A stretch of DNA of 64,000 bases from Pedobacter cryophilus. GTDB taxonomy: Bacteria > Bacteroidota > Bacteroidia > Sphingobacteriales > Sphingobacteriaceae. The stretch spans positions 1-64,000 of the forward strand of contig NZ_SWBP01000007.1 of NCBI RefSeq assembly GCF_005116455.1. The letters run 5' to 3'. A model generated the notes under the pieces. The model did not search any database. It worked only from the letters and a program-made list of their open reading frames with translations, and had not been told where the DNA came from. Position 1 is the first letter of the stretch. Each line of letters starts with the position of its first letter. A program made the position numbers and the translations under genes. This document shows positions 1-64,000 of this stretch, in pieces.

Positions 1-102
1 GGTACTGTAAAAACTAGAATTCACGTGGCCAGAAAACTATTAAAGAAAGATTTAAAAGCTTACGATAAAAAAGCGACCAGTTTTGCTGTTGTTGCAGCTT
101 AA
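1..102 (+). CDS. RNA polymerase sigma factor, C-terminal end (partial)
   Basis: The first 33 codons of the window end at a TAA at 100-102. The residues GTVKTRIHVARKLLKKDL match the end of sigma-70 region 4, where 'GTVKSRIHRAR' is the recognition helix that reads the -35 element; ECF-type sigma factors typically stop shortly after this helix. The 5' part lies outside the window, so subfamily and start cannot be judged. A bidirectional hairpin terminator follows at 130-163. Its position beside a carotenoid cluster suggests a stress- or light-responsive sigma factor, but that is inference from context only. Confidence 0.75.
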   Translation, partial: GTVKTRIHVARKLLKKDLKAYDKKATSFAVVAA

Positions 103-129
103 ATTACACTAACACACTATATATTAAAA

Positions 130-163
130 AAAACGCTTATCCTTTACAGGAAAGCGTTTTTTG
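130..163. terminator. Bidirectional intrinsic terminator
   Basis: The arms AAAACGCTT (130-138) and AAGCGTTTT (152-160) pair, with an inner TCCT/AGGA stem, an unpaired A and a TTAC loop. A-rich sequence precedes the hairpin and a T-run follows it, so it can stop both the sigma-factor gene on the plus strand and the convergent SRPBCC gene on the minus strand. Confidence 0.8.
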
Positions 164-186
164 TTTAACTCTATTTGTAATTAATT

Positions 187-714
187 TTACTTTTCTAAAT
201 TGGTTTTCATCTTTAACAAGCCTCTTTCATAATCTTTACCAATCATTCCATCCAAGGCTAAACCCATCCATTTATCCATAATACCTTTATTTTCACCATC
301 ATAAACCCAGGTTACTTTAGTAGAATCACCTTGCTTTTCAAATAAGAAATTGTTTTCGGCAGTTGATTCAAAAGGTTTTAGAAATTTTAATTCTTGATAG
401 ATGGCAGTATAGGGTTCTAACTTTTTGATTCTAAAACTGCCTGCTCCAACTTCTTCCCCATCCCAAGAATAAGTGGCTCCAACTTGGCCAACAGTTCCAG
501 AGATATCAGTTTTTGCAGTAGGTTCCATTTCATACCAAGGGCTCCAATCATTAAATTTAGAAAAATCGGTAACGTAATTGTAAGCAGCTGTGTCTGAAAC
601 TGCAATCATAGTTGATCTTTCAACTTTTGATCTTTGAGGCAAAAAGAAACTACCTACTACCACAATAATGGCTAAAACCACAATAATGGTGACTAATATT
701 TTTAATACTTTCAT
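187..714 (-). CDS. SRPBCC family (START/polyketide-cyclase-like) protein
   Basis: A 175-residue protein with one N-terminal membrane segment (about residues 5-26, rich in I, V and L), followed by a helix-grip SRPBCC domain of about 140 residues. Family landmarks are the early RSTMIAVSDTAAYNYVTDF stretch, the WSPWYEMEP segment and the late helix 'GLALDGMIGKDYERGL'. Proteins of this type bind hydrophobic ligands in a deep cavity; no specific substrate can be read from the sequence. The gene converges on the sigma factor and lies 58 bp downstream of the crtI stop codon on the same strand, so it may be co-transcribed with crtI. A role linked to carotenoids or isoprenoid lipids is a guess from neighbourhood. 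Confidence 0.8.
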   Translation of the reverse strand: MKVLKILVTIIVVLAIIVVVGSFFLPQRSKVERSTMIAVSDTAAYNYVTDFSKFNDWSPWYEMEPTAKTDISGTVGQVGATYSWDGEEVGAGSFRIKKLEPYTAIYQELKFLKPFESTAENNFLFEKQGDSTKVTWVYDGENKGIMDKWMGLALDGMIGKDYERGLLKMKTNLEK

Positions 715-772
715 AATAATTTAAGGTTTGATTACCTAAAATTACCAAGAATTAACTCAAATTCAAAAAATA

Positions 773-2260
773 CTACTGCATTTTCTTTAAAAACAAATCA
801 GTCTCTTTTGCAACCACTTGACCAGAAATAAGTGAAGGCGGCACCCCCGGACCAGGAACTGTTAATTGCCCTGTGAATAATAAGTTTTTCACTTTTTTAG
901 CCCGAATTGCTGGTTTAAAAAAAGCTGTTTGACTTAAAATATTAGCCAAGCCGTAAGCATTTCCTTTAAAAGAATGATAATCTTGAACAAAATCATTCAT
1001 GGCATAACTTCTTTTCACTATTTCATGACCTCTCACTTTTTGCCCGATTATACGCTCAAACCTATCCAGCATTAAGTGATAATATTTTTCTCGAAGCTCA
1101 TCTGTATCCTTTAATCCGGGGGCTAAGGGAATTAAGAAAAACAAGTTCTCTTTACCTTCTGGCGCAGAAATAGGATCTGTTTTAGAAACACAAGAAACAT
1201 AAAATAGCGGCTTAGAAGGCCATTGAGGATTGGTGTAAATTTCTTTTGCATGTTGATCTAAATCTTCATCAAAAAATAAACTATGATGCTCAATACCTTC
1301 TAATTTTTTATTTAAGCCCACATAAAATAATAATGATGATGGAGACATCACTCTACTATCCCAATATTTGGCCGAGTAATTTCTATATTTTGGTTCAATA
1401 AGGTTTTGTTCTATATGCTGATAATCGCCTGCTCCTATTACAAAATCAGTTTCAAAATCACCTTGATTTGTGATCAGCTTTTTAGCTATTCCGTTCTCAA
1501 TTTCAATCTTTTTAACTTCGGTATTTAAAATAATTTTTACGCCTTGCTCTTCGGCAACTTTAACCATTGCTTTTACAATTTCATGCATCCCACCCATTGG
1601 ATACCAAGTTCCCATGGCTAAATCAGCATGATTCATCAAGCTATACATTGCAGGCATTTTTTGAGCTGTTGCGCCTAAAAATAATACTGGAAATTCTAAA
1701 AGCTGAATCAATTTTGGATTGGTAAAATACTGCCTAACATGCTTACTCATGGGTTTAAGCATGTGTATTCTAATACTTTCCAAAATCAAAGTAAAGTCTA
1801 TAAACTCGGTAATAGAATGCGAAGGTCTAAATACATAATCACTCATGGCGGTTTTGTACTTATAAGCTGCCTGAGCCATAAATTCTCTTAAACCAGCAGT
1901 ACTCCCCGGCTCATATTTTTCAAATAAAAGCTCCAATTCTTGCATATTTGCAGGAATATCTACTGATTCTGTATCACTAAAATAAACTCTATAACCTGGA
2001 TCTAATCTTTTCAAATCATAAAAATCACTTACTTTTTTACCAAAAAGCGCAAAGTAATTTTCAAAAACATCGGGCATCCAATACCAACTTGGCCCCATAT
2101 CAAATTTAAAACCCTCGGTTTCCCAAATTCTGGCTCGTCCACCGGGTTGATCATTTTTTTCAAGAATAGTCACTTGATACCCTTTTTGCGCTAAAACCGC
2201 TCCGGCAGCCAAGCCTGCAAAACCAGAACCTATAATATGAATTTGATTTTTTTGATGCAT
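773..2260 (-). CDS. crtI: Phytoene desaturase (CrtI family)
   Basis: A 495-residue FAD-dependent desaturase that converts phytoene to lycopene at the membrane. The N-terminus carries the dinucleotide-binding motif GSGFAG (residues 11-16), the acidic end of the second strand (ILEK), and the PGGRARIWETEGFKFDMGPS segment characteristic of CrtI. The C-terminus has the CrtI signature LLFTGQLTVPGPGVPPSLI near residue 470. Length is usual for bacterial CrtI. It is divergent from crtB with about 100 bp between them. A weak candidate promoter for this strand lies at 2276-2307 (TTG, 21-base gap, TACTTTTA, one mismatch to TAnnTTTG). Hydroxyneurosporene-type or diapophytoene desaturases are related, but the crtB and lycopene cyclase neighbours favour C40 phytoene. 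Confidence 0.93.
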   Translation of the reverse strand: MHQKNQIHIIGSGFAGLAAGAVLAQKGYQVTILEKNDQPGGRARIWETEGFKFDMGPSWYWMPDVFENYFALFGKKVSDFYDLKRLDPGYRVYFSDTESVDIPANMQELELLFEKYEPGSTAGLREFMAQAAYKYKTAMSDYVFRPSHSITEFIDFTLILESIRIHMLKPMSKHVRQYFTNPKLIQLLEFPVLFLGATAQKMPAMYSLMNHADLAMGTWYPMGGMHEIVKAMVKVAEEQGVKIILNTEVKKIEIENGIAKKLITNQGDFETDFVIGAGDYQHIEQNLIEPKYRNYSAKYWDSRVMSPSSLLFYVGLNKKLEGIEHHSLFFDEDLDQHAKEIYTNPQWPSKPLFYVSCVSKTDPISAPEGKENLFFLIPLAPGLKDTDELREKYYHLMLDRFERIIGQKVRGHEIVKRSYAMNDFVQDYHSFKGNAYGLANILSQTAFFKPAIRAKKVKNLLFTGQLTVPGPGVPPSLISGQVVAKETDLFLKKMQ

Positions 2261-2362
2261 ATTGATTGATAATTCTAAAAGTATAGATTTTGTTTGGACC
2301 TTAGCAAAACAAAATCATGCAGAAAACTGTATTTTGGATGAGACAAAAATTTTAAGCCTTTT

Positions 2363-3196
2363 ATGGATCTTTATAACGAAACCTGTTTTGAATGTAGTAA
2401 AGTTATCACTAATAAATACAGTACTTCTTTTAGCCTAGGGATCAAGGCTTTCGATAAAAAATTTCAATATCCAATTTATGCTATTTATGGTTTTGTACGC
2501 TATGCTGATGAAATTGTAGATACTTTTCATGATCAGGATAAAAATAACCTCATCTTAAAATTTAGAACTGATACCTATTTAGCTATTCAAGAAAAAATTA
2601 GTTTAAATCCAGTACTCCATTCATTCCAACAAGTAGTAAATGAATACCTTATAGAGGTAGATTTGATAGATGCTTTTTTAAAATCTATGGAAATGGATTT
2701 GGATAAAACATCTTATACAGACGATAGCTACAAAGAATATATTTACGGCTCGGCAGAAGTGGTGGGTTTAATGTGTTTAAGGGTGTTTTGCGAAGGAGAT
2801 CAATCGCTTTATACCAAACTACTGCCTATGGCTAGAAGTTTAGGTTCTGCTTTTCAAAAAATCAACTTTTTAAGAGACATTAAATCAGATTATGAAGAAA
2901 GAGGAAGAACTTATTTCCCTGATGTAGATTTTTCTCGTTTTACCGAAACAGATAAAAAGGAAATAGAAAAAGACATTAAAATTGATTTTGACGATGCTTT
3001 AGAAGGGATAAAAAAACTACCTGCTGGCTCTAAATTAGGAGTTTATATTGCTTATGTATACTATTTACAACTGTTTAAAAAAATACAAAATACATCGGCA
3101 AATACCATAGCCAACAAAAGAATTAGAGTTTCTGATACCCATAAATTATTCTTGATGGCACAGGCTTTGATAAAAAGTAAACTAAACTATGTTTAA
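2363..3196 (+). CDS. crtB: Phytoene synthase (squalene/phytoene synthase family)
   Basis: A 277-residue head-to-head prenyl transferase that condenses two geranylgeranyl diphosphates to phytoene. Both aspartate-rich Mg-diphosphate motifs are present: YADEIVD with D49 and D53, and RDIKSDYEERGRTYFP around residues 170-185. Length matches bacterial CrtB. The gene starts the plus-strand carotenoid operon: a 49-bp gap leads to a small secreted protein, then lycopene cyclase and a cytochrome b5-like gene follow with touching or overlapping ends. No transmembrane helix is evident, as expected for a peripheral membrane enzyme. Confidence 0.93.
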   Translation: MDLYNETCFECSKVITNKYSTSFSLGIKAFDKKFQYPIYAIYGFVRYADEIVDTFHDQDKNNLILKFRTDTYLAIQEKISLNPVLHSFQQVVNEYLIEVDLIDAFLKSMEMDLDKTSYTDDSYKEYIYGSAEVVGLMCLRVFCEGDQSLYTKLLPMARSLGSAFQKINFLRDIKSDYEERGRTYFPDVDFSRFTETDKKEIEKDIKIDFDDALEGIKKLPAGSKLGVYIAYVYYLQLFKKIQNTSANTIANKRIRVSDTHKLFLMAQALIKSKLNYV

Positions 3197-3245
3197 GTTT
3201 TTATCGTTAGTATCCAAAATCAGAAATTTAAATTTTAAATAAATC

Positions 3246-3773
3246 ATGAAAACTTTCTTTTTAAGCCTAATCATCCTTTTTTCTACTGCAACGATAAGCA
3301 TGGCTTACGATATGAAAAAAATTAGGGAAGATTACATTGCCGCAATCAGCAATAGCGAGAAAGCTGATAAATTATGTTCGGAATTAACCGCAATAAAAAA
3401 TCCTGACGCATTGATTCTAGCTTATTTAGGATCGGCGCAAGCCATAAAAGCAAAGCATGCATGGAATCCGGTAAATAAAATGAGTTATTTAAAACAAGGC
3501 TTTAAAACTATTGATAAGGCTATTGCAAAAGATCCAAACCATTTAGAAGTCCGCTTTTTAAGATTTAGTTTACAGTATTATGTTCCTACTTTTTTAGGGT
3601 ACAGCAAAAATATTGATACTGATAAAGACAAAATTATTGACCTGCTGAAGAAAAAAGAAGTAGCCAGTTTAAAACTAGATAAAAAGATATTAAAGGATAT
3701 GGTTAATTTTATGATTGATAGTAAAAAATGCGATGAGCAGGAAATTGCTATCCTCAGAAAAGCCTTAGCTTAA
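3246..3773 (+). CDS. Small secreted TPR-like protein in the carotenoid operon
   Basis: A 175-residue protein with a cleavable signal peptide (about residues 1-20, ending near SMA). The rest is helical and contains a tetratricopeptide-like unit: GFKTIDKAIAKDPNHLEVRF reads like the second helix of a TPR joined to the next. It has no catalytic motif I recognise. Its stop codon TAA at 3771-3773 is followed at once by the ATG of the lycopene cyclase, so translational coupling is likely. Similar small periplasmic proteins occur beside Bacteroidota carotenoid genes; a function in pigment deposition or complex assembly is inference only. Confidence 0.7.
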   Translation: MKTFFLSLIILFSTATISMAYDMKKIREDYIAAISNSEKADKLCSELTAIKNPDALILAYLGSAQAIKAKHAWNPVNKMSYLKQGFKTIDKAIAKDPNHLEVRFLRFSLQYYVPTFLGYSKNIDTDKDKIIDLLKKKEVASLKLDKKILKDMVNFMIDSKKCDEQEIAILRKALA

Positions 3774-4472
3774 ATGGATAAACAACTCACTTACCTTTTA
3801 ATCAACATTTTAACCTGTTTTTTCCCTGTCGTTTTATCCTTTGATAAAAAAGTACATTTTTACCAGAAATGGAAATTTATTTTTCCTGGTTTGCTTATTT
3901 CTGGCGCTTTATACCTTATTTGGGATTATATTTTTACCGTTCAAAACGTATGGTCGTTTAACCCAACATATATACTCGGCATTAAATTTTTTGATCTTCC
4001 GTTAGAGGAAATTTTATTCTTTATTACTGTTCCATTTGCCTGCATTTTTATTTACGAATGTTTAAAGGTTTATTTTAATCCAAAGATTAATCAAAAAATA
4101 AGCAAAGGAATCACCTACTTTTTAATAGCAACCTGTATTATTTTACTATTTTTTTTCTACGATAGATTATACAGCCTCATCAATTTCAGCACCCTTTTAA
4201 TTATTCTTATTTACACCCTTGTAAAACCTATTAAACTAAATATGGGGCAATTTTATTTAGCCTATTTAGTTTCATTGGTGCCTTTTTACATTGTTAACGG
4301 CATTTTAACAAGTATTCCTATTGTGCTATACAACAATACCGAAAACATGGGTTTAAGAGTAGGAAGCATCCCATTTGAAGATCATTTTTATTCTATGTCT
4401 TTAATCTTATTGAATTTAATTTTCTTTGAATACTTTAGGAGTAGAAAAACAACAGATGGACCAATTTCCTGA
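3774..4472 (+). CDS. crtY: Lycopene cyclase (fused CrtYc-CrtYd type)
   Basis: A 232-residue, highly hydrophobic protein with about seven predicted transmembrane segments. It contains two copies of the heterodimeric lycopene cyclase domain. The first has the PLEEILFFITVPFACIFIYE motif (about residues 78-97), and the second has the degenerate equivalent PFEDHFYSMSLILLNLIFFE near the C-terminus. Known members (CrtYcd, and the cyclase half of fungal CarRP/CrtYB) make beta-rings from lycopene. The start abuts the preceding stop codon, and the 3' end overlaps the next gene by 17 bp. The symbol is given by function; this is not the FAD-dependent CrtY/CrtL family. Confidence 0.85.
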   Translation: MDKQLTYLLINILTCFFPVVLSFDKKVHFYQKWKFIFPGLLISGALYLIWDYIFTVQNVWSFNPTYILGIKFFDLPLEEILFFITVPFACIFIYECLKVYFNPKINQKISKGITYFLIATCIILLFFFYDRLYSLINFSTLLIILIYTLVKPIKLNMGQFYLAYLVSLVPFYIVNGILTSIPIVLYNNTENMGLRVGSIPFEDHFYSMSLILLNLIFFEYFRSRKTTDGPIS

Positions 4473-4695
4473 ATACACAAAATCTCAATTAGCGCTTAGA
4501 AACGGACAAGATAAGCCTCAAATTTGGGTAGCTTATTTAGGGAATATTTATGATGTTACCGAAAGCAGATTATGGAGAAACGGAAAACATTATGAGCATT
4601 GGGCAGGGCAAGATTTAACTGATGAATTGAAAGATGCGCCACATACTCAAACCGTTTTTGAGAAGTTTGTGATTATTGGGAAGTTGAAAATCTAG
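4456..4695 (+). CDS. Cytochrome b5-like heme/steroid-binding domain protein
   Basis: A 79-residue soluble protein consisting of a single cytochrome b5-like domain (YTKSQLALRNGQDKPQIWVA, then GNIYDVTES, RNGKHYEHWAGQDLTDELKD and HTQTVFEKF). This is the short bacterial b5-like class in which the classical HPGG heme loop is replaced by NGKHYEHWAGQDLT, so heme versus steroid binding is open. I chose the ATG at 4456 because an AGGAG lies 14 bp upstream and the domain begins right after it; a TTG at 4426 would add ten residues lying inside the cyclase gene. It overlaps the lycopene cyclase by 17 bp, which implies coupled expression. Confidence 0.8.
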   Translation: MDQFPEYTKSQLALRNGQDKPQIWVAYLGNIYDVTESRLWRNGKHYEHWAGQDLTDELKDAPHTQTVFEKFVIIGKLKI

Positions 4696-4698
4696 TAT

Positions 4699-5031
4699 GT
4701 TTCACGCAAAGGAAGTAAAGAAAAATAAAAACCCTTAACCCATTTGTAATTATACTAATTTGAAGCTATTCCAGCTATCCATTCATACGCCTGCAGGCCT
4801 TATGCTCAAAAAAGGCCGGTATCCATTTCTATCTGGGCTAAAGAGCAAAAGCTCATGTACCTAAACCCGACAGTAGCGGTATCCTTTTTATCATCAAGAC
4901 AGTGGGAAGGCCTAAAAAGATTTAGCGAATGGCGGGACTATCGGGTATTATTAAAACTGGAAATTGCTTTTCTAAAGATTAAAAAATCTCTGCGAACTTT
5001 GCGCCAATTCTTTGCGCTCTTTGCGTGAAAC
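4699..5031. repeat. MITE-like non-coding element with terminal inverted repeats
   Basis: This fills the gene-free gap between the b5-like gene and the PfkB kinase. The ends are a perfect 13-bp inverted pair, GTTTCACGCAAAG (4699-4711) and CTTTGCGTGAAAC (5019-5031). Extended to 24 bp they still match at 20 positions. The right end also carries two further degenerate copies of the 'CTTTGCGC' unit. No reading frame of note lies inside. The interior (CTATCCATTCATACGCC..., GGCCGGTATCCATTTCTATC...) looks like a decayed interspersed repeat. No transposase is encoded, so mobility would need help in trans. A target-site duplication is not obvious. Confidence 0.5.
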
Positions 5032-5032
5032 C

Positions 5033-5065
5033 AAAAAAAAGCCACCTAAAATAAATTTAGATGGC
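5033..5065 (-). terminator. Intrinsic terminator of the PfkB kinase gene
   Basis: On the minus strand, GCCATCTAAA (5065-5056) pairs with TTTAGGTGGC (5050-5041) with one G-T wobble and a 5-nt loop, followed by eight Ts (5040-5033). It sits 24 bp beyond the stop codon of the kinase. Confidence 0.8.
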
Positions 5066-5088
5066 TCAATTTTATAATATTGCAGAGC

Positions 5089-6009
5089 TTAATTCTCGAT
5101 CGTAAAACTACTTAAGCTTACAAATTCTTGAACTCGGGAAGCAACTTCAGCCTGAGTTAAATTTTTGATTTTCTCTGTACCAAATTTCTCCACACAAAAA
5201 GAGGCTAAGGCCGAACCAAAAATAATGGCGTTTTTCATGTTATTAAAGTTGATGGTGCCAACTTGGGCCATGTAACCAATAAATCCACCTGCAAATGTAT
5301 CTCCTGCACCAGTCGGGTCAAAAACATCTGCTAAAGGCAAAGCTGGTGCTGAGAATATTTTTTCTTCATGAAATAACAAAGCGCCATGTTCTCCTTTTTT
5401 GATGATTAAATATTTAGGTCCCATTGTTAAAATCTTATTTGCAGCTTTCACTAAAGAGTATTCTCCAGAAAGCTGACGAGCTTCGGCATCGTTAATGGTT
5501 AATACATCTACCATTTTAATGGTTTCTAGCAAATCATCCATGGCAATGTCCATCCAAAAATTCATGGTATCCATTACAATTAATTTCGGACGGTTTTTTA
5601 ATCTCTTAATTACCGTTTGCTGAATTTGTGGTGTAAGGTTGCCTAACATTAAGAACTCACAATCTTGGTAAGACTCTGGAATAATAGGATCAAAATCTGC
5701 TAAAACATTCAGTTCGGTGATTAAAGTATCACGACTATTCATATCATTATGATATTTTCCGGCCCAAAAAAAAGATTTTTCGCCTTCTTTTATCTGTAAA
5801 CCTTCTACATCAATGCCGTGTTTTCCAAAATCGGCGATGTCTTCTTGATGAAAATCATCACCAACAACAGCAACAATTTTTGTTTTTTTATAAAAGTAAG
5901 ATGCCGCTAAACTGGCGTAGGTGGCTGCTCCGCCCACTATTTTATCTGTTTTACCGAAAGGTGTTTCTATCGCATCAAAGGCAACTGTTCCTATTACAAC
6001 TAGACTCAT
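5089..6009 (-). CDS. PfkB-family carbohydrate kinase
   Basis: A 306-residue cytosolic sugar or nucleoside kinase of the ribokinase fold. The N-terminal substrate motif GGAATYASLAAS (about residues 26-37) and the ATP/anion-hole motif DPTGAGDTFAGGF (about 229-241, with the catalytic Asp in GAGD) are intact. Substrate cannot be assigned: this compact Bacteroidota branch lacks clear ribokinase, fructokinase or adenosine kinase determinants. It is transcribed alone, ending at a strong terminator (5033-5065); its start is 112 bp from the tRNA-Asn gene, which runs the other way. No link to the xylan locus is apparent. Confidence 0.85.
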   Translation of the reverse strand: MSLVVIGTVAFDAIETPFGKTDKIVGGAATYASLAASYFYKKTKIVAVVGDDFHQEDIADFGKHGIDVEGLQIKEGEKSFFWAGKYHNDMNSRDTLITELNVLADFDPIIPESYQDCEFLMLGNLTPQIQQTVIKRLKNRPKLIVMDTMNFWMDIAMDDLLETIKMVDVLTINDAEARQLSGEYSLVKAANKILTMGPKYLIIKKGEHGALLFHEEKIFSAPALPLADVFDPTGAGDTFAGGFIGYMAQVGTINFNNMKNAIIFGSALASFCVEKFGTEKIKNLTQAEVASRVQEFVSLSSFTIEN

Positions 6010-6120
6010 AAAATATTTTAAATTTTTTTTTTACAAATATTGCAATTTTAAATTATAATCCCGAATATTGCACTCCCGCAAGGGACAAAAGCTGAAAAGC
6101 TTTTTGGTAACCAGCGAAAT

Positions 6121-6194
6121 TCCTAAGTAGCTCAGCTGGTTAGAGCATCTGACTGTTAATCAGAGGGTCCCTGGTTCGAGTCCAGGCTTGGGAG
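6121..6194 (+). tRNA. tRNA-Asn (anticodon GTT)
   Basis: A 74-nt cloverleaf. The acceptor arms TCCTAAG (6121-6127) and CTTGGGA (6187-6193) pair with one G-T; the D-arm is CTCAGCTGGTTAGAG; the anticodon arm TCTGA-CTGTTAA-TCAGA places GTT at 6155-6157; the T-arm is CCTGG-TTCGAGT-CCAGG; the discriminator is G. CCA is not encoded. A terminator follows at 6197-6225. The 3' half of this gene, starting inside the anticodon, is repeated at 6517-6573 downstream of a GIY-YIG gene, so the present 3' half may have been supplied by an inserted element. Confidence 0.96.
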
Positions 6195-6196
6195 CA

Positions 6197-6225
6197 AAAG
6201 CCTCACAGAAATGTGAGGCTTTTTT
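6197..6225 (+). terminator. Terminator after tRNA-Asn
   Basis: AGCCTCACA (6199-6207), loop GAAA, TGTGAGGCT (6212-6220), then a T-run to 6225. It lies between the tRNA and the GIY-YIG start codon (6233), so the nuclease gene would be reached only by read-through or by a promoter hidden in the tRNA. Confidence 0.85.
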
Positions 6226-6232
6226 GTGTTAT

Positions 6233-6520
6233 ATGAATTTTTTTATTTATATTATTTACTCCCCTTCTGTTGACCAATTTTATGTTGGGCAAACAATTGA
6301 TTTAATCGAACGAATAAATCAACATAACAACGCTTTTTTCGAAAACTCCTCTACCAAAAAAGGCATCCCGTGGGAAATTTATTTCAAATTAGAGTGTAGC
6401 ACAAGAAATCAGGCTATTTTAATTGAGAATCATATTAAAAGAATGAAGTCGAGAAAATATTACTCTTCTCTATTACTATATCCTGAAATATCCGAAAAAT
6501 TGCTACTAAGATTCCTTTAA
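6233..6520 (+). CDS. GIY-YIG nuclease domain protein (single-domain, 95 aa)
   Basis: A 95-residue protein made of one GIY-YIG domain. The paired motif appears as FIYIIYS near the start and FYVGQT about ten residues later. The conserved Arg lies in ERINQH, and the metal-binding Glu in ILIENHIKRMKSRK. It belongs to the UvrC-like/URI short class that is abundant in Bacteroidota. The ATG at 6233 is chosen because the frame upstream runs through the terminator and tRNA. The stop codon TAA (6518-6520) is made from the first bases of the displaced tRNA repeat. No DNA-binding domain is present beyond the core. The gene is bracketed by two copies of the tRNA-Asn 3' half, which suggests a homing-like miniature element. 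Confidence 0.85.
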   Translation: MNFFIYIIYSPSVDQFYVGQTIDLIERINQHNNAFFENSSTKKGIPWEIYFKLECSTRNQAILIENHIKRMKSRKYYSSLLLYPEISEKLLLRFL

Positions 6521-6573
6521 TCAGAGGGTCCCTGTCCCGATAGCTATCGGGACGAGTCCAGGCTTGGGAGCAA
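6517..6573 (+). pseudogene. Displaced tRNA-Asn 3' half with 18-bp palindrome insertion
   Basis: TTAATCAGAGGGTCCCTG (6517-6534) repeats 6156-6173 of the tRNA exactly. CGAGTCCAGGCTTGGGAGCAA (6553-6573) repeats 6177-6197, 21 bases, exactly. Between them the tRNA's GTT is replaced by the perfect palindrome TCCCGATAGCTATCGGGA (6535-6552), which breaks the T-loop, so the remnant cannot be a functional tRNA half. It is followed by its own terminator (6578-6608), presumably the original one of the tRNA. Confidence 0.85.
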
Positions 6574-6577
6574 CGAA

Positions 6578-6608
6578 AACCCCTTCAAATTGTATTTGAA
6601 GGGGTTTC
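6578..6608 (+). terminator. Terminator after the displaced tRNA half
   Basis: AACCCCTTCAAAT (6578-6590), loop TGT, ATTTGAAGGGGTT (6594-6606), then Ts. A 13-bp perfect stem, unlike in sequence to the terminator at 6197-6225. Confidence 0.85.
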
Positions 6609-6733
6609 TTGTTTTTACAGCTTTTCTTGAAAATTGGAAAATTGGTTAAAATGAGTGTTTGGTTTGCACATAGTTTGTACATTGATTAAATCAGAAATCG
6701 AATCAACCAACATTAACTTCCACACCAGCATGT

Positions 6734-7813
6734 TTACCATCCAATATTCTTCTCAATAAATTGAATCAGCTGATTAGCCATTGCTTGTTGATCATCACGT
6801 TTAGGATGTCCTGATGAATTTTTATATGGAAAAAACAATGGATGTATTTTTTTGTCGTTCATTCTTTTTATTCCCTCTTTAATGTAATTAGGCCATTTAG
6901 AACCTTCCTTGGTGGCATCCATATTACCCAAAGCACATATTATATTTGCTTTAGGATATTTGCTTCTGATGCTGGTAATAAAATCTTTGTAAGCATTAAC
7001 GATAAACTCTTCATTAGGTTTTTGAGTTCCAAACCTTCTTTTAAATTGCTCGTTACTAGGCGAATTCACAATCCAAGCATCGTTTTGAAACAAATTAACT
7101 ACCACAATATCTGGTGTATATTTAGAGAAATCCCATTCACTATTTTTATCCGATGGATTTATTCTATCGTAAATCTCAGGCATAATTTCTGGAAACCAGC
7201 TCACCATTACCCCAATCCCACTTCTGGCTATACAAGAATATTGCGCATTAAAATGACGGGCAGTTAAAGCTCCATAAGCGTAGTAATTATTGAAATAAAA
7301 AGGCACTCCGGTATCTTTTTCTCCATCGGGTACATCTACGCCATGCCCTGCGGTTATAGAATTGCCATAAAATTCGATTTTGCGCTTTGGCAGTTCTGAT
7401 GCTTTTAAAATTTTTGAATCCGCTGGGATTTCAAATCCATAAAACTGATTTACTGAGGTATTATTAGAGAGTTTAAAAAGCTGAAGATGATGTGATTTTT
7501 GGGTTAAACCCGATGCTAGTGTAAACGAAGTTCTAGCATTGCCAACAGGAATTTCAATCTTTGTAGTCACGCTGTCATCTACAATCACATAGTAATAAGC
7601 AGGCTCATTTGTTGATTTTAAAACCGCATTTATACCTGTCCCTTTAAAATTAATACTTACTGATGTACCAGGCCAATAAAAAGATGCTGAATCTGCATTC
7701 ATATTAACCCGACCAGAATAAATTAAAGCTTGGTGATTTGGCTTGATGAAAGTTTGAGAAAAAGAAAATTGAAATACGAATAAAGTAAAAAGGAATAGAA
7801 TTGATTTTTTCAT
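6734..7813 (-). CDS. CE2-like SGNH acetyl(xylan) esterase
   Basis: A 359-residue secreted esterase: signal peptide about residues 1-19 (ending SFSQ), an N-terminal jelly-roll domain (about 25-140) and a C-terminal SGNH hydrolase domain. The nucleophile lies in EFYGNSITAGHG (Ser near residue 152), the block III Asn in VNLFQND, and the catalytic His in SSGHPKRDDQQ near the C-terminus. This two-domain plan is that of carbohydrate esterase family 2, which removes acetyl groups from xylo- or manno-oligosaccharides. It lies divergent from a GH43 enzyme across a 328-bp region with a LacI-type operator, which fits a role in deacetylating xylan fragments. Confidence 0.82.
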   Translation of the reverse strand: MKKSILFLFTLFVFQFSFSQTFIKPNHQALIYSGRVNMNADSASFYWPGTSVSINFKGTGINAVLKSTNEPAYYYVIVDDSVTTKIEIPVGNARTSFTLASGLTQKSHHLQLFKLSNNTSVNQFYGFEIPADSKILKASELPKRKIEFYGNSITAGHGVDVPDGEKDTGVPFYFNNYYAYGALTARHFNAQYSCIARSGIGVMVSWFPEIMPEIYDRINPSDKNSEWDFSKYTPDIVVVNLFQNDAWIVNSPSNEQFKRRFGTQKPNEEFIVNAYKDFITSIRSKYPKANIICALGNMDATKEGSKWPNYIKEGIKRMNDKKIHPLFFPYKNSSGHPKRDDQQAMANQLIQFIEKNIGW

Positions 7814-8059
7814 AAAATTTATACGTGGAATTTTGTTGAAATCTTAGGCTAAATATAAAAGCAATTATTGAACTAAATAAAAATTGCTGAAGCTTTATAT
7901 TCCGAAAGTTGGAGTAGCTAATTTGTTGCTTGTTTTAAATATTTCCACATTGTAATAGATAAATCATTCTATCTTTTAAAATAGACTCTTCAAATTCATT
8001 ATTGTATTTGTGTTTATACCCATAATTTAAAATATTTAAAGATGGATTAGACACTAAGA

Positions 8060-8070
8060 CAATCGATTGC
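8060..8070. promoter_or_regulatory. LacI-type operator overlapping the GH43 promoter
   Basis: CAATCGATTGC, one base short of the full 12-bp palindrome GCAATCGATTGC found at 27879 and 47410. Its right half supplies the TTG (8067-8069) of a Bacteroidota -33 box, spaced 19 bases from the -7 box TAGCTTTG (8089-8096). Binding here would block the sigma factor. It sits 71 bp before the GH43 start codon. Confidence 0.7.
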
Positions 8071-8096
8071 ATTTTTAATAAAAAATAGTAGCTTTG
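8067..8096 (+). promoter_or_regulatory. Bacteroidota-type promoter of GH43
   Basis: TTG at 8067-8069 and TAGCTTTG at 8089-8096 match the primary sigma consensus of Bacteroidota (TTG, about 19 bases, TAnnTTTG). Transcription would begin around 8102, about 40 bp before the ATG at 8142. This supports that start over an in-frame ATG at 8094. Confidence 0.65.
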
Positions 8097-8141
8097 ATAT
8101 CAACTCTTTTTAAAGAAACAAACCAATTAAAAATATTTAAT

Positions 8142-9257
8142 ATGAAAGCTAAATATCTCCGTACACTTACTTTAATTTTATTTGTAGCCTTATTTATTTC
8201 TTGTAACCAAAACAAAACCGCTGTAAATACTGGTACAGATAGCACAAACCTTACCTCTTCTTCAAACGATCCTTTTAAAAATGCCATTTCGCAGCCTTTA
8301 GTGTCTCATATTTTTACTGCTGATCCATCTGCTCATGTTTTCAATGGCAGAATTTATATCTATAATTCTCATGATTATGAAGCTGGAACTCCAGAAAATG
8401 ACAATGGAGATCATTTTGCAATGAAAGATTATCATATTCTATCTATGGATAGCATTGGCGGAAAAGTAACAGATCATGGCGTAGCACTTTCAACAGAAAA
8501 TATTCCTTGGGCTGGCCGTCAGTTATGGGCTCCAGATGCGGCTTATAAAAATGGTAAATACTTTTTATACTTCCCTTTAAAAGATAAAAATGATATCTTC
8601 AAAATTGGAGTAGCCATCAGCGATAAACCAGAAGGACCATTTAAAGCAGAGCCAGAACCTATAAATGGAAGTTTTAGTATCGATCCAGCCGTATTTACAG
8701 ACAATAATGGAAAAACATATATGTATTTTGGAGGAATTTGGGGCGGACAATTACAGAGATGGAAAAATGGCAAATATGTTAATGAGTCAAAAACTGATTT
8801 AGAAAAAGATGAGCAGCCAGCTGTAGCGCCTCAAGTTGCAGAAATGGACAAAAGTATGCTTCAGTTTGCCGAAAAACCTAAAGATTTGATCATCCTAGAT
8901 GAAAATGGCAAACCTTTTTTAGGTGGAAACCATGAAAAAAGGTTTTTTGAAGCCGCTTGGATGCACAAATACAACGGGAAATATTATTTCTCTTACTCTA
9001 CCGGAGATACACATCAAATAGTTTATGCTATTGGAAATAATCCTTACGGACCATTTACCTACCAAGGTGTGGTTTTAAAACCAGTAATAGGTTGGACAAA
9101 CCACCATTCTATTGTTGAGATTAAAGGGAAATGGTTTATATTTTATCATGATACGCAAGTATCAAAAGGTAAAACACATTTAAGAAATGTAAAAGTAACG
9201 GAGCTAAAATATGATGATAATGGCAAAATCATCCCTATTGATGCCTACAGTAAATAA
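8142..9257 (+). CDS. GH43 beta-xylosidase/arabinofuranosidase-type lipoprotein
   Basis: A 371-residue lipoprotein: signal sequence with lipobox ending LFISC (Cys near residue 21), then a Ser/Thr/Asn-rich linker and a five-bladed GH43 propeller. The three catalytic acids are visible: Asp in FTADPSAHVF (near 60), the pKa-modulating Asp in SFSIDPAVF (near 181), and the acid Glu in FFEAAWMHKYNGKYY (near 270). It probably releases xylose or arabinose from xylo-oligosaccharides. Subfamily assignment would need a search. It is monocistronic, preceded by an operator-overlapped promoter and followed by a bidirectional terminator at 9265-9298. Signal-peptide position and promoter spacing both favour the ATG at 8142. 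Confidence 0.88.
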   Translation: MKAKYLRTLTLILFVALFISCNQNKTAVNTGTDSTNLTSSSNDPFKNAISQPLVSHIFTADPSAHVFNGRIYIYNSHDYEAGTPENDNGDHFAMKDYHILSMDSIGGKVTDHGVALSTENIPWAGRQLWAPDAAYKNGKYFLYFPLKDKNDIFKIGVAISDKPEGPFKAEPEPINGSFSIDPAVFTDNNGKTYMYFGGIWGGQLQRWKNGKYVNESKTDLEKDEQPAVAPQVAEMDKSMLQFAEKPKDLIILDENGKPFLGGNHEKRFFEAAWMHKYNGKYYFSYSTGDTHQIVYAIGNNPYGPFTYQGVVLKPVIGWTNHHSIVEIKGKWFIFYHDTQVSKGKTHLRNVKVTELKYDDNGKIIPIDAYSK

Positions 9258-9264
9258 TTAAAAA

Positions 9265-9298
9265 AATAAGAGAAGCCAAATGGCTTCTCTTATTTTTT
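9265..9298. terminator. Bidirectional terminator between GH43 and GH67
   Basis: AATAAGAGAAGCC pairs with GGCTTCTCTTATT around an AAAT loop. A-rich sequence precedes it and a T-run follows. It serves the plus-strand GH43 and probably the convergent GH67 gene. Confidence 0.8.
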
Positions 9299-9415
9299 AT
9301 CTCTTAATTTGATGCGCTAACAATTAGTTTTGTTTGAAAATATTAACCGAAATAGACTCCAAAATTTCTTCACAATTCCCAGTCTTTGTTCCTGAAAAAA
9401 AGTTAAATTTTCCTT

Positions 9416-11572
9416 CTAATTCTTAATCCCTGGCACAAAATAAAATCTTTGTTGTTCGTAAAACTCTAAACTATGTGCTGGTTTCTCATATCCGGCAGGC
9501 AACGGAAGCTTAGAAAAAGATTGGAAATATAGCAAACAAGCATCTCTCCACCATTTAGCCTCTTGGTGTTGCACTGCCAAAAGCTGGCTAACCTCTTTAA
9601 ATCTATCTTCATCAATTTCACCATCTAATTTTTGCCATTTGTTTTGCATTTCTTCTACAGATTTTACGCCTTCATAGTAATGCTCAACCATAGCATTCCA
9701 CAAGGTTTTGTTTGGCGCAATTTCTTCATTCCATTGTACACGGTGAAACCATAATAAATATTTTAAAGGCGTGGTTTCCTTTTTCTCATAAAGCTTTGCA
9801 ATTTCTGGATGATACTGAGCCAAAGCATTGCTTCCTGTTGAGGTTCTATTAAAACCTACTCCTATATTATCTGCTTTATGGTAATAAACAGAAGTCCAAT
9901 CTGGTCTGCCTGCATCTTTTACCCAAGGACCAGGGCCATAATGATGATTTCTTGCCATGATATGATGTAATCCTAATGGCGTCATATAATCTACAACCGC
10001 TTCTCTAGATGATATCATCATATTTTTGATTTCATTTACAGCAACGTTGTCATTTGTAAAAGTAAGCTTAATCCAATCTGAGGCAATTTCTTCGGCAGAT
10101 AAATCTGGATTCCAAGCTAATCTTCCAAAACTATACCAGTTGGCTTGCGCAAATGGATGACCTGTCCAATTTGCTTCAGAACCAATGTTGGCTACTCCAG
10201 CAATTCCGGTTAATTGATGATTATCAATTTCACCAGTAATCACTTTACTTACCGTACTTCCCTTCCCTTTAGAGTAAGTATCTTCCTCTAAAACTTCCTT
10301 AAATAAAGCTCCTAAATAAACTAAATGAGTAGAAAAACCTAAATATTCTTGTGTGATTTGAAACTCCATCATTAAAGGTGTTTTGGGCATTGCACCAAAC
10401 AATGGATGAAAAGGTTCTCTGGGTTGAAAATCAATAGCTCCGTTTTTTACTTGTACCAAAACGTTATCCATAAACTGCCCATCTAAAGATTTAAACTCGT
10501 TATAAGCTTGTTTCGCTCTATCATCTGGCACTTTATCATCATAAACAAAAGCTCTCCACATTACAATTCCATTATAAGGTTTTAAAGCCGTGGCTAACAT
10601 GTTTGCTCCGTCGGCATGGTTTCTACCATAATTTTGGGGACCCGGTTGCCCTTCTGAATTTGCTTTCACTAAAAAACCACCAAAATCTGGAATGTATTGA
10701 TAAACCTCTTTCACTTTGTCTTTCCACCATTGTTGCACTTCTGGATTTAATGGATCAGCAGTTTTAAGCCCTCCTATTTCTATGGGTGCGCTAAATCTTG
10801 CTGATAAATAAACTTTAATTCCATAAGGTCTAAAAACGTGAGCAATAGCTGCAGTCTTAATTAAATATTCTTTGGTTAACGATAATGAATTAGAATTTAC
10901 ATTATTTAAAACCGAACCATTGATTCCTATAGAAGCATTTGCTCTGGCATAATCGGTATATTTTGTAGGCGTATAACCTGGTAATTTATGCCAATCCCAA
11001 ATAGAGGTGCCTGCATAACCACGTTCTACCGTTCCGTCTAAATTATCCCAATGGTTTAAAATTCGGTTTTTAATTTTTGGTTTTTCAACAATGTTTAGTT
11101 TGCTAACATCTTGTTGAGATTGAAGGAGTTTTAAGAAATGGAAAGTTCCATAAAGTAAGCCTACATCATTTGCGGCAGCAATGATGGTTTTAGTCATTTG
11201 ATTTTGAATCACTACTTTTATAATAAAGCCTTCGCCTAAATCTTTAAAATAACCTGCTTTAATCAATTGTTTAATCTCCTTATTAGAAGAATCTCCTATC
11301 AGCAAGGTATTATTGCTTGTAGAAGAAAAAATAGCATCTTGACCAAATAAACCTACTATTCCTTTTTTTAACTCGGCGTAAGCCACTTTTTGAGTTGGAG
11401 AATTGGCTACAAATGAAACAGCAGCAATTTGCTTTTTATAGGCCATTAAAACCTGCTGATTTTGAATTTGATCATAGCGCAACCATAAACGAGAACCATC
11501 TTCGGCGAAAGCCATAAAAATAGTACCCAATAAAAGTATCAGCGTAAGCAAATTTATTTTATGAATTTTCAT
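9416..11572 (-). CDS. aguA: GH67 alpha-glucuronidase
   Basis: A 718-residue secreted enzyme with a signal peptide (residues 1-23, ending AFA) and the full three-part GH67 plan: N-terminal beta-sandwich, (beta/alpha)8 barrel and C-terminal helical domain. Family landmarks include RILNHWDNLDGTVERGYAG, GGFLVKANSEGQPGPQNYGR (Glu near residue 305), the DFQPREPFHPLFG block and PLMMEFQITQEYLG, which supply the catalytic acids. GH67 enzymes remove (4-O-methyl)glucuronic acid from the non-reducing end of xylo-oligosaccharides, after xylanase action. An operator palindrome lies 39 bp upstream of the start, and the LacI regulator gene follows upstream on the same strand. Confidence 0.95.
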   Translation of the reverse strand: MKIHKINLLTLILLLGTIFMAFAEDGSRLWLRYDQIQNQQVLMAYKKQIAAVSFVANSPTQKVAYAELKKGIVGLFGQDAIFSSTSNNTLLIGDSSNKEIKQLIKAGYFKDLGEGFIIKVVIQNQMTKTIIAAANDVGLLYGTFHFLKLLQSQQDVSKLNIVEKPKIKNRILNHWDNLDGTVERGYAGTSIWDWHKLPGYTPTKYTDYARANASIGINGSVLNNVNSNSLSLTKEYLIKTAAIAHVFRPYGIKVYLSARFSAPIEIGGLKTADPLNPEVQQWWKDKVKEVYQYIPDFGGFLVKANSEGQPGPQNYGRNHADGANMLATALKPYNGIVMWRAFVYDDKVPDDRAKQAYNEFKSLDGQFMDNVLVQVKNGAIDFQPREPFHPLFGAMPKTPLMMEFQITQEYLGFSTHLVYLGALFKEVLEEDTYSKGKGSTVSKVITGEIDNHQLTGIAGVANIGSEANWTGHPFAQANWYSFGRLAWNPDLSAEEIASDWIKLTFTNDNVAVNEIKNMMISSREAVVDYMTPLGLHHIMARNHHYGPGPWVKDAGRPDWTSVYYHKADNIGVGFNRTSTGSNALAQYHPEIAKLYEKKETTPLKYLLWFHRVQWNEEIAPNKTLWNAMVEHYYEGVKSVEEMQNKWQKLDGEIDEDRFKEVSQLLAVQHQEAKWWRDACLLYFQSFSKLPLPAGYEKPAHSLEFYEQQRFYFVPGIKN

Positions 11573-11610
11573 TTGAGAAAAGGTTTATAAATGGTTTACA
11601 ATTGATTAAA

Positions 11611-11620
11611 CAATCGATTG
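11611..11620. promoter_or_regulatory. LacI-type operator upstream of GH67
   Basis: CAATCGATTG, the 10-bp core of the recurring palindrome, 39 bp before the aguA start codon and inside the 111-bp gap between aguA and the LacI gene. At this distance it would overlap the promoter or early leader. Confidence 0.65.
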
Positions 11621-11683
11621 TAATTTAATAAATTTTAAATAAGTAGAGAAATGAAATTTTGATTTTTTTGAATTGGTAGGTGC

Positions 11684-12709
11684 TTAGTTTCTTAAAGAAG
11701 ATTCTCTAATTAATAATTCAGAACGAAGAATAATAGAATGTGCTGGTTTAATATCCGTTCCGTTTAAATGATTAATCAAAACTCTAGCTGCAACCTCACC
11801 CATTTCTGAGCCTTTGTAATCAATGGTGCTTAAATTAGGTTCAATCACTTTTGTAATGGTATCGTTGTTAAAACCTACAAAGGCAATGTCTTTAGGTATT
11901 TTAATACCTGCTTTTTGCAAACTTTGCATACAGCTTACAGCGCATTGGTCATTTGCTGAAAAAACGCCATCAGGTAATTTAGGAAGTGCTAACATATAAT
12001 TGGCAACATCTTCCCCAGAGCCTGTACTTAAATCGGTTACTAATAAATTTGCCTCGTCAAAAATAATATGATGGTCTATCAAAGCTTGTTTAAACCCTTT
12101 AAATCTATCTGTATATACATTAGTGGTTTGGTTGCCCGAAATATGAAACAAGTTTTTAGATCCTTGTTTAATTAAGTGCGAAGTGGCATCATAAGCTGCC
12201 TTAAAATTATCTATTCTAATGGTTGGCCATTCTGTATGGTCAAAAACTCTATCAAAAAATATAACTGGAACTCCTTTTTTTATTAAAGCTTCAAAATGAT
12301 CAATATTATTGGTGTTATAAGTTGTTGAAACCAGCAATCCATCAACCCTATTATTAAACATGGTTTCTGTATTAATTATCTCTTTTTCCATAGTCTCTAA
12401 AGACTGACTAATAATTAAGTTATAACCACCCTCGTTCACCACTTTTTCTATTCCTGCAATTACATCTGCCATGAAATTGCTGTTTAACCTAGGTACAATA
12501 ACTCCTATTGTATTTGATTTTTTACTTCGGAGATTACTAGCTAAAGAATTCAATCTGTAGCCCATTTGTTTAGCTACCGATTGAACTTTTTTTTGAGTTT
12601 CTTTTTTTACAGTAACATCATTATTTAAGCCTCTACTTACTGTTGAAGCAGAAATATTTAATTTTTTGGCAATATCATAAATAGTAACTTCTTTTTCCTT
12701 TTTGTTCAC
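11684..12709 (-). CDS. LacI-family transcriptional regulator
   Basis: A 341-residue repressor. The helix-turn-helix is VTIYDIAKKLNISASTVSRG (residues 8-27), followed by the hinge region LNSLASNLRSKKSNTIGVIV (about 52-71) and a periplasmic-binding-protein-like effector domain (about 65-335), with the usual late GFNNDTITKVIEPNLSTIDY segment. LacI proteins bind short palindromes with a central CpG through the hinge helix. The palindrome GCAATCGATTGC, which has such a centre, lies before aguA (39 bp from its start) and at five other places in the xylan locus, so this protein is the obvious candidate for binding it. The effector is probably an aldouronic acid, xylose or xylo-oligosaccharide (inference). 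A different 14-bp palindrome lies just before its own start. Confidence 0.93.
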   Translation of the reverse strand: MNKKEKEVTIYDIAKKLNISASTVSRGLNNDVTVKKETQKKVQSVAKQMGYRLNSLASNLRSKKSNTIGVIVPRLNSNFMADVIAGIEKVVNEGGYNLIISQSLETMEKEIINTETMFNNRVDGLLVSTTYNTNNIDHFEALIKKGVPVIFFDRVFDHTEWPTIRIDNFKAAYDATSHLIKQGSKNLFHISGNQTTNVYTDRFKGFKQALIDHHIIFDEANLLVTDLSTGSGEDVANYMLALPKLPDGVFSANDQCAVSCMQSLQKAGIKIPKDIAFVGFNNDTITKVIEPNLSTIDYKGSEMGEVAARVLINHLNGTDIKPAHSIILRSELLIRESSLRN

Positions 12710-13050
12710 AATAAAACTAAATATTTAAGGCCTTAAAGGTAGCAGAATTATGGTTAAATGCACTTAATTTATAATAGTCTAATCAGCAACAGTAGAGGAT
12801 ATCATGCTGCGAAAAAGGTTTGTGATAGATACTGTTAATAACAAAATTAAAACCAGCTATCAAGTTGAACATTCTAGGCATTGCTCATTTGGCAACTTTT
12901 AAGTAATTAAAAGTAGACTTAAAAATCTCTATCCTTTTTCAATTATTTTAAAAATTAAAAAAGCGATAAGTATAGCTACTTACCGCTCTCATTTTAAACA
13001 ATTTATGAATCTAATTTATGAAAAGACAAATTTTGTAAAAAACACATGCT
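12710..13050. other. Gap between LacI gene and SusD: palindrome and terminator
   Basis: No gene. It holds the 14-bp perfect palindrome TTTAAGGCCTTAAA (12724-12737), 14 bp before the lacI-type start codon and possibly a site for autoregulation, and the terminator of the SusC/D operon at 12957-12987. Confidence 0.5.
12957..12987 (-). terminator. Terminator of the LacI-linked SusC/SusD operon
   Basis: On the minus strand, AGCGGTAAGTA pairs with TACTTATCGCT around a 4-nt loop (one G-T pair), then a T-run (12961-12957). It lies 64 bp beyond the SusD stop codon. Confidence 0.75.
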
Positions 13051-15006
13051 TTAGTTATATCCATTATTTTGTGGATAAGGTGTACCTGTTTTCACCGCAT
13101 CAATTTGAACTTGTGGAATTGGCCTACGCATGTGATAAGGTTGAACGTTTGCTGCTCCAGCAGTATTAAACATTTTAACTCTACGAACCAATTGACGAGT
13201 TCTAACTAAATCATACCAACGACGAGGATCTCCATAGGTTTCTCTACTGTACTCTTCTAAAATTAAATCCATACCGCACCTAACATTAATATCAGTTGTG
13301 TTATTAGGTACACTTAACTGAGATATTTGTGCAGGAGTTAATCTCATCGCTAATGCATTAGCTGCATTTGCAGCAGTCATATTAGCAGAAGTAACACTAA
13401 ATTGACCTTTTGGAATATACAAACCATCGGCAGGAGTTCTATAAGCGGCTCTTTCTCTTATAATATTTAAAGAAGTAGCTGCTTCTGCAAAAGAACCTAA
13501 CATGTAATTAGCTTCAGCATTTATAAGATATACTTCTGAAAAACGCATTAAAACCACTGGTCTACTAGAGAAATCATTCATTCCTGTTCTTAAAATATCA
13601 TCAAACTTTTTTAAAGTTGGGTGAACAACATTACTATATTGTCTGGGCGAAATGATTATTCCTTTAAAAGCATCTCTACGAGCCATTGTAACTTCAACAC
13701 CCGGCATCAAAATAGCCGTATCGCCATTAATTGGGTATTGATAAGATGTAATAGATGCTATGGTTGTAGGAATCAAAGCTCCTTTAGAAGTACCTGTACT
13801 TGTTAAACCAGCAGGAACATTTGCTTTATTACAAATCCAAAATGTTTGAAAAGTGGCATCCCAACGCGTATCATTATTTTGATTAACAAAAGCAACGTTT
13901 GTAGCATAATTACCATTTGGAGCTAAACGATTGTATGGTCTACCACCGTAAACGTCTCTTACCATAGGTTGTTTAGAAGTATTGATTCTTTGAGGAACAG
14001 CATCAATACCGGTTGCGTTATCCACACCAACAGCAGTAACATAATTCCAGCGAAAAAGCACTGGGAATAAATTTATACCAAAGCCACCAGAAGGATTTTG
14101 TCCGTAACCAGAGAAGGTTGGATCAGTAAAGCCAAAATCGATAGCGAACATAGTTTCTCTACCATAATCTCCAGAAGGTTTTACTACATCATTATAATTT
14201 TGAAGTATATCTAAGTTGTAAGATGCTTTATCTCTAATAATTTCTGTTGTTAAATCTGCCGCTTTTCTAAAATCGGTTGATTCTGCAACTTCAGATAAGT
14301 AACCTCTTGTTAAATAAACCTTAGCCAAATATGCTTTGGCGGTTGCAGCTGTTGCTGTTTTTCCTACCGGCGATAACTTATTAGAACTGTTAATTACCAA
14401 AGGCAAGTCAGCAGTTGCATCTGTAAAATCAAGAATAATTTGCTTGTAAATATCCACTAAAGGAGAAGGTGAATCGGCTGAAGATGCTTCTGTATTAAAA
14501 GTGGTTCTTAATGGAATACCACTTTTCTCAGTTGCGGTTGTACCTCCATAAGATTGAACCAAATAAAAATAAATCCAAGCTCTCAAAAATTTTGCCTGTG
14601 CAATGTATTCTTTCTTAGTGGCAGCATCCAATTCTGCAGTTTCAGCAAATTGTAAAACACCATTTAAGGTATTAATATCAGTAAATAATCCACCGAAACC
14701 GGCAGTACCAATAGAAGAATTGATTCCATTGTAATTATTTAAAGTTACACCCTGTGAGCTTGAACTTCCACCTGGCATCCATTCATCGGTGCCAGCATAA
14801 AAATAAATTTGCCCTTCGTTTGTGTAAAGATCTCTTAAATCTCTATATACACCTGTTAAGCCTGCTTTAACGCCTCCCGCAGAGGTGAAATAGCTTGGGT
14901 ATAGTTCTGATCTAGGTTCTTCCTGAAGAAGTTTTTTACAACTTGTAGTGGAAGTTAATATTGCAACAACTGCAATAACTAAACTAGTTTTATATGTCAT
15001 TTTCAT
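13051..15006 (-). CDS. SusD/RagB-family outer-membrane glycan-binding lipoprotein
   Basis: A 651-residue surface lipoprotein with a signal peptide and lipobox (STTSC, Cys about 23), then a SusD/RagB fold. N-terminal TPR-like helices carry the LYTNEGQIYFYAGTDEW and KAKYLRAWIYFYLVQSYGG-like landmarks, and the C-terminal half carries VYLINAEANYMLGSFAEAA and RRWYDLVRTRQL. SusD proteins close over their SusC partner and capture oligosaccharides. It follows its SusC partner after 10 bp and ends the operon. No SGBP/SusE-like gene accompanies this pair. The neighbouring LacI and GH67 genes suggest the ligand is a (methyl)glucurono-xylo-oligosaccharide (inference). Confidence 0.94.
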   Translation of the reverse strand: MKMTYKTSLVIAVVAILTSTTSCKKLLQEEPRSELYPSYFTSAGGVKAGLTGVYRDLRDLYTNEGQIYFYAGTDEWMPGGSSSSQGVTLNNYNGINSSIGTAGFGGLFTDINTLNGVLQFAETAELDAATKKEYIAQAKFLRAWIYFYLVQSYGGTTATEKSGIPLRTTFNTEASSADSPSPLVDIYKQIILDFTDATADLPLVINSSNKLSPVGKTATAATAKAYLAKVYLTRGYLSEVAESTDFRKAADLTTEIIRDKASYNLDILQNYNDVVKPSGDYGRETMFAIDFGFTDPTFSGYGQNPSGGFGINLFPVLFRWNYVTAVGVDNATGIDAVPQRINTSKQPMVRDVYGGRPYNRLAPNGNYATNVAFVNQNNDTRWDATFQTFWICNKANVPAGLTSTGTSKGALIPTTIASITSYQYPINGDTAILMPGVEVTMARRDAFKGIIISPRQYSNVVHPTLKKFDDILRTGMNDFSSRPVVLMRFSEVYLINAEANYMLGSFAEAATSLNIIRERAAYRTPADGLYIPKGQFSVTSANMTAANAANALAMRLTPAQISQLSVPNNTTDINVRCGMDLILEEYSRETYGDPRRWYDLVRTRQLVRRVKMFNTAGAANVQPYHMRRPIPQVQIDAVKTGTPYPQNNGYN

Positions 15007-15016
15007 GTTCTTATTC

Positions 15017-18000
15017 TTAAAATCTTAAATTAATACCAAAGATAAAATCACGTGTTTGTAAACCCGGACTTACACCAACTCCTCTAAAACCATTACCGGT
15101 ATTAGCGTTATAACCAGCTACGTTTCCACTTGCAAAAACCGAAGCAGGTTGAATATTACTTACTGATTCTGGATCAGGCACTGAGAAACTTTGGTTGTTT
15201 AATGGAGAATAAATTATAAATGGATTAGTAACGTTAGCATAAACTCTTAAAGACGAAACTCCAAATTTGGTTGTAAATTTTGATGGTATATTATATCCAA
15301 AGTTTATACTTTTTGCTCTAATAAAAGATCCATCAAAATATTGCAAAGTTGAGTAAAACTGACTTTGAAATTGATTATTAGGCATTGGCCACTGACCATC
15401 TGGATTTCTAGGTGTCCAATAATCAAGATCTGGTTGATTACGACGTCCTAAGTTCAAAAACTGCCATCCATTTAATCCAGAATTAGACGAAGATACATAA
15501 GGAACTATAGTTGTAAAACCCATTCTTGCTTGAATAGATATACTTAAATCAAAGTTCTTGTAGCTCACTCTGTTATTAAATCCGAAAGTATAATCAGGTT
15601 GAAAATTACCAATAAATTGATTGTCGTTTTGGTCAATTTTACCATCTCCATTTAAATCTTGAACACGAATTTGTCCTGGATATTGGAAAGGAGAAGTTTG
15701 ACCATTTACTGGTTGATAAACTGGCCCTCCATCTGTTGCTGATTTAGCTGTATTCAAGCCTGGTGAATCTGCAATTTGCCATATCCCAATTTTTCTTAAG
15801 TCGTATATAGTTGTTAATGGTTGACCAACAAACAAACCTGCATTAATATCTGAAGCTACACCATTTGGCAATTCAACAATACGCTCTCTACTAAAAGCGA
15901 TGTTAAAATCAGTAGACCAAGAAAATTTGCTATCTGGTTTTTGGATATTAATGCTGTTAATAGCAATTTCTAATCCCTTATTTGCTGATGTACCTAAATT
16001 GGTAGCTTGACCACCTGCACCAGTAGTTGGAGGTAAAATATTATTTAATATAATACCTGTAGTTCTTTGTTGATAAACCTCAATAGAACCTGTTAATCTG
16101 TTGTTTAAAAAACCAAAGTCTAAGGCTAAATTGTAATCCTTAGTTCTTTGCCAAGTTAAATTGTTGTTTGTTAAAGTGGTAACCCTAACCCCTGCTTGGT
16201 TACCTGCAGCAACACCACCAAATTGATAATTAATATTTCCTAAACGACCTAGTGTCCCATAAGGACTGATGCTAGCAGTTGTTGAGGTTTCGCCATATCC
16301 ACCTCTTAACTTTAAATTGTCTAAGAAAGTAAATTTCTTCATAAATGATTCATTACTTATTATCCAACCTAAACCTAAAGAGGGATAAGATGTGTATTGA
16401 TTCCCTACTGCTAATGCAGAGTTTGCATCTATTCTATAAGTAGCAGTTAAGTTATACCTATTATCAAAAGCATAGTTTAAACGACCGATATAAGAAATTA
16501 AACCTTGCTCGTTAAAATTCCCACCTTGACTATTAAAAGTTCCTAGTCCTAAGTTGGTATTTCTTACTGCATCAGATGGAATATTAGTAGCACTAGCATT
16601 GGAATTTTGCACTCTTTGTTTTTCTGTAGTAAAACCTGCTACAAGGTTCACATTATGCTTACTTGCAAAAACATTATCATAAGTCATCAAATGTTCTTGG
16701 ACTAATCTGTAAGAATAATTATTAGTATTACTAGCGTTTGTTCTTTCGATTGTTTGGATCCCAGAACCATTGATACCATTATAAATACCTTGTAATGATT
16801 GAGAATAATTGTAGTTTAAAGTTACCCGATATTTTAAATGATCTAATGGACTTATTTCGGTATAAATTATACTGTTGTTAGTAAATCCTCTAGTGTTGTT
16901 ATAGTAAGAATTTGGTATTGCTGATGGAACTAAAGGACTAAGAGCAGCAGCATCTAATTGGCCTTCTAAAGGAAAAAAGTTAACGGAACCATCCTGATTA
17001 TAAGGAAGAGCCAAAGGACTAAATAATTGAGCATTTCCAATTTGGCCTGCGCCACCTGTATTAGATGTTCTTAAACTTCCTTGTAAACTAGCTCCAATCT
17101 TTATTAATTTACTGATGGTATGATCGATATTTGCATTTAATGAAAATCTTCTACTATCAACATTAGGTTCAAGAGAGCCATTTGACCTGTATGCTAGCCC
17201 AAGGTTAAACTGTGTTTTTTCTGTACCACTTGAAACTCTTAAACTCTGGTCTAAAAAAACTGCTGGCTTTACATAAAGATCAACCCAATCAGTATTTACT
17301 CCAGCATCAAAAGCTGCTTGTTCAGCAGCGGTTAAAGGATAAGCTTGCGTTGGACCATTGCTTTGTAATCTTGAACCTTCTAAAGCGTCTTGTTTTAACT
17401 GAATATATTGTTGACCATCCAAAAGATCTAGAGAGCCTTGTAAATTGCTTATACCTACGTATGAATCAAAAGATGTTGTTGTTTGCCCTACTCTACCCCT
17501 ATTGGTAGTTATTAAAAGTACACCTCCAGAACCTCTAGAGCCATAAATAGCCGTAGCAGATGCTCCTTTCAAAACATCAATACTCTTGATATCATTTGGA
17601 TTTATGTTTTCTATAAAGTTGTAGTATGGCTGGCCATCTAATACAATTAAAGGTCTATCAGCACCCGGGTTACCAATTGTTCTGTTACCCCTAATAGTAA
17701 TAGCAGGACCTGCAGCGCCATTTACCACATCTAAACCTGCAACTCTACCTTTAAGCTGTTCAAAAACATTGGCAGATGGAATTTCTTGCAAAACTTTATT
17801 ATCGACGGTAGTTACAGTACCTGTAACATCTTGTCTTTTAAGAGTACCATAACCCACCACCACAACCTCATTAAGAGCTTGTTGATCTGGAATCATCTGA
17901 ATAACCATGTTAGAGCTTGTTGAAATAACTTCTTTATTGTTATAACCAATAAAGGTTACCACCAATACAGAACCTACAGAAGGAGCACTAATACTGAACG

Positions 18001-18196
18001 AACCATCAGAAGTTGTTGAAACTGCGGTAGTTCCTGTTTTTAACTTTACCACAGCACCAGGCAGAGGCAAACCACTTTCATCAACAACTTTACCTTTAAC
18101 AGTAACTTGAGCAAAAAGCGATGATGAAATAAAAAGACACACTATGGTTAGTGAAACCAAGGTCTTCCAGCATTTGAAGAGTTTAATTTTAGTCAT
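15017..18196 (-). CDS. SusC/RagA-family TonB-dependent transporter (LacI-linked pair)
   Basis: A 1059-residue outer-membrane importer: signal peptide (about 1-29), carboxypeptidase-regulatory-like domain (about 31-110; VTVKGKVVDESGLPLPGAVV), TonB-box region LNEVVVVGYGT (about 113-123), plug (VTGTVTTVDNKVLQEIPSAN to GSGGVLLITTNRG) and a C-terminal beta-barrel ending IFGINLRF. It takes up oligosaccharides with the SusD encoded next to it, driven by TonB. An operator palindrome lies at 18364-18373 in the 457-bp divergent region shared with the GH10-GH115 operon, so LacI-type control is likely. Confidence 0.95.
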   Translation of the reverse strand: MTKIKLFKCWKTLVSLTIVCLFISSSLFAQVTVKGKVVDESGLPLPGAVVKLKTGTTAVSTTSDGSFSISAPSVGSVLVVTFIGYNNKEVISTSSNMVIQMIPDQQALNEVVVVGYGTLKRQDVTGTVTTVDNKVLQEIPSANVFEQLKGRVAGLDVVNGAAGPAITIRGNRTIGNPGADRPLIVLDGQPYYNFIENINPNDIKSIDVLKGASATAIYGSRGSGGVLLITTNRGRVGQTTTSFDSYVGISNLQGSLDLLDGQQYIQLKQDALEGSRLQSNGPTQAYPLTAAEQAAFDAGVNTDWVDLYVKPAVFLDQSLRVSSGTEKTQFNLGLAYRSNGSLEPNVDSRRFSLNANIDHTISKLIKIGASLQGSLRTSNTGGAGQIGNAQLFSPLALPYNQDGSVNFFPLEGQLDAAALSPLVPSAIPNSYYNNTRGFTNNSIIYTEISPLDHLKYRVTLNYNYSQSLQGIYNGINGSGIQTIERTNASNTNNYSYRLVQEHLMTYDNVFASKHNVNLVAGFTTEKQRVQNSNASATNIPSDAVRNTNLGLGTFNSQGGNFNEQGLISYIGRLNYAFDNRYNLTATYRIDANSALAVGNQYTSYPSLGLGWIISNESFMKKFTFLDNLKLRGGYGETSTTASISPYGTLGRLGNINYQFGGVAAGNQAGVRVTTLTNNNLTWQRTKDYNLALDFGFLNNRLTGSIEVYQQRTTGIILNNILPPTTGAGGQATNLGTSANKGLEIAINSINIQKPDSKFSWSTDFNIAFSRERIVELPNGVASDINAGLFVGQPLTTIYDLRKIGIWQIADSPGLNTAKSATDGGPVYQPVNGQTSPFQYPGQIRVQDLNGDGKIDQNDNQFIGNFQPDYTFGFNNRVSYKNFDLSISIQARMGFTTIVPYVSSSNSGLNGWQFLNLGRRNQPDLDYWTPRNPDGQWPMPNNQFQSQFYSTLQYFDGSFIRAKSINFGYNIPSKFTTKFGVSSLRVYANVTNPFIIYSPLNNQSFSVPDPESVSNIQPASVFASGNVAGYNANTGNGFRGVGVSPGLQTRDFIFGINLRF

Positions 18197-18363
18197 AATT
18201 GAATTTGTGTTTAGTTGGTTTTTTTTTTAAAACTAGGCAACGCTATGCCAGCAATTATCTATAAAACAAAATTTATAGTTGTATTACTAAGAAGTTTTGA
18301 CCGGCTTGAAAATTATAATTGGTTATTATTTAGATCTAAATTAAAAAACAAAAAATTAAAAAA

Positions 18364-18374
18364 CAATCGATTGC
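18364..18374. promoter_or_regulatory. LacI-type operator upstream of SusC
   Basis: CAATCGATTGC within an A-run, 168 bp before the SusC start codon at 18196. Confidence 0.65.
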
Positions 18375-18625
18375 AAAAAAAAAGATTAAAAAAAAAGACA
18401 TTTTATCCTAATTTACATTTTTAATCTTTCAAAGAATATGCTGAATAATTATTAAAAAAAACAAAAAAACAAATAAATTTAATAAATAATGCTTAAAATT
18501 ATTCGATAAATTAATAATTCAATAAAATTTAACTTTCATTTATCACAATTTTATTATTCCTAATCATTTGTATTTATTAAAATTTAATAGAGATATTTGA
18601 TTAAAACAGAAATAAATAATTAATG

Positions 18626-18636
18626 AAATCGATTGC
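18626..18636. promoter_or_regulatory. LacI-type operator at GH10 start
   Basis: AAATCGATTGC, nine of ten core bases of the recurring palindrome plus the flanking C. It ends 17 bp before the GH10 ATG at 18654, so it lies in the leader or at the transcription start rather than at the -33 box. Confidence 0.55.
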
Positions 18637-18653
18637 ATAAAACATAATAAAAC

Positions 18654-19718
18654 ATGAAAATTATTAGCACCATTATGATCATGCTATTACTTTTTTGTTC
18701 TTTCCAAAAGAAAGGTGAAAAAGGATTAAAAGATTACTATGCATCTTATTTCCCTATTGGTGTTGCAGTATCTGCAAACTCGTTAAAAGGAGAGTCTGGA
18801 AAATTCATTTTATCTCAATTTAACAGCATCACTCCAGAGAATGCTATGAAAATGGGCCCTATTCATCCTTTACAAAACAGATTCTTTTGGCGAGATGCCG
18901 ATTCTATTGTTGCTTTTGGTGTTAAAAACAATATTAAAGTAAGAGGACATGCTTTATGCTGGCATGAGCAAACACCAAATTGGATGTTTAAAAATTCTGA
19001 TGGTAGCCAAGTAACCAAAGATTCTTTACTAAATAGACTTAAAGTACATATCAATACAGTTGTTAAAAGATATAAAGGAAAAATTTATGCTTGGGATGTG
19101 GTAAACGAAGCCATTGATGATGATAGCACCAAGTTTTTAAGAAATTCTGACTGGTATAAAATCTGCGGAGAGGATTTTATTGTTAAAGCTTTTGAATATG
19201 CTCATGAAGCCGACCCTGATGCTAAATTATTCTACAACGATTACAATACTGAAAGACCAGAAAAACGAGAACGAATATTTAAACTACTGCAAAAATTAGC
19301 TAAAGCTGGCGTACCAATAGATGGCGTTGGTTTACAAGGGCATTGGTCAATTTTTGAACCTACCGAAAAAGAATTAGTTACAGCAATTGAAAAATTTTCA
19401 TCCTTGGGTTTAGATGTTCAAATCACAGAAATGGATGTTTCTGTTTATAAATGGGAAAAAGAAAAACGAAACTTATTACCTAATGAGCAACAAAATTATA
19501 CGGCTGAGTTAGAAAAACTTCAGACAGAGAAATACGCCTCTTTATTTAAAACACTCAGAAAATATAAGAAAAACATTACTGGCGTAACTTTCTGGAATGT
19601 TTCTGATAAATATACTTGGTTAGATGAATATCCTGTTAAGGGGAGAAAAAACTATCCTTTACTTTTTGACACCAACAACCAACCCAAAAAAGCTTTTTGG
19701 GAAGTAATTAAATTTTAA
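18654..19718 (+). CDS. GH10 endo-beta-1,4-xylanase
   Basis: A 354-residue single-domain GH10 (beta/alpha)8 enzyme. The acid/base Glu is in YAWDVVNEAIDD (near residue 150) and the nucleophile Glu in VQITEMDVSV (near 259). GH10 hallmarks GHALCWHEQTPNW and GVGLQGHWS are intact. The N-terminal hydrophobic stretch contains MLLLFCSF, so export is likely, and lipidation at that Cys is possible though Phe before Cys is unusual. The gene is followed after 9 bp by GH115 in the same operon. It is a close paralogue in layout of the GH10 at 22665-23753: both begin the mature part with EKGLKDYY. Confidence 0.94.
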   Translation: MKIISTIMIMLLLFCSFQKKGEKGLKDYYASYFPIGVAVSANSLKGESGKFILSQFNSITPENAMKMGPIHPLQNRFFWRDADSIVAFGVKNNIKVRGHALCWHEQTPNWMFKNSDGSQVTKDSLLNRLKVHINTVVKRYKGKIYAWDVVNEAIDDDSTKFLRNSDWYKICGEDFIVKAFEYAHEADPDAKLFYNDYNTERPEKRERIFKLLQKLAKAGVPIDGVGLQGHWSIFEPTEKELVTAIEKFSSLGLDVQITEMDVSVYKWEKEKRNLLPNEQQNYTAELEKLQTEKYASLFKTLRKYKKNITGVTFWNVSDKYTWLDEYPVKGRKNYPLLFDTNNQPKKAFWEVIKF

Positions 19719-19727
19719 TTCTCAGTC

Positions 19728-22604
19728 ATGATCATGATAAAATATCTCTATCAAAAAATTTTAGTTCTATTCATTATAGGGTTGCTTATCTGTATCAATA
19801 CTTATGCTGCCGATAACAAAGAAATGGTATCTATAAAAGCCAAAAAAGGCAGTTTTCCATTGGTTAAAAATGGAGTTAAAACCGTTTTCTATATCGATAA
19901 ACAAAACCAAAAAGGAGTTGATAAAGCCATCCATGATTTAATAAATGATATTAAACTAGTTTCAAACATTAATGCTGAAAGCGTAACAGAAATCGGCAAT
20001 AATAAACAACTCATTATTGTAGGCACCATTGGCGAAAGCAAACTAATTGATGATTTGATTGCCTCAAAAAAATTAGATATTTCAGCAATAAAAAACACTT
20101 GGGAAAACCACCTCATCACGGTAGTAAAAAACCCATTTCCTAATGTAAAAAATGCCCTAATAATTGCAGGGAGTGATAAACGCGGCACTATTTATGGCGT
20201 TTATTCTCTATCAGAAAAAATAGGCGTTTCGCCTTGGTATTATTGGGCTGATGTACCGGTAAAAAAGAAATCAGAAATATTTATTAATGCTGGAATTTAC
20301 TCTGATGGTTCACCAAAGGTCAAGTACCGAGGAATCTTTTTAAATGATGAAGCTCCTGCGCTATCTGGTTGGTCTAAAGAAAAATTTGGAGGGTTTAATT
20401 CGAAGTTTTACGATAAGGTTTTTGAACTTATTTTACGTTTAAAAGGGAATTATTTATGGCCTGCCATGTGGGGAAGTGCATTTTATGATGACGACCCAAA
20501 AAATGCAATTTTAGCTAATGAATATGGCGTTGTAATTGGCACTTCGCACCACGAACCTTTAATGAGAGCACATGATGAATGGCGCAGATATGGCAATGGC
20601 GGTGCTTGGAATTACAATACAAATCCTGATGGTTTGAAAAAGTTTTGGACTGATGGTATCCAGCGAATGGGAAATAATGAAAGTATCATTTCTGTTGGGA
20701 TGCGGGGAGATGGCGACGAGCCGATGAGTAGAGAAAGTAATACTGCCTTGTTAGAAAAAATAGTTAATGACCAAAGAGAAATAATTGCGACCGTAACTGG
20801 TAAAAAAGCCAATGAAACGCCACAATTATGGGCTTTATATAAGGAAGTACAAGATTACTACGATAAAGGAATGCGAGTGCCTGATGATGTTACTTTGCTA
20901 CTTTGCGATGATAATTGGGGAAACATCAGAAAACTACCAACTTTAGATTCTCCAGAGCGAAGTGGTGGTTTTGGAGTTTACTATCACTTTGATTACGTAG
21001 GCGGACCAAGAAATTACAAATGGATAAATACCAATCCGCTACCACGAATTTGGGAACAGATGAATTTAGCTTATGAATACAAGGCGAATCAAATTTGGAT
21101 TGTAAACGTGGGCGATTTAAAGCCAATGGAATATCCTATCAGTTTTTTCTTAGACTTTGCATGGAATCCTGAAAAATGGAAAGCAAACCAACTAGATGAT
21201 TATGCTAAAGATTGGGCTACAAAACAATTTGGAGCAGCTTACGCCAAAGAAATTGCCTCGTTAATGAGCAATTATAGTAAGTATAACAGTAGAAGAAAAC
21301 CTGAATTGTTAGACCAAAGAACTTATAGTCTTCATAAAAACAGAGAATTTGAATTGGTTGTAAAGGATTATAACAACCTTTTAGAAAGTGCAAAAGTTCT
21401 AGCTCAAAAACTAAGCTCCGAATATCAAGACGCTTATTACCAATTGGTTTTACACCCAATTGAGGCTTCATCAAACCTAAATAACTTATATTATGCTGTT
21501 GCTAAAAATCATTTATATACCGAGCAAAATAGAATAAGCGCTAATGCCGAAGCTGAAAAAGCTAAGCAGTTTTATAAAAGAGACCAAGAAATTACAGAAT
21601 ATTACAATAAAACTTTAGCCAACGGAAAATGGAACCACATGATGGACCAAACTCATATTAGTTATACCAGTTGGCAACAGCCCGAAGCAAACAAAATTCC
21701 AGAACTTAAAACTGTTAACCCTAAAAATGAAGCTACTTTAGCTTTAGCTATTGAAGGTTCAAAATCTGTTTGGCCACAATCAAAAGAAAGAGCGGTTTTA
21801 CCTGAATTTATCAAACAAAATGAGAGTAAACATTATATAGATTTATTTAATCAAGGCACAGGAACTGTAAATTTTGAAATAAAAGAAAATGAGAGTTGGG
21901 TAAAATTAAGCCAGAAAAGTGGCACATTTAATGATGAAACCCGAGTTTGGTTGAATATAGATTGGGCAAAAGTACCGGAAGGTAGTCTTCTCACTCCTAT
22001 TAAAATTGTAGGGACAAATAATTTTGAAGCCACCATTTATTTAAAAGTGGTAAATCTTAAAAAAGATATAAAAGGCTTTATCCCACAAGATGAAGTAATT
22101 GCTATAGATGCTGCTAATTTCACTTCAAATAATAGCGCAGCAAATGTAAAATGGGAAGTTTTACCAGATCACGGAAGAACTTCATCTGCCATTACTCCTT
22201 TCCCTGTTACTGCTGCTACTCAAACTCCCGGAAATAAGGATTGCCCAATGGTGAGTTATGACGTAAATGTTTTTACAACAGGCAAAGTTAAATTGGCAAC
22301 TTATCTATCTCCTTCCCTTGATTTTCAGAATACTGGAGGTTTAAAATTTGCAGTTTCTATTGATGATGAAAAACCTCAGATCATCAATATAAACAATGAT
22401 AAAAGGCAATTTGCAGTTGATAAAACCTTAGCCGATAACATCAATATCCAATATTCTTATCATGATATTTTAACACCAGGAAAACACACCATTAAAATTT
22501 GGATGGTTGACGCTGGAGTTGTTATTCAGAGATTAGTTTTGAGTCCTGAGAAATACCGAGAAGAGACTTATTTAGGACCAAAGCAAAGTACTTTTGTAAA
22601 ATAA
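19728..22604 (+). CDS. GH115 alpha-glucuronidase
   Basis: A 958-residue secreted enzyme (signal peptide about 1-28, ending TYA). The family plan is visible: N-terminal domain (about 30-190), a TIM-barrel-like catalytic domain opening with KVKYRGIFLNDEAPALSGW and containing LKGNYLWPAMWGSAF and GTSHHEPLMRAHDEWRR, then helical and C-terminal beta domains (about 650-958). GH115 removes (4-O-methyl)glucuronic acid from internal as well as terminal xylosyl units, complementing the GH67 at 9416. It is co-transcribed with the GH10 before it. The gene converges with the minus-strand GH10 at 22665; no hairpin is visible in the 60-bp gap. Confidence 0.94.
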   Translation: MIMIKYLYQKILVLFIIGLLICINTYAADNKEMVSIKAKKGSFPLVKNGVKTVFYIDKQNQKGVDKAIHDLINDIKLVSNINAESVTEIGNNKQLIIVGTIGESKLIDDLIASKKLDISAIKNTWENHLITVVKNPFPNVKNALIIAGSDKRGTIYGVYSLSEKIGVSPWYYWADVPVKKKSEIFINAGIYSDGSPKVKYRGIFLNDEAPALSGWSKEKFGGFNSKFYDKVFELILRLKGNYLWPAMWGSAFYDDDPKNAILANEYGVVIGTSHHEPLMRAHDEWRRYGNGGAWNYNTNPDGLKKFWTDGIQRMGNNESIISVGMRGDGDEPMSRESNTALLEKIVNDQREIIATVTGKKANETPQLWALYKEVQDYYDKGMRVPDDVTLLLCDDNWGNIRKLPTLDSPERSGGFGVYYHFDYVGGPRNYKWINTNPLPRIWEQMNLAYEYKANQIWIVNVGDLKPMEYPISFFLDFAWNPEKWKANQLDDYAKDWATKQFGAAYAKEIASLMSNYSKYNSRRKPELLDQRTYSLHKNREFELVVKDYNNLLESAKVLAQKLSSEYQDAYYQLVLHPIEASSNLNNLYYAVAKNHLYTEQNRISANAEAEKAKQFYKRDQEITEYYNKTLANGKWNHMMDQTHISYTSWQQPEANKIPELKTVNPKNEATLALAIEGSKSVWPQSKERAVLPEFIKQNESKHYIDLFNQGTGTVNFEIKENESWVKLSQKSGTFNDETRVWLNIDWAKVPEGSLLTPIKIVGTNNFEATIYLKVVNLKKDIKGFIPQDEVIAIDAANFTSNNSAANVKWEVLPDHGRTSSAITPFPVTAATQTPGNKDCPMVSYDVNVFTTGKVKLATYLSPSLDFQNTGGLKFAVSIDDEKPQIININNDKRQFAVDKTLADNINIQYSYHDILTPGKHTIKIWMVDAGVVIQRLVLSPEKYREETYLGPKQSTFVK

Positions 22605-22664
22605 TAAGATAATTGATTAGAAACATAAATGAAGTAAATCAACAACATTGACAATACAAATTAA

Positions 22665-23753
22665 TTAAAACTGAGTTACTGCTCCAAAAGCTTTCTTAGG
22701 TTTTAAATTGGTATCAAAAAGTAAAGGGAAATTCTTTCTTCCACGTCCATCTAACCAAGTGTAACGGTCAGATACATTCCAGAAAGTAACTCCAGTGATG
22801 TTCTTTTTGTATTTTCTAAACACTTCAAAAACCATTTGATACTTTTCTAATTGCTTTTGCTCCATTTCTGGTGTAAAAACCGCTTTTGTGGTATCGCGTT
22901 GTCCTCTTATGATTTGCCCACCTTCTCTACCAGAATAAACAGAAATATCTAACTCGGTAAATTGAATTTGTAAGCCTAAAGAAGAAAACATAGTGATTGA
23001 TTTTTCTAACTCTTCTCTTGATGGATTACTTATCGACCAATGCGCCTGTAAACCAACTCCATGAATAGGAACTCCAGCATCTAAAAATTTCTTTAACATG
23101 TTGTAGATTTTCTCTCGTTTTGCTGGTTGCTCGGTATTGTAATCGTTGTAAAACAAAATGGCTTTAGGGTCGGCTTCATGAGCGTACTCAAAAGCTTTGG
23201 CAATAAATTCTTCGCCTGCGATATCTAAAAAGGATGTTTTTCTATAAATCTCAGGCCCATCAGCTATTACTTCATTCACCACATCCCAAGCATAAATTTT
23301 ACCTTTATATCTTGATACAACGGTTTGAATATGCTCTTTCAATCTTTTGTACAACATTTCTTTATCGATGGTTTTACCTTCAGCATCGGTAAAAAACCAA
23401 CGAGGCGATTGCGTATGCCAAACCAAGCAATGTCCCCTCACTTTCATTTTATTCTCTAAACCAAAATTCACAATGGCGTCAGCATCTGTCCAGTAGTAAC
23501 GGTTTTCTTCTGGATGAATGGGGCCCATTTTCATGGCATTCTCGGCGGTGATGCTACTAAACTGTTGTTTGATTAATTCGGCTTCCTCTCCTTTAATAGA
23601 TCGTGGGGTAAGAGCCGCACCTACTGGGAAATACTTTTTGTAATAATCTTTAAGTCCTTTTTCCTTTTTAAAAGTATAGGCGCTAAAAAGCTGCGTTAAG
23701 AAGACAATAGCAACTAAAGCTATAGATCCAATAAATAGTTTGCTGATTTTCAT
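22665..23753 (-). CDS. GH10 endo-beta-1,4-xylanase
   Basis: A 362-residue GH10 enzyme with an N-terminal signal sequence (about 1-26). The acid/base Glu is in AWDVVNEVIAD (near residue 158) and the nucleophile in IQFTELDISVY (near 266). The RGHCLVWHTQSPRWF block and C-terminal WNVSDRYTWLDGRGRKNFPL are typical. It is the last gene of a three-gene unit GH3-CE15-GH10, 9 bp after the CE15 stop codon. It resembles the GH10 at 18654 closely over its whole length, which suggests duplication within the locus. Confidence 0.94.
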   Translation of the reverse strand: MKISKLFIGSIALVAIVFLTQLFSAYTFKKEKGLKDYYKKYFPVGAALTPRSIKGEEAELIKQQFSSITAENAMKMGPIHPEENRYYWTDADAIVNFGLENKMKVRGHCLVWHTQSPRWFFTDAEGKTIDKEMLYKRLKEHIQTVVSRYKGKIYAWDVVNEVIADGPEIYRKTSFLDIAGEEFIAKAFEYAHEADPKAILFYNDYNTEQPAKREKIYNMLKKFLDAGVPIHGVGLQAHWSISNPSREELEKSITMFSSLGLQIQFTELDISVYSGREGGQIIRGQRDTTKAVFTPEMEQKQLEKYQMVFEVFRKYKKNITGVTFWNVSDRYTWLDGRGRKNFPLLFDTNLKPKKAFGAVTQF

Positions 23754-23762
23754 TTTGAGGAT

Positions 23763-25151
23763 TTATTTAAAATATTTTGATGCGTAATTTATAAAAGTAG
23801 CCCAATTTGGAGCAGGTGTATGACCGCCTTCGTGTTGTCGATAAGCTATTTCTCCATCAATCAAGGTTTGTTGAATTGTGGGAAATTCATCTGTTCCTAA
23901 ACCTTTTTTACCTAAAAGTTTATAAACGGGTTCAGCAGCAACAGCCGCCATAAACATTCCTCGGGCGTCCACCCAATTATCTCCAACAGAACCAACACTA
24001 ATAAAAACCGGACGAGGTGCGCAAAGCGCAATCAATTCATGTGAATCAACAGGTAAATCTCCCCAAGTTAAGGGACCTGCATATTTAATAAAATTCCCAG
24101 CCATCCAGTGGTATTCGCCAGAACTTGCCACATTTTCAACTATTTCGCCAGCATTTCTGCGATGCAATTTTGCGCCACCTTCACCAGATGAACTGATAAA
24201 ACCAATAGCAAATCTGTCATCATAAGCTAAAGTCACTAAAGCCGCTTTCCCATATCTAGAATGGCCTTCAATACCTACTTTTTTAGCGTCAACATTTTTA
24301 TCAGTTTCTAAATAATTTAAAACCTCACTTGCTCCCCAAGCCCAAGCTCTCAAAGCGCCCCAATCATCAATTTTCCGTCGTTGCCCTTTGTTCATTAAAC
24401 CAATAATTCCTTCAGTTAAACCCGCACCATTATCAGCTTGAATACTTTGTGGAGATAATAATGCAAAGCCCCAACCTTTATCTAATAATTGCTTTTGCCA
24501 ATTAGGGGCAGCATTTGCTGGGCGAGGAAAAGCAGCCAATTGACGGGCAGTTGGTTGTGGAAAACCATTAAATTCCATTATTATTGGCACTTTTTGTTGT
24601 TCGCTAGCTGGTGTTACTAAAGTTAATTGAATAGCTACTTTGATTGTTGGATAAAAGCTATTATCCACATAACCCACCAACTTTTTGGAAATTACTGGAA
24701 CTTGCTCTACCGTATCTTTAGTAGTTGAAACCAACTCCCATTTTACCTTAGGCATGTTTTTAGGTATTCTTCCATAAATCTCTCTGTCAAAATCTTCCAC
24801 TATTTCGGCCCTCCTATTTTTCCACCATGTTGTTGCGGAGGTAACTTTCGTACCGTTTTTTAAAACTAAAGGGTCGGGTAAATTTGGAAATGGATTTGCT
24901 TTTGACTCGTCGTAATTAGCCGCATTAGGTGCTTTGGTATCAAATCCTTCTACTCCTTTTCTGATAGATTTAATACCCAATAAATTCAACATCGCTTGGT
25001 AATCCTCGTTCGTTTTATTATTGATGATTTGACGAAGACTGTCTTGAGTTTTTCTTTGTTCGGGAGTTAAATTTTGACCAAAACCTTGCGCTGAAGCTTT
25101 TATAGCTACGATTGAGAATAATATTAAGAAAGCTAGTTTTTTCATATTCAA
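23763..25151 (-). CDS. CE15 glucuronoyl (methyl)esterase
   Basis: A 462-residue secreted alpha/beta-hydrolase with a signal peptide of about 22 residues (ending ASAQ). The family signature GIEGHSRYGKAAL holds the nucleophile Ser (near residue 298) with the Arg that polarises the oxyanion. The catalytic His lies in YRQHEGGHTPAPNW near the C-terminus, and LCAPRPVFISVG precedes it. CE15 cleaves ester links between lignin alcohols and 4-O-methylglucuronate of xylan. The N-terminal extension (about 25-95) is common in bacterial CE15. It is central in an operon with GH3 (11 bp upstream) and GH10 (9 bp downstream), a grouping that suits lignin-bound glucuronoxylan. Confidence 0.9.
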   Translation of the reverse strand: MNMKKLAFLILFSIVAIKASAQGFGQNLTPEQRKTQDSLRQIINNKTNEDYQAMLNLLGIKSIRKGVEGFDTKAPNAANYDESKANPFPNLPDPLVLKNGTKVTSATTWWKNRRAEIVEDFDREIYGRIPKNMPKVKWELVSTTKDTVEQVPVISKKLVGYVDNSFYPTIKVAIQLTLVTPASEQQKVPIIMEFNGFPQPTARQLAAFPRPANAAPNWQKQLLDKGWGFALLSPQSIQADNGAGLTEGIIGLMNKGQRRKIDDWGALRAWAWGASEVLNYLETDKNVDAKKVGIEGHSRYGKAALVTLAYDDRFAIGFISSSGEGGAKLHRRNAGEIVENVASSGEYHWMAGNFIKYAGPLTWGDLPVDSHELIALCAPRPVFISVGSVGDNWVDARGMFMAAVAAEPVYKLLGKKGLGTDEFPTIQQTLIDGEIAYRQHEGGHTPAPNWATFINYASKYFK

Positions 25152-25162
25152 TTCAATTCAGC

Positions 25163-27790
25163 CTATAAAACTTCAATAGTTTTTTGAACCATATTACTAC
25201 TGCTTTTTTCAACTTCATCTGGTTGAGAGCCACCTACGCTTATCAATACTTTCCCTGTGAATTGTACGCTTTCTCCGTTTGCGTTGATGTAGGATAAATC
25301 TTCAGGATTTAATGAAAATTTAATCGTCTTACTTTCTCCAGCATTTAAGCTGATTCTTGTAAATCCTTTTAAAGATTTGATAGGTGCTTTGATGGTTTGA
25401 TCTTGATTGGTAATGTACAATTGAACCACCTCATCACCATCCATTTTACCAGTATTGGTAACTTTCGTAACTACTTCAACTGCATTTCCTTTTGAAATTT
25501 TAGCTGGAATATTTAACGCATCATATTTAAATGTGGTAAAACTTAAGCCGTAGCCAAAGCCATATAAAGGTTTTCCTTTGAAATAACGATAGGTTCTGTT
25601 ATCCATGGTATAGTCAGTAAACGGAGGTAAATCTGCATCGCTTTTATAGAAAGTTACTGGCAAACGCCCTGCTGGGTTATAATCTCCAAACAAAATATCT
25701 GCAACAGCCGCACCTGCCGCTTGTCCGCCATACCAAGCATTTACAATTGCGGGAATATTTTCAGCTTCCCAAGGAATAGCAACTGCGCTACCTGTCATCA
25801 TTACAAAAACAACAGGCTTCCCTATCTGCTTTAAAGTTTTCATTAACTCTGTTTGGATTGTTGGTAATAAAATAGAAGTTCTATCGCCACCTTCAAAACC
25901 TGGAAAATTAACTCGCATTTCTTCGCCTTCTAACTGCGGAGAAATTCCTCCTACAAAAACAAAGGCATCAGCATCTTTCACTCGATTAACTAAAGCTTGG
26001 AAATTTGTACGCTCGTAATTACCGGCACTTAAACGCACATTTCCTTTTCCGTCTCCTTGCCAATATTCGACCACCAGCTTGTAAACCGAATCTTTTTTGG
26101 TTTGTAAACGATAAGTTTGTCCGCCCCAACGGTTTCTTGTCCAAGCGTTTAAAATGGTTTTTCCGTTTATGATAAAGCGATAGCCATCATCAGCTTCTAA
26201 TTCAAAAGTGATAGACCCATCAACTTGAGCAGTAAAATTTGTAGTATATCTTGCAGAGAAATTGTTTGCTCTAATTCCGCCAATCACGCCTTCTCCTTCT
26301 TGCCATAAATGAGTAATGTTAGCTTCATTAACTGTGGCCGTTGGCGCTCCTGTTAAATCTTTATTGTTGAAATATTCGGCTTTAAAGCCTTGCTTATTTT
26401 CGAAACTGTATTGCTTACTTACATCGGCGTAAGCCAACAAAGTATCATTGGTAAAATTGATGGCTTTTTCATAAACCACTTCGGTATTGCTACCTAACTT
26501 ATCTTTTATTCCTTGTAAAACAGTGCTTAATTTAGTCGGAATTCCATTATAATTTCCTAGGATAGCAATAGAATTATCAGCATTTGGACCTAAAACCACA
26601 ATCTTTTTCAAGTTCTTTTTCAATGGTAGCGTATTATTATCGTTTTTTAATAACACCATAGATTGGCGAGCCATTTTTAAAGCATGAGCTTGATGCGCTG
26701 GACTTTCTAAAACCGAAGCTGGAGTTTGCGCAAACTTTACCATCTCCACAGGGTCAAACATGCCTAATCTAAAACGAATCATGTATAAACGTTTTACCGA
26801 AATATCAATCTGAGATTCGGGGATTTTACCATTATTTACGGCCTGTACCAAAGCTTTGTAAGCATCAGTTCCGCAATCTATATCAGTACCGTGGAAAACT
26901 GCATCTGCAGAAGCTGATTCAGCATCTGGATGTGTTTTATGGTTTTTATAAAAATCGTCAATTGCCCAACAATCAGAAGTTACATAACCAGTAAAATTCC
27001 ATTGCTTACGTAAAATATCTGTCATTAATATGTCGCTAGCACAGCAAGGCTCGGTTCTAAAAGCATTATAAGCACACATTACGCCTGCAACTTTTGCATC
27101 AACTACCAACTTTTTAAAAGCGGGTAAATAGGTGTCCCACAAATCATAAGGTGTAACATCCACATTAAAAACGTGGCGTAAAGGCTCGGGACCGCTATGC
27201 ACTGCATAATGTTTAGCACAAGCTGCCGCTTTTAAATATTTAGGATCATCGCCTTGCAAACCTTTTACAAAAGCTTCGCCTAAAATGGCTGTTAAATAAG
27301 GGTCTTCTCCGTAAGTTTCCTGTCCGCGACCCCAACGAGGATCTCTAAAAATATTGATGTTTGGTGTCCAATAAGTTAAGCCTAAATAACGCTCATTATT
27401 ACGACCTAATTCTATGGCTTTATTGTAAATGGCTCTGCCTTCTAAAGCAGAATAATCTGCCATGGTGGCTAATGAATTTTTATCAAAAGTGGCTGCCATT
27501 GCAATGGCTTGAGGATAAACCGTAACTTTAAAAGGTGTACGAGCTACTCCATGTAGGGTTTCGTTCCACCAATCGTAAGCAGGAATTCCTAAGCGAGAAA
27601 TAGCAGGAGAAGAATTGAGCATTTGCGAAACCTTCTCTTCTAAAGTTAACCTGCTTACCAAATCATCAACCCTTTGCTCAAATGTTGAGTTATAGTTTTG
27701 AAAAGGATAAGTGAATTTTTGTTGTGCACTACCTAAAAAAGGAAGAAACAGCGTTACAACAGCTAATTTAATTTTAAAAAATAATTTCAT
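25163..27790 (-). CDS. GH3 beta-glycosidase with PA14 insert (beta-xylosidase/glucosidase)
   Basis: An 875-residue secreted enzyme. I chose the ATG at 27790 since it gives a clean signal peptide (MKLFFKIKLAVVTLFLPFLG, cleaved near SAQ); an ATG at 27811 would add seven residues. The layout is GH3 N-domain with nucleophile Asp in GYVTSDCWAI (near 276), GH3 C-domain interrupted by a PA14 domain (about 463-590; FNNKDLTGAP... VEYWQGDGKGNVRL), and a C-terminal fibronectin-III-like domain. The sugar specificity loop AKHYAVHSGPEPLRH suits beta-xylosidase or beta-glucosidase. It is first in the GH3-CE15-GH10 operon, with a perfect operator palindrome 89 bp upstream. Confidence 0.92.
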   Translation of the reverse strand: MKLFFKIKLAVVTLFLPFLGSAQQKFTYPFQNYNSTFEQRVDDLVSRLTLEEKVSQMLNSSPAISRLGIPAYDWWNETLHGVARTPFKVTVYPQAIAMAATFDKNSLATMADYSALEGRAIYNKAIELGRNNERYLGLTYWTPNINIFRDPRWGRGQETYGEDPYLTAILGEAFVKGLQGDDPKYLKAAACAKHYAVHSGPEPLRHVFNVDVTPYDLWDTYLPAFKKLVVDAKVAGVMCAYNAFRTEPCCASDILMTDILRKQWNFTGYVTSDCWAIDDFYKNHKTHPDAESASADAVFHGTDIDCGTDAYKALVQAVNNGKIPESQIDISVKRLYMIRFRLGMFDPVEMVKFAQTPASVLESPAHQAHALKMARQSMVLLKNDNNTLPLKKNLKKIVVLGPNADNSIAILGNYNGIPTKLSTVLQGIKDKLGSNTEVVYEKAINFTNDTLLAYADVSKQYSFENKQGFKAEYFNNKDLTGAPTATVNEANITHLWQEGEGVIGGIRANNFSARYTTNFTAQVDGSITFELEADDGYRFIINGKTILNAWTRNRWGGQTYRLQTKKDSVYKLVVEYWQGDGKGNVRLSAGNYERTNFQALVNRVKDADAFVFVGGISPQLEGEEMRVNFPGFEGGDRTSILLPTIQTELMKTLKQIGKPVVFVMMTGSAVAIPWEAENIPAIVNAWYGGQAAGAAVADILFGDYNPAGRLPVTFYKSDADLPPFTDYTMDNRTYRYFKGKPLYGFGYGLSFTTFKYDALNIPAKISKGNAVEVVTKVTNTGKMDGDEVVQLYITNQDQTIKAPIKSLKGFTRISLNAGESKTIKFSLNPEDLSYINANGESVQFTGKVLISVGGSQPDEVEKSSSNMVQKTIEVL

Positions 27791-27878
27791 ACTCGATTTA
27801 TTAATTGGCATTCGTCAAATCAAAAGAAGAAGTTTGTTTAAAATGGTTTAATTGTTTTGAAGCTAAACATTAGTTCAG

Positions 27879-27890
27879 GCAATCGATTGC
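27879..27890. promoter_or_regulatory. LacI-type operator upstream of GH3-CE15-GH10 operon
   Basis: GCAATCGATTGC, a perfect 12-bp palindrome, 89 bp before the GH3 start codon at 27790. Confidence 0.7.
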
Positions 27891-28010
27891 ATAAAGGAAA
27901 AGAAAAATATTTAGAATAGCAATAGCTTAACAAAAAAGTCAAGAAATTTTCTTTAAATATTACAAGTTTTTAGGCTCATTTTAAGATGATTATATTTAAC
28001 CAAATAACGT

Positions 28011-29627
28011 TTATTGAGTTTTCACCAGCGAAACATCATCTACATGGCAAAAAGCATTGGCAGTACCTTCTGCTAAAAATCCGACTTCAACTTTCCCGTC
28101 CTTTACCACTATATTTTTTAGATTAATGGTTTGCCAAATTGTGTTTTCTTCTTTGATGGCGTAGTTAAACATTTTGCCATTGCTTGAGGCATACATGGAC
28201 AGGTTATTAAACTTATTATTATTCTTCACTTTAGCAATCAAAGTATAAATTCCATCTTCTAACTTAACATAAGGCGAGGAGGTGATGATTTGAAATATTT
28301 TACGATTAAAATTGACTTTATCACTAATATTCAAACTTTTCTCACCTATCACCATTTTTCTATCACTTGTGGTATTAAAATAGTTTAAGTCTGGCGAGTT
28401 GGCACTATCTAAACTAATTTTATTTCCTTTTACAATGATAGTTGCCCAACCTGTTAATTGCTCTTGTATTGGCTTAACAACGCTGGGAATACGCTTACGG
28501 TCTGCCTCGAAGCTGCCATTTTTTATGTAATCATTATCTTTAGCTACTTTCCATTCCCCGGTTTTGGCGTTTAAATTCCATGAGTTTAGAGAATTAAAAT
28601 AAGGCTCGCTTCCTTTAAAAGTGATAGGGCACCATTGGTTGTAACCCAATCCGTTACCAGCAAAATTAGCCCACCTATCGCCGCAATAAATTACTGTTTC
28701 TTGTTTGCTGCCTTTTAGCACATAAAAAAATCCAGTTTGAGAGATGTGGGCGTAATCATCTGAAGCGCCGTTGGTAATCAACATTTTATTGCTTGGTAAA
28801 TAAGGGCCTCTAATATCATCGGCCACTAAATAGTAAGCAAAAGAGGCGTCCCATCCATAAATATTTGAGGCAAACATGTAATATTTACCCTTGTATTTAA
28901 ACATACAATTTCCTTCTCGGCTCTCGCCTTGAAAAATTTGAGTACAATCTAACAAGTCGACTTTACCGTTTTTTATCCCAATTTCTGAGATATAAATTTT
29001 ATTTCGGCCCCGGCCATAAGAATAAACTAAGTATGATTTACCGGTATCTTCATCAGTAAAAACGGTTTGATCTCCTGTGTTTGGCGTTCCAATCATTTCT
29101 TGCATGCTAATTTTTTGATGCCATTTGAATTCTCCAGTTGGAGTATCTGAAAGGGTGATCAATACGCCGCTATCATGCTGCACAAATAGGGCATATTTAT
29201 TCATTTCGCTGATATAGGCAACACCTAACCTGCCCAGCCAAGTTCTACCATTTTTGTTAACGCTATCTTTTGTTAAAACATCTCCTTCTGATTTCCAATT
29301 CACTAAATCAGTAGAACTATAACAAGTTACCGACTTAAAAGTGGCTTTAGGCTGAGTAACAGCAGGATTTTTTCTATAGGTTTCTGCTTCTTCATACTGT
29401 ACACCATACCAATAATATTTATCAATGCCTGTTGCTGCATCTTTAAATTTAAAAATTCCCCCGCCTTGGCTATAAATAGGCTGACCATCAACAGTATTCC
29501 AAAAAGTATCATTTTTGATGTTGTTGAATTGTGCTTTTGCAGATATTGTTACACAAAATTGAATTGTAAAGACTAGTAATCCTACTATTATCCTCAAAAT
29601 AGATCTCTTGTTAATTATCCTATTCAT
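28011..29627 (-). CDS. GH43-type glycosidase with C-terminal beta-sandwich
   Basis: A 538-residue secreted protein with signal peptide (about 1-32). An N-terminal five-bladed propeller (about 35-340) shows TFWNTVDGQPIYSQGGGIF, GDQTVFTDEDTGKSYLVYS (near 189) and SREGNCMFKYKGKYYMFAS (Glu near 238). A C-terminal domain of about 170 residues looks like a carbohydrate-binding beta-sandwich (FNRKIFQIITSSPYVKLEDG, FCHVDDVSLV). The opening 'D-G-x-P-I-...-GGGI' resembles GH43 subfamilies that include exo-galactanases rather than the xylosidase branches, so its target may be a xylan or arabinogalactan side chain. It is transcribed alone; no LacI-type palindrome precedes it. Confidence 0.78.
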   Translation of the reverse strand: MNRIINKRSILRIIVGLLVFTIQFCVTISAKAQFNNIKNDTFWNTVDGQPIYSQGGGIFKFKDAATGIDKYYWYGVQYEEAETYRKNPAVTQPKATFKSVTCYSSTDLVNWKSEGDVLTKDSVNKNGRTWLGRLGVAYISEMNKYALFVQHDSGVLITLSDTPTGEFKWHQKISMQEMIGTPNTGDQTVFTDEDTGKSYLVYSYGRGRNKIYISEIGIKNGKVDLLDCTQIFQGESREGNCMFKYKGKYYMFASNIYGWDASFAYYLVADDIRGPYLPSNKMLITNGASDDYAHISQTGFFYVLKGSKQETVIYCGDRWANFAGNGLGYNQWCPITFKGSEPYFNSLNSWNLNAKTGEWKVAKDNDYIKNGSFEADRKRIPSVVKPIQEQLTGWATIIVKGNKISLDSANSPDLNYFNTTSDRKMVIGEKSLNISDKVNFNRKIFQIITSSPYVKLEDGIYTLIAKVKNNNKFNNLSMYASSNGKMFNYAIKEENTIWQTINLKNIVVKDGKVEVGFLAEGTANAFCHVDDVSLVKTQ

Positions 29628-29739
29628 TTTATGATGTTAGTAAACTCAAATGAGTTAAAATTTAAAATTGGTTTTCTGACTTCTAAGGTATTAATAAAGC
29701 TGTGAATTGGATAGTCACAATTTCCAAGACATCATAAAA

Positions 29740-29771
29740 CAAAAAACCTTATCCAATTACTCGGATAAGGT
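29740..29771 (-). terminator. Terminator of GH97 gene
   Basis: On the minus strand ACCTTATCC (29771-29763) pairs with GGATAAGGT (29754-29746), followed by Ts (29745-29740). It is 23 bp beyond the GH97 stop codon. Confidence 0.8.
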
Positions 29772-29793
29772 ATAGATATATTAAGGTTTGGTA

Positions 29794-31731
29794 TTATTCA
29801 AAAACCATTATAAAGCCATCATTTCCTTTTAAATCTAGTTTCAGATTTCCGTCATCAGCAATTTTTATCGTTTTGTTGTCAAAGGAATTATAACCGTCAT
29901 CATTTTTACCAGAGGAGATGATTTGCCCAGTTTTGTTCTTTAGAAATGAAAGATCTAAGGATAATTGCTTTTCAATTTTTTCTCCATTAATTCCAGCTAC
30001 ATACCATTTATTTCCAGTCCTTCTGGCTACCACGTAAAGTTTACCTGGATATCCGTCAATAAATTTCACATCATCCCAATTATTAGGCATGGCTTTTAAA
30101 AATGTTTTCACAAAAGGTGGAACAGTTGCCATTCCGCTAGGTGTTTCGGCATAATGCTGAATGCCTGATAAAAACGTAATTGATGTTGCTAATTCAAAGG
30201 CTGCGGTGGTAGTTCTTTTGATATTAGGAATTTTATTTAAAACCATTGGCGTAAAATCCATTGGATCAAATGCGTTACGAACCATGGCACTCATTACCGA
30301 ATGTGAAGGCGCTTTATTAGCGGCATCTTGCCCAAAAGTGATCATTTCATAACCGTAAATGGCCTCGGCGGTCATCAAATTTGGATACGTTCTGTGCCAG
30401 CCTCTTGGTAAAGTTGCGCCATGAAAATTCACTAATAACTGATATTTTGCTGCATCCTCTAAAATATCATGATAGTAGGCTATCATTGATTGCCCATCGC
30501 CACCAAAAAAATCAATCTTCACTCCTTTAATTCCCATTTTCTGTAACCGAGAAAACTCTTGTTCCCTACTTTCATGAGTGAGTAATTTATCTTTTGGGGT
30601 AAATTTAACTGTGTTCCAGTCTCCTGCAGAGTTATACCAAAGCAATAAACCCACGTTTTTTTGTTTAGCATAATCAGCCAATAACTTCACCGAATCATAC
30701 CCAATAGTTTCATCCCAATTGGCATCAATTAAGCAATATTGCCAATTCATATCAGCAGCATAATCAATGTATTTTTTTTGAACAGGATAAATGGTGGCTC
30801 CGTCTTTTTCTAAAACCCAGCTCCATGAAGATTTACCCGGCTTTACAAAAGACATATCCATTTTTTTTGCTGGTAAAGCCAAATCAGTTCCAAGTGTAGA
30901 TTCCATAATGGTTTTTAAATCTCCAATGGCAATTATCCTCCAAGGAGTTAACCAAGGCAAACTCGACTGAGGGTTTAATGCGCCATCCTTAATTTTTTCT
31001 GCTGCTTGAGGAAAGTTGATTTTATACTCTCCGTTAGGCGAAAATTGTTGTAGAGCTGTGCCGCAATAGTTGTTTTCTAAACCAGCTTCGGTAATCATTA
31101 ACCAAACATTATCTGTTTTGAATAATGCTGGATAAACCCATCCATTTTCACTATTTGATGGCCTACCTACCGGAATATCCATCATATAATGTGCTTCATA
31201 AGACGGATTGGTATGTTCGAACCCAGTTTGGGCATTTGTTTTGGGTTGTAACCAAGCCTTTGATCCTTCTACAAAATGAAAACTTGTTGATTCGGATTTG
31301 ATTTTTTTTACCTCCTTGTCTTTTTCAGGAAATTCATATCTGAAAGCTAAACCATCATTAGAAACTTGAAACACCATATTCATCAGTTTTCCTGAGGTGC
31401 TTTTTGTCTCAATTTTTAATTGATTAGCAGTGTAGCTGATATCTTTTCTTTTTGCATTGAGCATTACATAATTATCCTGAATGGTTTTAGTTTGAGCAAC
31501 CTTTAACACTTTTAAATCTTTTGTAAAATCTTCATCCTCTCGCACTATACCTAATTTTGAGTTTTTGAGTACAGTTTTATCTTTGAATTTTACACTGTAA
31601 AAAAGTTGACTAGCATCTATGGTAACCGCTATGTTTTTATCAGGACTTAAAATAGTTTGAGTGCTATTTTGGTGAGCAAAAGCGTTAAGTACACTTAAAA
31701 AGGAAAAAATTAATAGATAAATGAACTTCAT
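29794..31731 (-). CDS. GH97 alpha-glycosidase
   Basis: A 645-residue periplasmic or surface enzyme with signal peptide (about 1-19). The three-domain GH97 plan is clear: N-terminal beta-super-sandwich (LSPDKNIAVTIDASQLFYSV onward), (beta/alpha)8 barrel and C-terminal beta-domain. Barrel landmarks are MNWQYCLIDANWD, GIKGVKIDFFGGDGQ and LLVNFHGATLPRGWHRTYPN. Family members are either inverting alpha-glucosidases (SusB) or retaining alpha-galactosidases. The KIDFFGGDGQ block seems closer to the retaining group, but I do not consider this settled. GH97 is not a core xylan enzyme; an alpha-galactosyl decoration on complex xylan is a possible reason for its presence. Confidence 0.9.
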   Translation of the reverse strand: MKFIYLLIFSFLSVLNAFAHQNSTQTILSPDKNIAVTIDASQLFYSVKFKDKTVLKNSKLGIVREDEDFTKDLKVLKVAQTKTIQDNYVMLNAKRKDISYTANQLKIETKSTSGKLMNMVFQVSNDGLAFRYEFPEKDKEVKKIKSESTSFHFVEGSKAWLQPKTNAQTGFEHTNPSYEAHYMMDIPVGRPSNSENGWVYPALFKTDNVWLMITEAGLENNYCGTALQQFSPNGEYKINFPQAAEKIKDGALNPQSSLPWLTPWRIIAIGDLKTIMESTLGTDLALPAKKMDMSFVKPGKSSWSWVLEKDGATIYPVQKKYIDYAADMNWQYCLIDANWDETIGYDSVKLLADYAKQKNVGLLLWYNSAGDWNTVKFTPKDKLLTHESREQEFSRLQKMGIKGVKIDFFGGDGQSMIAYYHDILEDAAKYQLLVNFHGATLPRGWHRTYPNLMTAEAIYGYEMITFGQDAANKAPSHSVMSAMVRNAFDPMDFTPMVLNKIPNIKRTTTAAFELATSITFLSGIQHYAETPSGMATVPPFVKTFLKAMPNNWDDVKFIDGYPGKLYVVARRTGNKWYVAGINGEKIEKQLSLDLSFLKNKTGQIISSGKNDDGYNSFDNKTIKIADDGNLKLDLKGNDGFIMVFE

Positions 31732-31946
31732 AATTTTGGTTTATTGTGGTATAATATTTTAGAAAATAATAAGATCGCTAGTTGAATTGCCTCCAATTTA
31801 AATTTAGCAAATTATCGCTCTCTCCTTTTAAAACAAGGTATAAATCATGCTCAAGAGAATGGTAAATACAGTAAAACTTAAAAATCTGTCATTGTTAATT
31901 TATTGTTTTGAACCAATTCTGTTTAAACTTTATCATGTTCAAATTC

Positions 31947-33893
31947 TTAATCATCTGTTCTAAAAGGAGAGGCCGGAAGATTTTCTTTATTGTAAAGGTT
32001 AGGATTTACAGGGTTATCCGCCCAAGCGTATCTAACATATTTAGGTTCGGGAACATGATCTGACCAAACCTCAACTTTATTTCCAACGATTTTTGCTTTT
32101 GCCCAAACAAATTTCTTATCAACGCCAGCTATAGCAAATTCAGCTAATTCTTGTCCATCATTAGAAATTAATCCCGAACCGATGTGATTAAAATTAATGA
32201 CGATTTTTTTATCTACAATGGTAGCCGATTCATATAAAGGACCGCTATATATCAAATCTTTTTCTCCGTAATTGTAATGTCTAGCAATTAAAGCTAACCT
32301 ATCACCTACTCCTTTTTTATTATCAGGATGAATATCATTCCATTCTCCTAAATCTATTGCTACCGCCATTCCTGTATTTGGAATTTTAAGCGCTTTAAAT
32401 GTAGATTCTCTTAATAAGGCCCAACCACTTTCAGTCGGTAAATAATTAGCATCGCCAAAATTTGGTAACTGTACATAGTAAAAAGGCATTTGAGGTTGAG
32501 AGAATTTTGTACGCCAATCGCTTATCAATGATGAAAGCAATTTCTCATAGCCTTTACCACTTCCAGAATTACTTTCTCCTTGATACCAAAGCACACCCTT
32601 AACTTTATAATTAATAAATGGGGCTATCATGGCATTATACAAAGCTGTTGGTTGGTTTTGCTCGCTAATTCCCATTGGGCCTCTTCTACCCTCTAACGGA
32701 ATAAAAACTTGCCCAACTTTATAATCCCAAGTTCCTTTTAAATCAATTTTTTGAGTTCCGATAGCTATGTAATAGGGTTTATCAGGAACAAAACCTCCTT
32801 TTCCGTTACTATTTTCTACTCTTATAACAATGATGTTTTTTCCTTTTTTGAATAAATCCTTTGAGAATGAGTATCTACGTTGAGGATATAAATAGGTAGT
32901 ATTTCCTACTTCTTTACCATTGATATAAACCCTATCAGCATCTACAATTCTACCCATGTGTAATTTTCCAGGTTTTGATAAAAGAGAATCGGGAATTTCA
33001 ATTTCTCTTCTATACCAAACCACTCCGTTTAAATCTTTAATGCCTTGATCTTCCCAATAACCGGGGATATTAATTGATTTCCAACCAACGGGTTTATAAG
33101 CTACATCAAACCATTTAGTTGATTCGGTTAAGCCTTTATCAGGATCTTGCTTTGGTGAATTTTGTAGATTTCTTGTCGGTTTTAAACTATTAAGATAAGT
33201 GGTATCTCTGTTTTTTGATATAATTGCTTGTATAGCTGGAAAATCTTTAAAACCTTCTTCACTAGTCCATGCTTCAATTGGAGTACCACCAACACTAGAA
33301 TTTATAATCCCGATAGGAACACCATGCTTCTGATGGATATCTCTAGCGAAAAAATAGGCCACAGCAGAGAAATTTTCAACGTTTTTTGGATTAGCAGGTT
33401 TCCATCCGCTTTTCTTAACATCCATCTCAGGACCATTCATATTGGTTGCTGTTGGCACCCAAAACTGCCTTATCTCTGGGAAGTTTGCTTCCGCGATATC
33501 CTTTTCATAAGTGACATTGTGAATACCCATTTGATGCACCATGTTTGATTGTCCAGAGCATAACCAAACATCTCCAATCAAAATTCCTTTTAAAACAATT
33601 TCGTTTTTTCCTTTAAAGTACATCTCAAAAGGACCACCAGCTTTTAAGGCGGGCAGCTTAACTTGCCATTTACCTTTAACATTAGCAATGCTGTTATAAC
33701 TTTTACCTTGAAATTTAACTTTAACTTTCTCGTTCGGAGAAGCCCAACCCCAAATATTTAGAGGAATGTCTCGTTGCAAAACCATACTATCACTTACCAA
33801 GGCAGGCAACTTTATTTGCGCATAACTAGGGAACAGATAAACTAGAGAAAAGAAAGTGATGAGAATAGATAACTTGATGTGGACTTTTTTCAT
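31947..33893 (-). CDS. CE20-type acetylxylan esterase (sialate O-acetylesterase-like, SASA)
   Basis: A 648-residue secreted esterase. The ATG at 33893 gives a proper signal peptide (MKKVHIKLSILITFFSLVYL, cleaved near SYAQ); an ATG at 33932 adds 13 hydrophilic residues. The SGNH-like nucleophile motif is DVWLCSGQSNM, with GIINSSVGGTPIEAW and VLWYQGESN as further blocks and a late His in WNDIHPDNKKG. A jelly-roll domain like that of GH2 (about 275-375; YRREIEIPDSL... GKNIIVIRVEN) is inserted in the catalytic domain, as seen in CE20 acetylxylan esterases. It probably removes acetyl groups from xylan oligosaccharides. Transcribed alone, with no palindrome upstream. Confidence 0.85.
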   Translation of the reverse strand: MKKVHIKLSILITFFSLVYLFPSYAQIKLPALVSDSMVLQRDIPLNIWGWASPNEKVKVKFQGKSYNSIANVKGKWQVKLPALKAGGPFEMYFKGKNEIVLKGILIGDVWLCSGQSNMVHQMGIHNVTYEKDIAEANFPEIRQFWVPTATNMNGPEMDVKKSGWKPANPKNVENFSAVAYFFARDIHQKHGVPIGIINSSVGGTPIEAWTSEEGFKDFPAIQAIISKNRDTTYLNSLKPTRNLQNSPKQDPDKGLTESTKWFDVAYKPVGWKSINIPGYWEDQGIKDLNGVVWYRREIEIPDSLLSKPGKLHMGRIVDADRVYINGKEVGNTTYLYPQRRYSFSKDLFKKGKNIIVIRVENSNGKGGFVPDKPYYIAIGTQKIDLKGTWDYKVGQVFIPLEGRRGPMGISEQNQPTALYNAMIAPFINYKVKGVLWYQGESNSGSGKGYEKLLSSLISDWRTKFSQPQMPFYYVQLPNFGDANYLPTESGWALLRESTFKALKIPNTGMAVAIDLGEWNDIHPDNKKGVGDRLALIARHYNYGEKDLIYSGPLYESATIVDKKIVINFNHIGSGLISNDGQELAEFAIAGVDKKFVWAKAKIVGNKVEVWSDHVPEPKYVRYAWADNPVNPNLYNKENLPASPFRTDD

Positions 33894-34015
33894 TCTATGA
33901 TTTTTAGAACTTTTTAAAATGATGCCTAGCAAAACATCAAATAAATTTAACGCTAATGGTTAGGAAATAATCTAACTGAAATTAAAAAAGGCTTTATTGT
34001 ACAAAAGTTGACATA

Positions 34016-34059
34016 AAATCAAAAATCAGGAATGCAAAAGCAAACCTGATTTTTGATTT
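34016..34059 (-). terminator. Terminator of the xus core operon
   Basis: AAATCAAAAATCAGG (34016-34030) and CCTGATTTTTGATTT (34045-34059) form a 15-bp perfect stem just beyond the GH10 stop codon (34077). It marks the end of the six-gene operon that begins at 47236. Confidence 0.8.
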
Positions 34060-34076
34060 ATTAAACAACCAATTAA

Positions 34077-36221
34077 TTATTTACCTTTTAAAGCTTCGGA
34101 AACACCCATAAAAGCAGGTTTTCTTACAAAACCTTCTGTCCATAAACCGATAGGCTCTCCAGCTCTCCAGAAAGAACTTACTGGGCTATCTAAAGGACTC
34201 CAAATGGTAATTCCGTAACGTTGATTTGCTGGAATAATTTCAAAATACTTATCAATTACAAATTTGTAAAGTTCCATTTGTTTAGTTAAGTCTTCAACAG
34301 TTGCCTCAGGAGTTTTCTTCTTATTGACTAAGCCCATATCTAATTCAGAAACCTTAATCAATTTACCAGTTGCGGCTAAAAGTCTAAACATTTCTTCAAT
34401 TTTAGCTTTATCAGCATCAATAGAAATATGCATTTGTGTGCCAATTCCATCTACTTTTGCGCCTTTACTCTCAATATATTGAACATACTGTATCAATCCT
34501 TTACATTTATCAATACTATATTCTAAGTTATAATCATTGATAAAATGTACATCAGAAGCGTTACCATATTGTCTGGCTAATTTAAATGCATCAACAGCGT
34601 AATCTTTTCCAAGATAATCTTGCCAAAAGAATTCATCTGCAGGAAGTACCCTTCCAACACCAGTTTTTAACTCGTATGGTCTGCCATCATCCATTGGCTC
34701 ATTCACTACATCCCATGCTTTAACATATTTTTTAGTAGTATCAACCATTGCTGAAATCCAACTTTTCATCGCATTAGCAATTAAAGTTTTCTTTTGATCA
34801 GCAGTTTTTTCAATAATTTGATCTTGAGCACCTCCATAACCTTCGCCTTGTGCAGATAATCCTCTGGTAGAGCCATTTCCGTAACCACCCCAAGCACCAA
34901 CACCCGATTCGAAATCAATAGTAGGTATTAAGTTTGCCGTACCATCAGTTAGCGTTAGTTTAACGTTATCAATGTTTACTTTACCAACATAGTCTCCAAA
35001 ACTTATCACAAAGTTATTTCTGTCAGCTTTTGTAGTTGTTGTTTTAAACTCATATTCTTTCCAAGCGGTAGTCAATGCAATTGTTCCAAATGCATTGTTT
35101 GAATAATCTGAAGTGGACTGTAATTCTGATCTAATGTTTCCAGCTACACTTCCTTTGGCAGCAAACTTAATGGTGTATTCTTTTCCATTTTGTAATGGCG
35201 AAAGGCTATGAACTACTTGAGCTGTCCAGTAATTAGCAGCAGTTGGATTTGTAAAAAAATAAGAATAACCAGCGTTTCCACTACCTTTTTCGTTATATTT
35301 TTTTACTGTGATATTATCGAAATAGAAGCTAGTAGCTGTTTTACCTAAATTAAAGGCAATAGTTTTACTGGTAGCCATGTCTGCTGTTACAGTAATTTGT
35401 TTGGTATACTTTGCCCAAGTAGTTGTGGCTGAAATGGTTCCAAAGAAATCCCAATGTTTGTAAGCTCCGGGTGTAACGTGAGCTTGAGTTGGATAAGACG
35501 CTGCATTATCTGCTTTTACATCCATAACTAATTCATACTTCTCGCCTGCTACAACTGCATTAGGAAGCTTTACGAATAACTGAACATCATAGTCTTGAGT
35601 TCTAACACTTGTATTAGTAATTTTTAGAGCTCTACCTGTTCCGCCTGCGCCTTGACCTGCTGCTGTAAAAGAAGCGACTGCATTTGCATTGTATTCGTAA
35701 TTTGTTGCAGCATCAGTTTCAAAATTTGCGCCAGTTTCTAAATCCCAAGTAGGCTGGCTAACACCAGGAATTATAATAGGTGCAATTAGTTTATTAAGAT
35801 ATGTTGCATTTTGACCCGAGTGCCAAACTAATGCATGACCAAAAACTGAAATTTTTGCCTTAGAAGCTGTCTGCAATAAATTGTTAACGTTCGTTAAATT
35901 TAAAGTTCCATCGTTTCTTACTACAGAACCATGCTTCATTTCATACCCAGCAGTAATGTCATTAAAATTAGAATTAACCAATCTGTACATTACTCCTTTA
36001 CTAACATACTCTGATAGTGAAATAGCTGCCCCAAATTTAAACTTCGGGTATTTTACGCTATCTAAATAACTTTTTAAAGGATTGTATGCATCAATTTGCT
36101 CTTGATTTGCAATGGTAAGTGGCTTACCTACTTGATATTCTAAAGATTCGTATTTTTTGCAAGATATTATTGCAATTGAGGATACTAATCCTATTAATGC
36201 AATGTTGTTAAATCGTTTCAT
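34077..36221 (-). CDS. xyn10A: Surface GH10 xylanase with inserted CBM4-like modules
   Basis: A 714-residue lipoprotein (lipobox AIISC, Cys about 21). The GH10 barrel starts at about residue 50 (KFKFGAAISLSEYV, then KISVFGHALVWHSGQNATYL) and is interrupted by about 310 residues. The insert contains two beta-sandwich modules with CBM4/CBM22-like features (YYFDNITVKKYNE near 375; NVKLTLTDG near 430). The barrel resumes at KTLIANAMKSWISAMV, with acid/base Glu in AWDVVNEPMDDG (near 505) and nucleophile in LIKVSELDMGL (near 624). This split architecture is the hallmark of the cell-surface xylanase of the Bacteroidota xylan core, which feeds the adjacent SusC/D pairs. Last gene of the operon. Confidence 0.93.
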   Translation of the reverse strand: MKRFNNIALIGLVSSIAIISCKKYESLEYQVGKPLTIANQEQIDAYNPLKSYLDSVKYPKFKFGAAISLSEYVSKGVMYRLVNSNFNDITAGYEMKHGSVVRNDGTLNLTNVNNLLQTASKAKISVFGHALVWHSGQNATYLNKLIAPIIIPGVSQPTWDLETGANFETDAATNYEYNANAVASFTAAGQGAGGTGRALKITNTSVRTQDYDVQLFVKLPNAVVAGEKYELVMDVKADNAASYPTQAHVTPGAYKHWDFFGTISATTTWAKYTKQITVTADMATSKTIAFNLGKTATSFYFDNITVKKYNEKGSGNAGYSYFFTNPTAANYWTAQVVHSLSPLQNGKEYTIKFAAKGSVAGNIRSELQSTSDYSNNAFGTIALTTAWKEYEFKTTTTKADRNNFVISFGDYVGKVNIDNVKLTLTDGTANLIPTIDFESGVGAWGGYGNGSTRGLSAQGEGYGGAQDQIIEKTADQKKTLIANAMKSWISAMVDTTKKYVKAWDVVNEPMDDGRPYELKTGVGRVLPADEFFWQDYLGKDYAVDAFKLARQYGNASDVHFINDYNLEYSIDKCKGLIQYVQYIESKGAKVDGIGTQMHISIDADKAKIEEMFRLLAATGKLIKVSELDMGLVNKKKTPEATVEDLTKQMELYKFVIDKYFEIIPANQRYGITIWSPLDSPVSSFWRAGEPIGLWTEGFVRKPAFMGVSEALKGK

Positions 36222-36250
36222 TTCTTTTGATGATTAGATTAAGATTATTT

Positions 36251-37222
36251 TTATTGAACCGGATTAAAAGTCTCTATTGCTACCCCTCTATCTCTTAAAA
36301 CAAGTGTATCTTTTGATGAAACCTGCATATCATTTAGCTCTACCACATAATTTAAGTACAAAGCATCACGATCTTTATTTCCCCAGCTTTGTTTCTCCCC
36401 TCTTTTTACAAATTTACCTGAGCCTGTTGCTGTGTAGCCAGCACCCCCAGCGGTGATTGTGCAATTGCCATTATCATCAAAATTTAAAAGGAGGTTACAA
36501 TTGATGTTTGTTCCTCCATTGCCTTTAAATGTCACCGGAAAATCAGCAATCTTTAAGGCTTTCGTGTTTACTTTATTAATTTCATCTTTTTCAACATATT
36601 GTTGACGTCTGGTAATTGTACCATTTAAAGCTGTATTTCCGTTTTTACCCACCACAACATCTTTACCTCTTCTTAGGTAAAAGCCTGTCCATTGGTTAAT
36701 GTATTTAATGGCATAAAGCGTATAATTTTTATTCTTCAAAATAGAATCTGCTTTTTGAACGTTTGTCATTTCTACAGGAATCACATAAGTGGTTTTAGTG
36801 GCATTAGGATCAGCAAAAAAAGCATCCGTAAGTTGCACTGTAACACCCCCGGTAATTTTTCCTTTAGGGATTACAATTTTATCAGAAGATAAGGTGTAGT
36901 AGTTGCTAGGCATAGCTATTACATTCCCACTATAAGGTGCAGCATATCTTAACCCTGTTGTTAAGGAATTTTTTACTGCAATACCTATGGTAACATCATC
37001 ATCATTTGAATAAACGCCACCTGTTGTCGCTACTATTTGGCATTTAAACTGGTTATCTAATGTGGTATCAAAAATATCTTCTCCTAAAGTGATGGTACGA
37101 ATAGGCGATTGATAAGCAAAGTACACCGACTTTACTTCATAGTCTGGAAAATCCCATTCGCCATTTTTACATGATGAAAGGAAAAATATGGCTAGTAATA
37201 ATATATTGAACGTTTTTTTCAT
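36251..37222 (-). CDS. xusE: Surface glycan-binding lipoprotein (DUF1735-type, XusE-like)
   Basis: A 323-residue lipoprotein (lipobox FLSSC, Cys about 18). It contains a DUF1735/BT_3987-like Ig domain (about 30-160; YYTLSSDKIVIPKGKITGGV) and a C-terminal domain (about 175-320; YAIKYINQWTGFYLRRGKDV) that matches the lipocalin-like region seen in this family. It has no enzyme motif. In the conserved Bacteroidota xylan core the equivalent gene, lying between the second SusD and the GH10 xylanase, encodes the surface xylan-binding protein XusE. Position, lipoprotein signal and spacing (29 bp before GH10, 47 bp after SusD) all match. Confidence 0.85.
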   Translation of the reverse strand: MKKTFNILLLAIFFLSSCKNGEWDFPDYEVKSVYFAYQSPIRTITLGEDIFDTTLDNQFKCQIVATTGGVYSNDDDVTIGIAVKNSLTTGLRYAAPYSGNVIAMPSNYYTLSSDKIVIPKGKITGGVTVQLTDAFFADPNATKTTYVIPVEMTNVQKADSILKNKNYTLYAIKYINQWTGFYLRRGKDVVVGKNGNTALNGTITRRQQYVEKDEINKVNTKALKIADFPVTFKGNGGTNINCNLLLNFDDNGNCTITAGGAGYTATGSGKFVKRGEKQSWGNKDRDALYLNYVVELNDMQVSSKDTLVLRDRGVAIETFNPVQ

Positions 37223-37269
37223 AATAATTTATTAGTTAAGGCGATATAAACTTTTATAAATATTGGCTT

Positions 37270-39030
37270 TTACCATCCTGTGTTTTGATTTAAGGAACTA
37301 AACTTTAAAATTTCGCTATAAGGAATTGGACCAAACCTCATAAAATCTTGATAGCTTCTTTCTTCTACATCTATCACTTGAAAAGTAGTTTGATTAATGC
37401 TCATTCCTTTTGCTGTTTCCTTTAAATCTTCATTCCATCTTCTTAAATCCCAAAAACGGTATCCTTCAAAACACAATTCAAGTCGACGTTCATTTTTAAT
37501 AAGCTCTTTCATTAAAATTTTATTGGTTTTAATAGACTCCAAATAAGCATCTCCATTGTTTAAACCAATTCCTGCTCGTGTTCTAATTGCTTTAATCACA
37601 TCATAAGCAGAATAGCTTGAATTAGTACCAGTACCCATAGGTCCGTAAGCTTCATTTGCAGCCTCGGCGTAAGTAAGATACATTTCTGTATATCTGATAT
37701 GTGGTTTATAATGCTTTTGGTTATTGATAGATGCAGAATTACGGCTTACATCTTGTCTCAACAGTTTTCTCATGTAATAACCAGTACGAGTTGAAGTTGC
37801 TACTTTGTTTAAAGCATCATTGGTTGGGCCATTAACTGATGTGTTTATAACCGTATTGGTTGGGCCGCTTGTGCTCCCGTTTATTACGATAAACCTAGCT
37901 AAACGAGGATCACGACCGGTGTACGGAGCTGTGCTAACGTATCCACTAGAAGTTGTATTGATTGGATATCCGTTAGCCATAGGAAAAGCGTCAACCAAAT
38001 TTTGGGTAGGATTTAAACTACCTCTACCAAAAAGTGTTGGTGGATAGTGAGCTGCTTCTAAATCACTATTAGTAACCACGTTACTTCTCCACAATATTTC
38101 CGCAGGATTATTACCAGATCCCAATGCATCAATTTCTGCTCGGTTATCATACCAGGTAACACCATTAGTTGCTAAACCATTTAAGCCATTATTTTTATTT
38201 AAAACATTGGCCGCATCTTCTGCAGCTTTAACCCATGTTATGGTGTTGCCAGTACTAAAAGCCGGACTAGCCGCAAGTAATGAAACTTTTGCTCTAACGG
38301 CATCAACTATCCTGCCCGACATTAATTGCTTAAATAGTCTTCCAAAAACCCTATTATAGGTTTCTGTAGATACCCCAGCATATTTGGTTGGTATTGCAGA
38401 TGCTGCTGATATATCATTATAATCTAACGGTAATAACTCTTTTGCTTTATCCAAATCACTGTAAATTTGCTTTAAACAGTCTTCAAATTTTGCTCTTGGA
38501 ACATTGAAATTAGAAGCAGGAGTTTCGGGCTCTAAAACAATTGGGAAACCATATAACTCTCCGTTTAACCAACCTGCATGTCCTTGTAATAGGTTATACA
38601 TTAAATAAGCCCTTAAACCGTAAGCTTCACCTTTCATTCTATCCTTAAACATTTCGCTTAGTTTTGGATCATTACTATCCCACCTTACTTTATCAACTTC
38701 TGTTAAAAAAATATTAATGTATTGAATACCTGCTCTAGTATTTGTCCATTGATCAAGTGGGTTAAAGTTAGATGTCCATTGCCCTGTAGCTATCCTTCTA
38801 AAATTATTATTGGTTTCATTAGTTACCGCATCATCAGTTGCTACATCATTAAATACCCAGAAATTACTTGGCAACCTTGTGTAACCATTCATTAATAGAC
38901 CTTGGGCTAAATTTGGCTCGGTGTATATATTCTCAAAATCTCCATTATTTTGAGGAGCAGGCTCTGTAAACTTCTCACAGCCAGAAAGAACTATGATTAA
39001 GCCTATAAAAAATATTGATATCTTTTTCAT
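37270..39030 (-). CDS. xusD: SusD-like xylan-binding lipoprotein XusD
   Basis: A 586-residue SusD/RagB lipoprotein. The ATG at 39030 gives the signal peptide MKKISIFFIGLIIVLSG with the lipid-bearing Cys in LSGC; an in-frame ATG at 39048 adds six residues. SusD landmarks are GEAYGLRAYLMYNLLQGHAG (TPR helix), YTEMYLTYAEAANEAYGPMG and LCFEGYRFWDLRRWNEDL. It is the partner of the SusC at 39054-42113, and the pair is the second of two in the xus core. It probably binds decorated xylo-oligosaccharides delivered by the surface GH10. Confidence 0.93.
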   Translation of the reverse strand: MKKISIFFIGLIIVLSGCEKFTEPAPQNNGDFENIYTEPNLAQGLLMNGYTRLPSNFWVFNDVATDDAVTNETNNNFRRIATGQWTSNFNPLDQWTNTRAGIQYINIFLTEVDKVRWDSNDPKLSEMFKDRMKGEAYGLRAYLMYNLLQGHAGWLNGELYGFPIVLEPETPASNFNVPRAKFEDCLKQIYSDLDKAKELLPLDYNDISAASAIPTKYAGVSTETYNRVFGRLFKQLMSGRIVDAVRAKVSLLAASPAFSTGNTITWVKAAEDAANVLNKNNGLNGLATNGVTWYDNRAEIDALGSGNNPAEILWRSNVVTNSDLEAAHYPPTLFGRGSLNPTQNLVDAFPMANGYPINTTSSGYVSTAPYTGRDPRLARFIVINGSTSGPTNTVINTSVNGPTNDALNKVATSTRTGYYMRKLLRQDVSRNSASINNQKHYKPHIRYTEMYLTYAEAANEAYGPMGTGTNSSYSAYDVIKAIRTRAGIGLNNGDAYLESIKTNKILMKELIKNERRLELCFEGYRFWDLRRWNEDLKETAKGMSINQTTFQVIDVEERSYQDFMRFGPIPYSEILKFSSLNQNTGW

Positions 39031-39053
39031 GTTATTTAAGTTAATCATCTCTA

Positions 39054-42000
39054 TTAAAATGTGGCTTTAATACCCAAGTTGTAGAATCTAGTTTGCGGCG
39101 CACCACCTAAATTCATTTCTAATAACGCTCTCTCTTTTGCTGCTGTTAACAGGTTAAAACCAGACACATAAAAACCCATTTCTTTTAGAAGTTTACTTTT
39201 TAAAGTTTTGCCAGTTAAGGTATAAGACAACTGTACTTTTGATAAATCAAATCTATTTGTACTGTACATCCAAAAATCTGAGTTTCTAAAGTTATTATCG
39301 CCACCTGTGGTGGTTAATCTAGGATAAGTTGCGGTTTCCTTTGTTGCCTCAGTCCAGCGGTTTCTTACAACTTCTGAGTATTTATCTTCACCATTTACCC
39401 AAAAATAATCTCTTTGAGCAGCGTTAGTTGTATTCCCTTTTATTGTTGAACCACCAAAACGACCAGTTAATAAAGTGAAAAATGTGAAGTTCTTCCATTT
39501 AGTAGTTAGGTTTAAACCAGTTGTTAAAGGAGCGCCAAAAAAACCGCCTTTACCAAGATATACTTGATCCTGATCATTAATTAAACCGTCTTCATTTACA
39601 TCGATATATTTAATATCGCCTGCTCTAACTTGGCCAAAAGCAGGCTGAGGAACTCCATTTCCTGCATTTGCAGCTGTAGCTTCTGCGGCGCTATTGTAAA
39701 ATCCATCACTTCTTAAACCCCATAAACCGTCTAGTGGCTTCCCTTCTCTTAATTGATAACTAAACTCAACATTTTCGGCTCTTTTGGTTGCTTTTGTAGT
39801 GTAGTAAGAAACTACTGCGCCAACATTCCAGGCAACAGAGCCTGAACGCTTATTAAAGTTTAAATTAAAATCAAAACCTGATCTTTGATCCTCATTATAG
39901 TTTACATAAGGTATAAAAGATGAGTTAGGGTAACCTGTTGTAAAATAATTTGGGTACAACACATTGGTTTGTATAATATTTCCTGTTATTGTATTTCTAA
40001 AGTAATTAGCCCCAAAACTAATGGTGTTGTTAAACATGGCGCCGTCAAAACCTAACGTAAACTCTTCTCTTCTAGCCATTCTTAAATTAGAATTACTTCC
40101 TCTTCTAGAATCTGTAGTTCTTACTAAAATTCCATCATTCCATGAGTAAAATGTACCATCGCTTTGAGTGTAAATAGATTCATACAAGAAATAATCATTA
40201 AAATCTAAATCAGTATAAAGTATACCTGCTGATGCATTAAGTTTTAAACGATTTAAAAAACTCACATCCTTTAAAAAAGACTCCTCACTGATTACCCATC
40301 CTATAGAACCTGCTGGAGAAAATGCTGATCTTTTACCTTCTGCCAATCTTGGGGATGAAACCATAGAACCAGTTAACTCTACATAATATTTCTGCTTAAA
40401 ATCATACCCAACTTGTAAGCCTAAATTAGAATTTGTGGTTCTTTGATAAACTTCTGAGGATGATTGAGTAAAGCCAGTTCCCATTAAAACAGCTGAGAAA
40501 TTATGTTTAAGATTTACCAATTTATTATAATTTAATTGGCTTGATAAAGAAATGGTTTGCCCATAACGGCTATCGGCAATGATTTGATCACCTGATTTAG
40601 TGTCTTGCCCGTATCGTGTTAAGCCACCAACTAAATTAGTACCCGAATAATTAGTCCATGATGGTTGAAAGGTAGCGTATCCGTTTCTGTAACCTTGGTT
40701 ATAATTACTTGAATAATCAATACCTAATGAAGAACTAAACGTTAAGCCACTTAAAATTCCTTGCAAATCTGCATCTACACCGGTAGTAAACTGGAATTGA
40801 CGACCAACAGCGTTATTATTACCTCCAGCATAGATTGTAGCAAACGGATTGGTTTGATCTAACTGGGTACCTCCTAATAAATATTTACCATCAATAACAT
40901 TATTGCTGCTATTGATAAAATTCCAACTTGCCTCATCTGTTGCTTCAATTAAACTTAACGGAATAAGTGGAGTTAAACGATCAGGACGTAAAGCGGCTGC
41001 ATTTGCAAAATAATCAGTATTTACACCTCCTTGATTAAAAAACACAGCACTAGCATCAATCCTGGCTCTAATCATATTATTTAATTTCATGTTTACATTT
41101 CCACGAATATTAAATCTATCAGCAGTATTGTTGTTGGTTGCTTCACCAAAATTTAATAATGACCCTGTAGAGTTGTAACCAATATTGGTGTAGTACTTAG
41201 CTTTATCATTACCACCATAAATTTCAGAAGTCATGTCATATCTATTGTAGCTACTTTTCAAATATTCTGAAGAATAAAAATCTACACTTGGGTAACGATA
41301 TGGATTAACTCCTGAATGATTATATATGGTTTCATCTGTATATAATTTTGATAATCCATCATTAACTCTGGCTTCATTATATAACGTCATGTACTCTGAC
41401 GATCCTAAATATCCAGGAAATCCTTTAGGCGTATTTATGCCTGCATTTGTTCTTACGTTAATTTTTTGGTTAGAACTATCTCCTCTTTTGGTTGAAACCA
41501 AAATCACTCCTTTTGCACCTCTGCTGCCATATAATGCTACCGCAGATGCACTTTTAAGAAATGTAATTTGATCAATTTCCGATGGCATTAAGCTGGTGAT
41601 ATCACGTGGAACACCATCAATAAGAACTAAAGCAGAATTCATGCCCCATAGATTGTTACCATTATACCCTGGCGCAAAAGCTTCTAACCCATCCAAACCA
41701 TTGATAGTAAAGTTTCTCTCAAAAATATCAGCAACATCAACGTTTGAAACGCCTACTGGTAGATTATCTTCAGAAACGTTTCTAAATGCTACATTAATCA
41801 TTTTACTTTCTTTTAATAAAATGATTGTTTTTAAGTCTCTTGTAGCTATAATAGTTTTAGTAATATAACCTGGCGCACTCACTAAAAGTTGAGTTCTAAG
41901 TTCAACCTCAAGACTAAATTTTCCGGTAGAACTAGTGGTTGTTAAAGTATCATTAGTATCATTTAAAATTGAAGCACCCTCAATCGGTATTCCGCTTTTA

Positions 42001-42113
42001 TCTTGCACTATAGTATTTATAGTGATATTATTAGCGTTTTGACCTAAAGCTAACCCAGTAATAAAGGTTAGTAGAACGCATACAAATATTTTTATCTGTG
42101 AATATTTCATCAT
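39054..42113 (-). CDS. xusC: SusC-like TonB-dependent transporter XusC
   Basis: A 1019-residue outer-membrane transporter: signal peptide (about 1-25), carboxypeptidase-regulatory-like domain (ITINTIVQDKSGIPIEGASI), plug (FERNFTINGLDGLEAFAPGY to AKGVILVSTKRG) and barrel ending FYNLGIKATF. The TonB-box region does not read EVVVVGYG as in the other two SusC proteins here; at that place (about 105-115) it has MINVAFRNVSED. The plug is also shortened. It pairs with XusD, whose gene follows after about 25 bp, and lies 31 bp downstream of xusB. Confidence 0.93.
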   Translation of the reverse strand: MMKYSQIKIFVCVLLTFITGLALGQNANNITINTIVQDKSGIPIEGASILNDTNDTLTTTSSTGKFSLEVELRTQLLVSAPGYITKTIIATRDLKTIILLKESKMINVAFRNVSEDNLPVGVSNVDVADIFERNFTINGLDGLEAFAPGYNGNNLWGMNSALVLIDGVPRDITSLMPSEIDQITFLKSASAVALYGSRGAKGVILVSTKRGDSSNQKINVRTNAGINTPKGFPGYLGSSEYMTLYNEARVNDGLSKLYTDETIYNHSGVNPYRYPSVDFYSSEYLKSSYNRYDMTSEIYGGNDKAKYYTNIGYNSTGSLLNFGEATNNNTADRFNIRGNVNMKLNNMIRARIDASAVFFNQGGVNTDYFANAAALRPDRLTPLIPLSLIEATDEASWNFINSSNNVIDGKYLLGGTQLDQTNPFATIYAGGNNNAVGRQFQFTTGVDADLQGILSGLTFSSSLGIDYSSNYNQGYRNGYATFQPSWTNYSGTNLVGGLTRYGQDTKSGDQIIADSRYGQTISLSSQLNYNKLVNLKHNFSAVLMGTGFTQSSSEVYQRTTNSNLGLQVGYDFKQKYYVELTGSMVSSPRLAEGKRSAFSPAGSIGWVISEESFLKDVSFLNRLKLNASAGILYTDLDFNDYFLYESIYTQSDGTFYSWNDGILVRTTDSRRGSNSNLRMARREEFTLGFDGAMFNNTISFGANYFRNTITGNIIQTNVLYPNYFTTGYPNSSFIPYVNYNEDQRSGFDFNLNFNKRSGSVAWNVGAVVSYYTTKATKRAENVEFSYQLREGKPLDGLWGLRSDGFYNSAAEATAANAGNGVPQPAFGQVRAGDIKYIDVNEDGLINDQDQVYLGKGGFFGAPLTTGLNLTTKWKNFTFFTLLTGRFGGSTIKGNTTNAAQRDYFWVNGEDKYSEVVRNRWTEATKETATYPRLTTTGGDNNFRNSDFWMYSTNRFDLSKVQLSYTLTGKTLKSKLLKEMGFYVSGFNLLTAAKERALLEMNLGGAPQTRFYNLGIKATF

Positions 42114-42144
42114 TTTCTATAATTTTTTCTTTGAATAATGATTT

Positions 42145-44046
42145 TTACCAACCTGGATTTTGTTTGAACTCTGGATAAATATTTACATCAGATCTCTTTA
42201 AAGGCAACCAATAGTGCTTTTCTGAAAAAGGGCGTTGTAAAATCACTCGTTCTCTGTAATTTGCTACTCTATTTAAGCTTGGATTGATAGCAGGATTTAA
42301 AGTCCCTACTCTATCAAATTCTGCTGCTGTTTTTAAAGTATAAGGTACTTCAATTAATTGCATCCATCTTCTTAAGTCATTAAATCTATGTCCTTCAAAA
42401 GATAATTCAACTGCTCTTTCACGTCTTACTTCATTCATAAATTCTGTTGGAGAACCTAAAAACTGAGCAGCAACACGACCAACTCCAGCTCTATCACGTA
42501 AAACGTTTATTGCATCGGCAGCTGATTTACTATAATTTGGATCTTTTGCGGTTGCTGAACCATAACCAGCTGCTACAGCTTCGGCATACATCACGTAAAC
42601 ATCAGCCAATCGCATGTACGGCACTTTAATATTAAGGTTTTGACCGTATCCGTAACCTTGATCAAATCTATTTGCAGTTATAGGAGTGAATTTATACAAC
42701 AAATAACCTGTTCTACTTCCTGATCTTTCATCTCGGAAAGAACCACCTGTGAAAAGATTGGTATATCTGTTTCTTTCATCGCCAGCAGGCATAGAACCTT
42801 GTACAATTTTTACCCCATCAAATACAATATCTTTGTAAAATCTTGGGTCACGATCTTTCCATGGAAATTGTGGATCATAACCAGAAACTGGATCTGCCTG
42901 GCTTGAATTTTTGATAGGTAAACCATTTTTCATCCCATAATAATTCACATAATTAGCTGTTGGAGAAAAAACAATATTGTCGCCTTCTATAATAGAAGGA
43001 GTATATTGTTTAGCTGTACCATAGGTTGAACTGTGTGCACCCCAATAAGGTCCTTGGAATATCGCTTCTCTATTATTACCATCTGCACCACTTGGCATTT
43101 GCCATGATTGACCAAATGTGTAGAAGTTGGTATTATACTTTGCAAATGGAACTAAAGCATATGGAGCTTGTCCGCTTTCACACAAGCTCAATAATTCGCC
43201 AAATGCAGCAGCTGCTTTTTTGCTTAATTCTGCATCATAAGTTTTGCTTCCTTTTGATTCATAATTCATTAAAGGACTAGCCGCCCATAGGTAGTTTTTA
43301 CCTAAGTAACCAAGCGCCATTATCTTATTTATTCTCAATTGATTTTTCCCGCTGGTAATACTTCCAGCTGCGGTATTATCCCAATTAATAGGTAAAAGAT
43401 CTGCTGCATCTCTAAAATCTTTTGCTGCTTTTTCTGCTGATTCTTGATAGCTTAATCTTGGAAGGTTAAAAACTTCATCAGCAGGAACAACTTTATCAAC
43501 GTAAGGCAACCCGCCAAAATATTGGATAAGCATAAAATGGAACCATCCTCTAAAGAATAAAAGTTGGCCTTTTATTAAATTACGCTCCTCTTCCGTAGCA
43601 TTTACCAATAAATCCATATTAGCTAAACCCAAATTTGCTTTACGTATGCCATACCAAGCTAATGGATATAGACCTTTTGAAAATCTATCATCATTTGTGT
43701 TAGCGCCGTTGTTATCCATCCAACCTGCTCCCCATCCATCAAATTCTCTTTGCCATCCCCAAAAATCACCGTTATCTATTTTGACAACTAAATGGAAATT
43801 ATTGGCAGTGGTTTGAATTTCATCCTCACCAAAATTGAAACTGTTTGTCCAATAACGATTTGTAAAATCAGGAATACAATTGTAGAGCTCCTCTGTGTAT
43901 CCTTGAAAGTTTCTAAAATCTTTAAAAGCTATTTCTTCAGAAACAATTGATTCTGGTTCTTTATCTAAATATTTTTTGCAAGAGGTTACCCCTGTAAGTA
44001 TTCCTGTTAATAAAATTAATACGAATGTTTTTATCTGCTTTTTCAT
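42145..44046 (-). CDS. xusB: SusD-like xylan-binding lipoprotein XusB
   Basis: A 633-residue SusD/RagB lipoprotein (lipobox GVTSC, Cys about 23, followed by KKYLDKEPESIVS). Helical repeat landmarks are EERNLIKGQLLFFRGWFHFM and QYFGGLPYVDKVVPADE. The late region has VPYMRLADVYVMYAEAVAAG and RRERAVELSFEGHRFNDLRR, closing with WLPLKRSDVNIYPEFKQNPGW. It follows its SusC partner after 10 bp. In the xylan core this first pair (XusA/XusB) imports linear or decorated xylo-oligosaccharides. Confidence 0.93.
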   Translation of the reverse strand: MKKQIKTFVLILLTGILTGVTSCKKYLDKEPESIVSEEIAFKDFRNFQGYTEELYNCIPDFTNRYWTNSFNFGEDEIQTTANNFHLVVKIDNGDFWGWQREFDGWGAGWMDNNGANTNDDRFSKGLYPLAWYGIRKANLGLANMDLLVNATEEERNLIKGQLLFFRGWFHFMLIQYFGGLPYVDKVVPADEVFNLPRLSYQESAEKAAKDFRDAADLLPINWDNTAAGSITSGKNQLRINKIMALGYLGKNYLWAASPLMNYESKGSKTYDAELSKKAAAAFGELLSLCESGQAPYALVPFAKYNTNFYTFGQSWQMPSGADGNNREAIFQGPYWGAHSSTYGTAKQYTPSIIEGDNIVFSPTANYVNYYGMKNGLPIKNSSQADPVSGYDPQFPWKDRDPRFYKDIVFDGVKIVQGSMPAGDERNRYTNLFTGGSFRDERSGSRTGYLLYKFTPITANRFDQGYGYGQNLNIKVPYMRLADVYVMYAEAVAAGYGSATAKDPNYSKSAADAINVLRDRAGVGRVAAQFLGSPTEFMNEVRRERAVELSFEGHRFNDLRRWMQLIEVPYTLKTAAEFDRVGTLNPAINPSLNRVANYRERVILQRPFSEKHYWLPLKRSDVNIYPEFKQNPGW

Positions 44047-44056
44047 AATGATTAAA

Positions 44057-47000
44057 TTAAAATCTAATATTAGCTCCTAGGTTAAATCTCTTTACTGTTG
44101 GATATGCGCCTTGTGCAGCCCAGCCTTGACCGCCAGAACTTTGAAAGTTAGATTCACGATCATCAGGCATTTTTGTCCATACATGTAAATTATTACCGTT
44201 TACAAAAACTCTTAAAGAAGACATTCCTGCTCTTTTTACCCACTTTTGATCAAATGTGTAGGCAACTTCTGCATTTTTCAATCTTAAGTAAGATCCATCA
44301 TACATAAAACGGTCACCAGAAGTGTAACCACTTGGAGTAGAACCCCATCTTGGCATTGGTAAATCAGCACCAGTATTATCTTTTGACCAATAACCGCCTT
44401 CTTCATATGCTACTGGGTTTTGAGAACCAAATGTGCCTAATACAACTTGACGAGTAACATTATTTACCCCATAGAACTGAGTGAAAAGACTGAAGCCTTT
44501 CCAATCAAAACCTAAAGTTGCATTGTAGGTGTTTTCTGGTGCTCCTGAGAATCCGTAAGGGATATTGTCATTTGCATCAATAATTCCATCAGCATTGTAA
44601 TCTAAAATGTGATAATTACCAGGTAGTTTTTGATTATCATTTACGTTGTGTTGGGTACTACCATATAATTCATCCCATGAATTATAATAGCCACTGCTTA
44701 CGTAAGAATAGGCTTGACCAATTTGCTTATCTATAGGCTTAGAATATAAAGGCAACAGTTGTGGAACATCAGCTGCTAAAACTTCATTTTTTGCCCTAGT
44801 AAAATTGATGTTAGACCAAAGCCTAAGATTTTTATTTACATTTTTATTTAACTGAATATCAAATTCATACCCTCTAGAGCGCACACTACCTACGTTTGCA
44901 ACTGGTGCTGCTGCACCAAAATATGATGGTACTGCTCTGTTACCGCCTGAACTTAAGATATCGCTTCTATCATCTTGAAATACATCAACACTTCCTGTTA
45001 TGGCGTCTTTAAAAAATCCGAATTCAACTCCAAGATTCTTTTTTGTTACTTTTTCCCATCTTACGTTAGGGTTACCCACTCCGGTTTCTCTGTACCAATT
45101 GTATGGACTTTGCTCAGCATCTACACCAGTTATTCCTAATCTTGTTCTTCCTCCAAAACTCCAATTACTTAAATAAGCAAACCTTGGCGCTCCACCATCA
45201 TCTCCAATTTGACCGTATGAGCCTCTAACTTTTAATAAGCTGATGAATTTTAATGGCTTCATAAACTTCTCTTCTGACAAAACCCATCCTAAGCCTCCGG
45301 AAGAAAAGAACTCGAATCTATACTCAGGTCCAAATCTTTCTGATCCGTTATAAGCACCGTTATACTCGAAAGTATATTTACCTGCATAATTGTAAGTAGT
45401 ACGGAAAACCCAGTCCTCTCTGTAAGATGGAATTCTACTTCCGTTAGCACTTTCATCTCTACTCCACAAGCCCATAGCCGTAAGGTTATGTTTGGTTGCA
45501 ATAGTTTTTACATAGTTTAATTGTAGTTGAGAAAACATACGGCGGTAAGTAGCATTATCATCTACGTTACCAGCACTACTTGCCCATCTTACACTTTCTT
45601 GAAACTCTAATTGTGTATTGATATCCTTTGATTCTCTAAAAATTACCGCACCAGTTTCTGGATTTATCCATTTACGTTGAACGCCGTTATTTGCATCATT
45701 AATACCCCTAGCGTTTTCTACGAAAGTGTTATCTAAAGACAACATCCCTTTTGCTGTTAAGCCCTTTACCAAAGCGCCTAAATTTTGATCTAGCGAAAAA
45801 TCAGTGGTGATTCTTGATGTGGTAACTTGCTGAATACCACTTGTTGATAAAATTTGGGCTGAGTTTAATCCCATTTGCTCATTAGGACTGTAATAACCCC
45901 AAGTACCATCAGCATATTTTGGAACATAAAGGTTTGGAGCTGTAGAATAAGCCGCTGTCCAAGTGTTGTAAGGGTTTACACCAATCCAAGGTCTTTCTGT
46001 TACCCCTCTAGAGCCTGAAATATTTGTTTTAAAAACAGTTGTTGGCGTTAATTGAAAATCTAAATTACTTCTAACGTTTAGTCTGTTAAAACCATAACCA
46101 CCAGTATAACCTCTATTGTTTTCAAACTTTCTAAATAAATCTGCTTCATCTAAATAATCTACAGATGTAAAATATTTAACAAATGCAGTTCCCCCGCTTA
46201 CGTTAATGTTTGCGTTGTAAGACATTGCATTATCTCTAAAAAGCGTATTTACCCAATCAACATTAGGATAGCGTTCTGCTTCTTCCAAGTTTGCTGGATT
46301 TCGGTATTTCAACATAATATCCATAGGTTGAAAAGATGTCCATGCTGTTGGAGTTAAAGCTAGCTCGTTTTCTATTGCTTGATTTCTTACAGCAAACATG
46401 TCATAAGAATCTAACTTACCAGGTAGCTTTGATACTGATTTCATTACCGTATTTACAGAGGCTCTTATCTCTGCTTTTCCATCACGACCTCTTTTAGTGG
46501 TAATTAAAATAACACCATTAGCACCCTTTACTCCAAAAACTGCTGTAGCAGATGCATCTTTTAAAACAGTAACAGATTCTACCGAACTGATATCAATGTT
46601 ATTTATTGATCTTTCTACACCATCAACCAAAACTAAAGGACCTGCATTATTCCAAGTGCTTCTTCCTCTAATTAATATTTGAGGATCTTCATCACCAGGC
46701 ATCCCGTTGCTGGCAGTTGTAATTACACCGGGTAAATTACCTGTTAAAGCAGCACCAAGACTTGATACACCACCTGTACGTTCTAATACTTTTGAGGTTG
46801 TTTGCGTTATAGCACCCACAACGCTCTGTTTCTTTTGAGTACCATAACCTACTACTACAACTTCATTAAGTTGAGCAGCATCATCCTTAAGAATAATTTT
46901 AACATTAGTTTTACCTTTCGCACTAATTTCTTGGGTAACCATCCCAATAAAAGAAAATGTAAGAAAATCATTCTGATTGGGTAATTCAATTGCAAACGAA

Positions 47001-47236
47001 CCGTTTATATCAGTAAATGCTCTTATGGCTGTTCCTTTAACCGTAACGGTTACTCCCATTAATGGGCTGTCTGTAGCGTCTACAACCTTACCTCTTAACA
47101 TTTGCTTTGTTTGCGCAGAAGCACTACCAAAAACTGTTAAGAGAATAAAAAGAAAGATGTAAACTCTAGAGAAATTTAAGCTTGTTAGCAACATGGTTTT
47201 GCACAAGCCAGTTAACACTTTATTGTTTTTTTCCAT
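44057..47236 (-). CDS. xusA: SusC-like TonB-dependent transporter XusA
   Basis: A 1059-residue outer-membrane transporter and first gene of the xus operon. It has an unusually long N-terminus before the hydrophobic signal segment (about 20-42), then a carboxypeptidase-regulatory-like domain (MLRGKVVDATDSPLMGVTV), TonB box LNEVVVVGYGTQKKQ, plug (VLERTGGVSSLGAALTGNLP to VKGANGVILITTKRG) and barrel ending VKRFNLGANIRF. The operon downstream is xusB-xusC-xusD-xusE-GH10 with gaps of 10, 31, about 23, 47 and 29 bp. A perfect operator palindrome lies 174 bp upstream. Confidence 0.93.
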   Translation of the reverse strand: MEKNNKVLTGLCKTMLLTSLNFSRVYIFLFILLTVFGSASAQTKQMLRGKVVDATDSPLMGVTVTVKGTAIRAFTDINGSFAIELPNQNDFLTFSFIGMVTQEISAKGKTNVKIILKDDAAQLNEVVVVGYGTQKKQSVVGAITQTTSKVLERTGGVSSLGAALTGNLPGVITTASNGMPGDEDPQILIRGRSTWNNAGPLVLVDGVERSINNIDISSVESVTVLKDASATAVFGVKGANGVILITTKRGRDGKAEIRASVNTVMKSVSKLPGKLDSYDMFAVRNQAIENELALTPTAWTSFQPMDIMLKYRNPANLEEAERYPNVDWVNTLFRDNAMSYNANINVSGGTAFVKYFTSVDYLDEADLFRKFENNRGYTGGYGFNRLNVRSNLDFQLTPTTVFKTNISGSRGVTERPWIGVNPYNTWTAAYSTAPNLYVPKYADGTWGYYSPNEQMGLNSAQILSTSGIQQVTTSRITTDFSLDQNLGALVKGLTAKGMLSLDNTFVENARGINDANNGVQRKWINPETGAVIFRESKDINTQLEFQESVRWASSAGNVDDNATYRRMFSQLQLNYVKTIATKHNLTAMGLWSRDESANGSRIPSYREDWVFRTTYNYAGKYTFEYNGAYNGSERFGPEYRFEFFSSGGLGWVLSEEKFMKPLKFISLLKVRGSYGQIGDDGGAPRFAYLSNWSFGGRTRLGITGVDAEQSPYNWYRETGVGNPNVRWEKVTKKNLGVEFGFFKDAITGSVDVFQDDRSDILSSGGNRAVPSYFGAAAPVANVGSVRSRGYEFDIQLNKNVNKNLRLWSNINFTRAKNEVLAADVPQLLPLYSKPIDKQIGQAYSYVSSGYYNSWDELYGSTQHNVNDNQKLPGNYHILDYNADGIIDANDNIPYGFSGAPENTYNATLGFDWKGFSLFTQFYGVNNVTRQVVLGTFGSQNPVAYEEGGYWSKDNTGADLPMPRWGSTPSGYTSGDRFMYDGSYLRLKNAEVAYTFDQKWVKRAGMSSLRVFVNGNNLHVWTKMPDDRESNFQSSGGQGWAAQGAYPTVKRFNLGANIRF

Positions 47237-47803
47237 TGTAAAATATTTAAAAGAGAAATCGAATTCTTACAAGAAATTAATTCTTGTTGTAGGTTTTAAT
47301 AAATAGGTAATTGATGATTGATTCATCAGTTTCTGAATTCGATAAGCTAATGCCTTAAGTAAGTTTTTTTTCATTTAATAAAATTTAGGTTGGGTAAGTT
47401 TTTTAGGTCGCAATCGATTGCTATACAAAAGCAATTTATTTATACCAAGCGATTAAGTTGGAGCTATCATATTGTTTTAATTTAGTTTGGTTGTATCCAC
47501 TAATAGGAGTGGTTACTTATAATTAGTTAATCTAAAGTAGTCTACTTTACTATTTAGCAATAGTACATTTGTTTATAATGATGCTAAATTTGTTCAAACC
47601 AAAAATTGATGCTTTAATAAACTATTTTTAGGATAAAAGCGCTTAAAACACATTTAAACAAATATAATTGAGTCTCATTTTGATGATTCAAATGTGCAAA
47701 TGATTCAACAAATGGTTAGAAATGTACAAATTGAAAGAAGGCTCTAAAATTTGAAGAAAATTTATGGGAAGAAAGGCTTGATTTTCTACAGCCGCAAAAG
47801 AGT
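47237..47803. other. Control region upstream of the xus operon
   Basis: No gene in 567 bp. It carries the LacI-type palindrome (47410-47421), a 17-bp palindrome TAAAGTAG-T-CTACTTTA (47533-47549), and the direct repeat GTGCAAAT (47694-47701) and GTACAAAT (47724-47731), which recurs upstream of a GH43 at 54011-54050. A small inverted repeat ACAAGAA-N5-TTCTTGT (47269-47287) sits in the leader. Confidence 0.55.
47410..47421. promoter_or_regulatory. LacI-type operator upstream of xus operon
   Basis: GCAATCGATTGC, identical to the site at 27879-27890, 174 bp before the xusA start codon. It implies that the LacI protein touches the core operon as well as the side-chain enzymes. Confidence 0.68.
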
Positions 47804-50800
47804 TTAAGAGTTTAACTCATTACGCTTTAAGTTAATATACTCTGAGGGTAGCATATTAAATCTCGATTTAAAAGCTCTTGCAAAATAATTAGGAGTAGCA
47901 AAACCAACCGAATAACAAATTTGGGCAACATTTAAATCGCTTTTTTCTAGCAAAACTGCTGCTTTGTCTAACTTTACAGATCTTATAAACTCTACCGGAG
48001 TTTCTCCAGTTAATTCTAATAATTTAGAATAAAGAGACCCTCTACTCATCCCTATGCTTTTACTCATATCTTCAACTGATAACTGAGAATTATTTAGGTT
48101 GTCTTCTATATATTGTAATACTTTATTTAAAAGCTTTTCGTTTTGAGACTCTACCGCTACTTCTGTTGTAGAAACCTTAATTTGCTTAGAGTAAGTATTT
48201 CTAAGTCTTTGATTAAGAGTAAGTAAATTTCTAATCTTAATATTTAAAATTTCAAAATTAAAAGGTTTGGTTAGGTAATCATTTGCACCTGTTTCTAACC
48301 CTAATAATTGATTTTCTTCACCAGTTAATGCGGTTAATAACATCACGGGAATATGGTTGGTGCGCTTATCAGATTTTATTTTGCTACATAACTCTATCCC
48401 GTTAAAATATGGCATACTAATATCACTCACTACCAATTGTGGATGAGCTGATAAAACCTTTTGCCATCCTTCTTTTCCGTTACTAGCTTCAATAATTTTA
48501 TAAAAGCTTTGTAAATTATCTTTTAAATAAAATCTAAAATCATCATCATCCTCAACCAATAATACGACTGGAAGTGTAGCATCTGGAATATTTAAACCAC
48601 TATTATCTTCAAGAATTGAAACATTACTTTCATCATCTATAGATTCAAACTCTTCTTCTGATACTGGTAAATTGGTTAGCCTTTGGAAAGGGAAATGAAT
48701 GGTAAACTGTGAGCCTTTACCAATAATGCTCTCTACCTCAATAGTGCCTCCATGCATTTTTACAAATTCACTTGCTATAGATAAACCAATACCACTTCCT
48801 TGATTTAGAATTGATTTACTAGAATCATCTTGAAAAAACCTATCAAAAACTTTATCCTTATTTTCTGGATTTATTCCAATACCTGTATCAGAAACAGAGA
48901 GTTTTATACCTTGTGAGCCATCAGATTCTTCAATTTTTAAAAGTATTTCGCCACCTTTTAAAGTGAATTTGAATGCATTGGATAACAGATTGAATAAAAT
49001 TCTCTCAATTTTATCATGATCAAATGATGTAAAGTAAAAGGCTATTCCGCTTTTAAACTCGAAGTTGATTTGCTTCCGCTCTGCTAAATCTTTAAAAGAA
49101 TCTGATAGTTCTTTTGAAAAAGAAATAAAATCTCCTTCAGCTAAGTTTAGCTTTTGCTCATGTGTTTTTAAATTTCCAAAATCAAGCAGCTGATTCACTA
49201 AATTGAGTAACCTTCTGGCATTTCTGCGAATAATCTTGAGTTGAAAATGATATGGTGAATCTTTTTCATGTTGTATCAATTGATCAACAGGCCCCATGAT
49301 TAATGAAACTGGCGTTCTAAACTCGTGACTTAAATTTGTTAAGAATTTAATTTTAAGTTCATCAAATTCATGCAGACGTTCGGCTTCTCTTCGCTCCTCT
49401 TCAATTTGTTGCTTTGCTTTAAGTTTTTCTTGTTCAAGGGCAAAATCAAATTTCAACTTTTGAATCCCTCTATGTCTAATGTAAAAAAGTATAGAAACAG
49501 CTGCTATCAAATAGAAGAGATAAGCATAGATAGTTAGCCAAAAAGGCGGTTTTACATAAATTATTATTGATGTTGGATTTGAATTCCAAACGCCATTTAT
49601 ATTACTTGCTCTAACTTTTAAAACATACTCGCCAGGGCTAAGATTGGTATAAGAAGCAGTTTTTGACGATTCAACAAAATTCCATTTTTTCTCAAAACCC
49701 TCAAGCTTGTAGGAGTATTTATTTTGTTGTGGGGTGGTATAATCTAGCGCAACAAAATTTATAGAAAAGCTTTGCTTGTAATCAATCTCTATTCTTTTCG
49801 CTATTGAAATATGCTCTTCTAAAGGCGAATCAGGACCTGGATTAATGGTTTTATTAGCAATTTTTAACTCTGTAAGAATAACACGAGGTATAATCTCATC
49901 TATTTTAAGTTTTGATGGATCAAAGTAATTTAAACCATCTAGCCCACCAAAAAATACGGTTCCGTCTGTTTGCAGTAGGCCAGCTCCTAATACATAATTG
50001 TTATTTTGTAAACCATTATGGAAGTTGTAGTTCTTAAACTTTTTTGTTTTCAAATTAAAACTACTTATACCCAAATTTGTGCTGCACCAAATTAATCCAT
50101 GTTTATCTTCAATTAATTTGTAAATAACCGAATTGGCTAAACCTTGCTCCTCTGAAAATGATGTAAAAGCTTTGGTTTTGGCGTTAAATATACTTACTCC
50201 GCCACCCATTGAGCCTACTAATACTTCACCAGAATTGGTTACTAAAACAGAAAGAACAATGTTAGCGGGCAACTTGCTATTATTAACCGTGTAAACTTGA
50301 ATGCTTTCTGATTGTGGGTTATAAACGCCTAAACCAGAACCATGCGAACCAATCCAAATGTTCCCAAATTTATCTTCTCCTATTGACCGGATATAAGCGC
50401 TGCTTAAAAATGAAAATTGGTTTGCATCTTTCTCGTTAGAAAATTTTTTAATTTTTTCTGTAAGCGGATTATAAACATTTAAGCCATTCCCATTGGTGCC
50501 AATCCATACATTTCCTTTTCTATCCTCTTTAATTGCAAAAACATCATTACTGCTTAAACTTAAATCAGAATTACCTTTTTTGAATTGTTTAATGGCTTTT
50601 GTAGTGGTGTGATATCTAAAAAGACCAAGTGAAAATGTACCAATCCATAATTGATTACTTTTATCCTTTTCTAAAGCTTGTATAGGTAAATCGTTTAAAT
50701 AATTTTCGTTCGCTTGAATAGAAATGTGGTTGAAGAGCCCTGTTTTTTTATCATATAAATGTAGCCCGCCACCATCAGTACCAACATAAACCAAATTACT

Positions 50801-51940
50801 TTGAGAACCTTTTGCAAATGAAGTAACAACGGGTGCTTTTAAACTGTAATTATCAAAAGGGTTGCTTTGCTTTAAATGAAAAATAGGTAAGTTTTTATCG
50901 TATTTATTTACTCCGCCTTGGTAGGTGCCTAACCAATGGATATCATCTTTATCAATAAAAACATACCGAATAGATTTGGTGGATAAGCTGTTTTTATTTC
51001 TACTATCAGGGAAGTAATTAGAAATTTTATTGGTTTTGATATCCAAAATATTCAATCCTTCATCGGTTCCTATCCATAACTTTCCCCCTTTATTTGCGGC
51101 TACATGATAAATCAATTTATCATTTAAATAGGTATTAATGGTTTTAGAGTAGTTTATAAAATTGACTCGATTGTTACCCAAGGTAATCAGCCCATCATCA
51201 GTTGCAAACCAAATATTATGATAAATATCCTCGGTTATGCTTTTTACAGCTTTGTTAGACATTCCTTTTGGAACAGCCGAATTGGCATCAAAGGTGGTGA
51301 ATTTTTTTCGGTTATTATCAAATAATAGCAACCCACTTGAAGTCCCAATCCAAATTCGCTTTTTACTATCTTCAAAAAAACAAAGTCCTATTTTTGAGGC
51401 CGTAAAGGGCGAGAGTTCATTGGTGATTTTAGACTTAAGAATATTCTCATAATTTGGATTTATGTAGGTTAAACCACTAAAATGACCTATCCAAATTTTA
51501 CCAAAACTATCTTCGTTTATAAATCTAATGATGGGATTAATTTGATTGGCTTTTTCATCATTCAAGAAATTTATAAAACAGTCTTTTTTTCTATCATAAA
51601 CACTTAAAGAACCTCCGTCAGTACCAATCCATAAGTTACCTTTTTTATCCTCATAAAGTGCCGAAACTGCATTAACAGGTAAACTTGTTTTATCATTTTG
51701 CTTATGGCGATAAACAGTAAAATTAGTGCCATCATACTTATTTAAGCCATCCTCGGTACCAAACCATAAAAAGCCATATTTATCTTTTGCAATTACATTT
51801 ATGGTGTTTGATGATAAGCCAGATCTTGAAGTAATGGAGGTGAAATTTATCTCATTGTTTTGACAGTATGCTTGATTTGCAATAAGCAAGCATACCACAA
51901 CAAATGAAAAAAAAGACTTATTAAACAAATAGTTTAACAT
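47804..51940 (-). CDS. Hybrid two-component system sensor/regulator (HTCS)
   Basis: A 1378-residue membrane regulator that fuses sensor kinase and response regulator. Signal peptide (about 1-26); periplasmic sensor of two seven-bladed propellers made from Reg_prop repeats (LWFGTEDGLNKYDG and similar, about 35-700); Y_Y_Y domain (about 725-790); one membrane helix (about 795-820); HisKA with FLTNLSHEFRTP (His near 870); HATPase with NLLSNAFKFT, DTGIGI and GSGIGLSIA; receiver domain with VVSDISMP (Asp near 1171) and the Lys in YLTKPF; AraC-type HTH (about 1275-1375). It lies directly before the xus operon, as HTCS regulators of xylan loci do, and probably senses xylo-oligosaccharides and activates the locus. 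Confidence 0.95.
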   Translation of the reverse strand: MLNYLFNKSFFSFVVVCLLIANQAYCQNNEINFTSITSRSGLSSNTINVIAKDKYGFLWFGTEDGLNKYDGTNFTVYRHKQNDKTSLPVNAVSALYEDKKGNLWIGTDGGSLSVYDRKKDCFINFLNDEKANQINPIIRFINEDSFGKIWIGHFSGLTYINPNYENILKSKITNELSPFTASKIGLCFFEDSKKRIWIGTSSGLLLFDNNRKKFTTFDANSAVPKGMSNKAVKSITEDIYHNIWFATDDGLITLGNNRVNFINYSKTINTYLNDKLIYHVAANKGGKLWIGTDEGLNILDIKTNKISNYFPDSRNKNSLSTKSIRYVFIDKDDIHWLGTYQGGVNKYDKNLPIFHLKQSNPFDNYSLKAPVVTSFAKGSQSNLVYVGTDGGGLHLYDKKTGLFNHISIQANENYLNDLPIQALEKDKSNQLWIGTFSLGLFRYHTTTKAIKQFKKGNSDLSLSSNDVFAIKEDRKGNVWIGTNGNGLNVYNPLTEKIKKFSNEKDANQFSFLSSAYIRSIGEDKFGNIWIGSHGSGLGVYNPQSESIQVYTVNNSKLPANIVLSVLVTNSGEVLVGSMGGGVSIFNAKTKAFTSFSEEQGLANSVIYKLIEDKHGLIWCSTNLGISSFNLKTKKFKNYNFHNGLQNNNYVLGAGLLQTDGTVFFGGLDGLNYFDPSKLKIDEIIPRVILTELKIANKTINPGPDSPLEEHISIAKRIEIDYKQSFSINFVALDYTTPQQNKYSYKLEGFEKKWNFVESSKTASYTNLSPGEYVLKVRASNINGVWNSNPTSIIIYVKPPFWLTIYAYLFYLIAAVSILFYIRHRGIQKLKFDFALEQEKLKAKQQIEEERREAERLHEFDELKIKFLTNLSHEFRTPVSLIMGPVDQLIQHEKDSPYHFQLKIIRRNARRLLNLVNQLLDFGNLKTHEQKLNLAEGDFISFSKELSDSFKDLAERKQINFEFKSGIAFYFTSFDHDKIERILFNLLSNAFKFTLKGGEILLKIEESDGSQGIKLSVSDTGIGINPENKDKVFDRFFQDDSSKSILNQGSGIGLSIASEFVKMHGGTIEVESIIGKGSQFTIHFPFQRLTNLPVSEEEFESIDDESNVSILEDNSGLNIPDATLPVVLLVEDDDDFRFYLKDNLQSFYKIIEASNGKEGWQKVLSAHPQLVVSDISMPYFNGIELCSKIKSDKRTNHIPVMLLTALTGEENQLLGLETGANDYLTKPFNFEILNIKIRNLLTLNQRLRNTYSKQIKVSTTEVAVESQNEKLLNKVLQYIEDNLNNSQLSVEDMSKSIGMSRGSLYSKLLELTGETPVEFIRSVKLDKAAVLLEKSDLNVAQICYSVGFATPNYFARAFKSRFNMLPSEYINLKRNELNS

Positions 51941-52174
51941 AATTAAGCGTAATCCTCATTAAAATTTGAGAAATGAAATTGGTTTATATTCTGATTCTAG
52001 AAACGAAAAGGAAATCGCTTTCAAGAAAAAAATATTGGTTTTAACAAATATATATTAACCATTGAAAACTATACAATAAATATAAAATATTAAAAACATA
52101 AGTTTTAATAGACTTCAATGTAGAAAAAACACTAAATAAACTTCTATTCACACAACACTTTAAAAATTAGCTGC

Positions 52175-53860
52175 TTACTTAAAAGTCTCGTCATTTCCGC
52201 TATAATTAAACCACTTAAACTGTGCTGCATTGGTTGATTTAACACCTAATGAAGTGGTGTACATGCCGTATAATGCGCCAACAAAACCTCCTGCTACTCT
52301 GGTGCTTAAAAATTTACCGTCCAAATCTTTACCAAGTGTTTGCCAATCGTTCTTTTTTGTTGCATAAGAAAAAGAATATTTATCCTTATTTGAGTTGATT
52401 TTTAAATAAACCTTTTTTACCGGCTCATTAAAAGAAGTTTCTTCTATCAAATCCATCTCTTTTGTTTTAGGGTTACTTTTAAAAAGTTGGATGACCTCTT
52501 TGCCATTTTTTACAGATTTACAGATGTAGTAAAAATGCGTTTCGTTTTGAAAAATCGTTAAGCCTGCTTTTTCATTATCCTGCTTTGCAGAAAAATCCAT
52601 TTCGACAATAGCCTCGCTTGTTAAATGCTGTTGACGTTTACCTAAAAAAGATGGGTTTGCAGCGCCCATAATAGTTTCTGGGCTTAAATTCATGGTTAGG
52701 TAATTTTTGCGAGTTTGTAAGCTGTACCAATCGGCTTTATTAGTTCTCAAGAATAAAAATTGTGAGTTTAATGAATCTTTAAAATCAAATTTATAATCAA
52801 AATTTCCGTTCAATGGAATTGAATTTTTAAACTTATGTTCTTTCCAGCTTACCGGATACTCGTATAAAACTTCTTCATTATCTGGGTTGATAACCGGCCA
52901 ACCATCAATCCATTTTACTGGAGCAATAAAGGTTTCTCTTCCTGTATTATAGTAATCCCCCTCATAAGGTCTAACTGCAATAAAAATGGCATAAGTTTTT
53001 CCATCAGGTCCTTCCACTAAATCAGCATGACCAGTAGAAGTGATAGGATTTTTACGATTAGGATCTAAATGTCTTTGGGTTAGAATAGGATTTTTTTCAT
53101 AAGCAATGTAGGGTCCTCTCGGATTTTTACTTCTCAGCACAACTTCAGAATGGTTAACCGCAGTGCCACCTTCGGCAGCCATTAAATAATACCAACCTTC
53201 TCTTTTGTAAATATGTGGGCCTTCTATCCAAATAGGTTTTTTACTGATATCAACTCCGCCGTTTACTAAAAGCGTTTCTTCTCCTATTACTTTTAAATTA
53301 ACTGCATCAAACTCATACATTCTTAAAGTTCTATGTCCGCTGTATAATGATTTATTATCTGGTGGATTACTATTATAAATGATGTAAGCTTTATTATCAT
53401 CAAAAAATAATGAAGGATCAATTCCTCTTACTTCTCTTATATATACTGGATCACTCCACGGCCCAGCCGGATTTTTTGCCGTAACCACAAAATTTCCACC
53501 ATTATCTATATCCGTACAGGTTACATAAAACAAACCATTATGGTAATTAATGGCAGGCGCAAATAATCCACGACTAACAGTTTCTCCCATAAAATCCATT
53601 TGTGAAGGCCTAGTAATTACGCTTCCTATCTGTCTCCAATTTTTTAAATCTTTACTGTGTAAAACTGGTAAACCAGGAAAAAATGAGAAAGTAGAATTAA
53701 CCACATAATAATCACTTCCTACTTTACAAATTGCAGGATCGGGGTAAAAACCAGAAAGTATTGGATTGGGTAGCGTAAGTTGAGAAAATGCTTTAGAACT
53801 AAAAAAAGTAAGAGCGAAGATTAAAGAGGTGTACGAAAAAAGCTTTTTGTAAATCATCAT
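52175..53860 (-). CDS. GH43 beta-xylosidase/alpha-L-arabinofuranosidase with C-terminal sandwich
   Basis: A 561-residue secreted enzyme. The ATG at 53860 gives MMIYKKLFSYTSLIFALTFF and cleavage near AFSQ; longer starts would put 25 charged residues before the signal. The propeller acids are Asp in FYPDPAICKVGSDYY (near 40), Asp in GIDPSLFFDDNKAYI (near 147) and Glu in WIEGPHIYKREGWYY (near 213). A C-terminal DUF1349-like beta-sandwich (about 345-555) is usual for this GH43 branch (subfamilies 10-12). It removes xylose or arabinose from oligosaccharides. A direct repeat (GTGCAAAT, GTACAAAT), also found before xusA, lies about 150-190 bp upstream. Confidence 0.9.
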   Translation of the reverse strand: MMIYKKLFSYTSLIFALTFFSSKAFSQLTLPNPILSGFYPDPAICKVGSDYYVVNSTFSFFPGLPVLHSKDLKNWRQIGSVITRPSQMDFMGETVSRGLFAPAINYHNGLFYVTCTDIDNGGNFVVTAKNPAGPWSDPVYIREVRGIDPSLFFDDNKAYIIYNSNPPDNKSLYSGHRTLRMYEFDAVNLKVIGEETLLVNGGVDISKKPIWIEGPHIYKREGWYYLMAAEGGTAVNHSEVVLRSKNPRGPYIAYEKNPILTQRHLDPNRKNPITSTGHADLVEGPDGKTYAIFIAVRPYEGDYYNTGRETFIAPVKWIDGWPVINPDNEEVLYEYPVSWKEHKFKNSIPLNGNFDYKFDFKDSLNSQFLFLRTNKADWYSLQTRKNYLTMNLSPETIMGAANPSFLGKRQQHLTSEAIVEMDFSAKQDNEKAGLTIFQNETHFYYICKSVKNGKEVIQLFKSNPKTKEMDLIEETSFNEPVKKVYLKINSNKDKYSFSYATKKNDWQTLGKDLDGKFLSTRVAGGFVGALYGMYTTSLGVKSTNAAQFKWFNYSGNDETFK

Positions 53861-54407
53861 ATCAATTAATTTGTAATTGCGTTTAAATTTAGTTTTGGTA
53901 GAGCCAGCATACTCATGCTTATATATTTGACACAAAACGAGTATAAAAGCTCTTTTTGAAAATTGGTCTTAAATTTTATAACTAGTGAGGTAAAAGTAAT
54001 TTTATCGACTGTGCAAATACCTGTCAATTGTGCTAAATGATAGTACAAATGTTCAATCTCAAATTGATTACAAAATTTAAAAAAAGATTGCCTAATCATA
54101 AGCCTTTAATTATCAGAAAGAAGCGAAAAAAATTTATAATTTTAAATATCGAAGAAACAGTTAGAACAAATTTTAATTGATGTTTATATAATCCAAGATT
54201 AAACCAAAAAAAACAGAGTCTTGGGAGGACTCTGTTTTACCAATTAAAAGATATATAACCTAACATTTAATGAGGTATAAGATTTAAATTAGAACAATTC
54301 ATCTTATCCTCACAAATAATAACCGCAACAATATTACCTAACACAGCTACTTTGGCATTTCTCAATTTATCAAAATGATGGAACTTATGTTAAACTTATT
54401 TATTAGA
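53861..54407. other. Gap between two GH43 genes: putative HTCS sites and terminator
   Basis: No credible gene; a 77-codon minus-strand frame at 53866-54099 has no recognisable features and overlaps the GH43 promoter area. It holds GTGCAAAT (54011-54018) and GTACAAAT (54043-54050) and the hairpin terminator at 54203-54238. Confidence 0.5.
54203..54238 (-). terminator. Terminator downstream of GH43 (54408-55976)
   Basis: On the minus strand AAAACAGAGTC (54238-54228) pairs with GACTCTGTTTT (54220-54210), loop of 7, followed by a run of Ts. It is about 170 bp past the stop codon. Confidence 0.75.
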
Positions 54408-55976
54408 CTACTTAATAATCTGATTTTCTATTCGGTAAAAGTCAAAATCTACAAAGCCACCTGTATTTTTGGTTGAATAATTAAATAATCCATATCTATA
54501 CCCCATAAAATGTGGAATGGTATAACTCATTTTTAATGGTTTGCCAATAGCGTTCCAGATTTTACCATCTAAACTGTAAAAGAAGTTTGCTACATCTTTT
54601 CGATTAGTAAAATCACAGTCTGCTTTTAAATAAACTATGTTTTGCGTTAAGAGTACTTTTTCTTGCTCAACCGCTTTACCACTTTCTGCATTCACAACAA
54701 CAATAGATTTTACTCCATTTTCATACTTTACACCTACTAAACCATACTTACTTTGCAGTAAAGCTAGGCCTGCAAAATCGCCATCTTTCATATTGCTTAA
54801 CTCAATTAATGTATTTGCTGATGATTGCGGACCAATAGTGCGTTGTGTTAACGTATTTTTAGCTTGTAAAAATGCGGTGTCTAATCTGCCTGTTTTAAGT
54901 CTTAAATATCCTTTACGCTCCGTAACCGACCATAATTGATGATCTGGATTGTGATTCCATTGCCAAACTAAAGGCAAAGCTTTATCTTTCTTTTTGCGCT
55001 TGAATTTGTCAGACGCAACAATATTAGGAATTAAGCCTTTGCTTGCTGGTAATTCTAAGGTTTGAGGAACTTTTCCGTTTTCGCCTAAGACAGGCCAACC
55101 ATCTTCCCACTTTACTGGAACTGTGTAAGGAATACGACCAACAGAACCAAAATCTCTAAACAAATAAGCGTACCAAACACCTTCAGGCGAATCAATTAAT
55201 CCACCTTGAGCAATACCCATATCTTGCAAAGCAACTCTGCCCTCATAAGGACCGTTGATATTATCAGCTCTATGAATTACAACTGTACGCATTCCGCCTC
55301 TAGGCCAAGTAATGTTTACCAAATAATATTTATTGTTTACTTTAAAAAGTTGAGATCCTTCTGCAGGAAGACCTCCATTTGAACCCGATGGAGCACTTGC
55401 ATTTTCAATAATTACCTTTTCTGAAGTCCCAGGTCTTACTCCAGAAACATCTTCATTAAGTTCAACCAATTTAATTTTTCCTGCTCCGTAAACTAAATAT
55501 ACCTTTCCGTCATCATCAAAAAATAAAGAATGATCATGATAACTCGGTCTAAATGAAATTGATTTCCAAGGACCTTTTTCTATATTATTTGTGCTATAAA
55601 TATGTGTTTTACCAGTGCTCTGAGAAAAAGTGCTTACATAATATATTCCTTTATGATACCTAAAACTACTCGCCCAAGAACCTCGCCCATAAGTATTTTT
55701 TCCATTATCGAGATTCAATTCATCGTTACTTTCTAAAACATCATAAGCATAACTCACCAGTTCCCAATTCACTAAATCTTTTGATTTCATGATAGGTAAA
55801 CCCGGGCTCATGTGCATGGTAGTGCTACTCATATAATAAGTATCGCCAACCCTAATCATTGATAAATCTGGCACATCAGCAAACATGATAGGATTTTGAG
55901 CTCTTGATTGCGCCCAACTTTGATTGTTGGCTAGTAAAAAAAATAATGCAACAATACTTAAAAATAATTTTTTCAT
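54408..55976 (-). CDS. GH43 alpha-L-arabinofuranosidase/beta-xylosidase (subfamily 12-like)
   Basis: A 522-residue secreted enzyme. The ATG at 55976 gives the signal peptide MKKLFLSIVALFFLLANNQ cleaved near SWAQ; an ATG at 56000 adds eight residues. Catalytic acids: Asp in MFADVPDLSMIRVGDTYYM (near 38), Asp in SYHDHSLFFDDDGKVY (near 150) and Glu in PAEGSQLFKVNNKYY (near 208). The 'ADVPDLS' opening is characteristic of GH43_12 arabinofuranosidases rather than the 'ADPs' of xylosidases. A C-terminal DUF1349-like sandwich covers about 320-520. It is followed upstream on the same strand by an esterase gene with an 83-bp gap and may be co-transcribed with it. Confidence 0.9.
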   Translation of the reverse strand: MKKLFLSIVALFFLLANNQSWAQSRAQNPIMFADVPDLSMIRVGDTYYMSSTTMHMSPGLPIMKSKDLVNWELVSYAYDVLESNDELNLDNGKNTYGRGSWASSFRYHKGIYYVSTFSQSTGKTHIYSTNNIEKGPWKSISFRPSYHDHSLFFDDDGKVYLVYGAGKIKLVELNEDVSGVRPGTSEKVIIENASAPSGSNGGLPAEGSQLFKVNNKYYLVNITWPRGGMRTVVIHRADNINGPYEGRVALQDMGIAQGGLIDSPEGVWYAYLFRDFGSVGRIPYTVPVKWEDGWPVLGENGKVPQTLELPASKGLIPNIVASDKFKRKKKDKALPLVWQWNHNPDHQLWSVTERKGYLRLKTGRLDTAFLQAKNTLTQRTIGPQSSANTLIELSNMKDGDFAGLALLQSKYGLVGVKYENGVKSIVVVNAESGKAVEQEKVLLTQNIVYLKADCDFTNRKDVANFFYSLDGKIWNAIGKPLKMSYTIPHFMGYRYGLFNYSTKNTGGFVDFDFYRIENQIIK

Positions 55977-56059
55977 GTTTTGATAATGAGTTATTTGCAA
56001 TCATAACATCCTAGTTAGGAAGCTCTGATTTGCTATAGTAATTTAAGATTTTGAAATGG

Positions 56060-56953
56060 CTACCATCCATATTTCTTCATCCAATCGTAAAATGGAAGCA
56101 TCCAAGTATCATGTTTAAAAATAAAACCATGACCTCCTTTTGGGTAAATATGCAATTCTGTTGGGACCTTTAGTTGTTTCAACCTTTGGAAATAAACTAT
56201 ACTGTTTTCTACATCTACCAAAGTATCATCTGCTGCATGTATCACATACGCAGGCGGACTTTGAGCATTTAATTGCATCTCGTTTGAAAAATTATCTAAT
56301 ACACTTTTAGAAGGATTTTTGCCAAGTAAATTGGTTCTAGAATCAGGATGCGTTAAGCTATCCCGCATGCTGATTACAGGGTAAATTAGAACTTGAAAAT
56401 CGGGTCGAAGGTTGATTTGATTTCCATTTTCGATTAATGATTCTTGATAATGCGTTGCTAAGGTTGATGCTAAATGCCCTCCAGCAGAAAAACCCATCAC
56501 GCCCACTTTATTAGGATTAATACCCCATTTTAAGGCATTCTCTCTGATTATTTTAATGCCTTGTTGCGCATCTTGAAGAGGTCCATTTTTTTTATCAATC
56601 ATTAATTCATCATCAGGTAATCTATATTTTAAAACGAAAGCTGTGATCCCTCTGCTAGCTAATTGCTTTGCCGTATTCACTCCTTCTCCATCATAAACTA
56701 AAACTTTATATGAACCACCGGGGCAAATTAAAATCGCTGTTCCGGTTGCTATGTCCTTTTCAGGAATAAAAACTTGCAATGTGGGTTTAATTACTTGAGA
56801 AATAATACCTGCTTTTGAAACCTCAACAGTTTCATTTGAAATAGGCTTTTTAGAATTTGGAATCTCCTTGGGATATAAATCAATAAAATTTTGAGCTGTT
56901 GTTTTGAAAGTACTTAATAAAATAAAAATGCTTACAATTAAAAGTGCCTTCAT
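56060..56953 (-). CDS. Secreted alpha/beta-hydrolase, probable acetylxylan/feruloyl esterase
   Basis: A 297-residue alpha/beta-hydrolase with signal peptide (about 1-20, ending TTAQ). The oxyanion motif ILICPGGSYKVL, nucleophile GFSAGGHLAS (Ser near residue 154), acid Asp in HAADDTLVDVENS and His in YPKGGHGFIF form a complete triad in the usual order. It resembles the small esterase of the BD-FAE/Axe type found in Bacteroidota xylan loci (CE1-like or unclassified). Substrate (acetyl or feruloyl xylan) cannot be decided from the sequence. It is the last xylan-locus gene; the accessory region begins about 280 bp upstream of it. Confidence 0.85.
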   Translation of the reverse strand: MKALLIVSIFILLSTFKTTAQNFIDLYPKEIPNSKKPISNETVEVSKAGIISQVIKPTLQVFIPEKDIATGTAILICPGGSYKVLVYDGEGVNTAKQLASRGITAFVLKYRLPDDELMIDKKNGPLQDAQQGIKIIRENALKWGINPNKVGVMGFSAGGHLASTLATHYQESLIENGNQINLRPDFQVLIYPVISMRDSLTHPDSRTNLLGKNPSKSVLDNFSNEMQLNAQSPPAYVIHAADDTLVDVENSIVYFQRLKQLKVPTELHIYPKGGHGFIFKHDTWMLPFYDWMKKYGW

Positions 56954-57193
56954 TTTTGATTTCGTTTTTTATAGTTTATGTGGAAAATAAAACCTTCCAA
57001 ACTCTTATGATTTTGATTGCTTTTAATATTTAGCCTGAGTCAAAAATAGTTTTTTGTAAGAGATTTGAATAGGAGGATAGTAAAAACTAATAGCCTAAAT
57101 GTTCAATTTGACTTTTTTGAAAAGGATTATTTTTAATAGATTTATTTACGGTTAAAAATAATAGCAGAGGGAAAATAGAAATTTATATAAAGC

Positions 57194-57226
57194 AAAAAGC
57201 CGCTAAACTTATCGTAAAGCGGCTTT
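57194..57226 (-). terminator. Terminator at the left edge of the accessory region
   Basis: AAAGCCGCT (57196-57204) and AGCGGCTTT (57218-57226) form a 9-bp stem. The minus strand continues into Ts, so it would end the DUF3883 operon, or originally a tRNA whose acceptor end it follows. Confidence 0.75.
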
Positions 57227-57237
57227 GTAGCCCGTAG

Positions 57238-57349
57238 GGAAAAACGAACCCAATTTTTGTCTATTTAAAGTGCCTTTACTAACCAAAAACACCTGTTTTC
57301 TGTTCACAAATGTTCAAATCCTTTTACCCAAAAAATTTACCCTATTTTA
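57238..57349. repeat. 112-bp direct repeat, copy 1
   Basis: It matches 61394-61505 at 111 of 112 positions (only T versus C, in GAACCCAATTTT[T/C]GTC). It begins GGAAAAACGAACCC and ends with CCCTATTTTA, just past the stop codon of the DUF3883 gene. GTAG also matches seven bases to the left (57227-57230 and 61383-61386), leaving a 7-bp variable spacer CCCGTAG. Confidence 0.95.
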
Positions 57350-57356
57350 AATAACT

Positions 57357-58652
57357 CTAAATTATCTTTTTTGCTCTCATACTTATCTTATAAGCAGTAG
57401 GACTAATATCTACGCCCACATTTTTTGGTGAGAATGGATTACCCAAATCCCATATTTTAGGGGATAAACTAAATATATCGAATACATAATAAATACAGTA
57501 ATTTGAAAGAGTTTCGGCTTGAGACAATTCGAAGGCAGTTATAAAGAAATTGGGGTCAGCCTTCATTTTTGAGGTTGACTTAACTTCAATATACTTCTTC
57601 TTATTATCTAAAGTCCAAGATACAATATCATAACCTAAGCTATCATTTTTTCTAGCAACCCATTTAACTTTCTTTGCTAAATCAGGTCTCCCATTTTCTA
57701 TTAAATATTCTTTTTCCCATATTTCGACGACATGCTCTCCACGGTCACCAATAGCTTTATTCCTAAGGTTTAATTTCTCATAATTTTTCTTTTTTAATAA
57801 TAGCGAGCTTCTTCTTTTTTTATCTGGAATGATAAAGTCTTTGTCTATTTCTAAGCCTGTGATAAAACTAGGATTAAGTTTACCTATTTCTGGAAATTTA
57901 GGAGCTTTATCCTCTTCATTATTTAAGCTAGTATTATATAAATACGTATAGAGTTCATCATTTATGAACATTGCAAATTTCATTAAAGACCATGGTTTCA
58001 TTACATCGTCTTCATTTTTCCATTTTATTAGGCGTAATTGATTGTAAATTGGTTCTTCAATAAGACTAGCTTCGTCATCCAAATTAAAATACATCAGTAT
58101 TTCATTTAGATACTCTTTTGAATATATGCTTAAATATTGGTTTGGGAAGTATGTCGCTAACAATTTACCTTTAAACTTATCTGGTATGATTGAAAGAGAA
58201 ATACTTCTGTAGTCGTGATTTAAGCCTAAAATTAATAGGTCGGAAATTTTATGCTTTAAATTTTCAAATGCTGTATTGAAATCATTTCCATACTTATTTG
58301 TGATTCTATACTGTTTTTTAGAATTTTTTCCATATTTACCATAATATGCTCCATATTGGCTTGCGTTACTACCTGAGATTTTACCAAAGTTTTCTAGTTT
58401 TTTTTCCATCCAATAACAAAAGCTTTCTATGTCATCAACATACCTCCTTCCAAGGACATATTCTTCCTTTGTGAGGTCTTTTAAACTCTTAATTGGAAAT
58501 TCGACATAAAAGCTTGCTAATAGGCTTTCTATTTCATTTATTCTTCTATTATCGAAATAATTTAAAAACCTTATTTGGTGTTCTCTAAATATATCAGTTG
58601 TCATTTGGCTTGAAGGGTGAAATTGAAGATAGGTAAAGTTAGGGCTCGACAT
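57357..58652 (-). CDS. DUF3883-domain protein, predicted PD-(D/E)xK nuclease
   Basis: A 431-residue cytosolic protein. The C-terminal third (about 295-425) is a DUF3883/NOV domain: GDRGEHVVEIWEKEYL, then DSLGYDIVSW and KKYIEVKSTSK. The Asp followed by E-x-K is the active-site pattern of the PD-(D/E)xK nuclease fold. The N-terminal two thirds are not recognised; they are charged and aromatic-rich (YGAYYGKYGKNSKKQYRITN near 110), perhaps a DNA- or modification-reading module. DUF3883 proteins are common in restriction and anti-phage islands. I took the ATG at 58652, just after the upstream stop codon; an ATG at 58679 would overlap that gene. Last gene of a four-gene unit. Confidence 0.75.
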   Translation of the reverse strand: MSSPNFTYLQFHPSSQMTTDIFREHQIRFLNYFDNRRINEIESLLASFYVEFPIKSLKDLTKEEYVLGRRYVDDIESFCYWMEKKLENFGKISGSNASQYGAYYGKYGKNSKKQYRITNKYGNDFNTAFENLKHKISDLLILGLNHDYRSISLSIIPDKFKGKLLATYFPNQYLSIYSKEYLNEILMYFNLDDEASLIEEPIYNQLRLIKWKNEDDVMKPWSLMKFAMFINDELYTYLYNTSLNNEEDKAPKFPEIGKLNPSFITGLEIDKDFIIPDKKRRSSLLLKKKNYEKLNLRNKAIGDRGEHVVEIWEKEYLIENGRPDLAKKVKWVARKNDSLGYDIVSWTLDNKKKYIEVKSTSKMKADPNFFITAFELSQAETLSNYCIYYVFDIFSLSPKIWDLGNPFSPKNVGVDISPTAYKISMRAKKII

Positions 58653-58663
58653 GTCGATATGTT

Positions 58664-59623
58664 TTAAAAATAAAACCAAAGAGTGCTATCGAATTTTATC
58701 GGGGTTAGGTTTTTTATTTTTTCAAAATCATGCCTTAATTCGACTGGATATAAGGTTTGAAGTTGAATGACCCGTTCTTTTGACTTCCCCTTCTTGTTAA
58801 ATTCAATTTCTTTAAACCACAATGCAAAATGAGTATCATCCAATTTAAAAAAAAGCTTCTCTTTGTCAAAGCTATTACAATCTACTACTAAAGAGTAATT
58901 TTTTAACATTTCTAATATTTGCTTTGGTAGGTTTTTATGTTCAAAATGTTTAATAGTGTGATAAGATTTTTGTTGATGTTCCATGACTGTCTCAGCAAAG
59001 TGTCTAAAAAGAACATGAATATAAACATAGCTATCAATTACAAACTTATGATTACATATGTTAACAATATCTTCTTTACTATTTCCCTCATCATAGTATT
59101 CAAGAACCGTTAAATAGAGAAATTTACTATGCAAAATTAAACCCTTTCTCAAAAAATTGAAATGATTACTTCCAAAGTGCATTTGGGTGCAATAACTTTT
59201 TAAAGATTTTATCTGCCTATTGGTTTCTATTGCGATATGCCTTTTAATTTCATCAGTTAGACGAAGGTTTTTAATGACAGTTTCTTCCCAAGATAAGAAA
59301 TGCTGATTTAAAAACTCAGCATCTTTTCTTTTTTGAGATTGATTTATTTTTCCATCAAAGTCATAAGCATCTCCCCAACCTTCATGATTATTTATATAAA
59401 GAAGATATTTATCTTGAAATATACAATCGTTACACTGAGAGTATTTTAGGGCATCTATATTTTCATCTCTTTCATTGCGAAATAATTTCAATTTTCCACA
59501 AATATGTCTTGCTTCAGCAATGGTCAATTTCTGATTGGCGTCTAACTTATCTATAAGTTCTTGAGTTATTCTTTGTTGGAGCAAAAAATCCTTATATAGT
59601 AGCTCTTCTCTTGAAAAACTCAT
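58664..59623 (-). CDS. Hypothetical protein, function unknown
   Basis: A 319-residue soluble, charged protein that I do not recognise. Visible features: a short cysteine pair in SQCNDCIFQD (near 83), with another Cys-His region (SYCTQMHFGSNHFNFLRKG near 145) and HVLFRHFAETVMEHQQKSYH near 210, so metal binding is possible. It has no signal peptide and no membrane segment. It is separated by only 2 bp from the small gene upstream, and by about 11 bp from the DUF3883 gene downstream. Co-transcription with a predicted nuclease suggests a subunit or regulator of the same system, but nothing in the sequence proves this. Confidence 0.7.
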   Translation of the reverse strand: MSFSREELLYKDFLLQQRITQELIDKLDANQKLTIAEARHICGKLKLFRNERDENIDALKYSQCNDCIFQDKYLLYINNHEGWGDAYDFDGKINQSQKRKDAEFLNQHFLSWEETVIKNLRLTDEIKRHIAIETNRQIKSLKSYCTQMHFGSNHFNFLRKGLILHSKFLYLTVLEYYDEGNSKEDIVNICNHKFVIDSYVYIHVLFRHFAETVMEHQQKSYHTIKHFEHKNLPKQILEMLKNYSLVVDCNSFDKEKLFFKLDDTHFALWFKEIEFNKKGKSKERVIQLQTLYPVELRHDFEKIKNLTPIKFDSTLWFYF

Positions 59624-59625
59624 AA

Positions 59626-59961
59626 TTAACTAACTTTATAAACATAAAATTTTTTATTCCAGACTGATTGACCTTTGATAACTAAACACTCGTTTTTATT
59701 GTTTTTTGTTGGTCTTACAATTAATGCATCATTGTCCTTCAACAATAATTTTTTAGCTAAATCCAATTTATCAATTTGTGTATCAGCATCAATTTTCCAA
59801 AAAGAATTATTGAATTTAAAATAACCAAAAACGCCTCTATTGCTACCTTTTATTTGACCATCAAGTCTAATATATTCTGGTTTAGATTTCTTTAATGGAG
59901 CAACTAAAGTTTGGTATAGTTCAAAAAATGTTTCGAATCTTTGGGGTTTTGATTTGCTCAT
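59626..59961 (-). CDS. Small hypothetical protein
   Basis: A 111-residue basic protein (MSKSKPQRFETFFELYQTLV...). The ATG at 59961 is preferred; the ATG at 59985 lies closer to the upstream gene and adds eight residues. A predicted alpha/beta fold ends in ECLVIKGQSVWNKKFYVYKV. I find no motif. Its stop codon is 2 bp from the next gene's start codon (59623), which argues for a real, co-translated gene rather than chance. Confidence 0.6.
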   Translation of the reverse strand: MSKSKPQRFETFFELYQTLVAPLKKSKPEYIRLDGQIKGSNRGVFGYFKFNNSFWKIDADTQIDKLDLAKKLLLKDNDALIVRPTKNNKNECLVIKGQSVWNKKFYVYKVS

Positions 59962-60021
59962 AGGTTGTTTTGAGCAATTTAACAATTTTTTACTTTTAAA
60001 GAAACACTATCAATTGAATCC

Positions 60022-60684
60022 TCAATTAATAAACTTATTCTTTTTTGATTTTGTGAAGTTGACAATGACCGAAACTAAAGCAATAAGCCCCAAGACTAAA
60101 ACAGATATTAACTTGAAGTCGATTTTATACGATGTTTTTGAAATCGTATTTAACTCATCTTCCCAATAAATAATACTTTTGTTTTTAGGCACATTCAACA
60201 CAAAATTCTTGATGGAGTCTCTTGAATTTAATGGACATCCAGACATATCAATCTCGACACTTTTAAGCTTTGAAGTTTTGTAAAAAGTGTTTTTTCTCTC
60301 TGTGTTCTTATGACGATGAAAGATTTCAAAATAGATTTGAACGCCATCTTCAAGCTCTGCTGAAACATCCGGTCTAAATGATTTCAATGGTTTTTCTGAA
60401 GTTGAGTTTCGATAATTTAGTTTTTCATATTTTGGGAACACCATAGATTCACTTTCCACAATAATTTCTTTTGCCAATTTGTGTAAAGCTGTTTCTAAGC
60501 CCCCAGAACAATCAGAATCACTATGGTGACTGAAATGCCAATCTTTCTTTTTTCCTTGATTTGCAATTAAAGGCTCTTTACAGCCAAAGCAAGTGCAACC
60601 ACAAGCAAGTCCATTGCCGGAATCTCTAATATGTAAAGCCTTTTGAGTACTGGTATGAAGTCCTATTGTGATTTTTGCTGACAT
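60022..60684 (-). CDS. CoiA-like zinc-ribbon/nuclease protein with C-terminal membrane anchor
   Basis: A 220-residue protein. The N-terminal part (about 18-70) reads like the CoiA zinc module: CGCTCFGCKEPL followed by KKDWHFSHHSDSDCSGG, with Cys and His ligands. A nuclease-like core follows (RPDVSAELEDGVQIYFEI, about 123-140), as in the restriction-endonuclease fold of CoiA. Unlike competence CoiA, it is short and ends in a single hydrophobic helix (LISVLVLGLIALVSVIVNF, about 194-212) and a lysine-rich tail, so the nuclease would be membrane-tethered. First gene of the unit that ends with the DUF3883 gene. A 36-bp element conserved with the next operon lies about 100 bp upstream. Confidence 0.75.
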   Translation of the reverse strand: MSAKITIGLHTSTQKALHIRDSGNGLACGCTCFGCKEPLIANQGKKKDWHFSHHSDSDCSGGLETALHKLAKEIIVESESMVFPKYEKLNYRNSTSEKPLKSFRPDVSAELEDGVQIYFEIFHRHKNTERKNTFYKTSKLKSVEIDMSGCPLNSRDSIKNFVLNVPKNKSIIYWEDELNTISKTSYKIDFKLISVLVLGLIALVSVIVNFTKSKKNKFIN

Positions 60685-60781
60685 TCAATAACTCTAAGTA
60701 TAAATTACTTCGTTTCACTAAATTAGCATGAATTTCCCAACTTTACTTAAAAACCAATAAGATTATCAGTTTAGCCCCCAA

Positions 60782-60817
60782 TCGTTGCGCTCTCAAGCTA
60801 TTAATTGACTTAAATTG
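60782..60817. repeat. 36-bp upstream element, copy A
   Basis: TCGTTGCGC-TCTCAAGC-... TTAAATTG matches 62949-62984 at 29 of 36 positions. Both lie upstream of minus-strand operons (98 bp before the CoiA-like gene, 235 bp before the HTH gene). Confidence 0.7.
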
Positions 60818-61173
60818 AGAGTTCCGGTTCATCTCATCTCTCAATTTTAAAGTTCTAAAGGTTTGTTTGAATCTGGGATAGATATGATATTCTCATCAAA
60901 CAATTTTAGTCATCAAAGCTCAAGCTTTCAAACAACCAATGCTTGGTTATGTGTTAAAACAGTTCTCTTTTATTGGAAACATGGTATTTCCATGAATCTT
61001 TCATCACTTCCTTTGAAGTTCCTACATTCAAATAATCATTTATTCTACATAAATCATAGTAGTATAATTACACTTATCCCCTTTGGGGACAAGCGTAATT
61101 AACTTTGGGAATTTAAAGTGAGTATAAAACATAATTTCTTCAATGCTCAAAGAGCAAAAATTTAGCTTTAAAG

Positions 61174-61198
61174 TCTTTTTAACTGTTCGTTTGTTCGG
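61174..61198. repeat. 25-bp repeat, copy A (remnant of zinc-ribbon gene 3' end?)
   Basis: Identical to 63644-63668. In copy B the minus strand encodes the tail PNKRTVKKK of the zinc-ribbon protein; here the same frame reads PNKRTVKK and then runs into unrelated sequence. It may be a truncated copy of that gene or a recombination block. Confidence 0.8.
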
Positions 61199-61393
61199 AA
61201 AGGTTCTTTGGGTTTGATGAATCAAGTTGATTGACTTGTTATTCTGATTCGAGTGCAGTAGATTATTAGAGAAACTGTTTCATATAATAGTTTTACTCAA
61301 CTCAAGATCAACGAAAACTGATAAATTCTGAGGTATAAAAAAAACGCCGACAATATTAAAATGTTGATTATCAGATCTTTAAGTAGACAGCAT

Positions 61394-61505
61394 GGAAAAA
61401 CGAACCCAATTTTCGTCTATTTAAAGTGCCTTTACTAACCAAAAACACCTGTTTTCTGTTCACAAATGTTCAAATCCTTTTACCCAAAAAATTTACCCTA
61501 TTTTA
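61394..61505. repeat. 112-bp direct repeat, copy 2
   Basis: It matches 57238-57349 at 111 of 112 positions and supplies the stop codon (61503-61505) of the HTH gene. The 7-bp spacer between GTAG and the repeat is ACAGCAT instead of CCCGTAG. Confidence 0.95.
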
Positions 61506-62714
61506 CTTATTCTTATTATAGAATGAAATAAGTGCCCAATTGGATTTGTCATGATTTGTTAAATCTTGATCGTACCTTAAAAAATTATTCTCAGTTTTTA
61601 CGTTTTCAATTAGCAAACTATTTGGGTCTACATCAAGGAGCCATTCATCCGAACCTTCTAAAATAGGATCAAACCAATTAGCCTTTTTTCTAGCCCATTC
61701 AATCCAAGCCATCAAATCCTCTGTTAAAACGTTATTCGCAACAGCATTTTTTTCAACTTGAGTAATATAATCCCGAAGCAAAACAACCTCATTCCATCGT
61801 CTAGAATCATTTAAGACTTTTCTAAAAGAACTAAGCTCAAGTTTTTTCCGATGCTCAAATTCTTGAGCTAACTTCCTTTCTTCATCATATTTACGATGCC
61901 ATTCTTCATTTTTAATACGTTCTATCTCCAATTTTCTACCAAATAGTTCAAGTTTTGCGACTAATTTAGATACTTGTAATTCAATTGGTATTTTTCCATC
62001 CTTACAAGATACTGAAGCTCCAAAGTGTTCGAATTTTAAAATTAAATTCCCATTGGGTCGAAGATTGGTTCTCTCCCAATTGTATTCTTTAACTATTTCT
62101 TTTGTTTGAGATTCTCTAAAAGTCATTTTAACATTCTCACCACCAAGTTGAATAAAACTCTCTCTTTCAGAGACTTTAAATCCAACCCCTCTTTTGCGCA
62201 TAATCTTAATAAAAGTATTTAGAATACATAGTGTTCGATTTAAGTTCTCAGGAGTTACTCGGACATCAAGTACATTTAAGCCGGGAAATGATAACTCACC
62301 TAATTTGTGGAAATCCTTCTTTTTTTCTAATGATTTTTCTAAACTAAGAATTAACGGGTCGGGATCTATTAAAATACTAGGAACTGATAAATCAAGAGAT
62401 AAATCTTGTTCTAGTGATTTTTGTATTGTCATTTGCTCAGAGAGTTCAGATTCAATTATATTCCCACCTTCTCCCCTTATCGATAAACTGAGTGAATCCT
62501 CATCCTTTTCATTATCTAGGAATGGTTTAACTTCAACTTGCTTACCTGCTCTAACTTTACTCCAATATCCTGAATCAGGCAATGGAATATCCATTCTAAT
62601 ACATGCCTTTCTTAAACCTACATCTGAAATATTGTATCTTTTAGAAATAGATAAAAGAGATTCTGACCATACCAACTCATAAAGCTGTCGTCGATTAAAT
62701 AAGATATTATTCAT
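61503..62714 (-). CDS. HTH-domain protein of unknown function
   Basis: A 403-residue soluble protein. I prefer the ATG at 62714 (MNNILFNRRQLYELVWSESL): the residues before it in the open frame have no family-like character. The N-terminus has a helix-turn-helix (RRQLYELVWSESLLSISKRY, NISDVGLRKACIRMDIPLP) followed by GYWSKVRAGKQVEVKP, a motif block that recurs in hypothetical proteins of several phyla. The middle (about 185-260) is a beta-rich region, and a long charged coiled segment follows (IKNEEWHRKYDEERKLAQEF, about 265-300). No enzyme motif is seen. It stands alone, its 3' end fused to the second 112-bp repeat. DNA binding is likely; the role is unknown. Confidence 0.7.
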   Translation of the reverse strand: MNNILFNRRQLYELVWSESLLSISKRYNISDVGLRKACIRMDIPLPDSGYWSKVRAGKQVEVKPFLDNEKDEDSLSLSIRGEGGNIIESELSEQMTIQKSLEQDLSLDLSVPSILIDPDPLILSLEKSLEKKKDFHKLGELSFPGLNVLDVRVTPENLNRTLCILNTFIKIMRKRGVGFKVSERESFIQLGGENVKMTFRESQTKEIVKEYNWERTNLRPNGNLILKFEHFGASVSCKDGKIPIELQVSKLVAKLELFGRKLEIERIKNEEWHRKYDEERKLAQEFEHRKKLELSSFRKVLNDSRRWNEVVLLRDYITQVEKNAVANNVLTEDLMAWIEWARKKANWFDPILEGSDEWLLDVDPNSLLIENVKTENNFLRYDQDLTNHDKSNWALISFYNKNK

Positions 62715-62948
62715 AATTAAAGCAGATGTATTTACAATACTTCTAAAGCAAAATGGGCAACAACTTGGTTTTGAATTGGATTTTGCCTTCAATGTCTTAA
62801 GTAACTGCAAGATAAAAAATTTCACATTTCTTATAATGCATTATCTTGAATTATTTATTTTTAACCTGCAAAATAAATTAAACATTAAAATAGCACCTTA
62901 TTTGCTTGATATCGAAAAAATCAGGGTAATGTTCAACTCGATGACCAG

Positions 62949-62984
62949 TCGTTGCGCCCCCAAGCAATAAACTGTCTTAAATCG
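62949..62984. repeat. 36-bp upstream element, copy B
   Basis: TCGTTGCGC-CCCCAAGC-... TTAAATCG, 29 of 36 positions shared with 60782-60817. Confidence 0.7.
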
Positions 62985-63502
62985 CAAATCTGCCCTCAAC
63001 TATTTCTTTATTTTCACTTATCCGTTTAGACTTCAAGCTAAAATGTAAGGATTATTTTGACCTTGGGCAATTTAGTTCTGATATGATGATTTGCTTGTGT
63101 TTGTTCAGATCTGATGTTGGATTACATCTATCTCAAGGCTTTTTTCTTTTGTTTTTGGTTTTCTAATTCTTCCCTTGTAGAATATTAGCATTTTGCTTTC
63201 TTAAAGTTATTTGGGAGTAATTTTGGACTTATACTTTGAGATATTGTATTTTGTAGAATCCTTTGGTTTATATAATTAATCTCTGAGATTTAGAGGTTAG
63301 AGTAGAGGTAATCTGGTGTAAACACCAGACACCAGAAACCACTCACCCCCCCACCCCCTCTCTCTCCTTATAATTGGGATTTCTAAAAATACTTTTTGTA
63401 GATTTCTCTCTATTCCAAAGAACCTCTTTTGCTTTTGTCTTTTTAATTCTTTTAAGATTAAAACAATCTTCAGATTAGTATTTGCTAGAGAATATAATAA
63501 CA

Positions 63503-63545
63503 TCACTCCCCGAAAGGGAGTAATGTAAGTAACTTTGCGAATTAA
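63503..63545 (+). promoter_or_regulatory. Hairpin plus Bacteroidota -7 box, conserved with 61064-61115
   Basis: ACTCCC-N5-GGGAGT (63505-63521), then GTAAGTAACTTTGCGAATT with TAACTTTG at 63530-63537. The counterpart in unit A has TCCCC-TTT-GGGGA and GTAATTAACTTTGGGAATT with TAACTTTG at 61100-61107. TAACTTTG fits the TAnnTTTG promoter box, but no TTG is found at the expected distance, so promoter activity is uncertain. Confidence 0.4.
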
Positions 63546-63629
63546 ATTTAACCATGGGCTGTAGTAAATTCAGAAAAAACTTACAGTCCAAAAGAAAATC
63601 AGTTAAAAAAAACTTAAAAAAAATTTAAC

Positions 63630-63962
63630 CTAATAAGAATCCTTCTTTTTAACTGTTCGTTTGTTCGGTTTTGGTATTGGACGTAGAACTATTCCACCAA
63701 AATGAGCCTCTTCAGCTTCGAAAGACATATCCTTAATAAAGCAAATTCTTGACCTTGTTAATTTGCCTGAATCAAGTAACTTACCTTGGCAACCATGTCC
63801 ATCTAATGTAATGTTAAAAAAACCTACACGATGACCTTTGTCATCAACTGCCTTCTTAACACATTTTTCACAGGGATAAATGCGATACCGAGTTGAGGGC
63901 TTAACATATCTATTACAGACAGGGCAATGTTGTCTTTTGGGCAATTCTCTTGGGTTATCCAT
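63630..63962 (-). CDS. Small zinc-ribbon protein, function unknown
   Basis: A 110-residue protein. The N-terminus has two CxxC pairs, HCPVCNRYV (near 14) and YPCEKCVKKAV (near 33), typical of a treble-clef or zinc-ribbon fold; further Cys occur in GHGCQGKLL and SRICFIKD. The C-terminal tail is basic (PKPNKRTVKKKDSY). I do not recognise the family. The ATG at 63962 is the only reasonable start. The last codons coincide with the 25-bp repeat that recurs at 61174-61198. It is likely to belong to the same accessory region and may continue in an operon beyond the window. Confidence 0.65.
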   Translation of the reverse strand: MDNPRELPKRQHCPVCNRYVKPSTRYRIYPCEKCVKKAVDDKGHRVGFFNITLDGHGCQGKLLDSGKLTRSRICFIKDMSFEAEEAHFGGIVLRPIPKPNKRTVKKKDSY

Positions 63963-64000
63963 TTTACTGTATAATTTGTTTTAACTGCTAAATCTGTCGT

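What the first reader, a model, noticed from the sequence alone, without database searches (positions are those of the whole stretch)
57238..61505. 112-bp near-perfect direct repeat bounds a 4.16-kb unit carrying a DUF3883/CoiA-like operon
Positions 57238-57349 and 61394-61505 match at 111 of 112 bases, and both lie immediately after the stop codon of unrelated minus-strand genes (DUF3883 protein, HTH protein). A GTAG also matches seven bases outside, leaving a variable 7-bp spacer (CCCGTAG, ACAGCAT). A conserved 3' end joined to different cargo is what one expects from a family of site-specific mobile units or from a cassette-exchange hot spot. The variable spacer recalls the overlap or coupling sequence of tyrosine recombinases. 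No recombinase is encoded in the window.
Basis: partly seen in the sequence, partly recalled or inferred. Interest (0 to 1): 0.75.

Follow-up and report, generated by a model that had tools for sequence, protein, structure and literature searches.

The report
tRNA-inserted island with doubled right end
The repeated 112-bp sequence appears to be the attachment end of a mobile DNA element sitting in a tRNA gene, present twice because a second, stripped-down relative carrying anti-virus genes lies beside it; that is a known way for such islands to grow, seen here in a little-studied bacterial family.

Summary
The repeat is real: 57238-57349 and 61394-61505 match at 111 of 112 bases, with GTAG seven bases outside. 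A tyrosine integrase lies just beyond the window (contig 64740-65915). The region is a 19.6-kb island: intact tRNA-Glu at one end (76842-76914), and a 16-bp copy of its 3' end (57224-57239) abutting repeat copy 1. Twelve of 399 family genomes, this one included, carry a related integrase. In three of the other eleven (G141, G298/L119, G051) a diverged 112-bp-like end follows the last cargo gene and joins sequence matching a tRNA-Arg 3' end, each time with other cargo. So the 112 bp is the element's right end; its paired GGGTAAA repeats look like integrase arm sites. Best reading: a complete element (copy 2) beside an integrase-less relative (copy 1) carrying a PD-T4-1 anti-phage operon, as in tandem accretion; the variable 7 bp would be the strand-exchange overlap. 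Excision was not shown, and the unit's left side lacks the expected arm sites. The kind is known; this family did not appear in my paper searches. Most novel reading: phage-satellite-like elements that gain cargo by duplicating their own ends.

The parts
57194..57226 (-). terminator-like hairpin just outside copy 1; probably the original tRNA-Glu terminator
   Evidence: read from sequence; the first ~110 bp outside copy 1 match DNA downstream of tRNA-Glu in 2 of 7 relatives' loci at 67-68%
57224..57239 (-). attR direct repeat CCCTACGGGCTACAAA, copy of the tRNA-Glu 3' end (other copy at contig 76839-76854, outside the window)
   Evidence: tRNA-Glu; sequence
57231..57237 (-). 7-bp spacer of copy 1 (CTACGGG on the minus strand), identical to tRNA-Glu; proposed strand-exchange overlap
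   Evidence: role inferred
57238..57349 (-). repeat copy 1: right end of the element, arm-site pair plus core-proximal half site
57324..57342 (-). paired direct repeat GGGTAAA-N6-GGGTAA in copy 1, candidate integrase arm sites
   Evidence: role inferred
57357..58679 (-). PD-T4-1-like anti-phage protein (DUF3883/NO VEIN C-terminal domain), cargo of unit B
   Evidence: PADLOC E 1.2e-68, Pfam PF13020
58664..59623 (-). 319-aa protein of the same operon; homologue in the P. nanyangensis element
   Evidence: no hit in PADLOC or NCBIfam, only a sub-cut-off Pfam match
59626..59985 (-). 119-aa protein; relatives recognised by eye on the right side of four other elements (G141, L119, G254, G386), so probably an element gene
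60022..60684 (-). CoiA-like protein, cargo of unit B
   Evidence: Pfam CoiA_N E 5.8e-8
61040..61107 (-). non-coding motif CAAAGTTA followed by a hairpin, unit B leader (approximate limits)
61174..61198 (-). 25-bp exact copy of 63644-63668 at the 3' end of the Zn-protein gene: remnant tying unit B's left side to element sequence
61199..61382 (-). 184 bp between the copy 2 core and the remnant; origin unknown; begins with a terminator-like stretch; no left arm sites found
61387..61393 (-). 7-bp spacer of copy 2 (ATGCTGT on the minus strand); no matching tRNA found
61394..61505 (-). repeat copy 2: right end of the integrase-bearing element A
61480..61498 (-). arm-site pair of copy 2 (GGGTAAA-N6-GGGTAA)
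   Evidence: role inferred
61503..62825 (-). 440-aa protein with a putative N-terminal HTH (by eye), cargo of element A; function unknown
   Evidence: no hit in Pfam, PADLOC, NCBIfam, PHROGs at the limits used
63480..63537 (-). same non-coding motif plus hairpin in the element A leader (approximate limits)
63630..63962 (-). 110-aa Cys-rich (Zn-ribbon-like, by eye) protein, element gene; the HTH_17 (64100-64645), integrase (64740-65915), TerS-like, Tet_JBP and ParB-like genes and tRNA-Glu follow beyond the window

Best explanation
The 112 bp is the right attachment end of a tRNA-targeting integrative element. The lambda-like tyrosine integrase encoded just outside the window would bind paired GGGTAAA arm sites and a core half-site, and exchange strands across about 7 bp within the tRNA acceptor stem. 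Two right ends stand in tandem because the island is an accretion. Element A (integrase, HTH_17 protein, Zn protein, 440-aa cargo) ends in copy 2. Beside it lies unit B, the right half of a related element (remnant of the Zn-gene tail, leader, CoiA-like gene and PD-T4-1 operon), ending in copy 1 at the chromosomal junction. B lacks an integrase and would be stranded, or mobilisable only with A's help (CIME-like). Copy 2's foreign 7 bp would be an old attachment overlap kept when A or B joined the site. Shown: integrase, tRNA, att repeat, arm-site-like pairs, diverged right ends with other cargo in relatives. Inferred: integrase binding, overlap role, order of events, any present mobility.
For: Integrase with catalytic, SAM-like and arm-binding Pfam domains. 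tRNA-Glu intact at one end and a 16-bp copy of its 3' end at the other. Arm-like pairs at the left end and in both 112-bp copies of G000: 4 pattern hits in 30 kb, one of them outside the island, against 0.4 expected from 20 shuffles. Pairs at both ends by the same pattern in G098, G113 and G386; right end by pattern and left end by eye in G141 and L119. Homologues of the 112 bp directly at the last cargo stop in G141 (E 7e-4), L119 (E 1e-4) and G051 (E 0.002); in G141 and L119 joined to a copy of the local tRNA-Arg 3' end, in G051 to sequence equal to tRNA-Arg(CCT) 3' ends of G000 and G386. G141 and L119 are 91% identical over 4.5 kb, differ in cargo, and resume at 90% over 125 bp of right end. 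The PD-T4-1 genes with the right end align to L119 over 2.75 kb at 71%. The leader of G141 aligns to unit B's left region above all of 100 shuffles (69.5; maximum 65.5). In G113 the two att copies differ only inside the same 7-bp block. The three-step model (integration, decay to CIME, accretion) is in PMC5704250 (passages). A 7-bp overlap is stated for lambda, CTnDOT and NBU1 in PMC2297512 (passages), and mismatch tolerance for CTnDOT and NBU1 in PMC10865867 (passages).
Against: Unit B's left side (61199-61382) has no left arm sites, and the region does not resemble A's left end above shuffles (41.5; mean 41.0). No source for the ATGCTGT core: 0 of 301 genomes with the tRNA-like pattern, and no such end among the tRNAs at 30 of the 36 tRNA places of the own genome. 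Leaders of A and B are about 70% alike over two short blocks; their local alignment (56.5) is reached by the best of 200 shuffles (maximum 57, mean 39.8), and the L119 leader is no better than shuffles (58.0; maximum 73.5). The right ends are 99% identical, so conversion or a mosaic history is needed. Of 13 integrase loci examined, G000 included, only 3 others have a right end homologous to the 112 bp. The arm pattern also hits away from the ends: one extra on the minus strand in G098, one plus and two minus places in G386. No tRNA gene was found in the 40 kb of G051. No exact empty site was found: flanking genes differ in the genus.
Confidence: 0.72

Rival explanations
1. Homologous recombination: a circular relative carrying unit B's cargo crossed over (RecA) within the 112-bp end, leaving the end duplicated on both sides of the cargo, without integrase action. 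This shares the island and right-end parts of the best explanation; the odds are for the route alone.
For: Gives exactly the observed order and lets both cores differ. Related elements show cargo bracketed by duplicated non-core segments: left end in G386 (2997-3242 and 11364-11617, 82%, 8.4 kb apart, no second core) and leader in G141 and its close relative L119 (109 bp, 72-76%).
Against: The 112 bp is short for efficient recombination, and the difference between copies begins exactly at a 7-bp block at the expected overlap, which RecA need not respect.
Confidence: 0.45
2. Local duplication: the right end was copied during a rearrangement that put the 440-aa gene or the CoiA operon in place; no second element was involved.
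For: Near-identical copies were found only here.
Against: Unit B carries a remnant of the Zn gene, an element leader motif and the same PD-T4-1 genes plus right end as the P. nanyangensis element; copy 2 has a foreign core.
Confidence: 0.15
3. The 4.16-kb unit is an autonomous site-specific cassette of a family that spreads on its own.
For: Conserved end, variable cargo, variable 7-bp spacer.
Against: No recombinase in the unit; no array of such units in the own genome; no high-identity copies in the collections searched.
Confidence: 0.07
4. Chance, or a promoter or terminator repeat unrelated to mobility.
For: The copies lie right after stop codons.
Against: The att repeat, arm-like pairs and position at the tRNA junction in several genomes.
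Confidence: 0.02

Closest known systems
tmRNA-inserted defence islands caught by Pseudomonas fluorescens SBW25 (I23, I44, I55; PMC12595487, passages)
   Same: tyrosine integrase, RNA-gene target, short direct repeats, conserved end sequence, varied anti-phage cargo, no recognised transfer genes
   Different: different phylum and target; here the right end is duplicated around a second cargo; transfer not tested
CIME-IME tandem accretion (PMC5704250, passages)
   Same: decayed integrase-less element beside a relative with integrase at one tRNA
   Different: the unit's left side lacks recognisable arm sites and the two cores differ in the proposed overlap
NBU1 / CTnDOT of Bacteroides
   Same: Bacteroidota; tyrosine integrase; NBU1 uses a tRNA-Leu 3' end; 7-bp overlap with mismatch tolerance (PMC2297512, PMC10865867, passages)
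   Different: no relaxase or conjugation genes found here; direct sequence relation to IntDOT or the NBU1 integrase not tested
Phage-inducible chromosomal islands (PMC6092414, passages)
   Same: integrase, HTH regulator, a TerS-like protein, accessory genes near the ends
   Different: the TerS hit is weak, no primase-replication module seen in this member, helper-phage induction unknown

Membership tests
tRNA-targeted integrative genomic island | tyrosine integrase inside | tested here: met
tRNA-targeted integrative genomic island | intact tRNA at one end, copy of its 3' end at the other | tested here: met
   16-bp repeat
tRNA-targeted integrative genomic island | empty site in relatives | tested here: inconclusive
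   outer flank resembles DNA downstream of tRNA-Glu in 2 of 7 relatives' loci over ~110 bp; flanking genes not syntenic
tRNA-targeted integrative genomic island | excision and circularisation | not testable with these tools
   needs PCR or reads
CIME (tandem accretion) | unit lost integrase and transfer genes | tested here: met
CIME (tandem accretion) | retains attL and attR | tested here: inconclusive
   right end complete; core-like sequence on the left but no left arm sites
CIME (tandem accretion) | next to a related element with integrase | tested here: met
   99% identical right ends, integrase in A
IME/ICE | relaxase or conjugation genes | tested here: not met
   no such Pfam hit among the 23 island proteins scanned, which are the ORFs of at least 90 aa judged coding; shorter ORFs and an antisense 162-aa ORF not scanned
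PICI-like phage satellite | TerS homologue (present in some members) | tested here: inconclusive
   phrog_4044 at E 4.3e-5 (G000), 7.7e-7 (L119), 1.2e-6 (G154); no Pfam hit for the G000 protein
PICI-like phage satellite | HTH regulator of the AlpA/MerR type | tested here: inconclusive
   HTH_17 at E 1.5e-5 but below its curated cut-off (25.6 against 27 bits); phrog_66 excisionase/regulator E 1e-5
PICI-like phage satellite | primase/replication module | tested here: not met
   none among Pfam hits of the G000 island proteins; replication-initiator-like proteins beside the integrase in G098, G113 and L120
PICI-like phage satellite | induction and packaging by a helper phage | not testable with these tools
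   needs experiment

The most novel reading that the evidence does not exclude
The elements form an undescribed family of phage-dependent satellites of Sphingobacteriaceae. They carry a TerS-like protein, a Tet/JBP-type oxygenase and a ParB-like protein beside the integrase, and they gain anti-phage cargo as units bracketed by duplicated copies of their own non-coding modules (right end in G000, left end in G386, leader in G141 and L119). Defence genes would then be swapped in and out at fixed slots without disturbing the mobility module.
Probability: 0.18. Interest if true: 0.68.

Novelty: new member of a known kind. Interest (0 to 1): 0.42.

Why it matters
It turns an odd repeat into a delimited, testable element: tRNA-Glu target, 16-bp att repeat, candidate arm sites, integrase and defence cargo (PD-T4-1; relatives carry HEC-05 or a ThsA-like SIR2 protein at the right end, and a Septu-like PtuA at the left). 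It records how such islands acquire and stack anti-phage genes in a family of environmental Bacteroidota for which the listings of my paper searches showed no matching element. The differing 7-bp cores offer a natural test of overlap tolerance in this integrase group.

Tried and rejected
Searching for the 112 bp elsewhere: 0 hits for a 33-base pattern in genome contigs and for a 20-base pattern in viral contigs. Among 301 family genomes, besides the own genome, four weak matches. Two were looked at: L006 an AT-rich 71% match, L007 inside a gene that looks Fic-like by eye, both judged chance; L008 and L009 were not inspected. Looking for a tRNA source of the copy 2 core: none. Looking for a chromosomal source of 61199-61382: six short weak matches in other genomes, one of them in a stretch with a tRNA-Asp, judged chance. 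Testing synteny of the outer flank with esterase and GH43 genes: the esterase homologues lie elsewhere in the genus, and the flank genes did not match the seven tRNA-Glu loci. Phage and plasmid records: three distant integrases at E<=1e-30, 32-36% identity; no viral-contig relative by the alignment search. Rfam, gathering threshold, on L003, L119, L047 and window 50000-64000: only tRNAs. PD-T4-1 operon as a fixed three-gene system: doubtful, because the 110-119-aa gene also occurs in G141 and, by eye, in G386 without the other two.

Misses among the 13 integrase loci: G030 (integrase fragment), G241 and G254 gave no usable right end; nor did G344 and L120; G154's right end was not found (blast over 20 kb, arm pattern over 60 kb). 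Blast with the 112 bp also gave short minus-strand matches away from any right end in L120 (E 0.005), G098 (E 0.013), G254 (E 0.026, two) and G344 (E 0.041), judged chance.
Full report
Observation. The search of the own genome found only these two. Outside each copy stand 7 unrelated bases and then GTAG.

Surroundings. The window ends inside the thing. The same contig continues (126,509 bp) with an HTH_17 protein (64100-64645), a tyrosine integrase (64740-65915), a small TerS-like protein, a Tet_JBP oxygenase, a ParB-like protein and further genes. At 76842-76914 and 76948-77022, both on the minus strand, lie tRNA-Glu and tRNA-Met, then era and der. Reading along the minus strand, tRNA-Glu ends ...TTCCCCTACGGGCTAC. 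Copy 1 ends in ...TTTTTCC and the sequence goes on CTACGGGCTACAAA and into a terminator-like hairpin. The shared CCCTACGGGCTACAAA (76839-76854 and 57224-57239) is the att direct repeat of a 19.6-kb island. The DNA outside copy 1 resembles DNA downstream of tRNA-Glu in two of seven relatives' loci over about 110 bp. The tRNA is a hotspot: in three of the 17 other genomes of the genus (G005, G006, G016) a different integrase, found at E<=1e-40, starts about 250-260 bp after it.

Family. Twelve of 399 genomes of the family, including this one, have a closely related integrase (E<=1e-70); a further one came from Mucilaginibacter terrigena (L120). I examined the flanks of all 13. Targets are tRNA-Glu (G000, G098, G113) or tRNA-Arg(CCT) (G141, L119, G154, G344, G386); G051 is assigned to tRNA-Arg by its right-end sequence only, no tRNA gene being found in its 40 kb. 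G030, G241, G254 and L120 were not assigned. Identical 15-18-bp repeats flank G141, L119 and G386. In G113 the two copies differ only inside the same 7-bp block (CCCGTAG against TCCATAG), an independent hint that this block is the overlap. Paired direct repeats of the type GGGN(A/G)A-N4-7-GGGN(A/G)A occur at both ends by pattern in G000, G098, G113 and G386 and, with the left one recognised by eye, in G141 and L119. In the six regions tested, plus strand, 20 shuffles each gave means of 0.05-0.95. The pattern also hits elsewhere: once outside the island in G000, once on the minus strand in G098, and at one plus and two minus places inside G386.

The 112 bp. Homologues directly follow the last cargo gene in G141, L119 and G051. 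G141 and L119 are the clearest pair: 91% identical through the integrase module and the 110-aa gene, then HEC-05 against PD-T4-1 cargo, then 90% identical over 125 bp of right end. In the other nine relatives no homologue was found at a right end, although G098, G113 and G386 have arm-type pairs there.

Why two copies. Unit B (between the copies) contains an exact 25-bp remnant of the Zn-gene tail, the leader motif, the 119-aa element gene and the PD-T4-1 genes. Its last 2.75 kb, right end included, aligns to the P. nanyangensis element at 71%. So B looks like the right half of a second element. Copy 2's 7 bp match no tRNA found, while the 112 bp beside them are 99% identical; drift confined to 7 bp is unlikely, exchange at a defined block explains it. 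Integrase-mediated accretion and RecA crossover of a circle both give this order. There is a parallel for each: the published CIME model (PMC5704250, passages), and duplicated non-core modules around cargo in G386 and in G141/L119. Of nine elements scanned for internal direct repeats (blastn, E<=1e-8), four have one each (G000, G141, L119, G386), each bracketing what I take as cargo; G141 and L119 share theirs, so these are three independent cases; five have none.

Weak points. B's left 184 bp have no arm sites and no known source. Leader similarity between A and B rests largely on the 25-bp match: 56.5 against a maximum of 57 in 200 shuffles; G141's leader does better (69.5, maximum 65.5), L119's does not (58.0, maximum 73.5). 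The near identity of the right ends against diverged leaders needs conversion or a mosaic past. Nothing here shows present movement.

Literature. Searches on PD-T4-1, tandem accretion, CTnDOT, tycheposons, Pedobacter islands, phage-inducible islands, satellites in Bacteroidota, and JBP with ParB listed no paper that describes this family, judged from titles and abstract starts. I read passages of PMC2297512, PMC5704250, PMC9519451, PMC10865867, PMC6092414, PMC11389934 and PMC12595487; none was read whole. Only open-licence papers are held. That TAnnTTTG is a Bacteroidota promoter box is recalled, not from a call.

Noticed in passing
window 63480-63537 and 61040-61107 (minus); L119 12412; L047 10206; L046 9844: Non-coding motif CA(A/G)AGTTA(C/A)T followed by a hairpin whose stem sequence differs between elements, in all five places after the Zn gene or its remnant. 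Candidate promoter-operator, RNA hairpin or transfer origin. Not seen by the same scan in the other four sequences searched then.
   Followed up: partly
L003 4028-5814 (contig 66028-67814): TerS-like (weak), Tet_JBP oxygenase and ParB-like genes next to the integrase, also in L119; a TerS-like protein and, by eye, similar neighbours in G154.
   Followed up: partly
G386 (contig C5) around the integrase: The left end is duplicated (246 and 254 bp, 82%) around 8.4 kb of cargo, mirroring the right-end duplication studied here.
   Followed up: partly
L003 8403-14550 (contig 70403-76550): Left-side cargo: multiubiquitin, DUF6791, ThiF-like and DUF6527 genes, an HTH plus capP-like M78 peptidase pair, and a dCTP deaminase-like gene.
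   Followed up: no
L048 9246-9318 (G113): A second tRNA-Glu with an acceptor stem altered on both strands (by eye) lies at the element end, possibly compensating a changed 3' end.
   Followed up: no
window 19032-23348: Three diverged inverted repeat pairs (76-83%) over 4.3 kb.
   Followed up: no
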